From IMG/VR virus record IMGVR_UViG_3300009285_005276, positions 1 to 44,388 of that record: DNA of 44,388 nucleotides; one strand, 5' to 3'. The position numbers were made by a program, and so were the translations under genes. The notes under the pieces are model-generated. The model saw only the letters and a list, made by a program, of their open reading frames with translations, had not been told where the DNA came from and did not search any database. The DNA comes from a virus. Numbering within the stretch: position 1 is the stretch's first letter; each line of letters begins with the position of its first letter. This document shows positions 1 through 44,388 of this stretch, piece by piece.

Positions 1-240
1 ATGCTTAGAATTTTTCTCTCTACAAGTGTCAACCCTAGTTTTAGGGAATGTTTTATTTATAAAATAAATAAATTCTTTACATGTTCCAGTTATATCTATT
101 CTTGGTCTATAAACAAATGATTTATAGGAATAAACCTTACCTTTATATTTAGAATGAGCCTTATGGCGAGAAATACCAACATAACCCTCACCCTCTATGA
201 TTCCTATTATATACCCCTGAATAAATGGAGACATTCTCAT
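1..240 (-). CDS. LAGLIDADG homing endonuclease, N-terminal part (runs off the window)
   Basis: An open frame of 80 codons starts with ATG at 240 and is still open at base 1, so the C-terminal part lies outside the window. Residues about 6-20 read FIQGYIIGIIEGEGYVGI-like; the core GIIEGEGYV fits the LAGLIDADG helix and its acidic metal ligand. The following basic, aromatic-rich stretch ending in PRIDITGT fits the first beta strands of that fold. LAGLIDADG enzymes cut long asymmetric sites and promote intron or self-homing. Whether this one is free-standing or intron-borne cannot be seen here. The start codon has no clear Shine-Dalgarno sequence. The motif assignment is good; function is inferred from family. 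Confidence 0.72.
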   Translation of the reverse strand, partial: MRMSPFIQGYIIGIIEGEGYVGISRHKAHSKYKGKVYSYKSFVYRPRIDITGTCKEFIYFINKTFPKTRVDTCREKNSKH

Positions 241-286
241 ATGTTCTATTCTACCACACTAAAACACATACTTAAATAATAGAAAA

Positions 287-333
287 ACTCCCCCTAAAGC
301 ACAAGGAAACTTTATTAACAGGGGAGTTTTTTT
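287..333. terminator. Bidirectional intrinsic terminator downstream of the head module
   Basis: ACTCCCC at 287-293 pairs with GGGGAGT at 321-327, and TAAAG (295-299) pairs with CTTTA (310-314) inside the loop. The outer arm is followed by seven T on the plus strand and by five T when read on the minus strand. It sits just after the stop of the Ser/Thr-rich gene, where the minus-strand head transcript would end, and before the LAGLIDADG gene. Confidence 0.7.
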
Positions 334-350
334 GCTTCTGATTTTGTTTA

Positions 351-809
351 CTAAGCCGTAGTCGTCGAAGACGACGTTGTCGTGCTTGAAGTCGTAGAAG
401 TCGAAGTAGACGTACTGGTAGTAGACGAAGACGAAGAAGTAGAACTTGAAGTCGTCGAAGTTGAGGTTGTCGTACTTGTACTTGTACTTGTCGAGGTTGT
501 CGTCGAAGTCGAGGTACTGGTCGAAGTCGTCGTTGTGGACGAAGAAGTCGAGGTAGTCGTCGAAGTCGAGGTTGACGAACTTGAAGTCGAAGTCGAACTT
601 GAGGAAGTTGATGTTGTTGAAGTCGAAGTTGACGAACTTGAAGTCGTAGACGACGAACTTGAAGTTGAAGTTGATGTCGATGAAGACGATGTGGTAGTGC
701 TGGTGGAAGAAGAAGTGGTTGTAGAAGACGTACTGGTAGAAGTTGATGAAGAAGTCGTAGTAAACGAAAAGTTAGAAGCGGTGAGTTGTGTAAATGCAAA
801 TTCTGCCAT
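351..809 (-). CDS. Mucin-like Ser/Thr-only small virion protein candidate
   Basis: A 152-residue protein. About 16 ordinary residues (MAEFAFTQLTASNFSF) precede some 130 residues that are almost all Ser and Thr, ending in TTTA. It starts 5 nt after the stop of the 126-residue gene upstream, at the end of the head operon, so it is probably a late virion gene. The tract has no membrane segment and no cysteine; such composition is disordered and a typical O-glycosylation substrate. The same kind of tract forms the stalks of three tail-fibre-like genes at 31-36 kb. The reading frame was chosen over the Leu/Gln/Arg and Val/Glu frames because only this one matches the unique-flank frame of the other tract genes. 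Function is unknown. Confidence 0.6.
   Translation of the reverse strand: MAEFAFTQLTASNFSFTTTSSSTSTSTSSTTTSSSTSTTTSSSSTSTSTSSSSSTTSSSSTSTSTTSTSSSSTSTSSSSTSTSTTTSTSSSTTTTSTSTSTSTTTSTSTSTSTTTSTSTTSSSTSSSSSTTSTSTSTSTTSSTTTSSSTTTA
354..762 (-). repeat. Ser/Thr-coding low-complexity tract (copy 1, head module)
   Basis: Every codon in the sense strand is ACN, TCN or AGY, giving a period-3 tract of about 400 bases. The same composition recurs at 31224-31474, 32507-33797 and 35028-35532. Opposite-strand and shifted frames stay open through it, producing false ORFs. Confidence 0.8.
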
Positions 810-814
810 ATTTT

Positions 815-1195
815 CTAAGCGTATTCCGTTACTACAACTTTCATACCTCCAGCAGTCGAGCCTGCCTTAGCCTGAAACCTTCCCCAAAGCATAACATCAT
901 CAGAAAGCGGTTCTGTCCAAACAGTATTTGCAGGTATTATTTTAGCGTCATGCGCGTTATACGCGGGAACAGTCGTAGCGAAGGTATCGCCATTTATTGC
1001 TCTCGAAGTATAAGTTAATGCAAGTGCGCCAGGGCCTCTTGCTTGAAGCGAAATCCATTGTCTTTGTTCAAGATTGGTTCTCGTTACCACTCCTCCAAGT
1101 TGACTTGAAGTAAGTTGTGTCCAAGCTCCAGGCCCTACCTTACAAATACCATTACGGACATTTCTTGCAATTTGATTGCCATAAAAACCGGCCAT
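815..1195 (-). CDS. Small virion protein candidate, unknown function
   Basis: 126 residues beginning MAGFYGNQIARNVRNG. It looks like a compact beta-rich protein (many Thr, Val and Gly; ends VVVTEYA) without membrane segments or known motifs. It lies in the head operon between the 140-residue gene and the Ser/Thr-only gene, so a virion or head-completion role is inferred from position alone. Its internal WTQLTSSQL resembles FTQLTASNF at the start of the Ser/Thr-only protein downstream, which could be a short shared anchoring motif or coincidence. I do not recognise the family. Confidence 0.6.
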   Translation of the reverse strand: MAGFYGNQIARNVRNGICKVGPGAWTQLTSSQLGGVVTRTNLEQRQWISLQARGPGALALTYTSRAINGDTFATTVPAYNAHDAKIIPANTVWTEPLSDDVMLWGRFQAKAGSTAGGMKVVVTEYA

Positions 1196-1219
1196 TTGGT
1201 ATTTAAGTTATATACCGAA

Positions 1220-1642
1220 TTATTCCTCGACTTTGGTTTCACCCTTTGCTACAAAATCGTCGTATAGTTTCATCTCGCCTATAAAACCTTTAAAGGGATA
1301 AGAAGTGATTACTTTTTGCACCACGTCTTTATCCCCGAACATTTTGTATAGTGCGATGCGCCTTTCTGGAGAGTCATAGACATTTAATTGCCCAATAAGG
1401 CCAGCAAGACGGGAAGTTGAACCTTCTTTGGTGTACATCTGCTCCACTTCTTTCTTGGTCGCTTTCTTAATTGTTTCATCCACAATCATCTTGGTCGAAA
1501 GATGTTTGGCTAAATGAAAGGCCACGAATTTAGCGAAAGATTTAGTCTCGCCAGCTTTTATCGTATACGGCTCTCCGTTGTAGTTATGAGTAAAATCCTC
1601 CGTAGAGGGGTTTGTTAATGATATTGCGTCTAATTCAGCCAT
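1220..1642 (-). CDS. Head-module protein of unknown function
   Basis: 140 residues, mixed charge, beginning MAELDAISLTNPSTEDFTHNYNGEPY. The N-terminal 40 residues resemble a small beta domain (NGEPYTIKAGETKSF) seen in phage head-module proteins; the rest is helical and rich in Lys and Glu. It sits between the decoration-like gene and the 126-residue gene and is co-oriented with both. No catalytic motif or membrane segment is visible. A head-completion or accessory structural role is inferred from synteny only. Confidence 0.55.
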   Translation of the reverse strand: MAELDAISLTNPSTEDFTHNYNGEPYTIKAGETKSFAKFVAFHLAKHLSTKMIVDETIKKATKKEVEQMYTKEGSTSRLAGLIGQLNVYDSPERRIALYKMFGDKDVVQKVITSYPFKGFIGEMKLYDDFVAKGETKVEE

Positions 1643-1716
1643 AGTTCTTGAATTGCTTAATCGCTCCGCGTGGCTTGATAATTATTTGCCCCACAGAACT
1701 TTTAGCTGTTTAGTTG

Positions 1717-2433
1717 TTAATCGATGTTCAATTTGACCGCGCCATTCTCGGAAGCAGCAATACCTGTTAAGGCATAACCGAAAGCGGGAACTGCGCCAGT
1801 GTGCGCTCTTAACGCGCCAGTTACGGAAGAAGAACGCATTACCGTTGCTCCAACTGTAATTGCGCCAGCCGCGTCATTCAGCACATTGGCGATACCGCCA
1901 GTCTGAATCCAACCATATTGATTTGCCGTAATATCGTTGACCGCAACTCCAACAGGAACGCCTGAAGAAGTTGTAGGATGAGCGATTACGCCCTCGTAGA
2001 TATTGGGAACTAAATCAATCCGAGAAGTTGTCGTCAGGGCAACCTGCACTGGGTCTTCAAGAGTCAAAGTTACCGCCGCAGCAGTTGAGGCTGGATGAGA
2101 TTTAATCTTAAAGGCCTGACCGATTCCAGGAGTAACTGTTACAAGAACATATCCTCCCGCGTATTGGTTCGCTGTAACTGTTATCGCGGAAGTGGTTATT
2201 GTGGTCGCGCCAATGGCTGTTGCCGTAGGCGTTAAGTCTTGTTCGCCAGTATCTTCAGCGATTGACTGCAAAAGATTTCCAGCAACTAAAGCCGTGCCTC
2301 CAGCGCGCACATAACGAAACGAACGTCCGTCCGGAGTAACCAACTTCTGTCCGAGGTTATGTGTTGGATTTGCCTCATCCACTACTGGAGGAAGCCCACC
2401 GAAAATAACTGATTCACCTGTGTAAGTAGACAT
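1717..2433 (-). CDS. Capsid decoration-like protein
   Basis: 238 residues, starting with ATG 4 nt after the stop of the last capsid exon. The first 60 residues contain TPDGRSFRYVRAGGTALVAG, a motif style common in small head proteins encoded next to major capsid genes. The rest is Thr/Ala/Gly/Val-rich beta sequence (repeated TANQY motifs at about 87 and 167) without Cys or membrane segments. The close spacing implies translational coupling to the capsid gene. A decoration or minor capsid role is inferred from position and composition. Confidence 0.6.
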   Translation of the reverse strand: MSTYTGESVIFGGLPPVVDEANPTHNLGQKLVTPDGRSFRYVRAGGTALVAGNLLQSIAEDTGEQDLTPTATAIGATTITTSAITVTANQYAGGYVLVTVTPGIGQAFKIKSHPASTAAAVTLTLEDPVQVALTTTSRIDLVPNIYEGVIAHPTTSSGVPVGVAVNDITANQYGWIQTGGIANVLNDAAGAITVGATVMRSSSVTGALRAHTGAVPAFGYALTGIAASENGAVKLNID

Positions 2434-2437
2434 AAGA

Positions 2438-2512
2438 TTAAGAAGTTACGCCAGTTCTGCGCGCCATTGTCCTTGGGGAATCACCGACTATTTGCCCTGC
2501 GAAGAGCAAGTG
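2438..2512 (-). CDS. Major capsid protein, exon 3
   Basis: This 75-base exon encodes 24 residues plus TAA: HLLFAGQIVGDSPRTMARRT then GVTS. It is open in the frame that continues exon 2 in phase 0. It is separated from exon 2 by a group I intron that contains an HNH gene. The sequence fits the expected C-terminus of the capsid protein: joined to exon 2 it reads NAIVG-HLLFAGQIVGDS. The 3' splice site was placed after G at 2513 (the expected terminal G) because this gives an in-frame join and a short P10 pairing with the guide sequence. Confidence 0.78.
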   Translation of the reverse strand, partial: HLLFAGQIVGDSPRTMARRTGVTS

Positions 2513-3240
2513 CTTTTTGTTACTCCAAAGATTCTTGTGTTAATTCAAAATTACATTTAGGACAAAAGATGGGAACACCATGATATTTATATCTACCGCC
2601 TTGAAGCATCAACTGGAGATTGTCTGGATGATTATTTGTTTTATCTCCATCTATGTGATGCACCACTTCGTCTTTTTTTAACGCCCTTCCAATCTTTTCC
2701 GACATCACCGCCCTATGTTCTAAAACATATCCTCTGCTGTTGGCGTTCGGATGTTCAGGCTTATAAAGATACCAATATCTATTCTTCCAAAGTTTTCTAC
2801 CGCCTTTCCAGTTAAAACTATGTCCGCCAGTTCTCTTATTTCTTCCTACTTCTAACGCCTTCAATCTCTTTCTGAAAGGTATTTTAAGATATTCAAAGTG
2901 GTATCGGATGGTCGAGTAGTTTATTTTCAGAAACTTCTCGATTTCATGGAGAGACATTTCTTTATCCCAATATAATTTATGAAGGAACTTTTTTCTTTGG
3001 GGCTTGGCCATTTCTGCCAAGCTCTTAACATTTCTGTTAAGGTCGGACTGTCGCTTAGGCAAACGCGAACGCGTAGCCTTCCTCTCGTTCAGTCTCTGCA
3101 ACTGCTTGCGCTTGTTGTGGGTTGTCATACCAACCATAATAGCATACGCCTTGGAAGGCTTCAACTATTCTGGTTAGGACAGAGTTTCCCAAATTAATTA
3201 GAGAGGATTTAATGTCGGCCATTTTGCTCTTCAGGTAAAA
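2513..3240 (-). ncRNA. Group I intron 2 in the capsid gene (728 nt)
   Basis: Core elements read on the minus strand: P at 3184-3193 (TTTGGGAAAC), Q at 3114-3124 (CAACCCACAAC), R at 3086-3099 (GCAGAGACTGAACG), S at 3043-3052 (GACAGTCCGA). R and S pair as P7 (GACTG with CAGTC); P and Q pair as GGG/CCC. P1 forms between exon end GTCGGT and guide GCCGAC with the expected U.G at the splice site. Two hairpins follow S: TTAACA-GAAA-TGTTAA and GCTTGGC...GCCAAGC (P9 and P9.1). The intron ends with G at 2513. The HNH gene fills the 3' part. Confidence 0.8.
2520..3011 (-). CDS. HNH homing endonuclease of capsid intron 2
   Basis: About 163 residues from MAKPQRKKF. The C-terminal half has the phage HNH signature: GYVLEHRAVMSEKIGRAL, then VVHHIDGDKTNNHPDNLQLM, with the HH pair and the N-x8-N spacing of that family. 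Residues 15-40 look like a helix-turn-helix (SLHEIEKFLKINYSTIRYH), a likely DNA-recognition domain. A C-terminal CPKC precedes the end. An in-frame upstream ATG at 3164 exists, but that segment is the intron core, so the start at 3011 is preferred; it lies inside the P9.1 loop. The stop codon ends 7 bases before the 3' splice site. The enzyme should cut intronless capsid alleles. Confidence 0.82.
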   Translation of the reverse strand: MAKPQRKKFLHKLYWDKEMSLHEIEKFLKINYSTIRYHFEYLKIPFRKRLKALEVGRNKRTGGHSFNWKGGRKLWKNRYWYLYKPEHPNANSRGYVLEHRAVMSEKIGRALKKDEVVHHIDGDKTNNHPDNLQLMLQGGRYKYHGVPIFCPKCNFELTQESLE

Positions 3241-3723
3241 ACCGACAATAGCATTTTGATTTTGTGATTTTTTCCAACCTGTCCAAGCAAAGCCTTCCTT
3301 AGAAGCCTCCACCATCTCGCCTGTGTAGTCGAGTTGGTAAAGATTCAAGTGATTTTCATTTAAGGTGAAAATGTTTCCAGCTGTGCATTTTTCATCGGCG
3401 ATTATCGGAACGCCCCTGTAGTAAAGGGAGTTCACGCCGTAGTGGACTCTAGTTCCGGCACCTTCAGTTTGTCCCGTTGGGGAACCTACTGGAAGCACCT
3501 GGCCGTAGTTTACGTTTACGGTTGGAGTAACCAATCTTTCAATAATCGAGAATACCGCAGGCGTTGTGATTACCAATGTTGGTGAATCAGAACCCCTCTG
3601 GGCGGCGTCAAAATCCGTCGCAAGGTTAGCGAAACCTAAAGCACCAGATTGTGCGGTCAAGGTTGAGCGCAAATTGGTGTAAGTGTTTCTTGATAAGCCC
3701 TGCCATGTGGCGGCGTTTGTAGC
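3241..3723 (-). CDS. Major capsid protein, exon 2
   Basis: 161 codons, from ATNAATWQGLSRNTY to QNQNAIVG. It contains typical capsid segments such as PTLVITTPAVFSIIERLV and LYYRGVPIIADEKCTAGNIF. It has no plausible start codon of its own; the frame continues upstream only as intron sequence. Spliced to exon 1 it reads YHIDD-ATNAATWQG in phase 0. Downstream the open frame runs on into intron 2 for about 60 codons before stopping at 3055; that extension is not capsid sequence. Confidence 0.82.
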
Positions 3724-4553
3724 CAATTTTGTTACCCTTATAAGGGGATAGGTCATTTCTGCCTATCTCTGCATATCTCTATGCAGGTCGGACTATATCA
3801 TATCGCTAAAGCGATTTTGGCATATAGTCTCTGAGGATAACCGAAAAATCTATTGTTTTTTTGTTGAGAGTATGCAACCTACAATGGCACCTTCTACAAA
3901 GAGTAATTCCATTGTTTACTTTAAATCTTAATTTTGGAAAAGTCTTCCAAATTTTTATATGGTGGGCGACAATCATTCTTCCTTTGAATTTACAGATTTT
4001 ACATTCCCAACCATCTCTTTTATATACTTCGCTCCGCCAATTTCTGTATTCGGGCAGGATATCTCTTTGGTCGCGTGATACACCGCCATTCCATTTTGGA
4101 TTTCTTTTCCCTGTAAAAGCCCATTTCGCTCTACATCGATGAGAACAAAACTTTGCTTTATTCTCTCGATATTTCTGAATAAAAAAATCTTTCTTACAGG
4201 TAAGACAATGTTTTAACTGTAATCCTCCGCTCCAACGAACATTTCCTTTTCCTTTAAATTTTTTAGATACAGTCCTTATCCACCAATTCCGATGACAGAC
4301 TATATTACAAAAGAAATGTTTATTAGGCTTTCTTCCAGAATAAGATTTTCTTTTCCAATTAGGAATATGGATTTTTTTATTACAATTTCCACATTTGTCC
4401 ATATCCTAATTCTCTCACAAGTCGCAATATATTTCAAGGTTCTTTCCTGCTGATTGACTCTATTTGTTAGATTTTTACCATTTCTGGTACTAACAACTTA
4501 ACGAGTTGTTCCAGCATATAGCCAAATTTTTTGACGACACAACTTAAACGTCC
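3724..4553 (-). ncRNA. Group I intron 1 in the capsid gene (830 nt)
   Basis: Minus-strand core: P at 4508-4518 (TATGCTGGAAC), Q at 4442-4456 (CAATCAGCAGGAAAG), R at 3821-3834 (TCAGAGACTATATG), S at 3790-3799 (GATATAGTCC). GCTG/CAGC makes P4 and GACTATAT/ATATAGTC makes P7. P1 pairs exon end GACGAT with guide GTCGTC, leaving the expected U.G at the splice site. Two hairpins follow S (CTGCAT...ATGCAG and GATAGG...CCTATC), the same layout as intron 2. The terminal G is 3724. An HNH gene lies between Q and R, so it sits in a peripheral loop of the P6 side. Confidence 0.82.
3806..4402 (-). CDS. HNH homing endonuclease of capsid intron 1
   Basis: 198 residues. The N-terminal half carries Cys/His pairs resembling two zinc fingers (CGNCNKK...CNIVCHRN and CLTCKKDF...CSHRCRAKW). 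The HNH core is VYKRDGWECKICKFKG, then IVAHHIKIW and NNGITLCRRCHCRLH: classical HNH with a CxxC...CxxC zinc site. It is inserted between the Q and R strands of the intron, and its last codons (RDYMPKSL, stop) overlap the R element and P7, so coding and ribozyme sequence are shared. It should promote homing of intron 1 into intronless capsid genes. Confidence 0.85.
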   Translation of the reverse strand: MDKCGNCNKKIHIPNWKRKSYSGRKPNKHFFCNIVCHRNWWIRTVSKKFKGKGNVRWSGGLQLKHCLTCKKDFFIQKYRENKAKFCSHRCRAKWAFTGKRNPKWNGGVSRDQRDILPEYRNWRSEVYKRDGWECKICKFKGRMIVAHHIKIWKTFPKLRFKVNNGITLCRRCHCRLHTLNKKTIDFSVILRDYMPKSL

Positions 4554-5006
4554 ATCGTCAATGTGATAAACCAAACCTGATATGTCCTTCGAAGCATTCC
4601 CTGTTCCGTCGAGGTAGAGGTCTTCCCCTAGCTTTTCCGAGAGTGAACGAGCTGTGTCCGAAAATTCTTCAGCAACTAGATTTAAAAAGGCTTCTGGCCC
4701 TTTATTAGTTGCTAACTGAATTCCCGAAAACACAACCGGCCAGTAGTATTCTGACGGGTCGATTGTCGCTCTCTGCCTGACATCTTCCTGTGTAGTCGAA
4801 AGTTGGTCAAAGCCGGAGAAAGAGCCACCTTGGTTGCGTTCAGAAACGGTCAATGAAATGACCATTCTGTGTCCGCCAGTCCAAGGGCGAGCTTTTCCTC
4901 TTAAACGATTGAACAGGATATTGCCTTCAAATACGTTATCAACCGCTTTAGGGAAAAACTTTTCCCGTGTAGTGGTTGTAACAAAATTACCAGCAGCAAT
5001 AGCCAT
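4554..5006 (-). CDS. Major capsid protein, exon 1
   Basis: 151 codons from MAIAAGNFVTTTTREKFFP to VYHIDD. It lies directly downstream of the acidic scaffold gene, the usual capsid position, and contains capsid-like segments (NILFNRLRGKARPWTGGHR, EKLGEDLYLDGTGN). The open frame continues 28 codons into intron 1 and stops at 4467, which would give a truncated protein if unspliced. The three exons together give 336 residues, a normal size for an HK97-fold coat protein. No clear Shine-Dalgarno sequence precedes the ATG at 5006. I infer the HK97 fold from context, not from a motif. Confidence 0.83.
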
Positions 5007-5039
5007 AAATTTGTTTCGAGAAGTTAATTGTGAATAAAA

Positions 5040-5738
5040 CTATTTTTTACTATTACGCATTTCTGAAATAGCTTCTTGGGCGAGTTGCCACATAGTTTTA
5101 TCTTTTACGTCGGTTTCCTTTTTAGGGGTCGCCTCTACGTTTGGAGAAGCACGCCTAGAAGTAGGCATACGAGGTTTAGGTTTTTCAATCCCAAATTCTT
5201 GTTGCTTTTTTGCTATTTTAATAGCAGTAGTTACTATTTTTTCTGGAGGCAAACCCGAAAGTTCGTCTTCATATTCCTCAATAATATCGAGAACCGAAGA
5301 TTCTTTAACATCTGGATTATCTTCCAGCGTTTTATTTAAAGTATCTTCAAATTCAGTAACCGCTTTATCTTCTTCTTGTTTCTCCTTAGATAAAACCTCC
5401 TTAATGACGTTTTCAATATAAGACTTTGCAGCCTTTTCTTTATCGTCTTGTGGCGTTTCGTCTTCAGTCGGCTTTTCAGTTGGTGCGCTAATACTTTGAG
5501 CTTGTTTCAGCTTAAAGTATTTGTCCCGCCATCTCTCATCTTTTTTGTCAGGAGTTTTGGTCTCTCCCTCACCTGCTTCTTCTTTTTTTTCAGCGGGCTT
5601 TTCTTCTTCTTTAGAAGCGGGTGGTGTTTCCTCTTTTGATTCAGCTTCTGCAGGAGTTTCAGTTGTTTCCTCTGGCTCAAACTCCTCGGCCTCATCAATA
5701 CCGTCTAATAAATTCTCACTATTATTTTCATTTGGCAT
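5040..5738 (-). CDS. Scaffolding protein candidate
   Basis: 232 residues, extremely charged. Residues 1-70 are Glu/Lys/Pro-rich (FEPEETTETPAEAESKEE), the middle is a Lys/Glu coiled coil, and the C-terminal 30 residues are basic and helical (KDKTMWQLAQEAISEMRNSK), as in phage scaffolds whose basic tail binds the coat protein. It lies between portal and capsid genes, the canonical scaffold position. A GAGGG Shine-Dalgarno sequence about 9 nt before the ATG supports the start. No protease motif is visible, so removal of the scaffold cannot be assigned. Confidence 0.72.
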   Translation of the reverse strand: MPNENNSENLLDGIDEAEEFEPEETTETPAEAESKEETPPASKEEEKPAEKKEEAGEGETKTPDKKDERWRDKYFKLKQAQSISAPTEKPTEDETPQDDKEKAAKSYIENVIKEVLSKEKQEEDKAVTEFEDTLNKTLEDNPDVKESSVLDIIEEYEDELSGLPPEKIVTTAIKIAKKQQEFGIEKPKPRMPTSRRASPNVEATPKKETDVKDKTMWQLAQEAISEMRNSKK

Positions 5739-5804
5739 TGTGGTTTGCCCTCGTTCTATTTAAAGAACGGAGTATTAAAATTATTAAAAAGACTTTTGTA
5801 AAAA

Positions 5805-5900
5805 CTATTTCTTAGCTTTTTTACGACGTTTAGCGATGACTTTTTTCATCGCCATTTTATTTTTCATCTCTTTCTCCGACATATGTTTCCCATGTTCCAT
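5805..5900 (-). CDS. Tiny basic protein (31 residues)
   Basis: MEHGKHMSEKEMKNKMAMKK followed by VIAKRRKKAKK. It is strongly basic at its C-terminus and lies between the portal-proximal 43-residue gene and the scaffold. Short lysine-rich proteins beside portal genes are frequent in phages but their role is unclear; nucleic-acid or capsid binding is possible. No clear Shine-Dalgarno sequence. The call rests on tight packing (4 nt after the upstream stop) and sensible codons. Confidence 0.45.
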   Translation of the reverse strand: MEHGKHMSEKEMKNKMAMKKVIAKRRKKAKK

Positions 5901-5904
5901 AAAT

Positions 5905-6036
5905 TTATTTTTTATAGCCGTACTTACGCGCTTGATGCAAGGCAATAGCAATCTTTTGTTTTCTTGAACGCTTCTTCTTAGAGCTTTTAAGCTCGTGCAT
6001 TATTTTCCCAACATCTGCGGTTTTTGGTAACGGCAT
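5905..6036 (-). CDS. Small basic DUF6496-like protein (43 residues)
   Basis: MPLPKTADVGKIMHELKSSK followed by KKRSRKQKIAIALHQARKYGYKK. The pattern K-x-M-H-E-x-K near the middle and SRKQ-x-IAIAL-x-x-AR at the end fits the small DUF6496-type proteins often encoded beside phage portal genes. It is too short for most ORF callers. The start at 6036 lies 12 nt after the portal stop, consistent with operon transcription. Function unknown; a DNA- or capsid-associated basic peptide is a guess. Confidence 0.62.
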   Translation of the reverse strand: MPLPKTADVGKIMHELKSSKKKRSRKQKIAIALHQARKYGYKK

Positions 6037-6048
6037 TGTCTTTATTAT

Positions 6049-7902
6049 CTACATCTTTGGTATTCCTGGCAAGGAAGGAGCAGAGCCTCCTAGTCCTGCC
6101 GTCGACCTTTGTAAAACATTTTGTGGCGTTTCTACCCCACGTCCAGTCTCGCCCATTGGCGTTTCCTTTTGCGTAGCTTCTCCGCCTCCACCACCTCCTT
6201 TCATAGCCCCAGTCAACATTTGAATTTTACCCTGTTCTCTAATTTCAGCTATTTTAGCCATAGTTTCTTGGGTTAATTGCCCTGTTTTCCAAGCCAAAAG
6301 TCTTTCAGCCGCTTTCACTGGGTTTGCGAATTTAAGTCTTTCAAATAGAGTAGTGGGGTCTAAAGCTCCTAATTGCCATAACTGCACAGCTTCAGTTCTT
6401 AATGAAACCTCATCCATCGGCAAAGTAACCCCCGACTTAACCTCAATCTCAATATGGTCTTCAATATCATCCCGGTTCATTTTAATGAACTCAATCGCGC
6501 CGTCTTCACCCAAAATCTTAATTACATGAGACTCGGTGTAATAGAGTTTCATTAACTGAACAAGACCATTGGCTAGACGATATACTCCGCGATTCAAACA
6601 TCGGGTTATTAAGTCAACTCTAGTAAAGTCTTGCTGTCTTGAAAGAATGTCCTGACCTAAAGTTTTAGCATTGGCAGCTCCTCTGGTCGCGGAATGAACG
6701 CCCATAATATTGTCAAAGGTTGCTTCCGTATGAGTTAAGTTGGCGAAATGAGCTTCCGGCAAAGGAACACCTGGTTCTCTTCTTACTTTATTTTCCGACG
6801 CAACACCTTCACCACGAATAACCAAACCGATTTCATCCGTAATATTATCAGACTTCTCTTGGGTCATCGCATCCGAATCAACATAAACTTGCCCATTACC
6901 CATGCGCTTTAAATTCTCGGCAATATTTCTTTTGCCAACGTTAATCAAATCCTGTATGGAAATCACCTGCTCAACTAGGGCGGGATTATTTAATCCGTAA
7001 GGGGAGAAGAAGACATAGGGGTCAGTAGGACGGTCTAGGTGGTTATGAAAAATTACTTTGGATTTATTTTTACGCTTGCCGTTTCTATCAAAATATCTTT
7101 CCTTTTTTTCTTCACCCTTAAAATCCCAATAGGGGTTTTCCCGTTTTTCTAAAATCTTCCCGGAGCATATCCAGGCGGTCATCTCGCGCGACCAGACTTC
7201 AAAGACCTTATAGGTAAGCATGCCCTTATAGTCAGATGATTTGGGAATGTTGCCCGATACTTTATCCCAAGCCGCAGTCGCGGTTAATTCATCCGCATTT
7301 ATTTTCGGCCAGTAGTCTTTGATTTCATTTTTAGTATATTCCTGAAGTTCGATTTTGTAAGGAAGCTCATGCAGGTCAAGACTTGGCATATCCGAAACTA
7401 AAATCAAACGAGGGTCTTTAACTTCAATATCTAGGTCATCCTTCTCATAAGACCAGCACCATTTAGCTACGCCAAAACGGAAAAGCATTAAATGGCGGGT
7501 AATGTCCTCCAGCTTTTTCTGAACTTCGAGTTCCGTATATTTCTTGCCTAAAACCTTTTGAAGTTTCTGCGCCTTATTTAAAGAGATTTCATTTTCACTT
7601 CCAGGCACGACAACGAACTGATGAGCATTAGCCGTAACTACTGGAACTATTGTCTCCACCCCTTCAAAGATACGGTTCTCAACAGAGTTTACTTTATGTC
7701 CTGGGAGCATATCGCGCTCGGTCTGATTGCCACGATAATACTGCTCGGCAAGTTCTTGTTTCTTTAAGAGATAATCATGGTAAGAAGAAGATTCAGAAAG
7801 CCACGCGGTAAAGGTTTCGAGAATTTCATCGTCGGTTGAATCAATAAAAAACTTCTCTTCTTGTGGTTGGTTGCCTTTAAAAAATCTGTCTAGTAATGCC
7901 AT
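6049..7902 (-). CDS. Portal protein
   Basis: 617 residues, within the size range of podovirus-like portals. It follows the large terminase gene after a 3 nt gap and precedes scaffold and capsid genes. Features include an acidic N-terminus, a long central region with YDxxLKKQELAEQYYRGNQ, a conserved-looking NPALVEQVISIQDLINVGKR helix and a Gly-rich plus Pro-rich tail (KGGGGGGEA, then many Pro). The portal ring forms the packaging vertex, binds terminase and later joins the adaptor. Identification rests on position, length and overall style, since portals lack short diagnostic motifs. Confidence 0.82.
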   Translation of the reverse strand: MALLDRFFKGNQPQEEKFFIDSTDDEILETFTAWLSESSSYHDYLLKKQELAEQYYRGNQTERDMLPGHKVNSVENRIFEGVETIVPVVTANAHQFVVVPGSENEISLNKAQKLQKVLGKKYTELEVQKKLEDITRHLMLFRFGVAKWCWSYEKDDLDIEVKDPRLILVSDMPSLDLHELPYKIELQEYTKNEIKDYWPKINADELTATAAWDKVSGNIPKSSDYKGMLTYKVFEVWSREMTAWICSGKILEKRENPYWDFKGEEKKERYFDRNGKRKNKSKVIFHNHLDRPTDPYVFFSPYGLNNPALVEQVISIQDLINVGKRNIAENLKRMGNGQVYVDSDAMTQEKSDNITDEIGLVIRGEGVASENKVRREPGVPLPEAHFANLTHTEATFDNIMGVHSATRGAANAKTLGQDILSRQQDFTRVDLITRCLNRGVYRLANGLVQLMKLYYTESHVIKILGEDGAIEFIKMNRDDIEDHIEIEVKSGVTLPMDEVSLRTEAVQLWQLGALDPTTLFERLKFANPVKAAERLLAWKTGQLTQETMAKIAEIREQGKIQMLTGAMKGGGGGGEATQKETPMGETGRGVETPQNVLQRSTAGLGGSAPSLPGIPKM

Positions 7903-7905
7903 AAT

Positions 7906-9408
7906 TTATTTTAGCACCCAACTCTTCTCAATTTCCAATGTTGGTTTATACAACTGACTATTTCGCTTCGGATAAATCTTTCCATCAATAATTGTATAAG
8001 GAGAATTATTTTTTTCCTTTTCTCCGCCTCCTGGTGAAGTAATGGTGGACGCGGTTACTTGTTTCTTCTCCCAGAAGGCTAGGAACGAAGCGATAACCCT
8101 GTCGTCGTGAAATCCCTCTTCCGCGCCCATGCCGTTTAAGTTGGCTTCATCGGAATAAACAAAGGTTTTGATTTGGTTTAAGGTTTTGGCACTCCTGATT
8201 TTTGGCTCTCTTAATCGACATAATTCCTGGAAGTGGGAAACCAAGAGAGGCTTGGTCTGGCGAGTAGTACGCCAGCCTACTTTTTCAAAACGCTTGCCCG
8301 TCTTTTTTTCAAATTCCTCTCTCCGATAAATCTTCAAATCCTTTTTCATTAAAGCGTTAACCAAGGCAAGACCTATTGAATTCATTTCAGGAACAATCGT
8401 GATTTTATTATCCTTATCCGAATACAAAGAAGCCCAGAATTCTACTTTCTCGGCAAGTAAGTCAGGAGGAATTCTACCGGACGTGGACGCTACTTCTTCA
8501 TCACAACAGAGGTCAACTATGGAAACCGAGAACTCATCAGATTTTTGTTTCTCGTCCGGCACGCCGGGTTCAACAACTCCTTCTGAAGGGTCAACGCCCA
8601 TTTGGTACTTATGCCCTTTTTGATATTCCTTAAAAACATCGAGTCCCTCTCTTTGAAATTTGGGTTTCATTTCATATTGCCAAAGTTTTGTTTGGTACTC
8701 TCTTGCAATCACGATACGGTCAGCTAATAAGTCGGAATCCCAGATGCCGTAGACGAATTGTTTTTTATACCCTTCAGGATATTTCAGGAGGTCTTGGACA
8801 TACTCGGAAGGCAGGTTCTTTTCGTTTTCGAGTGTAGAGGCTTCGATGACTTCATACTCCGGTTCAGGGTTTTGTTTGAAGTCGTGAAAGAGCCAAGTTA
8901 GGGCGGGGTTGGTGGATAGATACCCCTTTCTTTCCCCGTCGGGTATGCCCTGACGTCTTAATCTGCCCCTTAACCCCAGAAAGACATTACGGGAGATGTC
9001 TTCAGCTTGGTCGATAAAAAAGCCGCCTAGGTTCATAGAACGGATTTCACCTTCAGCTATTGTGTCCAAGTGCCTAAAGATGATTTCCGAGCCGTTACGG
9101 AATTTTAATCTACCTTCAGCTTTAAGATAGTCTTGGATTAAATTGTCGGGAACAACATTGAAGAAGTCTTTGATTAAGGAGTCGCGTAATTCAGGATAAG
9201 TTTTTCTTCCCATAAGAATATAGTTTTTGGGATAGCGCAAACATAAGTCAGTGGCTTTTAAGATGAGCATGAGAGATTTTCCACAACCATAACCTCCGGA
9301 AAATAAAACGAACTTCTTGGGAGAAGTCCAAAAGCGTTTTTGCGAAGGATTGAATTCGTATGTGGAAATTATTTCACCGGACTCAACATCAGCAAATTTA
9401 AATTTCAT
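7906..9408 (-). CDS. terL: Terminase large subunit
   Basis: 500 residues. The ATPase domain has Walker A GGYGCGKS at 38-45 and Walker B FFIDQAED at 130-137. The C-terminal nuclease domain shows the first acidic motif MGVDPSEG at about 270 and the late motif HDDRVIASFLAF at about 434, as expected for the RNase H-like resolvase fold. It powers DNA packaging through the portal and makes the cuts at headful or site-specific ends. It lies between a small basic gene and the portal. The full length is intact and uninterrupted. Confidence 0.93.
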   Translation of the reverse strand: MKFKFADVESGEIISTYEFNPSQKRFWTSPKKFVLFSGGYGCGKSLMLILKATDLCLRYPKNYILMGRKTYPELRDSLIKDFFNVVPDNLIQDYLKAEGRLKFRNGSEIIFRHLDTIAEGEIRSMNLGGFFIDQAEDISRNVFLGLRGRLRRQGIPDGERKGYLSTNPALTWLFHDFKQNPEPEYEVIEASTLENEKNLPSEYVQDLLKYPEGYKKQFVYGIWDSDLLADRIVIAREYQTKLWQYEMKPKFQREGLDVFKEYQKGHKYQMGVDPSEGVVEPGVPDEKQKSDEFSVSIVDLCCDEEVASTSGRIPPDLLAEKVEFWASLYSDKDNKITIVPEMNSIGLALVNALMKKDLKIYRREEFEKKTGKRFEKVGWRTTRQTKPLLVSHFQELCRLREPKIRSAKTLNQIKTFVYSDEANLNGMGAEEGFHDDRVIASFLAFWEKKQVTASTITSPGGGEKEKNNSPYTIIDGKIYPKRNSQLYKPTLEIEKSWVLK

Positions 9409-9427
9409 TAGAATGGGTTAGGAAACC

Positions 9428-9709
9428 TCATTTAGGTTTGGATAATTTAAGACCTGGATTTTTAGCTCTCCATTGGCCTATTTTTTTTCGTTCTTTTAAC
9501 TCTCCCCATTGAGACTTGGCTAAACTTTCATCTCTCTCTTTATTGGACTTGTCTTGTTTTATCTTCTGTCCGTACACTTTCTCGAACTTAGGATTACTAG
9601 GTTGAAGTATGTCAAGAGCATGGCGTTCCTGTAGCTTAGCTAGGTATCTTCGGCCATTAGAGCTTTTGAGTAATTCCTTAACTCCACCTTTGGGCATGTA
9701 GTCTGGCAT
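9428..9709 (-). CDS. Small charged protein between terminase genes
   Basis: 93 residues, Lys/Arg/Glu-rich and predicted mainly helical (ELLKSSNGRRYLAKLQERHA; ERDESLAKSQWGELKERKKI). It lies 19 nt upstream of terL and 282 nt downstream of the terminase small subunit, in the same orientation. No known motif. A packaging accessory or nucleic-acid-binding role would fit the position but is not shown. Confidence 0.5.
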   Translation of the reverse strand: MPDYMPKGGVKELLKSSNGRRYLAKLQERHALDILQPSNPKFEKVYGQKIKQDKSNKERDESLAKSQWGELKERKKIGQWRAKNPGLKLSKPK

Positions 9710-9991
9710 AGGAATAGTGTTTAAATCAATTCTGACTGGGCGAAATTAAAAGTTTTAGTAAAAGTCGATAACTGATACTCAACAGGGGGGTACTTTGATT
9801 CTAGGGGTATTAGAATGCTTCTGGTGATGTGTAGTGTATTTTCTCTTTGTTTCACTTAGTTATTTTTAGAATTAATGTGGGAGGATGTTAATAATTCTTT
9901 TCAAACCCCATACCCTTTGTTTCTAGACCCCGACCCCTTATCATCTGTCAAGTTCGCACAACAGCTATAAAGCGAACAAGGTAATAAACCT
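9710..9991. other. Gene-free stretch between small terminase and the 93-residue gene
   Basis: 282 bases without a supported ORF. It holds a 6-bp inverted repeat GTTCGC (9952-9957) / GCGAAC (9972-9977) just past the small terminase stop, ATTCTA...TAGAAT near 9800-9818, and C-rich plus-strand runs. Packaging initiation sites often lie near the small terminase gene, so a pac or cos site is possible, but nothing here proves it. Confidence 0.35.
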
Positions 9992-10345
9992 TTATTTTTC
10001 AATGATTATCCCAATGTTGGTATTAGCTTTAGCATTGTCATTGCCTAGCTTACCCTTTGCTTTGAGTGAGAGTTCAAGGAATTTGGCAAGGTCTGAATAC
10101 TTTATGCTTTTCTCTGTTTTAGCGTTAAATGCTTTGTTAAATTGCTCTAAATCCTCATTATCCTTAGGCAATAGACTATTGACTTCCTGCTTAAAATTAT
10201 CATTATGTAACATCCTAGAAGCCATAACTTGAGCCGAAGGTTTAGCTAAATTAGGTCTAACTTTCATAACAGCTTGAGATGCATTCATTCCATTTGCTAT
10301 GAATTCCTTTGCAATAGCATTGAGTTGTAATTTATTCCTAGGCAT
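9992..10345 (-). CDS. terS: Terminase small subunit
   Basis: 117 residues, within the family range. The N-terminal half reads LNAIAKEFIANGMNASQAVM then SAQVMASRMLHNDNFKQEV, which matches the helix-turn-helix organisation of small terminases (Asn-Ala-Ser-Gln-Ala followed by repeated ASR-x-L and N-x-x-F/V). The C-terminus is a helical region ending in NIGIIIEK, likely for oligomerisation and terminase contact. It precedes terL on the same strand. It should recognise the packaging site and regulate the large subunit. An AT-rich leader of about 65 nt precedes it. Confidence 0.72.
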   Translation of the reverse strand: MPRNKLQLNAIAKEFIANGMNASQAVMKVRPNLAKPSAQVMASRMLHNDNFKQEVNSLLPKDNEDLEQFNKAFNAKTEKSIKYSDLAKFLELSLKAKGKLGNDNAKANTNIGIIIEK

Positions 10346-10410
10346 TAGATTTAATTAAATATAATTAGATTAGATATAATAATAAGCATATATCCATGCT
10401 ATGTCGTGTT

Positions 10411-10638
10411 TTAAGACTTGTCATTGGTTAGGTCATTTATCATTTGCTCATGCTTTTGTTTATCAAATGGGCTAGTTATTGTCGTTTTAAAATCATTTCT
10501 CATCATTTCTTTTTCCTGCTTTGTTAGCTTAACGCTATTGACATCATTAAATATATTATGTTGAGTATGTCGTCCTAAATAATAGCCTATAAGTAAAAAA
10601 ATGGCTTGAAATATAACGATTATAATAATTTCATTCAT
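10411..10638 (-). CDS. Small membrane-anchored protein
   Basis: 75 residues from MNEIIIIVIFQAIFLLIGYY. A single membrane segment spans about residues 4-21, followed by a charged, soluble C-terminal domain (LTKQEKEMMRNDFKTTIT). A longer frame begins at 10740, but its N-terminal 34 residues look non-coding and the internal Met gives a clean signal-anchor start. It is the last minus-strand gene before the divergent early promoter. Function unknown; a superinfection-exclusion or lysis accessory role is possible. Confidence 0.5.
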   Translation of the reverse strand: MNEIIIIVIFQAIFLLIGYYLGRHTQHNIFNDVNSVKLTKQEKEMMRNDFKTTITSPFDKQKHEQMINDLTNDKS

Positions 10639-10767
10639 AAATGTGTATAACTTCTTTGTCTTGTTATTGACATTATAAGAGACAAGACTATGATGGATAT
10701 AGTTAGATATTTGAGAAGGGATAAACGCAGATAAGCTCAATAAATTTTTAATAGGCTTTCAAACTCG

Positions 10768-10796
10768 TTGTCCCTTCTTATATCTTACTATACAAT
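10768..10796 (+). promoter_or_regulatory. Sigma70-like promoter for the plus-strand early region
   Basis: TTGTCC (10768-10773) and TACAAT (10791-10796) with a 17-nt spacer, in the divergent gap before the first plus-strand gene. Transcription would start near 10803, about 70 nt upstream of the ArdC-like start. It precedes the left arm of a 24-bp inverted repeat. Confidence 0.55.
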
Positions 10797-10820
10797 CCGT
10801 ACTTTGAAAACAAAAATAAT

Positions 10821-11313
10821 AACTATCCCAAAATCAAGGCGTAATAAAAAAGGCAATAGGAATAAATAAAAAACATGACTACATATACCACTGAACAAAA
10901 AAAAGAGTATTTCAAAACCTTGCGTCAAAATTGGCAAAAAAATAAAGAACTAAGCCAAAATGACGTAGACATGAAAGCGAAATATGAAGCGATTTTGAAA
11001 GAGTCGCCGGATTATAAAATAAGTTATACGGGATTTTATTTCGTAATGATGCAAATGCAAAGGCTAGGCTTAGAAGGTACGCCCTACGTTGACGCTAAAA
11101 CATTTAACGGCTGGCGTTCTACTGGCTTCAAAGTTAAGAAAGGTGAAACATCGAAAATAGAAGGTATTACATGGATAGGAAATGAGGATGATGACAGCAA
11201 AAAAACATTATATCCGAAACGCTACGCCCTATTCCATAAATCGCAAGTAGAAGCATTATAACCGCCTTGCTTATAAATCGAGTAAGCATTTACGCCTTGA
11301 TTTTGGGATAGTT
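10821..11313. repeat. Perfect 24-bp inverted repeat enclosing the ArdC-like gene
   Basis: The left arm (10821-10844, AACTATCCCAAAATC...GGCGTAA) and right arm (11290-11313, TTACGCC...GGGATAGTT) are exact reverse complements over 24 bases. The gene at 10875-11261 lies entirely between them. Neither arm has a terminator T-run. Confidence 0.85.
10875..11261 (+). CDS. ArdC N-terminal-like ssDNA-binding protein
   Basis: 128 residues. The segment AKTFNGWRSTGFKVKKGETS followed by EGITWIGN and a late ALFHKSQVEAL matches the DUF1738/ArdC N-terminal pattern (W-x3-G-x-V-KKGE ... F-x-x-x-Q-V), which binds single-stranded DNA. In full ArdC proteins this precedes a metalloprotease domain; that domain is absent here. 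The first gene after the early promoter, it could protect incoming DNA or act in replication. It is enclosed by a 24-bp inverted repeat and preceded by a leader AAAGGCAATAG that recurs before the next gene. Confidence 0.6.
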   Translation: MTTYTTEQKKEYFKTLRQNWQKNKELSQNDVDMKAKYEAILKESPDYKISYTGFYFVMMQMQRLGLEGTPYVDAKTFNGWRSTGFKVKKGETSKIEGITWIGNEDDDSKKTLYPKRYALFHKSQVEAL

Positions 11314-11564
11314 GCCAGTAAAAAGGATAGAAGCGAAAAAAAGGCAATGGGAATAAAAACATGGATAAAGAAATAGTATATACGTTGGCTTATGAAACCG
11401 AAGAGGACATAAAAAAAGCCGTAGAATTACGAAGCGAGCTTTACGAAAAATTTAATAACGTACAAGTTTATCCAAATGGATTGTACGAAGTAAGAATAAT
11501 AGCAAAAGACGAAATTAAATAGCCTCCCAATAGTCGCAAGGGCGTTTCTATTCTTTTTACTGGC
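11314..11564. repeat. 22-bp inverted repeat enclosing the 53-residue gene
   Basis: The left arm 11314-11335 (GCCAGTAAAAAGGATAGAAGCG, split here as GCCAGTAAAAAGG and ATAGAAGCG) and right arm 11543-11564 (CGTTTCTATTCTTTTTACTG plus GC) pair over 22 positions with only two G.U wobbles. The left arm starts directly after the right arm of the previous 24-bp repeat. Confidence 0.75.
11361..11522 (+). CDS. Small early protein (53 residues)
   Basis: MDKEIVYTLAYETEEDIKKA and so on, ending EVRIIAKDEIK. It looks like a small alpha/beta protein without cysteines or membrane segments. The 12 bases before its ATG repeat the leader before the previous gene (AAAGGCAATGGGAATAAA). It lies in the loop of a long inverted repeat. 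Unknown function; it was missed by length filters but has good codon use and a consistent frame. Confidence 0.5.
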   Translation: MDKEIVYTLAYETEEDIKKAVELRSELYEKFNNVQVYPNGLYEVRIIAKDEIK

Positions 11565-11663
11565 ATGGAGGGTTTAATTTTGAGGTTGCGATAATTCACG
11601 GGTCGCATTAAATAAACCCTGTTAATAGTTTAGCCTCACTATTGCCTTTCCCTCCATGTCAGT
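11559..11663. ncRNA. Non-coding stem-loop region with 14-16 bp arms
   Basis: ACTGGCATGGAGGG (11559-11572) pairs with CCCTCCATGTCAGT (11650-11663), with one G.U. The loop holds TGCGA...TCGCA and GGGTTTAAT...ATTAAATAAACCC sub-stems. CTATTGCCTTT at 11639-11649 is complementary to the leaders of the two preceding genes (10849-10859 exactly; 11340-11350 with one wobble). No ORF is supported. The folding suggests a structured RNA or cis element; expression is unknown. Confidence 0.4.
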
Positions 11664-11706
11664 AATTAAAAATAAAAGTCGAATTATTAAAATAATAAAT
11701 AATAAA

Positions 11707-11811
11707 ATGAGTATAAAAGAATTGATAGCGGAGTGGAAAAAATCATGGCATATAATTATTAGCCTCTCTCTCGGATTATACGTTTTAGCGTTTTTAATTT
11801 CGTTTATCTAA
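11707..11811 (+). CDS. Tiny membrane protein (34 residues)
   Basis: A short basic/acidic N-terminus (MSIKELIAEWKKSWH) precedes one hydrophobic segment (IIISLSLGLYVLAFLISFI) that reaches the C-terminus. Its TAA stop at 11809-11811 is 1 nt before the next ATG at 11813, suggesting coupled translation. Small single-pass peptides are common in early phage regions; their roles are mostly unknown. Confidence 0.45.
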   Translation: MSIKELIAEWKKSWHIIISLSLGLYVLAFLISFI

Positions 11812-11812
11812 C

Positions 11813-12145
11813 ATGGAAGCGTTAAAAAAATATCGGGAGTTTCAAAGAAGGCGAAAAATGGCTATTATCGCAAACGACACAATGACGCTCGATAAAGCCG
11901 AGCAGGAATTACGCCACAATGCCCTATTAGAGCGACTTTGTGCAGAAGATGATGATAGACTCGAAAAAGAGAAATCCCTTCGTTATAACCTAGTTGCGCG
12001 CCGTTCACGAATGTTTAACGCATTAAAGGCATCGGACTTTAATAGCGAGATATATGGATTATCGGTGGTCGAAGCATTGATAAACATAACGGAAGCGATT
12101 AGAAAAATAGATGAAAATAACAAACAATTTAAGGCCAACAGTTAA
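11813..12145 (+). CDS. Helical early protein, unknown function
   Basis: 110 residues, highly charged and predicted all-helical (KYREFQRRRKMAIIANDTM; LERLCAEDDDRLEKEKSL). No recognised motif. It overlaps the next gene by 35 nt in another frame. The mixed-charge helical content could form a coiled coil or bind nucleic acid. Identification is limited to a likely real early gene because of its frame length and packing. Confidence 0.5.
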   Translation: MEALKKYREFQRRRKMAIIANDTMTLDKAEQELRHNALLERLCAEDDDRLEKEKSLRYNLVARRSRMFNALKASDFNSEIYGLSVVEALINITEAIRKIDENNKQFKANS

Positions 12146-12476
12146 AAAACTGGTTTTAAATCACAAAGGAAAGACAATCGGATATTATCAAGAATTCAAA
12201 GACGGTACTTTCCTACTTGAAAAATATGTCGATTTTAGCAAGCATTATTTTGTTAAGCATGACGGCTACGGAATACAGAAAAGCGTTTTCGACAAACTCA
12301 TTCAAGATAAAGAAGGGACTATCCGGATAGTCGAGAGCGATAGAAACAAAATATGGTTATCAAGTGCGGTTGATTGGAGAGAACACGCCGTTAAAGAGAA
12401 TATAGGCGATTATGGAGAGCAGTTAATATTATCAATTAATAAAATGGTCGAAGAAGAGTTTAATATAGACATTTAA
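12111..12476 (+). CDS. Unknown early protein (121 residues)
   Basis: The N-terminal half looks like a beta-hairpin module (LVLNHKGKTIGYYQEFKDGT then FLLEKYVDF), followed by helices and an acidic C-terminus (MVEEEFNIDI). The start at 12111 lies inside the end of the previous gene, a 35-nt overlap; the next in-frame Met is far inside, so the overlap is probably real. Unknown function. Confidence 0.5.
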   Translation: MKITNNLRPTVKKLVLNHKGKTIGYYQEFKDGTFLLEKYVDFSKHYFVKHDGYGIQKSVFDKLIQDKEGTIRIVESDRNKIWLSSAVDWREHAVKENIGDYGEQLILSINKMVEEEFNIDI

Positions 12477-12478
12477 TT

Positions 12479-12661
12479 ATGCATATATATATATCAATTA
12501 AATTTCCTTCCGCAGACGGCAAATACACAATTTCGCACGACGAATTTATAGATAACTTTGAGTCTTTGCGAAACGTGGTAGATACTTTCGAAAACCTATA
12601 CCATGAAGAGAAAGAAAAAGAAGCGAAACGCCCGATAGAGTCAGAGGATATTCCGTTTTAG
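12479..12661 (+). CDS. Small acidic protein with SSB-like C-terminal tip
   Basis: 60 residues starting 2 nt after the preceding stop. The N-terminus (MHIYISIKFPSADGKYTISH) is beta-like, then a helix, a charged linker, and the terminal sequence IESEDIPF. Bacterial single-stranded DNA-binding proteins end in an acidic tip followed by DIPF, which docks many genome-maintenance enzymes. The protein is too short for a complete SSB fold. It could act as a mimic or recruiter of SSB-interacting proteins; that is inference. Confidence 0.5.
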   Translation: MHIYISIKFPSADGKYTISHDEFIDNFESLRNVVDTFENLYHEEKEKEAKRPIESEDIPF

Positions 12662-12673
12662 AGTTATCGATGC

Positions 12674-12976
12674 CTATCCCTTCACGACATAATCCCATTC
12701 AGGCAACGGAACGGTCTGACCCGCAAGCTCGTGAGTGCAGTCGCCGAGAAATTGTATCTGCCCGTCTTTCACAAATGAGTGGCAACGCTTCGGCGTATGT
12801 TCCTCACCCTCATCCCAAGTAGCGAGAATAGACGGCTCAAATGTTGGCTTTTCCAGCGACCCATTCCAGCCCCAAGTCGTTGCACCTTTTGTTTCTATCT
12901 TGTGCGGAGTTTTGCACGCGGGGCAGTTGAACCAAACGCTCCCGTGGCTGTCTTGTTTTGCAACATTCATACGCAT
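12674..12976 (-). CDS. DUF6527-like zinc-binding protein
   Basis: 100 residues. Features: FNCPACKTPHKI (CxxC-type), GWNGSLEKPTFEPSILATWD, then RCHSFVKDGQIQFLGDCTHE and AGQTVPLPEW. This order (CPxC, WNGS-PTF-PSI, CHSF, DCTHxLAGQ) fits a small DUF6527-type family frequent in phages. The four Cys and the His residues could bind zinc. It is encoded against the direction of its neighbours, probably as an inserted single-gene cassette. Function unknown. Confidence 0.65.
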   Translation of the reverse strand: MRMNVAKQDSHGSVWFNCPACKTPHKIETKGATTWGWNGSLEKPTFEPSILATWDEGEEHTPKRCHSFVKDGQIQFLGDCTHELAGQTVPLPEWDYVVKG

Positions 12977-13033
12977 TATTTTACACGATTATGCCGTCAT
13001 GGGATAGGCGTTGAGTTATCCACTTGAGCGTCT

Positions 13034-13109
13034 ATGAAAAACCTACTAGACTTAAATTATTCGTAGATGTGATATGGATATACCAAAGCCCGCTATCACA
13101 TCTAGCGGG
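13034..13109 (+). promoter_or_regulatory. Attenuator-like leader: short ORF plus alternative hairpins
   Basis: A 10-codon ORF (13034-13066, MKNLLDLNYS) ends where TAGATGTGATA (13064-13074) begins. That 11-mer pairs perfectly with TATCACATCTA (13094-13104). The latter overlaps both arms of the terminator CCCGCTA/TAGCGGG (13089-13095 / 13103-13109), so the two structures compete. The ORF has no clear Shine-Dalgarno sequence, so peptide-controlled attenuation is only an inference. Confidence 0.4.
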
Positions 13110-13115
13110 TTTTAG
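13089..13115 (+). terminator. Intrinsic terminator
   Basis: CCCGCTA (13089-13095), a 7-base loop, and TAGCGGG (13103-13109), then TTTTAGTTTTT. It is oriented for plus-strand transcription and would end early transcripts before the 13484 operon. Confidence 0.65.
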
Positions 13116-13119
13116 TTTT

Positions 13120-13483
13120 TACAATCTTAATGATTTCTGATTCTCTGGAGATGGAGATGGAGAGGTATGGTTTTACTCCCGACAACTGTCGCTGACCGTA
13201 TAGAAGAGAAATTAGGGGTGCGCCTGAAAACGCACTGCGCGTCCGAAAGACAAAAAAGGACGCGCCCTTAATTTCTTTTCTGGAAACGGAAGTACGAATG
13301 CGCGGGTTCATTTCACCGATTCATTAGAGAAGTCTAATGTGTTTCCTAAACGAGATTGAGATGGAAACAACAAGCCATCAAGGGCTTTGCAAAGACAGAC
13401 TGAATTAAGAAACATAAGAAATCTTATTATCTATTCTTCACTCTTATAGGGATAATAAAAGTAAAAGGAGAAACTTATTTGTT
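13120..13483. other. Gene-free stretch with a large hairpin, before the 13484 operon
   Basis: No convincing gene. Within it GCGCGTCC (about 13236-13243) and GGACGCGC (about 13257-13264) are a perfect 8-bp inverted repeat, and a wider, imperfect pair (AGAAGAGAAATTAGGGG near 13202 with CCCTTAATTTCTTTTCT near 13264) encloses it. This can fold as a stem of about 20 bp. GC content rises locally. An AAAGGAG Shine-Dalgarno sequence lies at the right end, before 13484. The hairpin may be a regulatory RNA or processing element. Confidence 0.4.
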
Positions 13484-13717
13484 ATGAGTAAATATAAATC
13501 TAATAATGCGCAAGAGTTTTTAAAATCATTCTTTTCGAAGGAAGAAAAAAGAGAAGTTAAAGAGGTAAACGGCTTTGTTTTAGTTAAGACAATACATGGA
13601 GTAACTGGACAAATTGTAATTATGGTTTATACAAAAGAATCTTTTAAAAAGTATCAAGATTATAATGATTTAAGTTTGGAACAAAAACATTTTTTTTCAA
13701 TAATCAATGAAGAATAA
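13484..13717 (+). CDS. Unknown protein (77 residues)
   Basis: MSKYKSNNAQEFLKSFFSKE, then a Lys/Glu-rich segment, then a beta-like core (GFVLVKTIHGVTGQIVIMVY) and a helical end. A strong AAAGGAG sequence lies upstream. It overlaps the next gene by 11 nt. No known motif. It opens a five-gene set of small early proteins (13484-15154). Confidence 0.5.
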   Translation: MSKYKSNNAQEFLKSFFSKEEKREVKEVNGFVLVKTIHGVTGQIVIMVYTKESFKKYQDYNDLSLEQKHFFSIINEE

Positions 13718-13931
13718 CATTCATTCTGAATTACATTACATAGCTGAAGAAGTTTCTAAATTCGTCGGCGAACCTAAACGTTTTGCCATGTATTTAGGAA
13801 TTATAAAGAAACTAGGAAAAGATAAGACATGGCAGATAATATCCGAAATGAAACAGAATGGCGATATTAAAAATAGAGCCAAGTATTTCATGGGTTGTTA
13901 TCGTAATAGTAGACTTGACAAACAGACTTAA
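13707..13931 (+). CDS. Unknown helical protein (74 residues)
   Basis: The start overlaps the end of the previous gene. The sequence is helical and basic: EEVSKFVGEPKRFAMYLGII, then KNRAKYFMGCYRNSRL. The KNRAKYFMG-x-x-RN ending resembles C-terminal tails seen in some phage replication-region proteins, but the match is weak. No catalytic motif. Translational coupling to its neighbour is likely. Confidence 0.5.
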   Translation: MKNNIHSELHYIAEEVSKFVGEPKRFAMYLGIIKKLGKDKTWQIISEMKQNGDIKNRAKYFMGCYRNSRLDKQT

Positions 13932-13949
13932 TAGGAATATACTCCATAT

Positions 13950-14240
13950 ATGAATGACTTAAAAATAACTATTGCTAGAAGTTTCTCTAGGAAATTAAAC
14001 CTAGGAAACTATCAGACTGCTGATTTTTTTGCTTCTTACTCCCAAGAGATATTAGCCACTTCAGGTAAAGAGATAGTCAAAGCTCTATCCAACTCTTTGC
14101 ATAAAATGGCTAGAGAAGACGTTGAGCATGAAATTGCCGAGTTTAAAAAAGAGAAAATAAAGGCCGAAAAGCTGGATAAAGCAAAACTCGACGTAAAAAT
14201 AGATTTAGGGTCAGAACCATTAATAGATGAACAACAATAA
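13950..14240 (+). CDS. Unknown phage protein with SFSRKLNLGNY motif
   Basis: 96 residues. ITIARSFSRKLNLGNYQTAD then FFASYSQEI is a short conserved-looking block of a kind found in hypothetical proteins next to phage recombination genes. The C-terminal half is a Lys/Glu coiled coil (EFKKEKIKAEKLDKAKLDVK). It precedes the OB-like 107-residue gene by 6 nt. A single-strand DNA or recombination accessory role is possible but not shown. Confidence 0.5.
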   Translation: MNDLKITIARSFSRKLNLGNYQTADFFASYSQEILATSGKEIVKALSNSLHKMAREDVEHEIAEFKKEKIKAEKLDKAKLDVKIDLGSEPLIDEQQ

Positions 14241-14246
14241 TAACTT

Positions 14247-14570
14247 ATGAAAGTAAAAATAGATTCGCAATACGTCATTCCTCATCAGGACGTTAAAAAC
14301 GATGAGTTAATGGAGATTTTAGATGAAGGAGTAGAAGAGCCGAATAAATTTAAAGAAGGGACATTGAGGTTAGTTTTAACTGTATCAGTGCCAAATGGGG
14401 AGATTAAAAAACTGTCTATAAACAAAACTTCTAAAACCAATTTAATCCAAGCCCTAGGAGATGAAACTGAAGCATGGGTTGGTAAAAAGGTCAGAGCCAA
14501 TATAGTCAAACAGCAAGTAGGCAAGGAATTAAAAGACGTAATTATCTTAACTGTTCCGCAGAATCAATGA
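14247..14570 (+). CDS. Unknown beta-rich protein, possible nucleic-acid binder
   Basis: 107 residues. The core GTLRLVLTVSVPNGEIKKLS, INKTSKTNLIQALG, and TEAWVGKKVRANIVKQQVGK alternates strands in a way that suggests a small OB-like barrel, with a KTSK...W-x-GKKV pattern. It ends TVPQNQ and its TGA overlaps the ATG of the next gene. It has no Cys. Fold assignment is inferred by eye. Confidence 0.5.
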   Translation: MKVKIDSQYVIPHQDVKNDELMEILDEGVEEPNKFKEGTLRLVLTVSVPNGEIKKLSINKTSKTNLIQALGDETEAWVGKKVRANIVKQQVGKELKDVIILTVPQNQ

Positions 14571-15154
14571 TGAAAATATCAGACTTAAATCCGCAGGAAA
14601 TATATCAGGCATGGCGAGAAGCCAAAGAAATTAAGCACACTAACCTTAATCTTGATTTGGAGTTGGCTAAAAAGTTGATTTATTTGCATAAAGATAAACG
14701 TTACAGGGTTATTACTGGAAATGGCAAATCAACGTGGATGGAATTTTTAGGAGACCCCGAATTTCAATTATCTTATGAGAAAGCAAGGAGAATAATGCGG
14801 ATTTATGAAGTGTATATTGAGAAGTTTCAAATACCGGAAAATGAAATTTACGGCATAGACCAGCGTTCTTTATTGAATTTAATTTCAGTGGTTAATAAAG
14901 ACAATGTTAGGGAGTGGTTATTAAAAGCCAAAAATTTATCCCGAACCGATTTACAAAGAGAATTAAAATTCGGGGACGTGGACGCAATGACGTGCGAACA
15001 TGAGTTTAAGAAAACACAGGAAATTTCCGAATGTCCTAAATGCGGAGAAGTTAAAAGAAGAAAATTAGTCGAGTGCGAAAATTGCGGAGGGCTATGTAAT
15101 AGGGAATGCGATAATTGCGACGTTTGTAATACTTCACCAGAAACGGGAAATTAA
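14567..15154 (+). CDS. Early protein with C-terminal cysteine-rich zinc module
   Basis: 195 residues. The N-terminal 140 residues are helical and resemble phage DNA-binding regulators (STWMEFLGDPEFQLSYEKAR then RIMRIYEVYI). The C-terminus has a dense Cys set: CEHEF, ECPKCGEVKRR, then CENCGGLCNRECDNCDVC, consistent with two zinc knuckles. The ATG at 14567 overlaps the upstream stop (ATGA); a second ATG follows at once. A DNA-binding role is inferred. Confidence 0.55.
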   Translation: MMKISDLNPQEIYQAWREAKEIKHTNLNLDLELAKKLIYLHKDKRYRVITGNGKSTWMEFLGDPEFQLSYEKARRIMRIYEVYIEKFQIPENEIYGIDQRSLLNLISVVNKDNVREWLLKAKNLSRTDLQRELKFGDVDAMTCEHEFKKTQEISECPKCGEVKRRKLVECENCGGLCNRECDNCDVCNTSPETGN

Positions 15155-15168
15155 AATAATAAATAACT

Positions 15169-15504
15169 ATGAATAAAACACACTTACAAGGGGATATAGG
15201 ATTAAAATTTATTACAAAAGAAGAATTTGAATCCATTAAAGGTGAAATCCAAAAACACAACGGTGAATTTGTGCTCGCTTTAGGTGAAACTACTGGACAC
15301 GCCCATCGTTTAAAAGTTAAAGAACCAGAGCAAATGGTCGTTATAAAAGACGCGTTAGGAAATCTTTATATCCAACTTTTAGAACCGGGAACTCTTACAC
15401 ATGAGGAGCACGGGACTCATGTAATTAAACCGAGTTATAGGAAATTAGAGCACGAAAGGGAGCACGATTATTTCAGCTTAGAAACCAGAAACGTTATAGA
15501 CTAA
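15169..15504 (+). CDS. Small beta-rich protein, partner of the DUF6745-like gene
   Basis: 111 residues. Landmarks are LALGETTGHAHRLK and TLTHEEHGTHVIKPSYRKLE then HEREHDYFSLET. The GExTGHAH and HEEHG motifs occur in a family repeatedly encoded directly beside DUF6745-type proteins. The many His residues could bind metal. It lies 5 nt upstream of the DUF6745-like gene, suggesting a functional pair. Function is unknown. Confidence 0.55.
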   Translation: MNKTHLQGDIGLKFITKEEFESIKGEIQKHNGEFVLALGETTGHAHRLKVKEPEQMVVIKDALGNLYIQLLEPGTLTHEEHGTHVIKPSYRKLEHEREHDYFSLETRNVID

Positions 15505-15509
15505 TTGAT

Positions 15510-16679
15510 ATGGAAAAAATAGAAAAACTCACAAAAGAACAAGAAGCCGCAATACCCGCGTATCGAGATATGTGGATTAAAAAAGGGCTTCAAACTGGAG
15601 AAACAGACTGGGATACTTTTGATAAATATATGCCCATTTGTTATGAAAAAGCTGGATTAAAATATCCAACTAGAGTTGTACGAGTTAATTCACCTTTAGT
15701 TGGAGGATTAGCCTCTAGTATTGCAAGTAGAATTTTAAATAAAGAAAAAGGAGCTGTCAGAGAAGCTGTCGGAGGAGCTGTCGACGAAGCTGTCGTAAGA
15801 GCTGTCAGAGGAGCTGTCAGAGAAGCTGTCGTAGGAGCTGTCGACGAAGCTGTCGGAGTAGCTGTCAGAGTAGCTGTCAGAGGAGCTGTCGACGAAGCTG
15901 TCGTAGGAGCTGTCAGAGAAGCTGTCAGAGAAACTGTCGACGAAGCTGTCGTAAGAGCTGTCAGAGAAGCTGTCAGAGAAACTGTTGGAGAGGCAAAATT
16001 AAATTGGCATTATTGGCTCGGAGGACAATTTTGGGTCGGAGGTTGGTATTGGGGAGCATCTTTTGTTAATTTCTTTTTTGATGTTTGTAAATTAGAATTA
16101 TCGAAAGACATTATGGAACGAGCTGAAGCATACAGAAAAGTATGCGAATCAGTAAATTATATTTGGCCAAATACAGATTTTGTAATGGTTTGTGCGCGGC
16201 CAATTAAAATAACCAGAAATAACCAAGGTAGACTTCATTCAGATACAGAAAAAGCCATTGAATATCCTGATAGCTGGGGTTTGTATCTTTTAAATGGCGT
16301 TCGCTTTTCCGAAGAACTGTGGACAAAAGTAGTATCAAAAAAAATGCCATTTGAGGAAATTCTTGCCATTAAAGATATAGACCAAAGAACACAAGCAATG
16401 AAATACGGAGATATAGCAGAGTTTCTTAAACACACAAAATCAGAATTGCTTTCTTCTAAGAGAATACATCGCACAAAATATGAACTTTGGAAAACACCAA
16501 AAGAAGCAGAGATTTTTACGGTAGATGCTTATCATTGTGTTTATAAAGACCCCGCGACTAATTTAACTTATATGTCTGGTGTCGCACCGGAAATTGGAGT
16601 TAAAGGAGATGTTGTCGAAGCAATGGGTTGGAAGAGAAATATGAGCGGTGAAGAATTTTTAGAAGCTATTTATAAATAA
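15510..16679 (+). CDS. DUF6745-like protein with internal V-x-x-A repeat
   Basis: 389 residues. Residues about 1-78 are an N-terminal helical region, then 76 residues made of 19 tetrads V-x-x-A, then a conserved C-terminal domain: LGGQFWVGGWYWGASFVNFF, ERAEAYRKVCESVNYIWPNT, SWGLYLLNGVRFSEELWTKV and DIDQRTQAMKYGDIAEFL. The C-terminal block fits the DUF6745 family, common in actinobacterial and phage genomes and lacking a known function. The tetrad region is probably a long amphipathic helix. It is coupled to the upstream 111-residue gene. Confidence 0.65.
   Translation: MEKIEKLTKEQEAAIPAYRDMWIKKGLQTGETDWDTFDKYMPICYEKAGLKYPTRVVRVNSPLVGGLASSIASRILNKEKGAVREAVGGAVDEAVVRAVRGAVREAVVGAVDEAVGVAVRVAVRGAVDEAVVGAVREAVRETVDEAVVRAVREAVRETVGEAKLNWHYWLGGQFWVGGWYWGASFVNFFFDVCKLELSKDIMERAEAYRKVCESVNYIWPNTDFVMVCARPIKITRNNQGRLHSDTEKAIEYPDSWGLYLLNGVRFSEELWTKVVSKKMPFEEILAIKDIDQRTQAMKYGDIAEFLKHTKSELLSSKRIHRTKYELWKTPKEAEIFTVDAYHCVYKDPATNLTYMSGVAPEIGVKGDVVEAMGWKRNMSGEEFLEAIYK
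15756..15983 (+). repeat. 12-nt tandem repeat (19 units) inside the DUF6745-like gene
   Basis: Nineteen in-frame 12-base units of the form GTC-NNN-NNN-GCT (variants GTCAGAGAAGCT, GTCGACGAAGCT, GTCGTAAGAGCT) encode V-x-x-A. Units are shuffled in higher-order blocks, as expected from slippage or unequal recombination. Confidence 0.9.
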
Positions 16680-16771
16680 ATTATTAGGGTTTATTTCTTG
16701 CGGAAAAGACGATTATTTAGCAACAATTAATGGAAAATTACTTTAACCTTCATTAACTAAAGAATAGAGAT

Positions 16772-17140
16772 ATGAAAGAAGAAAACATGAAAGACCTCAA
16801 AAGTGAAATCCTAAAGATTTTCCGAGATAGATTTATTACACGAATCAAAGCTAGCAACGAACGTTATATTGGTGAAGTGTTTGATGAAATTGAATCCTTT
16901 CTCTCCGAATCAATGGAGAAAATAAAACTAGCGGCGTTCACGGACGGCTACAATTCCAAGATTCAGGATTATGAGGAAATTAAAGCTGGGGAACGGGCTC
17001 GGATTATCAAGATTGCAGAGGGGATGAAAAAAGAACAACTAGATAAAAATGACCCAGATAATTACGGCGCGTGTTACGCGATTGGAGGTTTCAACGATGC
17101 TCTCAATCAAGTTATCAAGAAAATATCTGAAGAAGTATAA
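16772..17140 (+). CDS. Unknown helical protein (122 residues)
   Basis: MKEENMKDLKSEILKIFRDR and a continuous charged helix pattern to residue 85, ending GGFNDALNQVIKKISEEV. A second Met at codon 6 is an alternative start. Its TAA overlaps the ATG of the glycosyltransferase by 1 nt, so it belongs to that operon. No motif; probably a coiled-coil protein. Confidence 0.5.
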   Translation: MKEENMKDLKSEILKIFRDRFITRIKASNERYIGEVFDEIESFLSESMEKIKLAAFTDGYNSKIQDYEEIKAGERARIIKIAEGMKKEQLDKNDPDNYGACYAIGGFNDALNQVIKKISEEV

Positions 17141-18399
17141 TGAATAACACGAAAACAATCGGCATTTTGACCACCTTTTACAACCTAGACGCAGGTTACA
17201 GCTTGGTGAGTGTTTGCAAAGACCAGCTTACTGCTTTGGTTAAGAACGGCTATAAAACAGTCCTATTCGTTCTCCCCTCTTTTAAGGACGACGACAAAGT
17301 GCCAGAAGGAGTAGAAATACGAAAAATAGTCCCGCAGTTGATTTTAGAGCCTTACAAAGGATTGGAATTTCCCTCCCACTGGAAAGAGGACACAAAAAAA
17401 GCGCAGGAGATGTTTGAAGCAAATATGCAAGATATAGACATTCTTATCTGCCATGATATTTTCTTTATTGATACGTTCATTCCGTATAACATCGCTTTAC
17501 GAGATGCCTTACCTCAACTTAAATGCAAAGTATTGGCATGGGTTCATTCAGCTCCCTCTAAGAGGGAAGATTTAAAAAATAATCCCCATGCTTCACGCTT
17601 TTCTTTAAACGACCCTACTGGAAGAATTAAATTAGTTTATTTAAATCACGATAAAGTGCAGGAGTTAGCCGAGATGTACGGAGCATGGATGAAAGATGTA
17701 AGAGTGGTGCATAATGCGAGAGATGTTCGGACTTTCTGGGATTTAGACCCGCTTGTGTTAAGACTGATAGAAAATTACAACTTACTCGACGCTGATATTA
17801 TTTCCGTATATCCCCTTTCTACTCCCCGCATGATTTCAGGCAAAGGGTTGGATAAAGTGATTAAGATACATTCCAAATTAAAAGAATTAGGTTATAAAGT
17901 AAGATTAATAGTCCCGAACGCTCATGCCAACGCTTCCCGCGACCAGAAGATGATTGCGGACACAATGGTTTGGGCGGCGGATAGAAACATAAACCATGAA
18001 GAACTCATCTTTACGTCGCAGGAAGGAGAAGAGTACCAACTCGGAGTCTCACCCAAAGTCGTGTCGGACTTGTTCCGACTTAGTAACATCTTTATCTTTC
18101 CTACCGTTTCCGAAAACTCCTCGCTCGTTTTACTTGAAGCCATGTTGTCGGGGAATTTATTGGCTCTTAATAAACGAGTTGGTACGCTCTTGGAACATGC
18201 TGGAGAACAAGCCCTTTATATTGACTTTGAATATCGAGAACCGAAAGAAGAAAATGAAAGATATTATCTCGACTTGGCTAAAATCATCTCCAGCCAATTT
18301 GAAATAAACAAATCTTTGCAAGTAAAACGTCGAGCATTAAAAACCTATAATTATGATAATATCTTTAAGAAGGAAATAGAAAGACTTTTTTTTGAATAG
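17140..18399 (+). CDS. GT-B family (GT4-like) glycosyltransferase
   Basis: 419 residues. The N-terminal domain begins with a Rossmann strand (TIGILTTFYNLDAGYSLVSV). The C-terminal domain carries KGLDKVIKIHSKLKELGYKV (typical of the nucleotide-sugar domain) and SNIFIFPTVSENSSLVLLEA then MLSGNLLAL, the E-x7-E-type motif of GT4 enzymes. It transfers a sugar from a nucleotide-sugar donor; the acceptor is unknown. It starts a plus-strand block (17140-20974) of two glycosyltransferases and a methyltransferase, which pairs functionally with the minus-strand sugar cluster at 36-44 kb. Confidence 0.8.
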   Translation: MNNTKTIGILTTFYNLDAGYSLVSVCKDQLTALVKNGYKTVLFVLPSFKDDDKVPEGVEIRKIVPQLILEPYKGLEFPSHWKEDTKKAQEMFEANMQDIDILICHDIFFIDTFIPYNIALRDALPQLKCKVLAWVHSAPSKREDLKNNPHASRFSLNDPTGRIKLVYLNHDKVQELAEMYGAWMKDVRVVHNARDVRTFWDLDPLVLRLIENYNLLDADIISVYPLSTPRMISGKGLDKVIKIHSKLKELGYKVRLIVPNAHANASRDQKMIADTMVWAADRNINHEELIFTSQEGEEYQLGVSPKVVSDLFRLSNIFIFPTVSENSSLVLLEAMLSGNLLALNKRVGTLLEHAGEQALYIDFEYREPKEENERYYLDLAKIISSQFEINKSLQVKRRALKTYNYDNIFKKEIERLFFE

Positions 18400-18414
18400 T
18401 TCTTTGGAGGTTAT

Positions 18415-18576
18415 ATGAAAACAATTTGGGAGCATTGCGCCAAATGGCTAGTTTGCGGAAGATGTAACTGTTACATAACATCACAACCAAAACGCAAAAT
18501 GTTTGGTGGATGGTGGCATAAACATTGTGCTGAAGATTATACTGCACACTTAAAAAAGATGATGGGGAGGTTTTAA
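18415..18576 (+). CDS. Small Cys-rich protein (53 residues)
   Basis: MKTIWEHCAKWLVCGRCNCY, then MFGGWWHKHCAEDY and KKMMGRF. CGRCNC and HKHC could bind one zinc ion. A good TTGGAGG Shine-Dalgarno sequence lies 4-5 nt before the ATG. It sits in the gap between the glycosyltransferase and the methyltransferase and is missed by length filters. The methyltransferase downstream also starts with a CxxC motif, so the two could be related zinc modules. Confidence 0.5.
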   Translation: MKTIWEHCAKWLVCGRCNCYITSQPKRKMFGGWWHKHCAEDYTAHLKKMMGRF

Positions 18577-18607
18577 CACTTCCCTATCACCACTAATTAT
18601 AATAAAT

Positions 18608-19666
18608 ATGACAACTTTTCTACTTAACAAAAAATGTGAACGTTGTAATACTCCCTTGCCGGATGAATTCGTTAATTTGCTTTGCTATGACGACTACAAT
18701 AAATCCATAGAAGAAGCAGAGAAAAGAAAAATGGAATTAAAAGAACAGGCTATCGCGGAGGTTAAAAAAGTGCCTGACTCACAGTTAAATAACGTGGAGG
18801 AAATTAAGCCGATAGGGGATTCTAAACCTGCTGACAACATTGAGGCCTTTCCTTCTGCCCCTTTGGTCAGCAGGTTTGGCATCCTCGACCCTGACTACCA
18901 AGAAAATCCGGAGATGGATGATAAAGACCAGATTTTAGCGAACCTCGCTCAATTTATTGGTTCGCATAGAGACGCAGATAATCCCAAAGGAGCGAAACAT
19001 GGGATTCTTTTATATTACCCGCAACGTAATATGTATTCTTTTATAAAGAATTACTGCATGAAAAAAGTAATAGCTCACCCGCAATACCCGAAATATTTTT
19101 GGAAACCGAAAATTGTGGACGTTGGCTGTGGTTCAGGAACTGGAGCAAATATTTTATCGCAAGAAGCTGATTTTGTTTGGGGCATTGATAAGAATAGTTT
19201 TTCCATTGAGTTTGCAAAAGAGGCTTTTACGAGAGAGAAAAATAACATTTTCTATTCCTCTCAACTTACTTTTGACCAGTTCAATATCATGGAAGATACT
19301 AGAGAAACTCTAAAGTTTGATATTGTGGTGGCGATTGAAGTAATAGAGCATATTTACGATACAGATAAATTCTTACGGGCTTTGATAAATAAATTCACCA
19401 AGAGAGATAAAAAAGGAAACTGTCATATATTAAACGAGCCGACAGAGTTTTTCTTTTCAACTCCTAACAGAAATTTCAGGAAGATTAAAAAAGATAAACC
19501 AGATAATCCCTACCATGTTCGTGAGTATCGTTCACAAGAACTTGTTGCCTATCTCCGCAACTATTTTGAGGAAGTAAAAATATATAACCAGAAAGGAGAG
19601 CCTGTTCCAGAAGATACTGTCGCAGATGAAGTGGTTTTATTACATTGTTGGCATCCTAAAATATGA
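18608..19666 (+). CDS. SAM-dependent methyltransferase with N-terminal zinc motif
   Basis: 352 residues. Residues 9-35 hold CERCNTPLPDEFVNLLCYDD, a small zinc-like element, followed by a charged linker. The catalytic domain shows motif I IVDVGCGSGTGANILSQ, post-I GIDKNS, motif for acidic pocket FDIVVAIEVIEHIYDT and later FFFSTPNRNF. This is a class I methyltransferase similar to those acting on glycans or small molecules. Located between two glycosyltransferases, it probably methylates a sugar. Confidence 0.75.
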   Translation: MTTFLLNKKCERCNTPLPDEFVNLLCYDDYNKSIEEAEKRKMELKEQAIAEVKKVPDSQLNNVEEIKPIGDSKPADNIEAFPSAPLVSRFGILDPDYQENPEMDDKDQILANLAQFIGSHRDADNPKGAKHGILLYYPQRNMYSFIKNYCMKKVIAHPQYPKYFWKPKIVDVGCGSGTGANILSQEADFVWGIDKNSFSIEFAKEAFTREKNNIFYSSQLTFDQFNIMEDTRETLKFDIVVAIEVIEHIYDTDKFLRALINKFTKRDKKGNCHILNEPTEFFFSTPNRNFRKIKKDKPDNPYHVREYRSQELVAYLRNYFEEVKIYNQKGEPVPEDTVADEVVLLHCWHPKI

Positions 19667-19675
19667 GGCTTTCTT

Positions 19676-20974
19676 ATGAGTAGTTCAACTGATAAAATTC
19701 AAAAAGTAATAGATAAATTACAAAACGCCTTTGAAAACAGTCCTTACTATTTACAGATGAAAGATGGATATGAAAGAAACACTAATTTTAAAGATGATTT
19801 AATTTTATCTGTAATAATTCCTGCAAGAAATGAGTTTCCTAATATAGTACATACCATGTATTCTATCTGGCACGCATGGGAGGCTGACGGATTTGACCCT
19901 AAAGACATGGAAATAATCGTAGTTGATAACTGCTCAGCCAACTGGATGGACGCTAAATATGAATGGGAGAAGCCAGGGGACAGAGGAACTGTAACTTATT
20001 TAATGCCTAGAGGGGCATATCACGACAGACGTTGGCGGGTTTTATACGACCCTATTTGCGGCAATCATTCGGCTAGAAATAAAGGAGCAAGAATAGCGAG
20101 GGGAAAATATTTGTTCATCGGGGATGCTCATATGGCGTATGCTCCTGGCTTTTTTAAATACGGACTGAAGGCCTGCGAAGAATCTGGTGGGTTGGTTCAC
20201 GGTGGATTGAATTGGATGGGAGCTTTTGCTGAAGATGAAAATGATAATCGGACAGGACTACAATATACCCTAAAAATCGGGGAGGAATGGAAGGGGACTT
20301 GGAATAATTACAGACCAATAAATAATCATTGGTTTTATGTTCCCGCACAAGGTCATGCTTCAGTATTTGCTCAAAGAAAACAATTTTTAGATTTCGGCGG
20401 TTATCCCGACATTCACCGCACCTACGGCGGAGGGGAACTTTTTACAGATATGCTTTGGTGGATGTATGGTTCAACGGTCGCCGCAGAGCCTCGTTGTATT
20501 GCTTACCACTTAGCTTCAGGCAGAGGATATTCTTGGACGCACGACGATTATATAGAAAATGTTTTAGGTTGTTCATATGCTCTAGGTTGCGATGATTGGA
20601 GAGAAAGAACGTATATAAACTATTTAAGAAGGGGCAGAAAAGAAGTTATAGACGGAATGATGGAAAGAAGCGCAAAAGAACATCGGCCCAGAAGAGAGGA
20701 AATTGAAAAAAGAAGAACCAAAACTTTTAATGAAATAATAGTTGAACGTCCTTGGGACAAAATGAATCTCGAAATGCTAAATGCAAAGAATTCTTCAATG
20801 CTCGTGTTTCACCCAACTTGGCTTAATCTTTTAAAAAACTCATCTGAAATAGCTAAAGAAGCATATAGAAATTCTAAATATCAACCTCAATTAGAAGAAT
20901 TCATAAAAGAAAAACTTTGGGATTTTGTTTATAAGAAAGATGAATTTGATAAGAATAATTTACCGCAGATTTAA
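19676..20974 (+). CDS. GT2 family glycosyltransferase
   Basis: 432 residues. The GT-A core starts at about 40: LSVIIPARNEFPNIVHTMYS, then EIIVVDNCSANW, NKGARIARGKYLFIGDAHMA (DxH in place of DxD), and GGYPDIHRTYGGGELFTDML, a typical late acceptor/D motif. The C-terminal 130 residues are a helical extension rich in Arg/Lys. It is 9 nt downstream of the methyltransferase, so it is in the same operon. Donor and acceptor are unknown. Confidence 0.78.
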   Translation: MSSSTDKIQKVIDKLQNAFENSPYYLQMKDGYERNTNFKDDLILSVIIPARNEFPNIVHTMYSIWHAWEADGFDPKDMEIIVVDNCSANWMDAKYEWEKPGDRGTVTYLMPRGAYHDRRWRVLYDPICGNHSARNKGARIARGKYLFIGDAHMAYAPGFFKYGLKACEESGGLVHGGLNWMGAFAEDENDNRTGLQYTLKIGEEWKGTWNNYRPINNHWFYVPAQGHASVFAQRKQFLDFGGYPDIHRTYGGGELFTDMLWWMYGSTVAAEPRCIAYHLASGRGYSWTHDDYIENVLGCSYALGCDDWRERTYINYLRRGRKEVIDGMMERSAKEHRPRREEIEKRRTKTFNEIIVERPWDKMNLEMLNAKNSSMLVFHPTWLNLLKNSSEIAKEAYRNSKYQPQLEEFIKEKLWDFVYKKDEFDKNNLPQI

Positions 20975-21391
20975 ATGAGGGCATTGTGCGTAATGGCCGC
21001 TAGCGAAATTACAGTTATGACAAAGAACTCTAAACCCAGGAGGATAATTATTTTTCATAAAAGACAGAATAAATATCACGCCACTTCTTGTATTTACAAT
21101 GGAATTATTTACCAATCCAAAAAGGAAGCTGCCTATGCACAAGAGCTTGACCTTAGAATCAAGGCGAAAGATATAAAAAGTTGGAAAAGGCAAGTTAAAA
21201 TAGACATTCGTATAAATGGAGAACATTGGCGCAACTATTACGTTGATTTTGAAGTAACCCATAATGACAACTCTATTGAATGGGTAGAGGTAAAAGGTTT
21301 TGAAACTGAAGTATGGAAAATGAAAAGAGACGCTTTAGAACTTACAATATTAAAAGAGCGGCCAGAGATTAGCTATACGGTTGTAAAATAA
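20975..21391 (+). CDS. DUF1064-like nuclease-fold protein
   Basis: Up to 138 residues; a start at 21017 (MTKNSKPRR) is also possible. The core YNGIIYQSKKEAAYAQELDL, then WKRQVKIDIRINGEHWRNYY, VDFEVTHNDNSIEWVEVKGF and TEVWKMKRDALEL fits DUF1064, a phage family with a PD-(D/E)xK-like arrangement: E in the KKEA helix, D in YVDF, and E-x-K in VEVKG. Such proteins may resolve or process phage DNA. It begins directly at the glycosyltransferase stop codon. Confidence 0.72.
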   Translation: MRALCVMAASEITVMTKNSKPRRIIIFHKRQNKYHATSCIYNGIIYQSKKEAAYAQELDLRIKAKDIKSWKRQVKIDIRINGEHWRNYYVDFEVTHNDNSIEWVEVKGFETEVWKMKRDALELTILKERPEISYTVVK

Positions 21392-21478
21392 TTACTCCTC
21401 CTCGTCTATTTCCTCATCGTCTATGAGAATTTCGTCAATGTCATTCTCATCAACTGAATCGTAATCTTCTTCAGACAT
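21392..21478 (-). CDS. Tiny acidic protein (28 residues)
   Basis: MSEEDYDSVDENDIDEILID then DEEIDEEE. Almost entirely Asp/Glu. It opens on the minus strand 6 nt after the transglycosylase stop. Such short acidic peptides could mimic DNA or be incidental. Low confidence because of length and composition. Confidence 0.3.
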   Translation of the reverse strand: MSEEDYDSVDENDIDEILIDDEEIDEEE

Positions 21479-21484
21479 TTATTT

Positions 21485-21925
21485 TTAATTAAGCCAACAT
21501 TGGGCGGCTGAACTTGACCAAGGATTCAAGCCTTCCTTATCATATATTTTCTTACCACAATTCAGATTGTCAATAGGGTCAAGGACATCACCTTTGCACT
21601 GGTAGGCGTTCCAAGTTCCGTCAATTATTTGCATCAGTCCTTTAGCTGAACTAAAAGCGTTCTTGGCTTGTGGATTCCAGCCAGATTCACACGAAATTAT
21701 CTTATTGATTATATTTACGTCTTTTCCAAATAGTTTCGTTATAAGCGATTGTAGTGCGTCTAGCGTTGTTTTAGGAGCTTCTTCCGTCTTTGCATAGGCT
21801 ATAAAATCAGTAGAATCAGCTATTTTCTGATTAGACAATAAGTAAATACTATGAGCAATAAGGGGGACTAGGAATAGGCTTCCTATCACAATCAAGATAA
21901 TCAGGATAAATGTCTTTTTCTTCAT
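21485..21925 (-). CDS. Lytic transglycosylase (SLT-like), membrane-anchored
   Basis: 146 residues from MKKKTFILIILIVIGSLFLV, a signal-anchor of about 20 residues. The catalytic domain has E80 in SCESGWNPQAKN, then SSAKGLMQIIDGTWNAY and the late NCGKKIYDKEG. ESGWNP and GLMQI are the classic SLT motifs. It cleaves the glycan strands of peptidoglycan. An upstream ATG at 21952 exists but lies inside a hairpin, so the internal start is favoured. It belongs to the lysis block with the amidase and the holin-like gene. Confidence 0.85.
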   Translation of the reverse strand: MKKKTFILIILIVIGSLFLVPLIAHSIYLLSNQKIADSTDFIAYAKTEEAPKTTLDALQSLITKLFGKDVNIINKIISCESGWNPQAKNAFSSAKGLMQIIDGTWNAYQCKGDVLDPIDNLNCGKKIYDKEGLNPWSSSAAQCWLN

Positions 21926-21936
21926 AAAATCAGAAA

Positions 21937-21956
21937 TCGTGTGGTTTAACACACGA
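21937..21956 (-). promoter_or_regulatory. Hairpin before the transglycosylase start codon
   Basis: TCGTGTG-GTTTAA-CACACGA: a perfect 7-bp stem with a 6-nt loop, extended outward by GAA/TTC after one mismatch. It ends about 11 nt before the ATG at 21925 and could control translation of the lysis enzyme. There is no T-run on either side, so it is not a normal terminator. Confidence 0.45.
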
Positions 21957-21999
21957 CTTCTTTAATTATCCTTATTTATTTTTTATTCGGTCAAGGTAT

Positions 22000-22179
22000 T
22001 TATTTACTTATCATCTTTTCAGCAAATCTGTCCACTGTGCCTATTCCAACTGTGATTCCGAGCAGATACTGAATAGCGGTATAAACATCAGTCTGGGCTT
22101 GCCAGACGGCAATACCCAAAAGGATGACTACAGCCCACCACCTAACCGAAGAAGCGATTGCGATTATTTTGTCTAACAC
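22000..22179 (-). CDS. Holin-like membrane protein with GTG start
   Basis: 59 residues beginning at GTG: (M)LDKIIAIASSVRWWAVVIL, then LGIAVWQAQTDVYTAIQYLL and GITVGIGTVDRFAEKMISK. Two hydrophobic segments (about 15-30 and 35-50) with a basic C-terminus are the usual class II holin layout. It lies between transglycosylase and amidase genes, the standard place for a holin. An in-frame TAA 7 codons upstream and no earlier ATG force a GTG start. It was absent from ATG-based ORF lists. Confidence 0.6.
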   Translation of the reverse strand: MLDKIIAIASSVRWWAVVILLGIAVWQAQTDVYTAIQYLLGITVGIGTVDRFAEKMISK

Positions 22180-22321
22180 GTTTTTGTTTTTTAATTAAAT
22201 CTTCCACGACCTTTTGCTTAGACATCCGGTATTTAAGCATATTGTAATCCTGCGGCACGTCTGTCCATATTTCTTTACCGTCAATAATAAGAGGATGTAA
22301 TTCGTTGGAAATTTTATTCAC
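22142..22321 (-). CDS. Small protein overlapping the holin start (GTG start)
   Basis: 59 residues from a GTG at 22321: (M)NKISNELHPLIIDGKEIWT, then DVPQDYNMLKYRMSKQKVVE and a Lys/Arg-rich tail. Its last 38 bases overlap the holin start in another frame, suggesting coupled lysis genes. No recognised motif. A holin regulator is possible. The GTG choice is uncertain; the open frame begins only here. Confidence 0.45.
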   Translation of the reverse strand: MNKISNELHPLIIDGKEIWTDVPQDYNMLKYRMSKQKVVEDLIKKQKRVRQNNRNRFFG

Positions 22322-22370
22322 GGTGTTGTCTTAAATGAATACATCTGAATAAAATAAGGCACGATTAATC

Positions 22371-22955
22371 TTATAATTTATCTACCAAATCTTTAATTTG
22401 CTTCTTTGTTTCTTCTTTATTTACTGCTGATGATGGGGGAGTTTGCTGTGTTAGCCGTTTAACTATTTCATCGCACCATGCCGACATATTTTCCTTATCG
22501 GCAGTAATTTCGTGATGTGAAATAATGTTAGCTCTAGTGACAGGTATATTATATTTAGTAGTGATTTCCTTGACTCGTTGGCATAAAGATTTCATTTGTT
22601 CTTCTGCCCACGTTTCACCTCTGAAGCCTTCATTCTCAATGCCATATGTGTAGTAATTGGGATTAATGTATGAACCCCATATAGCTTTCTTAATTCCTGC
22701 CCAGATAGGTTGATTGATTCGTCCTGCATGATATGCAGTATCGTCTGGGTTGACGTAGATATGCACTTCTCCATTCTTACCTATTCCCTCATGTGAAGAT
22801 GAATAAATGCCGTTCTTAATATTCTGCCCTTGAAACCAACCGTCAGTTCCAGTCAAACTGCCTTGCATAATATGAATAACTATAGCTTCAGGAATATACC
22901 CGTTTCTTCCTATAACATAGTTGTCCGTAGCAATATTTATTTTCTTTATGTTCAT
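22371..22955 (-). CDS. N-acetylmuramoyl-L-alanine amidase (Amidase_2 type)
   Basis: 194 residues. The Amidase_2 pattern is clear: AIVIHIMQGSLTGTDGWFQG (zinc His28), SSSHEGIGKNGEVHIYV, NPDDTAYHAGR, YGIENEG and NIISHHEITADKE (second His147/148). The usual late C/D ligand region is represented by WCDE. It cleaves the amide between N-acetylmuramic acid and the peptide. The last 35 residues (PPSSAVNKEETKKQIKDLVD) look like a linker or short targeting tail. No signal peptide, so release depends on the holin. Confidence 0.88.
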   Translation of the reverse strand: MNIKKINIATDNYVIGRNGYIPEAIVIHIMQGSLTGTDGWFQGQNIKNGIYSSSHEGIGKNGEVHIYVNPDDTAYHAGRINQPIWAGIKKAIWGSYINPNYYTYGIENEGFRGETWAEEQMKSLCQRVKEITTKYNIPVTRANIISHHEITADKENMSAWCDEIVKRLTQQTPPSSAVNKEETKKQIKDLVDKL

Positions 22956-23023
22956 ATATTTATTATATCATTACTAATACCATTGACTGTTCATAAGCAG
23001 ACTTTCAGCAACCTTAAATGGCG

Positions 23024-23059
23024 AAGGTGCGTTGATTCCACAAATGGAAAGCGCACCTT
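23024..23059. repeat. 8-bp inverted repeat hairpin after the zinc-ribbon gene
   Basis: AAGGTGCG (23024-23031) pairs with CGCACCTT (23052-23059), and TTCC/GGAA pairs inside. It is just downstream of the zinc-ribbon gene on the minus strand. The T-rich run (TTCTTTT) lies on the plus-strand side, so terminator orientation is ambiguous. Confidence 0.45.
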
Positions 23060-23074
23060 CTTTTGGCGGGGCTA

Positions 23075-23296
23075 TTAGCGGAGTTCGAACCATCGGCTGA
23101 CGGTTTCGGCGGGGAGGATTCTTCGTTTCTTATTCGCGTCTATGCAGAGCTTCCTATGCAGGATGGCTTCATCTTTGCAAAGTGGGTGTAAGCCATGACC
23201 ACCTCCCCTCGTTGGCACATACCCGCAAAAAGTGCAGTAAAAGTCTTCTGCGATAGGTTCGCCGCATCTTGGGCATCTTCTATCTCCGTGCGACAT
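23075..23296 (-). CDS. Double zinc-ribbon protein
   Basis: 73 residues: MSHGDRRCPRCGEPIAEDFY, then CTFCGYVPTRGG, then CKDEA and KLCIDANKKRR. The CPRCGE and CTFCGY pair forms a clear zinc ribbon; later Cys may form a second site. It is the third gene in a tightly overlapping set with strong GGAGG Shine-Dalgarno sequences. Its codons are more GC-rich than the surrounding genes, hinting at transfer from another source. Role unknown. Confidence 0.55.
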   Translation of the reverse strand: MSHGDRRCPRCGEPIAEDFYCTFCGYVPTRGGGHGLHPLCKDEAILHRKLCIDANKKRRILPAETVSRWFELR

Positions 23297-23381
23297 TGGT
23301 ACGCCTCCGATATTTCCAACGGCGTTTAATTTCTGTTTTCAGGCAGAGCCACCAATAGACAAATTCATAGTAAATCTTCAT
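23280..23381 (-). CDS. Tiny basic aromatic protein (33 residues)
   Basis: MKIYYEFVYWWLCLKTEIKR then RWKYRRRTNVARR. The N-terminal half is aromatic and weakly hydrophobic, the C-terminal half is strongly basic: a membrane-interacting peptide is plausible. Its ATG overlaps the TGA of the 24-residue gene (ATGA) and its end overlaps the zinc-ribbon start, so three genes are coupled. Confidence 0.4.
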   Translation of the reverse strand: MKIYYEFVYWWLCLKTEIKRRWKYRRRTNVARR

Positions 23382-23452
23382 TGGTTGCCTCCGAACAGGA
23401 GAAGTCCCGATATTACGCCAATCAGGTAAATCAAAACAGTTATTTCATCCAT
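23378..23452 (-). CDS. Tiny membrane peptide (24 residues)
   Basis: MDEITVLIYLIGVISGLLLF then GGNQ. One hydrophobic segment spans residues 5-20. GGAAGGAGGG lies just before the ATG, an unusually strong ribosome-binding site for this genome. It is the first gene of a three-gene coupled set. Too short for normal callers. Confidence 0.45.
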   Translation of the reverse strand: MDEITVLIYLIGVISGLLLFGGNQ

Positions 23453-23476
23453 TGGTTCGCCCTCCTTCCCTAATAT

Positions 23477-23505
23477 TTGACTTGTCTAAGGTACTATGAT
23501 ATACT
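23477..23505 (+). promoter_or_regulatory. Extended -10 sigma70 promoter (plus strand)
   Basis: TTGACT (23477-23482), a 17-nt spacer ending TGA (extended -10), and TATACT (23500-23505). It is the best promoter match in the window. It points into a region with no plus-strand gene, toward the small-RNA candidate and terminator at 23605-23640. Confidence 0.65.
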
Positions 23506-23511
23506 GACCAT

Positions 23512-23642
23512 AGTCTGAAAGTTAGTGATGACTTTTGAGACTCAACTATGAATCTAAAAATGAATAATTATAATGGTTTTCCCTGCCTTATATCATTCTT
23601 TTCGAGCCTCCCATATGCAAAAAATAGCCAAGAGGCTTTTTT
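23512..23642 (+). ncRNA. Candidate small RNA between promoter and terminator
   Basis: About 130 nt starting where the promoter predicts transcription. The 5' end folds as AGTCT (23512-23516) and AAAG with CTTT and AGACT (23538-23542). The 3' end is a terminator hairpin with T-run. No ORF with a Shine-Dalgarno sequence fits inside. It lies between divergent lysis-related genes. Target unknown; it might be antisense or trans-acting. Confidence 0.5.
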
Positions 23643-23643
23643 C
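23605..23643 (+). terminator. Intrinsic terminator of the small RNA
   Basis: AGCCTC (23605-23610) pairs with GAGGCT (23632-23637), then TTTTTTCTTTT. The T-run is only on the plus-strand side. Confidence 0.65.
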
Positions 23644-23646
23644 TTT

Positions 23647-23886
23647 TCAAAACATTTTCTTTTTAACCCATTCAATTACAAATACTGAAGCTATACTAAT
23701 TCCTCCAGCAAAAGCGTAAATATAATTCAGCTTGGCGTCTATAGTATCAAACCTTCTTTCCACTTCCGCTCTAAATTCTTTATTAGCTTTATCCTCGTTA
23801 ATCTGATGTTCCTCCATTCTGCTGAACCTTTTATCAAGCTCTTGAAAGAATTGACTGCGGTAAAAATTATTTTGGTCTTCTGGCAT
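23647..23886 (-). CDS. XhlA-like coiled-coil membrane protein
   Basis: 79 residues. Residues 10-55 form a charged coiled coil (ELDKRFSRMEEHQINEDKAN, then FRAEVERRFDTIDAKLN), followed by a membrane segment (YIYAFAGGISIASVFVIEW) and a basic tip KKKMF. This is the layout of XhlA/hemolysin-like holin partners and related phage membrane proteins. It lies between the lysis block and the internal virion genes. A role in lysis is inferred from architecture and position. Confidence 0.55.
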   Translation of the reverse strand: MPEDQNNFYRSQFFQELDKRFSRMEEHQINEDKANKEFRAEVERRFDTIDAKLNYIYAFAGGISIASVFVIEWVKKKMF

Positions 23887-24008
23887 AACTTAATTATTAC
23901 ATGATTTGACTTTAAAATAGAGAACAAGCTAAGAAAAAACGACGTCGGGAAAGTTTTTGTGGGATTCTTATATGACAACGTTTCTAATAATCATTTTTAT
24001 AATATTCA

Positions 24009-25187
24009 TCATCGCGCTCCTGAAGTGATTTTCCTGATATAGTCTAGGCTTTTTGCTGCACCCAATTTCGTTGGAGTAGAAATAAAGTCCGGTATTGCTC
24101 TATCAATTACGTCTCCAATAGTCTTTACGCTTGTTCCTTTATGTCCAATTACCTTTATTAGTTGGTCTCTTGTTTGCTTAAACAAGCTATAAGTCGCATT
24201 TAATTTAGAGAATTCTGTTCCTTTAGCTCCTGAATCTAATACGTCTGATATTTTTATTGCCGCGTCTTGTAATCTTGTATTTAATCCAGAAAGTTTTGCA
24301 TCAAATTTAAAGGCAGTTGTCGGTAGCTTTTTATTATTGATTAACTGCTTTAACTTTAAAGCATTTCTCCACGCCATCTGTCCTCCATTTTTAATAGCAT
24401 CATCAATCGCTCCAAGCAGCTCATCTCCTTTACCTAAAATTGTCCTAAATGACCTTTTCGCGTCATTCAGCGTACCCAAAACATCATCGCCCAAATTAAC
24501 TACTTTTGAACCTACATCACTGGCGGCTATTTTATTAAAACCTTCCCCTGTCTTTTTTAAGACATTGGTAGCGACCTTAACTCCCTGTCTTGGAGTAGCA
24601 AAAAATTTACCAGCGTCTAAATACTTACGAGCATAAGAAGTAACCGCCTCACCTTTAATAGGAAACTCCCTTGCTACATCTCCTGCGACTTTACTGCCAC
24701 GACCAGTAGCAGAATTAACTAACGATTGTGCCGCTCTATCCATCGCCTGTTGAGTTACTTTAGCTGAAAGAACACTTTTAATCGGCCCTGCAAATAATTC
24801 AGCCCCAAACTCTGCTACCTTTCCAGAAGTTTCTGCTAAATTACGAGATTTAAGTTGTTCCTCAACAAAAGCTCCTTCGGAAGTTTCGGGTTTTAACGAC
24901 TTCAAGCCCGTTCTAGCTCTTATTTGCTGATAGTTTTCTGTTGGGTCTATGGCTGCAAGAAGTTTTTGCCCTCCTGTTTGCAACGGTTTAGCAATGCCTC
25001 TGCCAGATTCAATCAATCCCTTAACTGCTCCTGCGGAAAAGTCTCCCAATGTTTCGCCAAATTTCTGGTAACCTGTTTTGGGTGGTTCAAATCCAGGTGG
25101 AACAAAACCAGCTTCAAAACGCTTAATCTGGTCTATGGTTAATCCTTTAGCTCTTAATGCTTTAAATTCTTCAAATTGTAATGGCAT
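24009..25187 (-). CDS. Large internal or ejection protein candidate
   Basis: 392 residues, Gly/Ala-rich and mostly helical. It begins MPLQFEEFKALRAKGLTIDQ and has repeated amphipathic helices (FGETLGDFSAGAVKGLIESG; AELFAGPIKSVLSAKVTQQA) and a C-terminal region of mixed charge ending IRKITSGAR. No enzyme motif or membrane segment. The start overlaps the upstream gene by 1 nt. Podovirus genomes commonly encode two or three helical internal proteins ejected with DNA; this and the 533-residue neighbour fit that role by position and composition. Confidence 0.5.
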   Translation of the reverse strand: MPLQFEEFKALRAKGLTIDQIKRFEAGFVPPGFEPPKTGYQKFGETLGDFSAGAVKGLIESGRGIAKPLQTGGQKLLAAIDPTENYQQIRARTGLKSLKPETSEGAFVEEQLKSRNLAETSGKVAEFGAELFAGPIKSVLSAKVTQQAMDRAAQSLVNSATGRGSKVAGDVAREFPIKGEAVTSYARKYLDAGKFFATPRQGVKVATNVLKKTGEGFNKIAASDVGSKVVNLGDDVLGTLNDAKRSFRTILGKGDELLGAIDDAIKNGGQMAWRNALKLKQLINNKKLPTTAFKFDAKLSGLNTRLQDAAIKISDVLDSGAKGTEFSKLNATYSLFKQTRDQLIKVIGHKGTSVKTIGDVIDRAIPDFISTPTKLGAAKSLDYIRKITSGAR

Positions 25188-26788
25188 TATTGTGATTCCT
25201 GAAGATAAAGTTGGTAAGCCTCTTCATCGCCAAGCTCTGCTTCTGCGTTGTCCGCAACTTCACTTAAAACATTAACATCCGTAGCCACACCCGAAGCGAT
25301 AGTATAACCGGATATTTTCAGTTCCCTCTCATAGGCACTCTTCATTGTGTTATAAAACGTGGTTGTATCAATACGATTCTGCTCGTTGGTTTTATTCGGA
25401 CTTGGTAGGGTCGCCTTTAAACGTTCAAATTCTTGTTCATTTATTTGTTTACCTGAACGCAAGTAAAGAAGGGTATTATTCATATCGCCTAACATAACCA
25501 AAAACTGTTCTTGGTCTTGATTTAATCCTCTTTGACCGACTGGTTTATCCTGTACTGTTGTCATAAGTCTACCAACCGCTCCACCCGTAGGAACTTTGTT
25601 AATTAGTGTCTGTATATTAGGTACAAAATAATTTATAAATTGGTCATAACCTGCATATCTTGTTCTTTGTACGTCCGTTAATTTAGCAGGTAACCCATTT
25701 TGAGCATTAACCACTTGACCAGGAGAAACCGCAGTCATATTCATAAGGTTTATTTCACGAATTTGATTTAAAATTGCGTTTCTTTCTTGCGACGTGTACG
25801 CATTTGTTTGTGCTATTTTTAATCTCTCAATGGACATAGCATTTAAAGCATTTCTTTGTGTATTTAAAGCATCAAATTCATTTAGTCTTTGGTCAAAAGA
25901 AGCTAACGCCAATTTTTGAGTTAATTCCATATTGCGCGACTCTCTGGCCTCTTTCATCATCGCCATATTCTGGTCAAAGAATTCTTTTTGGGCTTCTAAA
26001 GTCGGAACGAGTTTATTGCCAACAATAGTTAAGCCAGCTTCATTTAATTGTTTCAATGCGCTCTCTCTAGCTTTATCATTTTGACCTATGGCTGTATTTA
26101 TAATCTGCTCTACATCAGTCAGTACCTGCTTACGCATATCAAAATTAGCATCTAGCAAAATACCTGCCAATTTTCTATCTACACCCAAACTGGAAGCCGC
26201 CAAAGTATCACTTAATGATTTTATTTGAACTCCTAAATCTCCGGAAAAGAATAATCCGGCTTGTTCGAATTTACGCTTATATGCCTCTACGTCTTGCGCG
26301 AACTGTGTACTTAACTGCGCCTTTTGTGCTTCAGATTCTGCAGTAGATAATGCTATTTGCGCTTCATTTCTTTCTTTGGAAAGTTTAAATTGTGGAGAAG
26401 ATTCCACTTGTGCCAGAGCATCAGATGCCGAAGGTATTTTATTAAACTGCTCCATAAAAGAGGTGGCGTTGAATTCAGGAGATTTAATACTACCAAAACC
26501 CGATTCATCACCTCCGCCGGCAGTTTCTACCGCACCAGTAGCTGTCCCTCCTGTTGGCGGAGGTGTTTCAGTAGGAGTTGTTGGTGTTGGAGTTGGCGTA
26601 GGCGTAGGAGTATTTAATTGTTTAAGCAAAGCAGGATTTTGAAATTCGCTTCCAGTATACTGGCCAAGTCTATCGGCCAAACCCGATTCTTCATAGAGTT
26701 TCTTTCGTGCTGGAAAACTGGAATCTTGTCCTTTTGATTTCAGATAATCAACTATGGAAGTTGTGGTATTTAAATACGTTTCTGCCAT
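25187..26788 (-). CDS. Large internal or structural protein with Thr-Pro linker
   Basis: 533 residues. Residues about 60-85 are a TPTPTPTPTTPTETPPPTGG linker. The remainder is a long helical region rich in Gln, Ala and Asn (RNEAQIALSTAESEAQKAQL; TQKLALASFDQRLNEFDALN), then a C-terminal acidic tail. No catalytic motif. It is translationally coupled to the 392-residue gene and lies next to the tail nozzle module. It is likely a virion internal or ejection protein. The Thr-Pro linker may be another extended flexible or glycosylated segment, though much shorter than the Ser/Thr tracts. Confidence 0.5.
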   Translation of the reverse strand: MAETYLNTTTSIVDYLKSKGQDSSFPARKKLYEESGLADRLGQYTGSEFQNPALLKQLNTPTPTPTPTPTTPTETPPPTGGTATGAVETAGGGDESGFGSIKSPEFNATSFMEQFNKIPSASDALAQVESSPQFKLSKERNEAQIALSTAESEAQKAQLSTQFAQDVEAYKRKFEQAGLFFSGDLGVQIKSLSDTLAASSLGVDRKLAGILLDANFDMRKQVLTDVEQIINTAIGQNDKARESALKQLNEAGLTIVGNKLVPTLEAQKEFFDQNMAMMKEARESRNMELTQKLALASFDQRLNEFDALNTQRNALNAMSIERLKIAQTNAYTSQERNAILNQIREINLMNMTAVSPGQVVNAQNGLPAKLTDVQRTRYAGYDQFINYFVPNIQTLINKVPTGGAVGRLMTTVQDKPVGQRGLNQDQEQFLVMLGDMNNTLLYLRSGKQINEQEFERLKATLPSPNKTNEQNRIDTTTFYNTMKSAYERELKISGYTIASGVATDVNVLSEVADNAEAELGDEEAYQLYLQESQ

Positions 26789-26798
26789 ATATTATTTA

Positions 26799-27446
26799 TT
26801 ATACGAGAAAAATTAAAAACTGTCTTAATTTTAATACATTGTTCACGTCTGCTCCTGACCATTGGGCTGTAATCCTGAACTCCTGCATAGCATTAGTGTT
26901 AAACGTTAAAGCTCCGGTTCTGCCCGTATCTTTATTCACGTTATTTATTTTAGCTTCTAAATGGGATTCAATAGTTCCAGTAGTTCCGACTGTAGGTACG
27001 GTCATAATCCACTCTACTGACCAAGGGGAGTCTGTAACCTGTCCTGCTGTAGAAGTAATCGTGTGATGAGTTGTAGCGGAACTCCCGCCCTCTAATGCCT
27101 TAAATCTTAAAGTAAAAGTAGGCGTTCCTGAAACAGTAGAATATGTCCCCAGAGCTTTAATTACAAAAGCGCGGGAACGAATAAAGGGAGTAAAAAACAA
27201 TTTTTTCGATTTAAGGGTGGTTTCTGTAACCGTATTGGATAAATCGGAAGCTGCCGTATCATTCACAATATTTATCATGCCTGTAGGCACTCTTTCTCCT
27301 ACTTCTGTAAATTCCTGCTTAATTCCTCTGGTAGCAAAAGAATCTTTTATCAGGAACAATTCTCTGGCATTTTCTTCAGGCTTGTTGAAATCAAACGGTT
27401 CAGGCGTTTTAGGTCTTACTTTATTTAATTCAAATCGCGGTTTCAT
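26799..27446 (-). CDS. Tail or virion structural protein, unknown
   Basis: 215 residues. Beta-rich with Thr/Val/Ala (TLRFKALEGGSSATTHHTIT; WSVEWIMTVPTVGTTGTI). It overlaps the nozzle-like gene by 4 nt (ATG within its end) and precedes the 533-residue gene. The NNVLKLRQFLIFLV ending is hydrophobic and could pack into a trimer or membrane. A minor tail protein is likely from position only. Confidence 0.5.
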   Translation of the reverse strand: MKPRFELNKVRPKTPEPFDFNKPEENARELFLIKDSFATRGIKQEFTEVGERVPTGMINIVNDTAASDLSNTVTETTLKSKKLFFTPFIRSRAFVIKALGTYSTVSGTPTFTLRFKALEGGSSATTHHTITSTAGQVTDSPWSVEWIMTVPTVGTTGTIESHLEAKINNVNKDTGRTGALTFNTNAMQEFRITAQWSGADVNNVLKLRQFLIFLV

Positions 27447-29173
27447 TTAATTGTATCGGTTTTAATGTCCGAAATAATAAAACCATTAAATACAGGGGCA
27501 TTTACGCTTGAATTTTCCGTTACCCTAAAACCAATACGATACCCCTTAGCCTCTCTTGGTAAAGGAAGGTAGTTGTTGATTTTCTCGGCGAAACCAAGAC
27601 TTTTATAATCGGAAATTCCTTTCCTATCTTCTACCCGCCAATCAATCTGCCACCTGCCCTTTTCCGCCAGAGCTTGCAGAAAGCCAAAAGATTTAATGAT
27701 ATGCGGAGAATTCATGTCATACATTGGGGTTTCAAATTTAGCCGAAACAGCAGACCCGGTATTAGAAATCCTGTCTTGAAAAACATCTCCGCCTACAATA
27801 GTCGCATTAGAGTTTAAATGCCTTGTTGAGAACATTCTAAAAAGCTGGCCTGAAGTATTACCCCATACTAAAAAATCTTTTTGAGTAGTGTAATTTCCCG
27901 TCCCCTGCACAGTCCCAGTTCCATAGGGTACGGATTTAAACGAACCAAAATGCGATAAATTCGTAAATCCATCATACGTTGACCAAGAACGCGTCTTTGT
28001 ATCAAAGACCAAAACAACGTCGTTTCTAGTTTCTGGTTGGGTGATATTTCCTATATACAAAAAATACTTGCCATCAAAACTTCCCGCAAATGTATTATTT
28101 ATTACTCTTGCCTGCGAAGTATCATATTTAGGAACAAAGTTATCTATATATTCTTTTACTGGTTCAGAAATCAATCTCCATTGTCCTCCTGTTCCTTCCC
28201 AAATTCCTAAAGCACAAAAAGTGTATAAAAAACCATTTATTTCTTCTACAACTCTATGATTATACGCGCCAACTTTATAATCTAATTGAGTTAAAGAAGA
28301 AAGATTATAGCCAAAAGTGGAATTAGCTTTAAAGATAAGCAAGTTTTCTTTATAGTCTTTCAGCCCAGTTATAATCTCGCCGTACTGGTCTTCAACGTCA
28401 AAAAAACCGTCAGCGTTCCAATTAGCAGGGTCGCCCCTGTCAGAATAAGAAACTCGGATGGGAGAACTGTTCGTTCCAGAGATTCCAGAACCAGCCACAT
28501 AAACTCGGTCTTTATAATTAGTTAAAAAGAGTCCGTTAGGCGGAGTGGTTGCCGAACTCATGGTTGTACCGTCCCATGTATAAATGGAGGTACGGGCGTT
28601 AATTACCAATAAATTATTTAGGATTGCGTAATAGACTCCCTGTTGTCCTGCGAAATTAGTGCTGTCTATTGAATCAATCTGATGTACTGCCGCGCCAGAG
28701 GAATGAGCTGAAGTAATTGTTCCGCCAGACACTGTAAAAGTCCCTGCCCCTTTTGCGCTATAAGTAATTAAATCCCCTTCAATTTCTATAGTTCCTGAAG
28801 CGTCAAAATTAGTGGTATCACCCACGTTTATTGTGGCGTCTCCAACAGCGACATTAGCGGTCAGCCTTGTACCGAAAAAGCGATTTATATCGGTATTGCC
28901 CGCGTCTTCCCTAGCAAATATAAAATGACGAGTCGGCTGGCTATTTCCAGAGATAGTCAAAGCAAAAGAATGAGAACTTCCTATGGTTCCGGCTAGAGTG
29001 TTTCCGAATTGTACTGAACCTCTCCTTTTCCTTAACCTGCCCCGATTGTCTATTTCGATATTCAGAGCGTCCCTTAATTCATTTGTTTCGTTTTCAAATT
29101 CGGATTTATCCGACCTGTGAATCCCGCCAGAGAAATTTAGTACCCCAAAATCATTTAACGGTCTTGTTGCCAT
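27443..29173 (-). CDS. Tail nozzle / gp10-like beta-propeller protein
   Basis: 576 residues. The start MATRPLNDFGVLNFSGGIHR and ELRDALNIEIDNRGRLRKRR then GSVQFG is typical of podovirus tail nozzle or stabilisation proteins, followed by propeller-like repeats (DRVYVAGSG; NLLIFKANSTFGYNLSSLTQ; DGKYFLYIGN; TKTRSWSTYDGF). These proteins form the tube tip through which DNA passes. It is adjacent to the adaptor gene, separated by an opposite-strand HNH gene. Identification is by start motif, length and synteny. Confidence 0.7.
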   Translation of the reverse strand: MATRPLNDFGVLNFSGGIHRSDKSEFENETNELRDALNIEIDNRGRLRKRRGSVQFGNTLAGTIGSSHSFALTISGNSQPTRHFIFAREDAGNTDINRFFGTRLTANVAVGDATINVGDTTNFDASGTIEIEGDLITYSAKGAGTFTVSGGTITSAHSSGAAVHQIDSIDSTNFAGQQGVYYAILNNLLVINARTSIYTWDGTTMSSATTPPNGLFLTNYKDRVYVAGSGISGTNSSPIRVSYSDRGDPANWNADGFFDVEDQYGEIITGLKDYKENLLIFKANSTFGYNLSSLTQLDYKVGAYNHRVVEEINGFLYTFCALGIWEGTGGQWRLISEPVKEYIDNFVPKYDTSQARVINNTFAGSFDGKYFLYIGNITQPETRNDVVLVFDTKTRSWSTYDGFTNLSHFGSFKSVPYGTGTVQGTGNYTTQKDFLVWGNTSGQLFRMFSTRHLNSNATIVGGDVFQDRISNTGSAVSAKFETPMYDMNSPHIIKSFGFLQALAEKGRWQIDWRVEDRKGISDYKSLGFAEKINNYLPLPREAKGYRIGFRVTENSSVNAPVFNGFIISDIKTDTIK

Positions 29174-29219
29174 TAGTTAATCATTGATTGCTTTTTATAA
29201 TGGGTATACTATTGGGGTA

Positions 29220-29729
29220 ATGGAGTGTGTAAATCGAATCTGTAAAGTTTGTAAAAGAAAATTTCAAGTTAAAGCGTTCAGGCTTAAACATGGACGTGGA
29301 TTGGTCTGCTCTAAGGTTTGTAGACATAAATGGCAAAAAATTGTAATGGGTCAAGAAAAAAGTCTTTGGTGGAAAGGAGGAGTATCTTTTCGTAGTGGTT
29401 ATAAATTTATTCATCAACCTAAACATCCTTATGCCAACGGAACTGGCTATGTGCGTGAGCATAGATTGATTATTGAAAAACACATTAAAAGATTTTTGAC
29501 ACCGGGTGAAATTGTCCATCACAAAAATGGGAATACGCTGGATAACCGTATTCAAAATCTTAAAGTAGTAACTAAATCTTGGCACTCCACGCATCATCAT
29601 AAAATACAAACTAATTGTCTTTGTGGGAAAGACTCTCGGTCTAAAGGGCTTTGCTGGAATCATTATATACAGGGAAGAAAAAAAGGGTTTCATGTAGTTC
29701 TTAACCAATTGACCTCGGAAACAAATTAG
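29220..29729 (+). CDS. Free-standing HNH homing endonuclease (opposite strand)
   Basis: 169 residues from ATG at 29220 (an upstream TTG in frame at 29184 is less likely). N-terminal zinc ribbon CKVCKRKF...CSKVCRHKW, then the NUMOD/HNH layout LWWKGGVSFRSGYKFIHQPK, GYVREHRLIIEKHI, IVHHKNGNTLDNRIQNLKVV and HSTHHH. The catalytic HH and N residues are present. It lies opposite to the tail operon and its 3' end overlaps the adaptor gene's end by 29 nt. It is not inside a visible intron, so it is probably a free-standing mobile endonuclease. Confidence 0.8.
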   Translation: MECVNRICKVCKRKFQVKAFRLKHGRGLVCSKVCRHKWQKIVMGQEKSLWWKGGVSFRSGYKFIHQPKHPYANGTGYVREHRLIIEKHIKRFLTPGEIVHHKNGNTLDNRIQNLKVVTKSWHSTHHHKIQTNCLCGKDSRSKGLCWNHYIQGRKKGFHVVLNQLTSETN

Positions 29730-31131
29730 GATTGCTAATACCAATCATCGCCTCTCCAGTTACTTCATAAACATCCTTTATTCTGCCAAACTGTGATGTT
29801 TGTTTAAGTGAATACTTTTCTTTTAATGATTTAACCTTTTCGTCATATTTTAATTTATACCTGTCATGCAAAGTTTCCTTGTCCAACTGCAAGGCAAGGT
29901 CAGCAGAAACTCCGTAAGTTAAAACTTCCGGTTCAGGTATTGAAGTTCTATCTTGCGTATCAATCAAATTGGTTGGTTCAGCGTGTCCGGTATAAGAAAT
30001 ATCTCTTTCTGTAACTGTCGCTCCGTTTAAATGCGTAGCGGCGGTTGTTCCCTCCCTACCCCTTAGACACCCTGTAAACGTGGTTGCAGTAGAAGCTGTG
30101 GCATAGATAACTTCAGAATCAATAATAAAGCGGTAATAATCTCCTCGATTAAAATTAGTGGTAGAAGCCACCGTAACCGTAGTAGCTGTAGCGGATGAAA
30201 TAGCCGCTCCTAAAGTGGTGGTGGAAGCGGACGCGGAAGGACGAGGCCAGAATAATAATTGTCCATTCCAGATACAAAAATGAGAAGGGTCGGTTACTGA
30301 TTCGTCCCTATCCCAATGAAATAGCTTCCATTTCTCAAAATTCACCCAAACTAAAGGCTGGGTATCAAATTGAGTATTGTAGATTTTCTGTACGGTGGAA
30401 GGAATATCATAAGCAAACTGGTCAGCTACAGAAGAAAAAGTCCTTTCTACTTCATAAAAAGACCAGAGCGTAATATGAGCTATATCCCGTTGCTTGTCGT
30501 TGATAGCGTCATCAATTTGTTGGTCGGTTATTTTAGTTTCATCTTTTTCGTCAATAAATTCTCTGATTTTCCTACGCATAGCTCCCAGAGTTCTTGCGTC
30601 CCTTGAAGAAGAGGTACCTGTAATATCATAATTTACCCCGTCCGAATACGAAGAAAATGCGCCTGTAGTTTCATTATTAAAGCGGACAAAACCATAGCCT
30701 GTAGTATTAGATTGGTCTTCATAGCGGGTAAATAGGTCATCTACTTGCAAGGGAATAGTGGTTAAAACCGTTGCCCCGCTTGTGGTGTCAGTTGAATTTT
30801 GGCTGAATTCAACGCGATTAAAAGCAATTCTATATACAGGCTCTCCCAAAGAATGATTATACCTTAACCCTCCAGCCTGTCCTTCTCGGTCTATTGTCAA
30901 AGAAGTAGCTGAAGTTACCGCCGCCGCCATCTGCATAACTTCGGCGTTTTCTGAACCTACTTCACCAATAATCATATAATCATTGTTCGCCCAAGTGTTT
31001 GAGCTTGCGCCTGCGGGCGCGAGGTCAGTAGAAACAACTGTCAAAGAAGTATCTGCCGCAGTTGCCGCCGCAGTTAAATAAGTTTTTTCACTATCTCTAA
31101 CTAACGCCTGATTAAAACATTTTAATAACAT
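29701..31131 (-). CDS. Head-tail adaptor-like protein with inserted beta domain
   Basis: 476 residues. A central helical block TLGAMRRKIREFIDEKDETK then DDAINDKQRDIAHITLWSFY and EVERTFSSVADQFAYDIPST is the usual core of podovirus head-tail adaptor (gp4-like) proteins, which normally have about 150-250 residues. It is flanked by beta-rich N- and C-terminal segments with repeated fibronectin-like strands (TAATAADTSLTVVST; SSATATTVTVASTTNFNRGD). The protein binds the portal and connects the tail. Its length is unusual. Confidence 0.68.
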   Translation of the reverse strand: MLLKCFNQALVRDSEKTYLTAAATAADTSLTVVSTDLAPAGASSNTWANNDYMIIGEVGSENAEVMQMAAAVTSATSLTIDREGQAGGLRYNHSLGEPVYRIAFNRVEFSQNSTDTTSGATVLTTIPLQVDDLFTRYEDQSNTTGYGFVRFNNETTGAFSSYSDGVNYDITGTSSSRDARTLGAMRRKIREFIDEKDETKITDQQIDDAINDKQRDIAHITLWSFYEVERTFSSVADQFAYDIPSTVQKIYNTQFDTQPLVWVNFEKWKLFHWDRDESVTDPSHFCIWNGQLLFWPRPSASASTTTLGAAISSATATTVTVASTTNFNRGDYYRFIIDSEVIYATASTATTFTGCLRGREGTTAATHLNGATVTERDISYTGHAEPTNLIDTQDRTSIPEPEVLTYGVSADLALQLDKETLHDRYKLKYDEKVKSLKEKYSLKQTSQFGRIKDVYEVTGEAMIGISNPNLFPRSIG

Positions 31132-31136
31132 AAGAA

Positions 31137-32414
31137 TTAGTCTGCTGAACGATAAGTCCTCCTAATATTAAGTATAGGGGTGATAGGCAAAATTTCCAAT
31201 TCTGGTTTCAATGTATAAAACCCAGTAGTCGTAGAAGATGAAGAAGACGACGTAGAAGAAGATGTGGTTGAGGTGCTGGTGGAAGTAGAGGTGGTGGAAG
31301 AGGTGGTCGAGGAAGTGGTTGTCGAAGAAGTTGAAGTTAAAGTGAATCTAGTTGTGGTCGAAGAGGTAGAAGATGAGGTAGTTGAAGTTGTTGTTGTAGA
31401 AGATGAAGTGGAGGTTGATGTTGAGGTGGTTGTTGAGGTTGAAGTCGAAGTGGTTGAAGAAGAAGTGGTAGTGGCAGGAGAGGTGTGGTCAACAGTCAAA
31501 AGCGGGTCTTTGGTCGTGCCTGTTTCGTCAGCAGTGAAAACAGATACGCTGATAACCTTTCCTCCAGAAAGACCAGAATCAGGATTATTTGTTCTGTCCG
31601 AATCAAATCTTAATCCGAATTTAGACACTCCGGTAAGAGAGATATTACCTCTACCCGTAGCTGTTAAAGTCCAAGTGTTGTATGCTCCCGTAACTATGGC
31701 AGTCAGCGCAATGGAATCTGATTGCAGTGTAGTCCCCACGTTAGAGTAATCAGTCGCAGCAATCGTTGTGTTAGAAGCCGGAGAAGAATCCACAATATCC
31801 AATCCATTTCCTACATTGGGGTCATTGATAACATTGTTCCCCCAAAGTTTTATAGTTGCTGAATTTATTGTATCTGAATTGCCTAACGCGGAAGTATCAA
31901 ACAAAAAAATCAAACGACGCATATCATCAAAAGTTGTAGAGCTACTTCCGCCTTCAATCAGCACTTCCATTGTTGTTGAGCTTTCATTTCTATAAAGTCC
32001 AGATAAATCATCTGTCCTTATTTCATCCCATGTAGAAAGACCTGCTGGGTTATTCCCTACATGACCGTCAACTGAAGTGGATTCGGGATTAGCATCAGGA
32101 AAAAAAGTGGATGTAGTATTTAGAAGCAAGGGGATTTTTAACGCTCCGACACTAACCCCGCCTTTAATTAAATTGGCTCTTTGGATTAGCCAGCGTAAAT
32201 ATCCGTAATGAACTGGATATTCATACCAATTTTCTTTAAGGATGATTTTATGATTGCCGAAATAATGAGTGATTTCAGATAAATCCCGCCATTCATTATT
32301 CTGGGTTAAATAATGGATAGGTTTCACGTGAAATTCAGTACGCAGTCCGCCGTTTGGTTTTAAATACGTTTTGGAATTATATGTCCGTCTTTCTTTAAGT
32401 TCGTACAAGTCCAT
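31137..32414 (-). CDS. Tail-fibre-like protein with DNRLRE-type domain and Ser/Thr stalk
   Basis: 425 residues. An N-terminal region of about 95 residues (MDLYELKERRTYNSKTYLKP) is followed by a beta-sandwich resembling DNRLRE carbohydrate-binding-like domains (RRLIFLFDTSALGNSDTINS then ATIKLWGNN). Residues about 315-400 are Ser/Thr-only with one RFTLTSTSS break. The C-terminus GFYTLKPELEILPITPILNI is shared in pattern with the 359-residue fibre gene. It is the last of the three fibre genes before the adaptor. A receptor-binding or glycan-interacting appendage is inferred. Confidence 0.62.
   Translation of the reverse strand: MDLYELKERRTYNSKTYLKPNGGLRTEFHVKPIHYLTQNNEWRDLSEITHYFGNHKIILKENWYEYPVHYGYLRWLIQRANLIKGGVSVGALKIPLLLNTTSTFFPDANPESTSVDGHVGNNPAGLSTWDEIRTDDLSGLYRNESSTTMEVLIEGGSSSTTFDDMRRLIFLFDTSALGNSDTINSATIKLWGNNVINDPNVGNGLDIVDSSPASNTTIAATDYSNVGTTLQSDSIALTAIVTGAYNTWTLTATGRGNISLTGVSKFGLRFDSDRTNNPDSGLSGGKVISVSVFTADETGTTKDPLLTVDHTSPATTTSSSTTSTSTSTTTSTSTSTSSSTTTTSTTSSSTSSTTTRFTLTSTSSTTTSSTTSSTTSTSTSTSTTSSSTSSSSSSTTTGFYTLKPELEILPITPILNIRRTYRSAD
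31224..31474 (-). repeat. Ser/Thr-coding tract (copy 2)
   Basis: About 84 codons of ACN, TCN and AGY. Bases 31273-31331 are identical over 59 nt to 33109-33167 in the neighbouring gene. Confidence 0.85.
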
Positions 32415-32417
32415 ATA

Positions 32418-34955
32418 TTAAGGATAATTTATATAAACAAAATCCTGAAGGGTGGAAGAATAAACACGTTTCGTAAACAAACCTCCAAAAGTTACTGATG
32501 GTTGCGTTGTGGTCGTAGAAGTGGAGGAAGAAGAAGTTGAGGTCGTAGTAGAAGTTGATGTAGTTGAGGTTGAAGTAGTAGAAACGCCAGCCTGCGTCGT
32601 GGTCGAAGAAGAAGTAGTCGAGGAAGATGTTGTGGAAGTCGTTGTTGAGGTTGTTGTACTGGTTGAAGTTGAAGTTGTGGAACTTGTTGTCGAAGAAGTA
32701 GTGGATGATGTTGTAGAAGAAGTTGTACTGGAGGTTGTACTAGAAGTTGTTGAAGTGGTGGTAGACGATGTCGTAGTTGAAGTAGAAGTTGATGTTGTGG
32801 AAGAAGTTGTAGATGACGTAGTCGAACTGGTCGTTGAACTTGTTGTTGACGAAGTAGTAGATGAGGTCGTTGAAGTCGTAGTGCTTGTTGTGGTTGAAGA
32901 AGTTGTACTCGTCGATGTAGAGGTACTGGTAGAAGTAGAAGTGGTAGTTGTAGAGCTTGATGTGGTGCTAGTTGTTGTCGAACTTGTTGTCGTAGAAGAT
33001 GTGGTTGTCGAAGTGGTAGTAGAACTTGTAGTAGTGGAAGAAGTTGTTGTAGAGCTTGTGGTAGTAGAAGTAGTGGTCGAGGTCGTAGAAGAAGTTGTAG
33101 AACTTGAAGTGCTGGTGGAAGTAGAGGTGGTGGAAGAGGTGGTCGAGGAAGTGGTTGTCGAAGAAGTAGTTGAGCTTCCAAATTGAGTTGTAGTTGATGA
33201 AGAGGTGGTGGAAGAAGAACTTGTAGTAGTTGAAGTCGAAGTGCTAGTAGAAGTGGTCGTAGTCGAAGAACTTGTGGTTGAACTAGTTGTGGTGGACGAA
33301 GAAGAAGTTGAAGTAGTTGTAGTAGATGTTGAGGTTGAAGTTGTTGTGGAAGAAGTTGTAGTAGAACTTGATGTAGAGGTAGTAGAAGTGCTGGTAGATG
33401 TTGTAGACGAAGTCGTAGATGAAGTAGTAGTTGAAGAAGTCGAGGTGCTGGTGCTAGTTGATGAACTTGAAGTGGATGTAGTAGTAGTGGACGAACTAGT
33501 GCTGGTAGTTGTTGTTGAAGAAGAAGTGGTAGTCGAAGTAGAAGTAGATGAAGTAGTTGTGGAAGAACTAGTAGTCGGCGGACTAGTTGTCGTAGATGAA
33601 GAAGAACTTGTTGTGCTGGAAGTTGTGGTTGTCGATGTCGAAGTAGAAGTAGAAGTGCTGGTCGAACTGGTTGTAGTTGAAGATGTGGTAGAAGAAGTTG
33701 TGGTAGACGATGTCGTAGTTGAAGACGTAGTTGTAGAACTTGTGGTAGACGATGTCGTAGTTGAAGACGTAGTTGTAGAACTTGTGGTTGTAGTAGTTCC
33801 TCCTGAGGCTGTGTATGTAGCGTAGATGGATAATTTGTAACTGTCATAAATAGTGGCATCTGTGGGATTAGTTGGTGTAGTATAATTATTACTATCATCG
33901 TATGGTTGGTTTTGTGTGCCAGTGGCATCATAGTAAAATTGGGTCTCTACTGCAGTCGCTACACCACCTAGCCAATAACCTGTGCTAGCGGCAAGAGTGG
34001 GTTTAGTAGTATAAGTAGCTGTCCTCCATTGATGAGTCGTGTTTACCGCAACAATACCCCCCACGCCATTAGTTAAAATAGTGCCTGAAGAATTAGTAAT
34101 AACAGCCTTGAGATTTCCCGAACTGGAGTGGTAACCATAATAAGAAATACTATCTAATACCGCACCCCCTGCGTCAGATGGCGATGTCGCAACCAATGCA
34201 ACAAATTCATTTGCGCCGATATATGCCCCTGAAGATGTACCGCCTATTGAAGTATTCCCAAATGTCGGGTCTACTCTTACTGGATAGGCCGCGCTATCAA
34301 GAAAACTCTGTGGAACAGTGACGCTTAACATTCCATTTACATAAGAAAGCTCCGCCCATTCTTCTTTTCCGTTTGCGTCAAATGCTTTTGGGCGATAAAT
34401 ATGAAAAGCTTTGCCGGTGGCATAATTAATGCTTCCTATTTGATGGCTTGCCTTTGTCTTATGATAGACGGCATAAGAGCCATTTACATTAGCCAACCTT
34501 CTGGCAATTCCTCCACGCCCGTTATCTCCCCAAGTAGAACCGTCAAGGTCTAAGTTCGCCAAAAAAGGTTGATAAGAAAAGTCTAATTGTTCTGCCCCAT
34601 CAATCGTGAAATCAAATGTATTAGTGTCGGGTTTGTCTTTCAATACAATTTCAATCTCAAAACCCCCATCTTCCATTCCTTCCCCTTTTTCTAACGGATA
34701 AGCGTGCATTTCTTCTTTGATGTCTTTATATTCAATTCGGTTGTTCAGAGAACGCGCTCCTACGGCCTGAATTTTTGCATATTTCATGCCGAGTTGAACC
34801 TCGCCGTTCCATTTAGAAAAAACGACTTTTGGTTCGTTTTTTAGAAATTCTATTTTATTAATTCCTCCTTCTGGTAAAGAGGAAATATCCACTTTTTCAA
34901 AGCGGTCTACTTTTTCAGAAAAGATATTAAGTCGTTTATCTTCTTTGAAAGTCAT
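32418..34955 (-). CDS. Very large tail-fibre-like protein with 430-residue Ser/Thr stalk
   Basis: 845 residues. Residues 1-245 begin MTFKEDKRLNIFSEKVDRFE and contain beta-structured segments (GDNGRGGIARRLANVNGSYA; AYPVRVDPTFGNTSIGGTSS), which look like a fibre shaft or adhesin head; residues 250-385 form another beta domain. From about 388 to 815 the sequence is nearly all Ser and Thr, broken only by PPTT, QFGSS and QAGVS. It ends QPSVTFGGLFTKRVYSSTLQ then DFVYINYP. The stop overlaps the next gene's start. It is the largest mucin-like candidate in the window. Confidence 0.65.
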   Translation of the reverse strand: MTFKEDKRLNIFSEKVDRFEKVDISSLPEGGINKIEFLKNEPKVVFSKWNGEVQLGMKYAKIQAVGARSLNNRIEYKDIKEEMHAYPLEKGEGMEDGGFEIEIVLKDKPDTNTFDFTIDGAEQLDFSYQPFLANLDLDGSTWGDNGRGGIARRLANVNGSYAVYHKTKASHQIGSINYATGKAFHIYRPKAFDANGKEEWAELSYVNGMLSVTVPQSFLDSAAYPVRVDPTFGNTSIGGTSSGAYIGANEFVALVATSPSDAGGAVLDSISYYGYHSSSGNLKAVITNSSGTILTNGVGGIVAVNTTHQWRTATYTTKPTLAASTGYWLGGVATAVETQFYYDATGTQNQPYDDSNNYTTPTNPTDATIYDSYKLSIYATYTASGGTTTTTSSTTTSSTTTSSTTSSTTTSSTTTSSTTTSSTTSSTTTSSTSTSTSTSTSTTTTSSTTSSSSSTTTSPPTTSSSTTTSSTSTSTTTSSSTTTTSTSSSTTTTSTSSSSTSTSTSTSSTTTSSTTSSTTSTSTSTTSTSSSTTTSSTTTSTSTSTTTTSTSSSSTTTSSTTSSSTTTTSTSTSTSTTTSSSSTTSSSTTTQFGSSTTSSTTTSSTTSSTTSTSTSTSSSTTSSTTSTTTSTTTSSTTTSSTTTSSTTTSTTTSSTTTSSTTTSTTSSSTTTTSTSTSTSTSTSTTSSTTTSTTTSTTSSTTSSTTSSTTSSTTSSTTSSTTSTSTSTTTSSTTTSTTSSTTSSTTSSTTSSTTSSTTSSTTSTSTSTTTSTTTSTTSSSTTSSSTTTQAGVSTTSTSTTSTSTTTSTSSSSTSTTTTQPSVTFGGLFTKRVYSSTLQDFVYINYP
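32507..33797 (-). repeat. Ser/Thr-coding tract (copy 3, largest)
   Basis: About 1290 bases. It includes an exact tandem duplication of a 42-nt unit (33700-33741 and 33742-33783) and the 59-nt stretch 33109-33167 shared with the 31.2-kb tract. False open frames arise on both strands. Confidence 0.88.
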
Positions 34956-36034
34956 TAAATCTGTCCGCTAATTTCTAAAATTGGCACAAAAGGAAAAATC
35001 TCTAATTCAGGAATTAGAAAAGGGAACGCCGTCGTAGTTGATGAAGACGAAGATGAAGTTGTAGAAGACGATGTAGATGTTGATGTTGAGGTAGAAGTTG
35101 TTGAAGTTGACGTAGAAGTGGACGTTGATGAACTTGTTGTGGTGGACGTTGATGTGCTGGAAGATGTTGTGCTGGTTGAAGTTGAGGTTGAAGTGGTTGA
35201 AGAAGTCGTTGAAGATGTGGTTGTTGAAGTCGAAGTAGTTGTAGTAGAAGTTGAAGTGCTGGTCGTGCTGGAAGTGGTTGATGAAGTGGTGGTGGAAGAA
35301 GAAGTGGTCGTTGGAGGTTGTGTTGTGGTTGAACTTGATGTGGTTGATGAGGTTGTTGTTGATGAAGTCGTTGTGGAAGATGTTGTCGAGGTTGTAGTTG
35401 TAGAAGAGGTAGAAGTGGTGGAAGTGGAAGTAGTGGTTGAAGTGGTGCTGGAAGTAGTCGAAGAAGTTGTGCTTGATGTGGTAGTTGAGGTGGTAGTAGA
35501 AGAAGTAGTTGTTGAAGATGAAGTCGTTGTCGCCACAACTTCCGCGACAATTTCCGCCGCGACAATCGTAGGGTTATCAGAAGCAGAAGGAGTCCAAGAC
35601 ATTGTAATCGTCCCGCCAGCAGGTTCAGTAGAAGAAGCGTGTCTGCATTTACCCGTACCCGTTCCCGTAGCTACGTTTCCCCTATCAGTTTGATTAGCCC
35701 CCGCCGTTACAGTAATAGCTGGGTCAGCTTCTCGAATAGAATCAATGACTATATTCCCTGAAGTAGTGCTTGCTACGTTTACAGTTTCCGCTTCTGCGGT
35801 AGCCGTTCCTCCTATAGGAGAAGTAGTATCCGCACCAGAAAATCTGGTTGCCACCGAAGCCAATTCCCAAGTCGAAGTTTGGGTAACAACCACATCTGCC
35901 GTGCCGATAAAAGGACTCGCCTTATACCATAAACTCGTTCTAAAACCCGTAGTGCTTTCTATCGCTAAAGTTAAAGCCGCGCCATTAAAAGTGACGCCCG
36001 TTACTGTGTTTCCTCCCACACTAACAACTAACAA
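34955..36034 (-). CDS. Fibre-like protein with Ser/Thr stalk; N-terminus unclear
   Basis: 359 residues from TTG at 36034. The beta domain VTGVTFNGAALTLAIESTTG, FRTSLWYKASPFIGTADVVV and IVIDSIREADPAITVTAGAN is a known-looking jelly-roll type. The frame continues upstream to 36136 with in-domain-like sequence (TALSVTGSASAATGGASTTL) but has no ATG, GTG or TTG there. So the gene may use an unusual start, or be truncated at its 5' end. Residues about 172-335 are Ser/Thr-only, and the end AFPFLIPELEIFPFVPILEI matches the 425-residue fibre. Confidence 0.6.
   Translation of the reverse strand: MLVVSVGGNTVTGVTFNGAALTLAIESTTGFRTSLWYKASPFIGTADVVVTQTSTWELASVATRFSGADTTSPIGGTATAEAETVNVASTTSGNIVIDSIREADPAITVTAGANQTDRGNVATGTGTGKCRHASSTEPAGGTITMSWTPSASDNPTIVAAEIVAEVVATTTSSSTTTSSTTTSTTTSSTTSSTTSSTTSTTTSTSTTSTSSTTTTSTTSSTTTSSTTTSSTTSSSTTTQPPTTTSSSTTTSSTTSSTTSTSTSTTTTSTSTTTSSTTSSTTSTSTSTSTTSSSTSTSTTTSSSTSTSTSTSTTSTSTSTSTSSSTTSSSSSSTTTAFPFLIPELEIFPFVPILEISGQI
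35028..35532 (-). repeat. Ser/Thr-coding tract (copy 4)
   Basis: About 168 codons, with one PPTT break near 35310, flanked by the beta domain and the shared C-terminal motif. Confidence 0.85.
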
Positions 36035-36131
36035 GTCGTCACCAGAAACTGTGGTGACTGAATATGTAAGTGTTGTTGACGCGCCGCCAGTTGCGGCACT
36101 TGCAGAACCCGTTACTGATAGAGCCGTATAT

Positions 36132-37340
36132 TTATCCTACGATAGATGAATCTACTAAAATGAATTTTCCACCTTTATAGAGAAAGCCTTTTTCTTTCTC
36201 TATAATAAGTTTCGCATAATTATGTGCGAGTATAAAGAAATAATCAGGAAGTTGCGATTCGGCTTCTTGCCTAGAAATGACAGGAATATGGTCAACGGGC
36301 GTATATTTTCCCTGCTTAGCCGGAGAATCATCCACGAAATAATCAATATGACTTTGGTCTATATTAGCTAGTTTTAGAACAGAAACCCCTTTAGCCGCCG
36401 CTCCATATCCCGCAATCTTTTTTCCTTCTGCCTTTAATCCTTCCACTACTCCATAAAGTTTTTTAGCCTCCTCTTGGCAATCTTTTCCATACTGTTTGGC
36501 GACTTTTAAAGTGTTAACTCCAATAGTTTCTTCTTCTTCAAAAAGTCCGGAGCACCGCTCTGAAAGATTGCGGTTATCTTTAGCCATGAATACTCTTAAA
36601 GAACCGCCCTGCGCTTCGGTTACATAGGCATCAAAAACATTCAAGCCAAACTTAGGGGCATAGTCCACCCAGTTTTTTAAAGAGAAATAAGAAAAGTGGT
36701 CATGATAAACAAGAGCATAATTCTTATTCTTAACCATTCCGCCCCAATAATTACACTCCACCCAAAATACGCCATCATCAGCTAAAAGAACCTGCACTCC
36801 TCTCATTAAAGAATCCAAGTCATCTATATGAGCGATACAGTTTGCTCCGCCGACTACTTTGGCTTTTCCGTATTCTCTTGCGATATTCTTCGCGTTGTTT
36901 TCATTAAATGGAGCAGAAAGAGTGGGTACTCCGTTTTTTAATGCTCTGATTACAACGTTGGTCGAAGGGTCAACACCTAGTTTTATGCAAGGAAAATTCT
37001 TCAACATTGTCCCGTCATTTGAACCTATCTCAACCACAAAATCAGAAGGGTTTAAATTTACTGAAAGTTCTTTGGCAAAATCAGTGAAGTATTCGTCAGT
37101 GGTCGGCATATCGCCCGTGTAATAAAGATAATCTTGCGCGGTATATATCTCATGCGAATCAATCGGCTTTTTAGTCTGTACCAAAGAACAGTCCCGACAC
37201 CTTACGACTTCCAAGGGATAGACTGCTTCTGTTTTATCTAAATCCTCTTTTTCAATAAGTGAATTAACTAAAGGATTTAAGCCCATATCCAACACCTTAT
37301 CGAACTTATTTCCTTTACACATCCTACATACTTTTTTCAT
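36132..37340 (-). CDS. Sugar C-methyltransferase-like protein
   Basis: 402 residues. N-terminal zinc site C5-x2-C8 and CRDC at 48-51, then the SAM motif FVVEIGSNDGTMLKNF, and a C-terminal domain with KKIAGYGAAAKGVSVLKLAN and YTPVDHIPVISRQ. This three-part order is that of nucleotide-sugar C-3-methyltransferases (NovU/TylC3/CloU group). It would make a branched sugar. It ends the glycan cluster and its stop lies 4 nt inside the open upstream frame of the fibre gene. The ATG overlaps the preceding stop (ATGA). Confidence 0.8.
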   Translation of the reverse strand: MKKVCRMCKGNKFDKVLDMGLNPLVNSLIEKEDLDKTEAVYPLEVVRCRDCSLVQTKKPIDSHEIYTAQDYLYYTGDMPTTDEYFTDFAKELSVNLNPSDFVVEIGSNDGTMLKNFPCIKLGVDPSTNVVIRALKNGVPTLSAPFNENNAKNIAREYGKAKVVGGANCIAHIDDLDSLMRGVQVLLADDGVFWVECNYWGGMVKNKNYALVYHDHFSYFSLKNWVDYAPKFGLNVFDAYVTEAQGGSLRVFMAKDNRNLSERCSGLFEEEETIGVNTLKVAKQYGKDCQEEAKKLYGVVEGLKAEGKKIAGYGAAAKGVSVLKLANIDQSHIDYFVDDSPAKQGKYTPVDHIPVISRQEAESQLPDYFFILAHNYAKLIIEKEKGFLYKGGKFILVDSSIVG

Positions 37341-38008
37341 AAAATTTTACTTGTTATGTTAATAATTGAACTTGGCAACTTTCTTAAATTCCTGTCATCT
37401 GCCTTTCGTTCCTGCCCCATCTCTTCTCGCCATCTATCCTTTTTTACATGAGTGAAGTGAATATATTTCTCATTAAGAACCCGCACTTGCGGTCTGGGAT
37501 TATCTTTATCCCACAACTTTTCTTCTTCTCGATAAAGCCTCTCTTTACCAAATTTTCCCCGCCACTCTAAATCAAGACTGTTACGAAACAAACGAGCTGA
37601 AGGAATACGGCTAGTAGAAACATGGTACTCCTCTTTATTCCAAACAGCCCATGAGGTTAAAGCCAAAGTATCAACTTTAGGATTTCTGATTTCTTTTAAA
37701 ATTTCATTGATAACTTCTACCGGATAAAGTTCGTCAGAATCTAAAATCCATATCCAGTCTTCGTAAGTTAATTCTAGTTGTTTGTTTCTCGCCTTAACCA
37801 AATCATCAGGTTCTCCTACTTCAAATTCCACAACCTCTAACTGCTTGTATGTTTCCTGCAATCTTTTCAGTATTTCCCTTGTCCCGTCTTTAGAACGCGA
37901 ATCTAAAACGACAATAACCCTATCCACAAATAAAAGAACAGCCAGTAAGCAAATCTCAATAAAATCATCACTATCTCTTGCCAGCATATGTACACAGATA
38001 CTTTTCAT
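37337..38008 (-). CDS. GT2-like glycosyltransferase
   Basis: 223 residues. GT-A-like start SICVHMLARDSDDFIEICLL, then VIVVLDSRSKDGTREILKRL, and WIWILDSDELYPVEVINEIL, a clear D-x-D catalytic/metal motif. The rest is basic, with a conserved-looking HVKKDRWREE. It is translationally coupled (ATGA) on both sides. It is shorter than most GT2 enzymes. Donor and acceptor are unknown. Confidence 0.75.
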   Translation of the reverse strand: MKSICVHMLARDSDDFIEICLLAVLLFVDRVIVVLDSRSKDGTREILKRLQETYKQLEVVEFEVGEPDDLVKARNKQLELTYEDWIWILDSDELYPVEVINEILKEIRNPKVDTLALTSWAVWNKEEYHVSTSRIPSARLFRNSLDLEWRGKFGKERLYREEEKLWDKDNPRPQVRVLNEKYIHFTHVKKDRWREEMGQERKADDRNLRKLPSSIINITSKIL

Positions 38009-38505
38009 ACCTTTTTAAGAAAGATAGAGTCTTGGCTCATAGTAATAATTTCAAGCCCATTCGGAATGTCTGTTTTTTGCACTTCTGTACCGTAATCATG
38101 CGAAACAATAATGTCATCTTTCTTCAGATATAACGTAAAGGTTTTTAATTCTTTTGGTTTATTGCCATTATCACAAAATACAATGGTCGTGCCTTGCCTC
38201 TGGATTATCTCACCGATTTCTTTTTTAATCTCAAATATATCCGCCTTTTTAAAACACTTATCAAAGTTAAGTTTATTTTTTAGGTGCGCCCTTTTATCAA
38301 AGCTCTTCCAATCCAGATTATCATAAGTGTAAAATTCTTTTTTATTTTGTATGCAGTAAAGATAAAGATAAAAACTAAAGTGGCCTTTATATGTGCCGAG
38401 TTCAATAATACGTTTAAAATTTGTGCGGGTTAAAAAACGCTCCCAGAATAAAATCTCACCTTCCGATTGCGACATTTCCCGACCTAAGAAAGTTCCTCTA
38501 ACCAT
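38005..38505 (-). CDS. Class I methyltransferase (TylF/CmcI-like)
   Basis: 166 residues, or 156 from an internal Met at 38475. Motifs: RIIELGTYKGHFSFYLYLYC (motif I), YDNLDWKSFDK, TTIVFCDNGNKPKELKTFTL (motif II/acid) and DDIIVSHDYGTE. The HDYGT pattern resembles macrocin O-methyltransferase and cephalosporin-hydroxylase-type proteins. Encoded between GT2 and epimerase genes, it probably O-methylates a sugar. Its upstream end overlaps the epimerase by 22 nt if the long start is used. Confidence 0.68.
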   Translation of the reverse strand: MVRGTFLGREMSQSEGEILFWERFLTRTNFKRIIELGTYKGHFSFYLYLYCIQNKKEFYTYDNLDWKSFDKRAHLKNKLNFDKCFKKADIFEIKKEIGEIIQRQGTTIVFCDNGNKPKELKTFTLYLKKDDIIVSHDYGTEVQKTDIPNGLEIITMSQDSIFLKKV

Positions 38506-39365
38506 TTGATTACGTCTGTTTTAGTTTCCCAGCCAATAAGACCTTTTATTTTTTCTACAGAAGCAAGATGCCGCTCAACTTCGTAAGTCCTTTTAGGAAT
38601 CCAAACCACTTCCGCGCCAATCGCTTTTACAATGTCCTCCATTGTATTGAATTTGCCAGAAGCCACATTCAAGATTTCCCCCTTTCCCGTATTTTCCGAC
38701 TCTATCGCCATAACCAGAGCTTCGGCCAAATCTCCGGCATAAACAAAATCTCTTTGTCCCGATTTAAAGGTGGACTGTGCGGTAGTTTCCGTCAGAGTAA
38801 CTGGCCTATCTTCTTTCTTGGCTTTTATAAAGGCGGCCAAAGCCGTGTCATCTCTTTGAAATTCTCCGAACACCTGAAAGAAGCGAAAGATAGTCGTAGG
38901 CAGTCCATAGACTTTTGAATACATCTTACAGGCGTGTTCAATAGATAATTTCTGCCAAGAGTATGGCTCGATTGGGTCTGCAGTCATCGTCTCTTTCCAA
39001 GGCGTAGGATTATTGCCGTATAAAGAAGCAGTAGAAGGGAACAAGAACTTTTTAATTCCGGCTTCTTTAGCAAGTTCGAGCATATGAATAGACATATCTA
39101 TATTTTGTCTGGTTGATTCTTCAGGATGTCTTTGACAATCAGGTATATTGGTTCTCCATGCAAAATGCACAACAAAGTCGCAGCCCATCATATCCCTATA
39201 ATTCAGGTCATTTACATCAGCCTGAATAAATAAATTCGGCTTATTATGCCCTTTAGGAATTGGCCTTTTGTCTACGCCTTTTATAAAGTAGCCTTTGTCC
39301 TGTACGACTTTAATAAAATGATGACCTAAAAATCCCGAAACTCCTGTGCAAAGAATTTTCTTCAT
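38484..39365 (-). CDS. NAD-dependent sugar epimerase/dehydratase
   Basis: 293 residues from MKKILCTGVSGFLGHHF. TGVSGFLG at 7-14 is the extended-SDR nucleotide-binding motif. Further marks: FVVHFAWRTNIPDC, FPSTASLYGN, and the catalytic Y-x3-K in EPYSWQKLSIEH, then RFFQVFGEFQRDD and RDFVYAGDLAEAL. It converts a nucleotide-sugar (GalE/RmlD/RfbB superfamily). A longer frame to 39404 is less likely because the internal ATG is coupled to the upstream stop. It supplies a modified sugar to the glycosyltransferases. Confidence 0.85.
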   Translation of the reverse strand: MKKILCTGVSGFLGHHFIKVVQDKGYFIKGVDKRPIPKGHNKPNLFIQADVNDLNYRDMMGCDFVVHFAWRTNIPDCQRHPEESTRQNIDMSIHMLELAKEAGIKKFLFPSTASLYGNNPTPWKETMTADPIEPYSWQKLSIEHACKMYSKVYGLPTTIFRFFQVFGEFQRDDTALAAFIKAKKEDRPVTLTETTAQSTFKSGQRDFVYAGDLAEALVMAIESENTGKGEILNVASGKFNTMEDIVKAIGAEVVWIPKRTYEVERHLASVEKIKGLIGWETKTDVIKWLEELS

Positions 39366-39478
39366 ACAAAAATATAAATAATAATTACGCCAATAACTAT
39401 CCAACTAATCGGATTAAGCAATAAAAACACCAGAATTCCCGACAAAATTTCATCCCAAAAATACTTAATAAATTTCAT
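39362..39478 (-). CDS. Small membrane protein in the glycan operon (38 residues)
   Basis: MKFIKYFWDEILSGILVFLL then LNPISWIVIGVIIIYIFV. Two hydrophobic stretches separated by NPIS. Its TGA overlaps the epimerase ATG and its ATG overlaps the stop of the upstream glycosyltransferase, so it is a coupled operon gene. It may anchor the glycan machinery at the membrane. Missed by length filters. Confidence 0.5.
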   Translation of the reverse strand: MKFIKYFWDEILSGILVFLLLNPISWIVIGVIIIYIFV

Positions 39479-40233
39479 AATTGATTGCCCGCACTTTTCT
39501 GCGTGCCGTGATAAACATTACGCCGATAATTCCCATAACTAAAATCGACTTTCTCGCCGTTTAATAAAGTACGCTCTACTTTAATTCCTTTACGCCAGTC
39601 CACCCCTTTGCGATAACCCAAATGCGTTACCATGTCTGTCGGAGGAATAATCACCAAATAACCCGCACGCACCATTGAACGATGCCAGACCGAGCCACCC
39701 ACCCTATGTTGAGGCATCTCGCCGATAGTTTTAAAATCGTCGTACTTCATAATCATGCAGTTTGAGCCTGCCAAAGAATTTATCCGCGCGTCCTCCAATA
39801 CTTCTTTATTAAAATTCGGCCTGTCTTTATCAGGTGTAATATATGGCGCGGCTATCAATTTTCTGTCGGAATATTTCTCCAAAAGATTTACACAAGAAGA
39901 AAGCCAGCCCTTATGATAGCGAATATCGTTACAAGTAAAACAGAGATAGTCGCCCGTAGCGATTCTTGCAAACTGATTCCACGCGAACGCAAAGGACATA
40001 TTTTCCCGATAGCGAATCAGGGTTGAAATAGTACCGTCCCGCACCTTATCTAAAAGCCAGTTAGAATCATCAGGATTCCCGCCATTATCCATCACGATTA
40101 TTTCCGCAGGATAATCCGTATTTTCTTTTAATGACAGAATAGACTCTTTCATCTGCTCACTTCTTGAAACGCCGTCGTCCGTATTCTGCTGTGCGTAGTG
40201 AACGATTCCGATGCTACAATATTTGGTATTCAT
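39475..40233 (-). CDS. GT2 family glycosyltransferase
   Basis: 252 residues. The GT-A fold begins CSIGIVHYAQQNTDDGVSRS, with IIVMDNGGNPDDSNWLLDKV, NMSFAFAWNQFARIATGDYL then CFTCNDIRYHKGWL, the DxD position being occupied by NDI. A late SGS-like SLAGSNCMIM segment and GGSVWHRSMVRAGYLV follow. It overlaps the next upstream gene by 20 nt. Unusual DxD replacement may indicate altered metal binding. Confidence 0.75.
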   Translation of the reverse strand: MNTKYCSIGIVHYAQQNTDDGVSRSEQMKESILSLKENTDYPAEIIVMDNGGNPDDSNWLLDKVRDGTISTLIRYRENMSFAFAWNQFARIATGDYLCFTCNDIRYHKGWLSSCVNLLEKYSDRKLIAAPYITPDKDRPNFNKEVLEDARINSLAGSNCMIMKYDDFKTIGEMPQHRVGGSVWHRSMVRAGYLVIIPPTDMVTHLGYRKGVDWRKGIKVERTLLNGEKVDFSYGNYRRNVYHGTQKSAGNQL

Positions 40234-40936
40234 AATGAAAATTTAAAATGCCATGCCCTGAATGAATATGCGTATCTTTGGCATTATTCCGATAAATTCT
40301 CCTATTCGGTAAAGACAAACCCCTAGTCATGCCCGGCTCTCCTTCATCTCCCACTACCGCCCAGAACAAATTAACCGTACTGGTTTTTACGCTCAGTTTT
40401 TTTAATTTTGCCATCCAGTCGTAGCCCATCCATCCGTAGTTCCCGCAAAGTTGTTCATCTTGTCCTTTAGTTTTTAAATACACTTCTCGACGCATCATAG
40501 TTACCATTACATTCGTTCCCCAACCCTTTATTGCAGTCCATTCTTCCATTGGTTTTGCCATCACTTCATCAATATTTACAACACTTCTTCTAAATCCGAT
40601 ACGCAAAACTTCCGGATGTTCTTCCAAAACCTGCAAAGCATTTTCATAAGCAGTCCGATAGGGGATATGGTCAGTATCTTGCAGAACAAAAACATCGCCA
40701 GTCGATAAGTAAAAACCCAAGTTGCACGCCCCGTTATAATTCCATAAAATATCTTCTTCCACGCGCGCGTAAATAATTCCCCTTCCTTTTGGCAACATCT
40801 CTTTTAATATCGGGTCGCCCCCGTCATTAACCACGATAATTTCATCAGGAACTCTGGTGGATTTCAAAGTTTCCTCTACAGCTCTAACAGTTAAAGGATG
40901 CCTACGGTAGGCGGGGATAATTGTTGATAGTTTCAC
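40214..40936 (-). CDS. GT2 family glycosyltransferase
   Basis: 240 residues. STIIPAYRRHPLTVRAVEET then DEIIVVNDGGDPILKE, and STGDVFVLQDTDHIPYRTAY with the D-T-D metal motif. Later GYDWMAKLKKLS and VVGDEGEPGMTR fit the acceptor domain. It overlaps the MTase-ParB gene by 35 nt and the next glycosyltransferase by 20 nt. It likely works with the neighbouring GT2 on the same glycan. Confidence 0.8.
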   Translation of the reverse strand: MKLSTIIPAYRRHPLTVRAVEETLKSTRVPDEIIVVNDGGDPILKEMLPKGRGIIYARVEEDILWNYNGACNLGFYLSTGDVFVLQDTDHIPYRTAYENALQVLEEHPEVLRIGFRRSVVNIDEVMAKPMEEWTAIKGWGTNVMVTMMRREVYLKTKGQDEQLCGNYGWMGYDWMAKLKKLSVKTSTVNLFWAVVGDEGEPGMTRGLSLPNRRIYRNNAKDTHIHSGHGILNFHYEYQIL

Positions 40937-41810
40937 GTTCTTGCTTGCTCAAATGTTTGAAATAAATCCTGCGAAGCACTCGACATGGTACTTCCTTATA
41001 GCCCAAATACTTGGCTGCCAAATATCTATGTCCGCCCTGAAAGCCTTTAAAATGTCCGTCCTTCTCATCTTCCACGATTAAAGATTCCCGCAAGCCCCGT
41101 TTTTGTATATCCTCTTTCAAGCGTTTAAATTCCTCGCCCTTAACGTCATAGGTTCTCGCCTGCTTTAAGATAGATTCTTCATCCCATCCGATAATCTTGT
41201 TTATCGGGATAAATTCAACAGGCAAATCATTTAGGTAAGGATAGCGAATATCATGCTTTTGTTTTTTGCATATCCAAAGATAATGCGGTTTTTCAGGAAT
41301 ATCAGACGCGCCCAAATACTCCACACTATCAAAATAAATATGCTTGGTTACCAAGTCTATATGCGCTTTATTCTTCTCGCCGTGATTTGATTCAAAGATT
41401 AAAGTATATTGTATTTTGTCGTCTAGCCAATCTAAGAACGCTTCCTTATCTTTTAAGTGCGTAATTACGGATAGCAAAAATACCACCTCGAATTTAGGAC
41501 AAAATCTTTTAAACTCTTTGGCTTCCAAATCAGACTGCCAGAATTCTGCTTTTAATCCCTGTTCTTTAGCCAACTCTCTTGCCCCTAGAATAGCGTCTGA
41601 CCTATCCACGCCTACCGCGCGTCTTGCCCCATTCTTTAACGCCTCTCTTACAAAGTAACCGTTATTACAGCCCAAATCCAAAACGCTTCTTTTGTTGCAA
41701 AGGTCGTACATATTGAGCATGGAAAGACGCTTATCAGTTCTAGGAGCAAGCCTGTCATTCAAAAGCCCTTCAGGGTTTTGGTATGAAGATAGTTTGGTTA
41801 AATCAGTCAT
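40902..41810 (-). CDS. Methyltransferase fused to a ParB-like domain
   Basis: 302 residues from MTDLTKLSSYQNPEGLLND, its ATG overlapping the upstream TGA. The N-terminal class I methyltransferase has SVLDLGCNNGYFVREALKN and EVVFLLSVITHLKDKEA. The C-terminal 100 residues have PVEFIPINKIIGWDEESI, LKEDIQKRGLRESLIVE and FKGFQGGHRYLAAKYLGYKE, the ParB/sulfiredoxin-like nucleotidase motif set. ParB-fold domains bind CTP or act as nucleotidases; here it may sense or charge a nucleotide-sugar. The pairing inside a glycan operon is unusual. Confidence 0.75.
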   Translation of the reverse strand: MTDLTKLSSYQNPEGLLNDRLAPRTDKRLSMLNMYDLCNKRSVLDLGCNNGYFVREALKNGARRAVGVDRSDAILGARELAKEQGLKAEFWQSDLEAKEFKRFCPKFEVVFLLSVITHLKDKEAFLDWLDDKIQYTLIFESNHGEKNKAHIDLVTKHIYFDSVEYLGASDIPEKPHYLWICKKQKHDIRYPYLNDLPVEFIPINKIIGWDEESILKQARTYDVKGEEFKRLKEDIQKRGLRESLIVEDEKDGHFKGFQGGHRYLAAKYLGYKEVPCRVLRRIYFKHLSKQERETINNYPRLP

Positions 41811-42349
41811 ATCTTCTGAGCAACGCACATGTAGCCAATAACTCCGGGCTGATAAACAACTTTTGATTCTTTCCGCATGGCTTTTTCCAACGTATCGTCT
41901 ACTGCAAAACGAGGTTGTATATTTATAACTTTAAATCCGGTTTCTTCTAAAATCTTCCTAAGACCGTCTGAAGTTAATCGAATACAATCAAAGCCAATGT
42001 GATGAGGAAATAAAAAATTAGAGGAAATGTATAATAAGCCACCCGGCTTTAAGCACAACTCTATATTTTTAAATGCCTGAACCGGATTCCATAAGTGGTC
42101 AACAACTTCAATCAAAAAAGCATTATCGAACTCATCATAGACTTTTAGAGGATAATTAAAATCCCAAACGAAATGAGTCTCAATACTCTTACGCCTTGGT
42201 TTAATATCCGCAATCACATATTTATTTACATCCCACGCTTTAGTCCTTCCTTTTACTGGCATGAACAAACCGCCAATATCAATTACCGAACCTTTGACTT
42301 CAATAGTCTTTAACCATAACTCTATTTGACGACGTGAATTGGAGGCCAT
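41807..42349 (-). CDS. Class I methyltransferase in the glycan operon
   Basis: 180 residues. GSVIDIGGLFMPVKGRTKAW is motif I, then DEFDNAFLIEVVDHLWNPVQ (acidic motif), AFKNIELCLKPGGLLYISSN and a late GVIGYMCVAQKI. It resembles type-11 methyltransferases acting on lipids or sugars. It overlaps the deacetylase by 28 nt and the MTase-ParB gene by 4 nt, consistent with tight translational coupling. Confidence 0.7.
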   Translation of the reverse strand: MASNSRRQIELWLKTIEVKGSVIDIGGLFMPVKGRTKAWDVNKYVIADIKPRRKSIETHFVWDFNYPLKVYDEFDNAFLIEVVDHLWNPVQAFKNIELCLKPGGLLYISSNFLFPHHIGFDCIRLTSDGLRKILEETGFKVINIQPRFAVDDTLEKAMRKESKVVYQPGVIGYMCVAQKI

Positions 42350-42942
42350 CTTAAATCAGTTGTTTGAATAATCGGATAAACTTCCATGTCAGAATCAATG
42401 ATTCTTTGCAGTCTTAAAGTATCTCTAGTATTCCAATAATGCAGATGAACCTGATACCAGTCGCGCGTATCGCCACGCGAATTGAATTGGATTCCCAATT
42501 TGTCGCATACTTTCACGCCCCATTCTGGAAAATACATTCTCCCGTTCGGAACGTACCAATGCGTAACCTGAACATCAAATGTCTTCTCTATTTTCTCTCT
42601 CGCGTGCGCTAGTACTCCATATCCTTCATTTTCAGTCATAGCGTGCGGGTAGGCATGATTCCAGCCATGTAATTCTATCTTGTAGCGGTGCTTACGTTCT
42701 TTGATGTATTCGACCCATTCAGGATATGCGTCTATACCTTCCGCCAATACCGATAAAATACAGTGCAAATTATTTTCCTCGTAAATCTTATCGGTATGAT
42801 AAAACCATTCTTCAAACGTGCGCATGCGCAGACAATTCTTCATTGACCCTGTTATCGGATTCACTATCAGCACGTCGTCGTTTCGCAATATCCAAGGCTT
42901 CTTTTTGTTTTCTAACATAAGTTTCTTTTCCATAACCCTCAT
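42322..42942 (-). CDS. Polysaccharide deacetylase-like protein
   Basis: 206 residues (internal Met codons at 42933 or 42918 are alternative starts). The NodB-type motifs are present: RNDD at 20-23 (catalytic base D and metal D), KIELHGWNHAYPHA with the H-x4-H metal pair, then HWYVPNGRMYFPEWG and NTRDTLRL. It removes acetyl groups from N-acetylated sugars. It overlaps the asparagine-synthase-like gene by about 100-130 nt, an unusually long overlap, so one of the ends may be imprecise, but the RNDD motif requires most of it. Confidence 0.78.
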   Translation of the reverse strand: MRVMEKKLMLENKKKPWILRNDDVLIVNPITGSMKNCLRMRTFEEWFYHTDKIYEENNLHCILSVLAEGIDAYPEWVEYIKERKHRYKIELHGWNHAYPHAMTENEGYGVLAHAREKIEKTFDVQVTHWYVPNGRMYFPEWGVKVCDKLGIQFNSRGDTRDWYQVHLHYWNTRDTLRLQRIIDSDMEVYPIIQTTDLRWPPIHVVK

Positions 42943-44191
42943 TCTCGACCCCTAGCCATCTATTCGCAGGAACAAACAAGCCAGCTTTTTCGATTGGTTG
43001 ATAATTAGGTTTTCTCTTTTTCAAAATTTTGTTCAGCAATACTTTTGTTTCCACTCCGTTTATTTTCAAAGAATTATTCAGATTAAAAGCAAACTCAATA
43101 ATGCGTTTATCCAAAAAAGGACATCTATTTTCAATCCCAAAAGCTGAAGACATCCTATCGCCCATTCTTAAAAGCTCTCTTAGGTTGCCGTTGAATTCCT
43201 CCCACCCCGAATCATTCACGCTTTTCGCGGGTTCAAACATCTTAGAGTAAGAAGGATATTTCATCCGCGCCCAATAGTTAAAGTTAGGAAGAACGTAACG
43301 GATATAGCCACCGAATAGCTCATCCGCACCTTCACCGGACAAAATTACCTTTACCTTTTTAGAGGCTTCTTCGGCTAGTTTCCACAGAGCATAGGCCGAG
43401 AAGTGAGAAATTGGATAGTCTAGGTGCCAAGCTATTTTTGGCAGTAATTCCAAGAACTCATCCTTACTGCCATCTTTGTAAGTAAAAGTGTATTCAAAAT
43501 TATGGAAAGTTGAAATCAAGGTAGAATCCACTCCGCCAGAAAGATAAAGACCGTAAGGGACGTCAGAACGCGTACGAAGTTTTATTGAATCGTCTAATAA
43601 AAACTCCAATTCCTCTGCGGCCTCTTTTAGGATTAACTTCCTATGTTTAGGAGTCCAATACTTTTTAATGGAAATATGGTTAGTAGGAATGTCGTATATC
43701 AGATAATGAGCAGGTTTTAATTCTTCACAATCCCAATTAAGCGCCTTAGCTTCAGAAGCAAAGGCAAAGTTTTTACGCCTAAAATATAACGGCTTCTCTC
43801 CAGCTATATCACGAGCAAGAAAGATATTGTTACCATCATAAATAGCAAAAGCAAACATCCCGTTAAATTTATCTAAACACTTAATCCCCCATTCTTTATA
43901 GGATTGGAGTAAAACCTCCGCGTCGGAATTTGTTAAAAAAACGTGTCCTAAATCTTGGAGTTCTCCTCTAAGCTCCAAATAATTGAAAATCTCGCCGTTA
44001 AAAGAAAGAACCAGACCGTCTTGCTGCAAAGGAAAAGTATAGTCCCCGATGATTTTAAGCCGACCCATGCCGATACAATACCTCTCGTCATAAAAAAAAT
44101 TCTCCCCGTTAGGAGAACGATGCCCCATTATCTGAAGCATTTTTTCTACGTCTTCCGGGTTTTTAGCTCCCGAACCCGCAATACTGCACAT
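42812..44191 (-). CDS. Asparagine synthase (glutamine-hydrolysing)-like amidotransferase
   Basis: 459 residues, shorter than the usual 550-650. It begins MCSIAGSGAKNPEDVEKMLQ with the catalytic Cys2 and class II glutaminase marks HRSPNGEN and LSFNGEIFNYLEL, then SDAEVLLQSYKEWG and FNGMFAFAIYDG. The synthetase domain has YLSGGVDSTLIS (PP-loop) at about 215 and LSGEGADELFGGY. In sugar clusters such proteins often amidate uronic acids or glycans rather than make asparagine. The C-terminus after residue 430 is basic and overlaps the deacetylase frame. It is the first complete gene of the cluster inside the window. Confidence 0.82.
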   Translation of the reverse strand: MCSIAGSGAKNPEDVEKMLQIMGHRSPNGENFFYDERYCIGMGRLKIIGDYTFPLQQDGLVLSFNGEIFNYLELRGELQDLGHVFLTNSDAEVLLQSYKEWGIKCLDKFNGMFAFAIYDGNNIFLARDIAGEKPLYFRRKNFAFASEAKALNWDCEELKPAHYLIYDIPTNHISIKKYWTPKHRKLILKEAAEELEFLLDDSIKLRTRSDVPYGLYLSGGVDSTLISTFHNFEYTFTYKDGSKDEFLELLPKIAWHLDYPISHFSAYALWKLAEEASKKVKVILSGEGADELFGGYIRYVLPNFNYWARMKYPSYSKMFEPAKSVNDSGWEEFNGNLRELLRMGDRMSSAFGIENRCPFLDKRIIEFAFNLNNSLKINGVETKVLLNKILKKRKPNYQPIEKAGLFVPANRWLGVENEGYGKETYVRKQKEALDIAKRRRADSESDNRVNEELSAHAHV

Positions 44192-44198
44192 GATTTGA

Positions 44199-44387
44199 TT
44201 ATAGACCTCTTTTATTTAAAAGACGTAATCTTTTATACACAGCATCTTCAGAGCCATTATAATAATAACTTTTTTTTCTTTCTTCACAAAATTTCTTTAA
44301 TAATAGAACTTGCTGCCCCTTTATTATAAATTTGTCCAAAGGTAGATTGTTTAATAAATCTAAAACAGCGCTTACTCCTAGAAATCT
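44199..44387 (-). CDS. C-terminal part of an unknown protein (runs off the window)
   Basis: 62 codons open from the window edge, ending TAA at 44199-44201, 7 nt before the asparagine-synthase-like ATG. Residues RFLGVSAVLDLLNNLPLDKF, then QVLLLKKFCEERKKSYYYNG and SEDAVYKRLRLLNKRGL look helical and basic; the end resembles a winged-helix recognition helix. Too little is present to name it. Confidence 0.5.
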   Translation of the reverse strand, partial: RFLGVSAVLDLLNNLPLDKFIIKGQQVLLLKKFCEERKKSYYYNGSEDAVYKRLRLLNKRGL

Positions 44388-44388
44388 C

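Follow-up and report, generated by a model that had tools for sequence, protein, structure and literature searches.

Virion glycosylation by phages has so far been documented in a few mycobacteriophages. According to Freeman et al. 2023, as relayed in PMC11256854 and PMC12619734, Che8 and its relatives bear virion glycans with phage glycosyltransferases (GTs) implicated, the sugars being placed at the C-termini of capsid and tail-tube proteins. The SRRP islands of Gram-positive bacteria combine a GtfA/GtfB priming pair with variable GTs for cytoplasmic glycosylation (PMC6973325). The polypeptide Ser/Thr families GT27 and GT60 carry a DxH motif in place of DxD (PMC7185993).

The window analysed here is the whole stretch of 44,388 nucleotides of IMG/VR record IMGVR_UViG_3300009285_005276, which derives from an uncultivated tailed phage and gave no matches with Rfam or ARAGORN over its entire length. 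As in the Che8-type phages, GT genes of a tailed phage are linked to virion genes. This phage differs from them in that whole domains are Ser/Thr-only, that these belong to distinct proteins of head and tail, and that it has a GT27-like enzyme as well as a large set of tailoring genes. With the SRRP islands it shares Ser/Thr-rich candidate substrate genes beside conserved and variable GTs; unlike them, it gave no GtfA/GtfB (DUF1975) match in the Pfam scan of its genes and no accessory Sec genes were found, and its product would go to the virion whereas that of an SRRP island goes to the cell surface. Long, dense Ser/Thr tracts together with a GalNAc-transferase-like enzyme also recall eukaryotic mucins, but the phage tracts are almost without proline (not PTS-type) and there is no secretory pathway. 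We consider it likely that the phage encodes a cytoplasmic O-glycosylation system dedicated to its Ser/Thr-only virion stalks.

Ser/Thr-only tracts in head and tail proteins

A sequence-only reading of the window had pointed to four proteins with near-pure Ser/Thr tracts, the longest of about 430 residues, and the four genes indeed encode tracts of 83-431 residues that are 96-100% Ser/Thr, against a Ser+Thr background of 11.8% in the remaining genes. All four lie on the minus strand. The head-module protein (351-809; 152 aa) consists of a 16-aa leader beginning MAEFAFTQ and a 135-residue pure Ser/Thr tail, and its equivalent by position and sequence in the relative L266 begins MAEFQFFTQ. The tail fibre encoded at 31137-32414 has a globular N-domain with 33-38% identity to its counterparts in L263-L266, a tract at residues 315-397 (80/83 Ser/Thr) and a conserved C-terminal peptide, PELEILPITPILNIRRTYR. 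The fibre at 32418-34955 carries the longest tract (residues 387-817), in which 422 of the 431 residues are Ser/Thr and two are Pro, and that at 34955-36034 has its tract at residues 169-335 (164/167) and the peptide PELEIFPFVPILEI at its C-terminus. Directly 3' of the fibres lies an SU10-like adaptor (29701-31131, minus strand), which served as a tract-independent anchor in the search for relatives.

Glycan cluster and conserved trio

The enzymes that the same reading had listed at 36132-44191, namely three GT2 enzymes, an epimerase, methyltransferases, a deacetylase and an amidotransferase, were all recovered by family matches. The cluster runs on the minus strand from a sugar C-methyltransferase (36132-37340; PF08484 at 4.9e-41, and PF08421) and a GT2 with weak likeness to the SunS peptide S-glycosyltransferase (37337-38008) to an NAD-dependent, GalE-like nucleotide-sugar epimerase/dehydratase with relatives in L190 and L266 (38484-39404), followed by two further GT2 enzymes at 39475-40233 (31-42% identity in L263-L266) and 40214-40936 (43% identity in L266). 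It continues with a SAM-methyltransferase bearing a ParB-like domain at its C-terminus (40902-41828), another SAM-methyltransferase (41807-42349), a polysaccharide deacetylase-like protein (42322-42942) and an Asn-synthase-type amidotransferase, the relative of which in L263 is 66% identical (42812-44191). The gene at 38005-38505, which has a relative in L051, is the only one among the cluster and trio genes for which no family match was obtained. The cluster sits between the head and tail tract genes within one probable late operon.

The region 17140-20974, to which no special weight had been given, does encode the GT4-like enzyme, methyltransferase and GT2 noted there, and no other part proved so well conserved. 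On the plus strand it comprises the GT4-like glycosyltransferase (17140-18399), whose family is the recurrent partner of Ser/Thr-tract genes, a SAM-dependent methyltransferase (18608-19666) and a GT2 with GT27-like fold and motifs (19676-20974). In profile searches of the PDB with the GT2, polypeptide GalNAc-transferases led the matches (first nine 1.4e-17 to 1.3e-13), and they made up all 50 PDB matches listed by Foldseek for its structure model, at TM-scores of only about 0.5. The model reached a pLDDT of 87.7 with 24 homologues and 49.9 with five. In all 24 homologues D150-x-H152, GGE (252-254) and the C-terminal metal-binding His (H278) are invariant, and the residue after GGE is never Asp, so that the xED catalytic Asp is missing. 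By sequence and model, the enzyme combines the GT-A fold, DxH and C-terminal His without the xED Asp that mark the retaining GT27/GT60 type, although it is a phage protein with 14-21% identity to these families. GT27 enzymes usually end in a C-terminal ricin-type lectin domain; here no lectin family matched at E up to 1, and the C-terminal region is modelled as a helical tail, unlike that domain.

Association of tracts with glycosyltransferases across phages

The sequence-only reading had proposed a check for co-occurrence in relatives. Relatives were gathered through the adaptor at 29701-31131 alone, independently of the tracts. Ser/Thr genes lay upstream of the adaptor in 5/5 contigs found in this way, and all four with enough flank have the GT4-methyltransferase-GT2 trio together with a glycan cluster of variable content, the cluster adjoining the Ser/Thr-tract genes wherever the sequence suffices. 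In L266 the order is head genes, Ser/Thr head protein, glycan cluster, Ser/Thr fibre and adaptor.

We then compared tract-bearing IMG/VR contigs with controls. The first tract scan returned mostly poly-Ser and poly-Thr microsatellites, which were kept as control contigs, and a second scan required an AGY serine codon. GT2 enzymes occurred on 31/46 tract contigs (27/40 after leaving out six hand-added contigs) against 7/50 controls, and the GT4 family on 25/46 against 1/50, the controls being poly-Ser microsatellite matches whose host and habitat may differ from those of the tract contigs. Neither family was present on 13 of the 46, eight of them shorter than 23 kb. Frequent tract-bearing relatives lacking glycosyltransferases had been named as evidence against virion glycosylation; contigs with neither GT2 nor GT4 family make up 5/37 of those of at least 23 kb.

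In the reverse survey, loci were chosen solely for their similarity to the GT4-like family to which 17140-18399 belongs, the collection being scanned with a 4-sequence alignment subset since the 8-sequence alignment was too divergent. Ser/Thr tracts were present in 68/80 GT4-family loci compared with 2/56 control loci, usually within 1-2 kb; among loci with a tract of at least 15, the median distance was 843 bp and in 65/67 the tract lay upstream on the same strand. A GT4 partner was present in 38/44 tract-bearing capsid-lineage loci of at least 11 kb. Judging from these surveys, the module, in which Ser/Thr-only candidate acceptor domains of virion proteins are encoded next to transferases, seems to be widespread: dozens of metagenomic contigs carry it, and it occurs in at least two phage lineages whose capsid families are unrelated. 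The tract pattern also matched some prokaryotic genomes. Among annotated phage records, a near search with the window DNA gave no match, and a protein search yielded relatives of neither the adaptor nor the L163 GT4; for the GT27-like enzyme it returned one weak relative, Tunturi_4, in which the pattern matched only poly-Ser-like stretches and no mixed tract.

Proposed coat assembly and competing explanations

The reciprocal association, the synteny and the GT27-like enzyme strongly support the earlier proposal that enzymes of the virus may glycosylate its virion stalks. Late in infection, the phage would produce its stalk proteins for head and tail, with their Ser/Thr tracts serving as dense acceptor arrays. 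In the host cytoplasm, the GT4-like and GT27-like enzymes would attach sugars from a presumed donor to Ser/Thr and extend them. The variable cluster may supply the glycan and tailor it through epimerisation, methylation (on carbon and otherwise), deacetylation and amidation, with its GT2 enzymes making further additions, and the glycosylated proteins would then be assembled into the virion as mucin-like bristles, which the sequence-only reading had proposed to be stiff. The pairing recurs in numerous phages, both relatives of this one and others, so mucin-like coats may be something that phages make for themselves. If the system is active, such a dense sugar coat could affect phage diffusion, sticking, protease resistance and recognition; an enzyme of the type that initiates mucin glycosylation would then be at work in viruses of prokaryotes, and glycoengineering would gain compact enzymes for O-glycosylation in the cytoplasm.

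The cluster might instead modify host surface polysaccharide, for superinfection exclusion or serotype conversion, with the tracts acting as unmodified disordered linkers. Its genes do resemble those for O-antigen and exopolysaccharide tailoring, and PMC12619734 describes phage glycosyltransferases able to alter host serotypes. Unlike serotype-conversion (gtr) systems, however, the cluster and trio contain no flippase and no multi-membrane-span transferase family; no lipid-carrier or lipid-linked sugar transferase gene was found among the assigned genes, no protein of cluster or trio is credibly membrane-spanning (a single hydrophobic stretch falls within a GT2 domain), and both the probable late-operon position amid virion genes and the tight reciprocal linkage with Ser/Thr genes across several phage lineages make this reading unlikely. 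It is very improbable that the tracts arose simply by expansion of low-complexity DNA and stay unglycosylated, with the enzymes being separate cargo. Degenerate tandem repeats were found within the tracts, but each tract gene uses nearly all Ser/Thr codons, including the AGY serine codons, which lie two changes from TCN, and random substitution in tract codons would retain Ser/Thr in only 43%; the tracts are therefore not simple DNA repeats. Moreover, the reversed pattern has almost no matches in the same contigs, and tracts recur at equivalent gene positions in divergent relatives. Sugar hypermodification of phage DNA, with a coincidental linkage to tract genes, has a precedent in virus-encoded glycosyltransferases (Pyle 2024, as relayed in PMC12619734), yet we consider it scarcely credible here. 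The scanned genes included none recognisable as preparing bases for modification, such as a hydroxymethylase or a thymidylate-synthase-like gene; the transferases are linked to genes of the virion, and the matches of the GT27-like enzyme are to protein transferases.

Within the preferred reading of virion-stalk glycosylation, the priming step may fall to either enzyme. The animal polypeptide GalNAc-transferase is the enzyme that initiates mucin glycosylation, and we tentatively suggest, at somewhat less than an even chance, that a retaining GT27/GT60-type transferase primes the stalks in the bacterial cytoplasm and the phage cluster decorates them into a phage glycocalyx. This would be true mucin-type biology run independently by tailed phages, with an enzyme family related to, and possibly near the origin of, the animal and protist polypeptide GalNAc-transferases. 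That the GT4-like enzyme primes, much as GtfA does in the islands for serine-rich-repeat adhesins, and leaves only extension to the GT27-like enzyme comes close to an even chance. PDB profile matches of the GT4 family are weak and generic and include no GtfA, whereas the GT27-like enzyme matches peptide transferases; on the other side, the GT4 family is the more universal partner in the capsid-lineage loci, and the GT27-like gene is not universal and patchier. Counting against the preferred reading as a whole, distant (31%) homologues of the latter sit on contigs without clear tracts, and in the Mu-gpT-type lineage many phages combine their tracts with ordinary GT2 enzymes and a member of the GT4 family.

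Ser/Thr tracts and the virion-gene block

All four Ser/Thr-tract genes claimed in the sequence-only reading, one in the head module (351-809) and three fibre-like (31137-32414, 32418-34955 and 34955-36034; all minus strand), proved real, with Ser/Thr counts of 135/135, 80/83, 422/431 and 164/167. The pooled tracts use ten of the ten Ser/Thr codons, AGY serine codons are present in each gene and, because only 43% of random single substitutions were computed to keep Ser or Thr, the sequences indicate that the tracts are maintained at the protein level. A conserved C-terminal peptide of the PILDIK...PILDIKRTYR type follows the tract in 31137-32414, 34955-36034 and the related contigs L129, L264, L265, L266 and L267, and may anchor the protein in the virion or dock the transferases. 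Mixed Ser/Thr tracts are also present in certain bacterial and archaeal contigs (L240-L262; Acidimicrobiia, Micrarchaeota, Planococcus and others).

The gene content of the 44,388-base IMG/VR virus record was that of a tailed phage, encoding terminase (7906-9408), portal (6049-7902), head decoration (1717-2433), an SU10-like adaptor (29701-31131) and an endolysin-like protein (22371-22955). The major capsid protein gene (minus strand) was split into 4467-5006, matching the N-half of phrog_9953, and 3055-3756, matching its C-half, with an HNH endonuclease ORF (3806-4402) between them, whereas it was unbroken in the relative L266; the split is probably an intron or homing insertion, and Rfam gave no match. 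By inspection, a LAGLIDADG-like motif was found in a frame starting at 240 and leaving the record past position 1, for which a Pfam search gave no match, and what is plausibly its continuation comes in at 44387, one base out of register. As these halves of a probable homing endonuclease (1-240 and 44199-44387, minus strand) sit at both contig ends, the sequence suggests a circularly permuted, nearly complete record. In L266 a single piece carries, in joined order, capsid, decoration, head Ser/Thr protein (MAEFQFFTQ...), epimerase/GT2/GT2/methyltransferase, Ser/Thr fibre and adaptor. The glycan cluster (36132-44191, minus strand) therefore has the head Ser/Thr gene on one side and the tail Ser/Thr genes on the other, within a single minus-strand virion-gene block taken to be the late operon. 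A 16.6 kb contig from a near-identical phage (L005/L417; IMGVR_UViG_3300002460_000257), whose terminase and GT27-like proteins are 100% identical, stops short of the Ser/Thr genes. The DUF6745 protein (15510-16679, plus strand) contains an internal degenerate 12/48-bp repeat that yields AVREAVxGAVDEAV-like segments.

Association of tracts with glycosyltransferases

A tract-independent search of IMG/VR, in which the query was the adaptor of L129 (also a tract contig), returned five contigs (L263-L267), and Ser/Thr-tract genes lay immediately upstream of the adaptor in 5/5. The four larger loci hold 132 to 462 tract residues, and a truncated L267 gene holds 209. L263 to L266 also carried a variable glycan cluster ahead of the fibres and, on the opposite strand, the trio of GT4 (43-50% identity to 17140-18399), methyltransferase (36-47% to 18608-19666) and GT2 (46-53% to 19676-20974), the trio being on the whole more conserved than the cluster. 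In L267, a GT2 of 63% identity and a member of the GT4 family lay elsewhere on the contig.

Across IMG/VR, we defined tracts as mixed Ser/Thr with an AGY codon (at least 120 stretches in viral contigs) and took as controls 50 contigs whose sole tract was poly-Ser- or poly-Thr-like; hosts and habitats may differ between the two groups. Over whole contigs, GT2 was present in 31/46 tract contigs vs 7/50 controls; the 46 included six added by hand, some once matches to window genes were known, and omitted several mostly short tract contigs, and without those six GT2 was present in 27/40 (p = 2.3e-7). The GT4 family was present in 25/46 vs 1/50, or 17/38 after removal of profile-source contigs and near-copies (p = 6e-7), and among contigs of at least 23 kb, 32/37 with tracts vs 7/36 controls carried GT2, the GT4 family or both. 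In the reverse direction, 68 of 80 loci picked solely by GT4-enzyme similarity, which are non-independent, many being mutually related and many from a Mu-gpT-like capsid lineage, had a Ser/Thr tract, vs 2/56 control loci; the nearest tract (at least 15) lay at a median of 843 bp from the GT4 gene, upstream and on the same strand in 65/67 loci. In this second lineage (L032, L128, L163, L174) the order was capsid, small Ser/Thr genes, GT4. A UDP-glucose/GDP-mannose dehydrogenase-like gene adjoins its GT4 (L163:8752-9537; similar genes in L032 and L079), and none was seen in the window.

The GT27-like enzyme

In Pfam, 19676-20974 matched only generic GT2. Against the PDB, a five-relative profile gave polypeptide GalNAc-transferase 4 as top match (2.5e-7), and with a 15-homologue profile the best nine were polypeptide GalNAc-transferases (1.4e-17 to 1.3e-13), whose alignments extended beyond DxH into the GGE and His region, whereas most other GT2s aligned to the N-terminal half only. 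For the AlphaFold2 model (24 homologues; pLDDT 87.7, pTM 0.89), 50/50 of the Foldseek PDB matches listed were polypeptide GalNAc-transferases, with human, fly and Toxoplasma proteins represented, at E-values of 1.6e-14 to 3e-11 and a query TM-score near 0.5. D150-x-H152, G252-G253-E254 and H278 were invariant in 24/24 homologues and Asp directly after GGE occurred in 0/24. According to a survey of GT-A enzymes, GT27 and GT60, which share polypeptide Ser/Thr O-glycosylation, have DxH in place of DxD, GT27 metal is bound by a C-terminal His, and the xED Asp varies among retaining families (PMC7185993). Because of these profile and fold matches, the DxH, the C-terminal His and the missing Asp after GGE, the protein looks like a putative retaining polypeptide O-glycosyltransferase, although it lacks the lectin domain usual in GT27. 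All checked contigs of at least 20 kb that encode a relative of no less than 40% identity had tracts, whereas contigs with more distant homologues (31%) had no clear tracts.

Proposed route of glycosylation

Virion glycosylation is established in mycobacteriophages (Freeman 2023, via PMC11256854 and PMC12619734). For phage Ser/Thr-only stalks or GT27-like phage enzymes no report was found in limited literature, which does not itself prove novelty. No cluster or trio protein had a convincing membrane span, the sole hydrophobic stretch (in 37337-38008) falling within a GT2 domain, and the family matches of the window genes included neither a flippase nor a lipid-carrier transferase; direct cytoplasmic glycosylation would therefore fit. 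Bacterial serine-rich repeat adhesins, which are glycosylated directly in the cytoplasm and which the window system may resemble, have a conserved priming pair and variable extra transferases beside the substrate gene (PMC6973325). In the favoured scenario, the tract proteins would be glycosylated ahead of virion assembly, with the GT27-like and the GT4-like enzymes nearly equally likely to do the priming, the glycan would be extended and tailored by cluster enzymes, and the products would then be incorporated into heads and tails. The benefit of such a coat is conjectural, and may involve protease resistance, diffusion, adhesion or hiding from antibodies or receptors. Within the cluster, the methyltransferase at 40902-41828 (minus strand) is fused to a ParB-like domain at its C-terminus.
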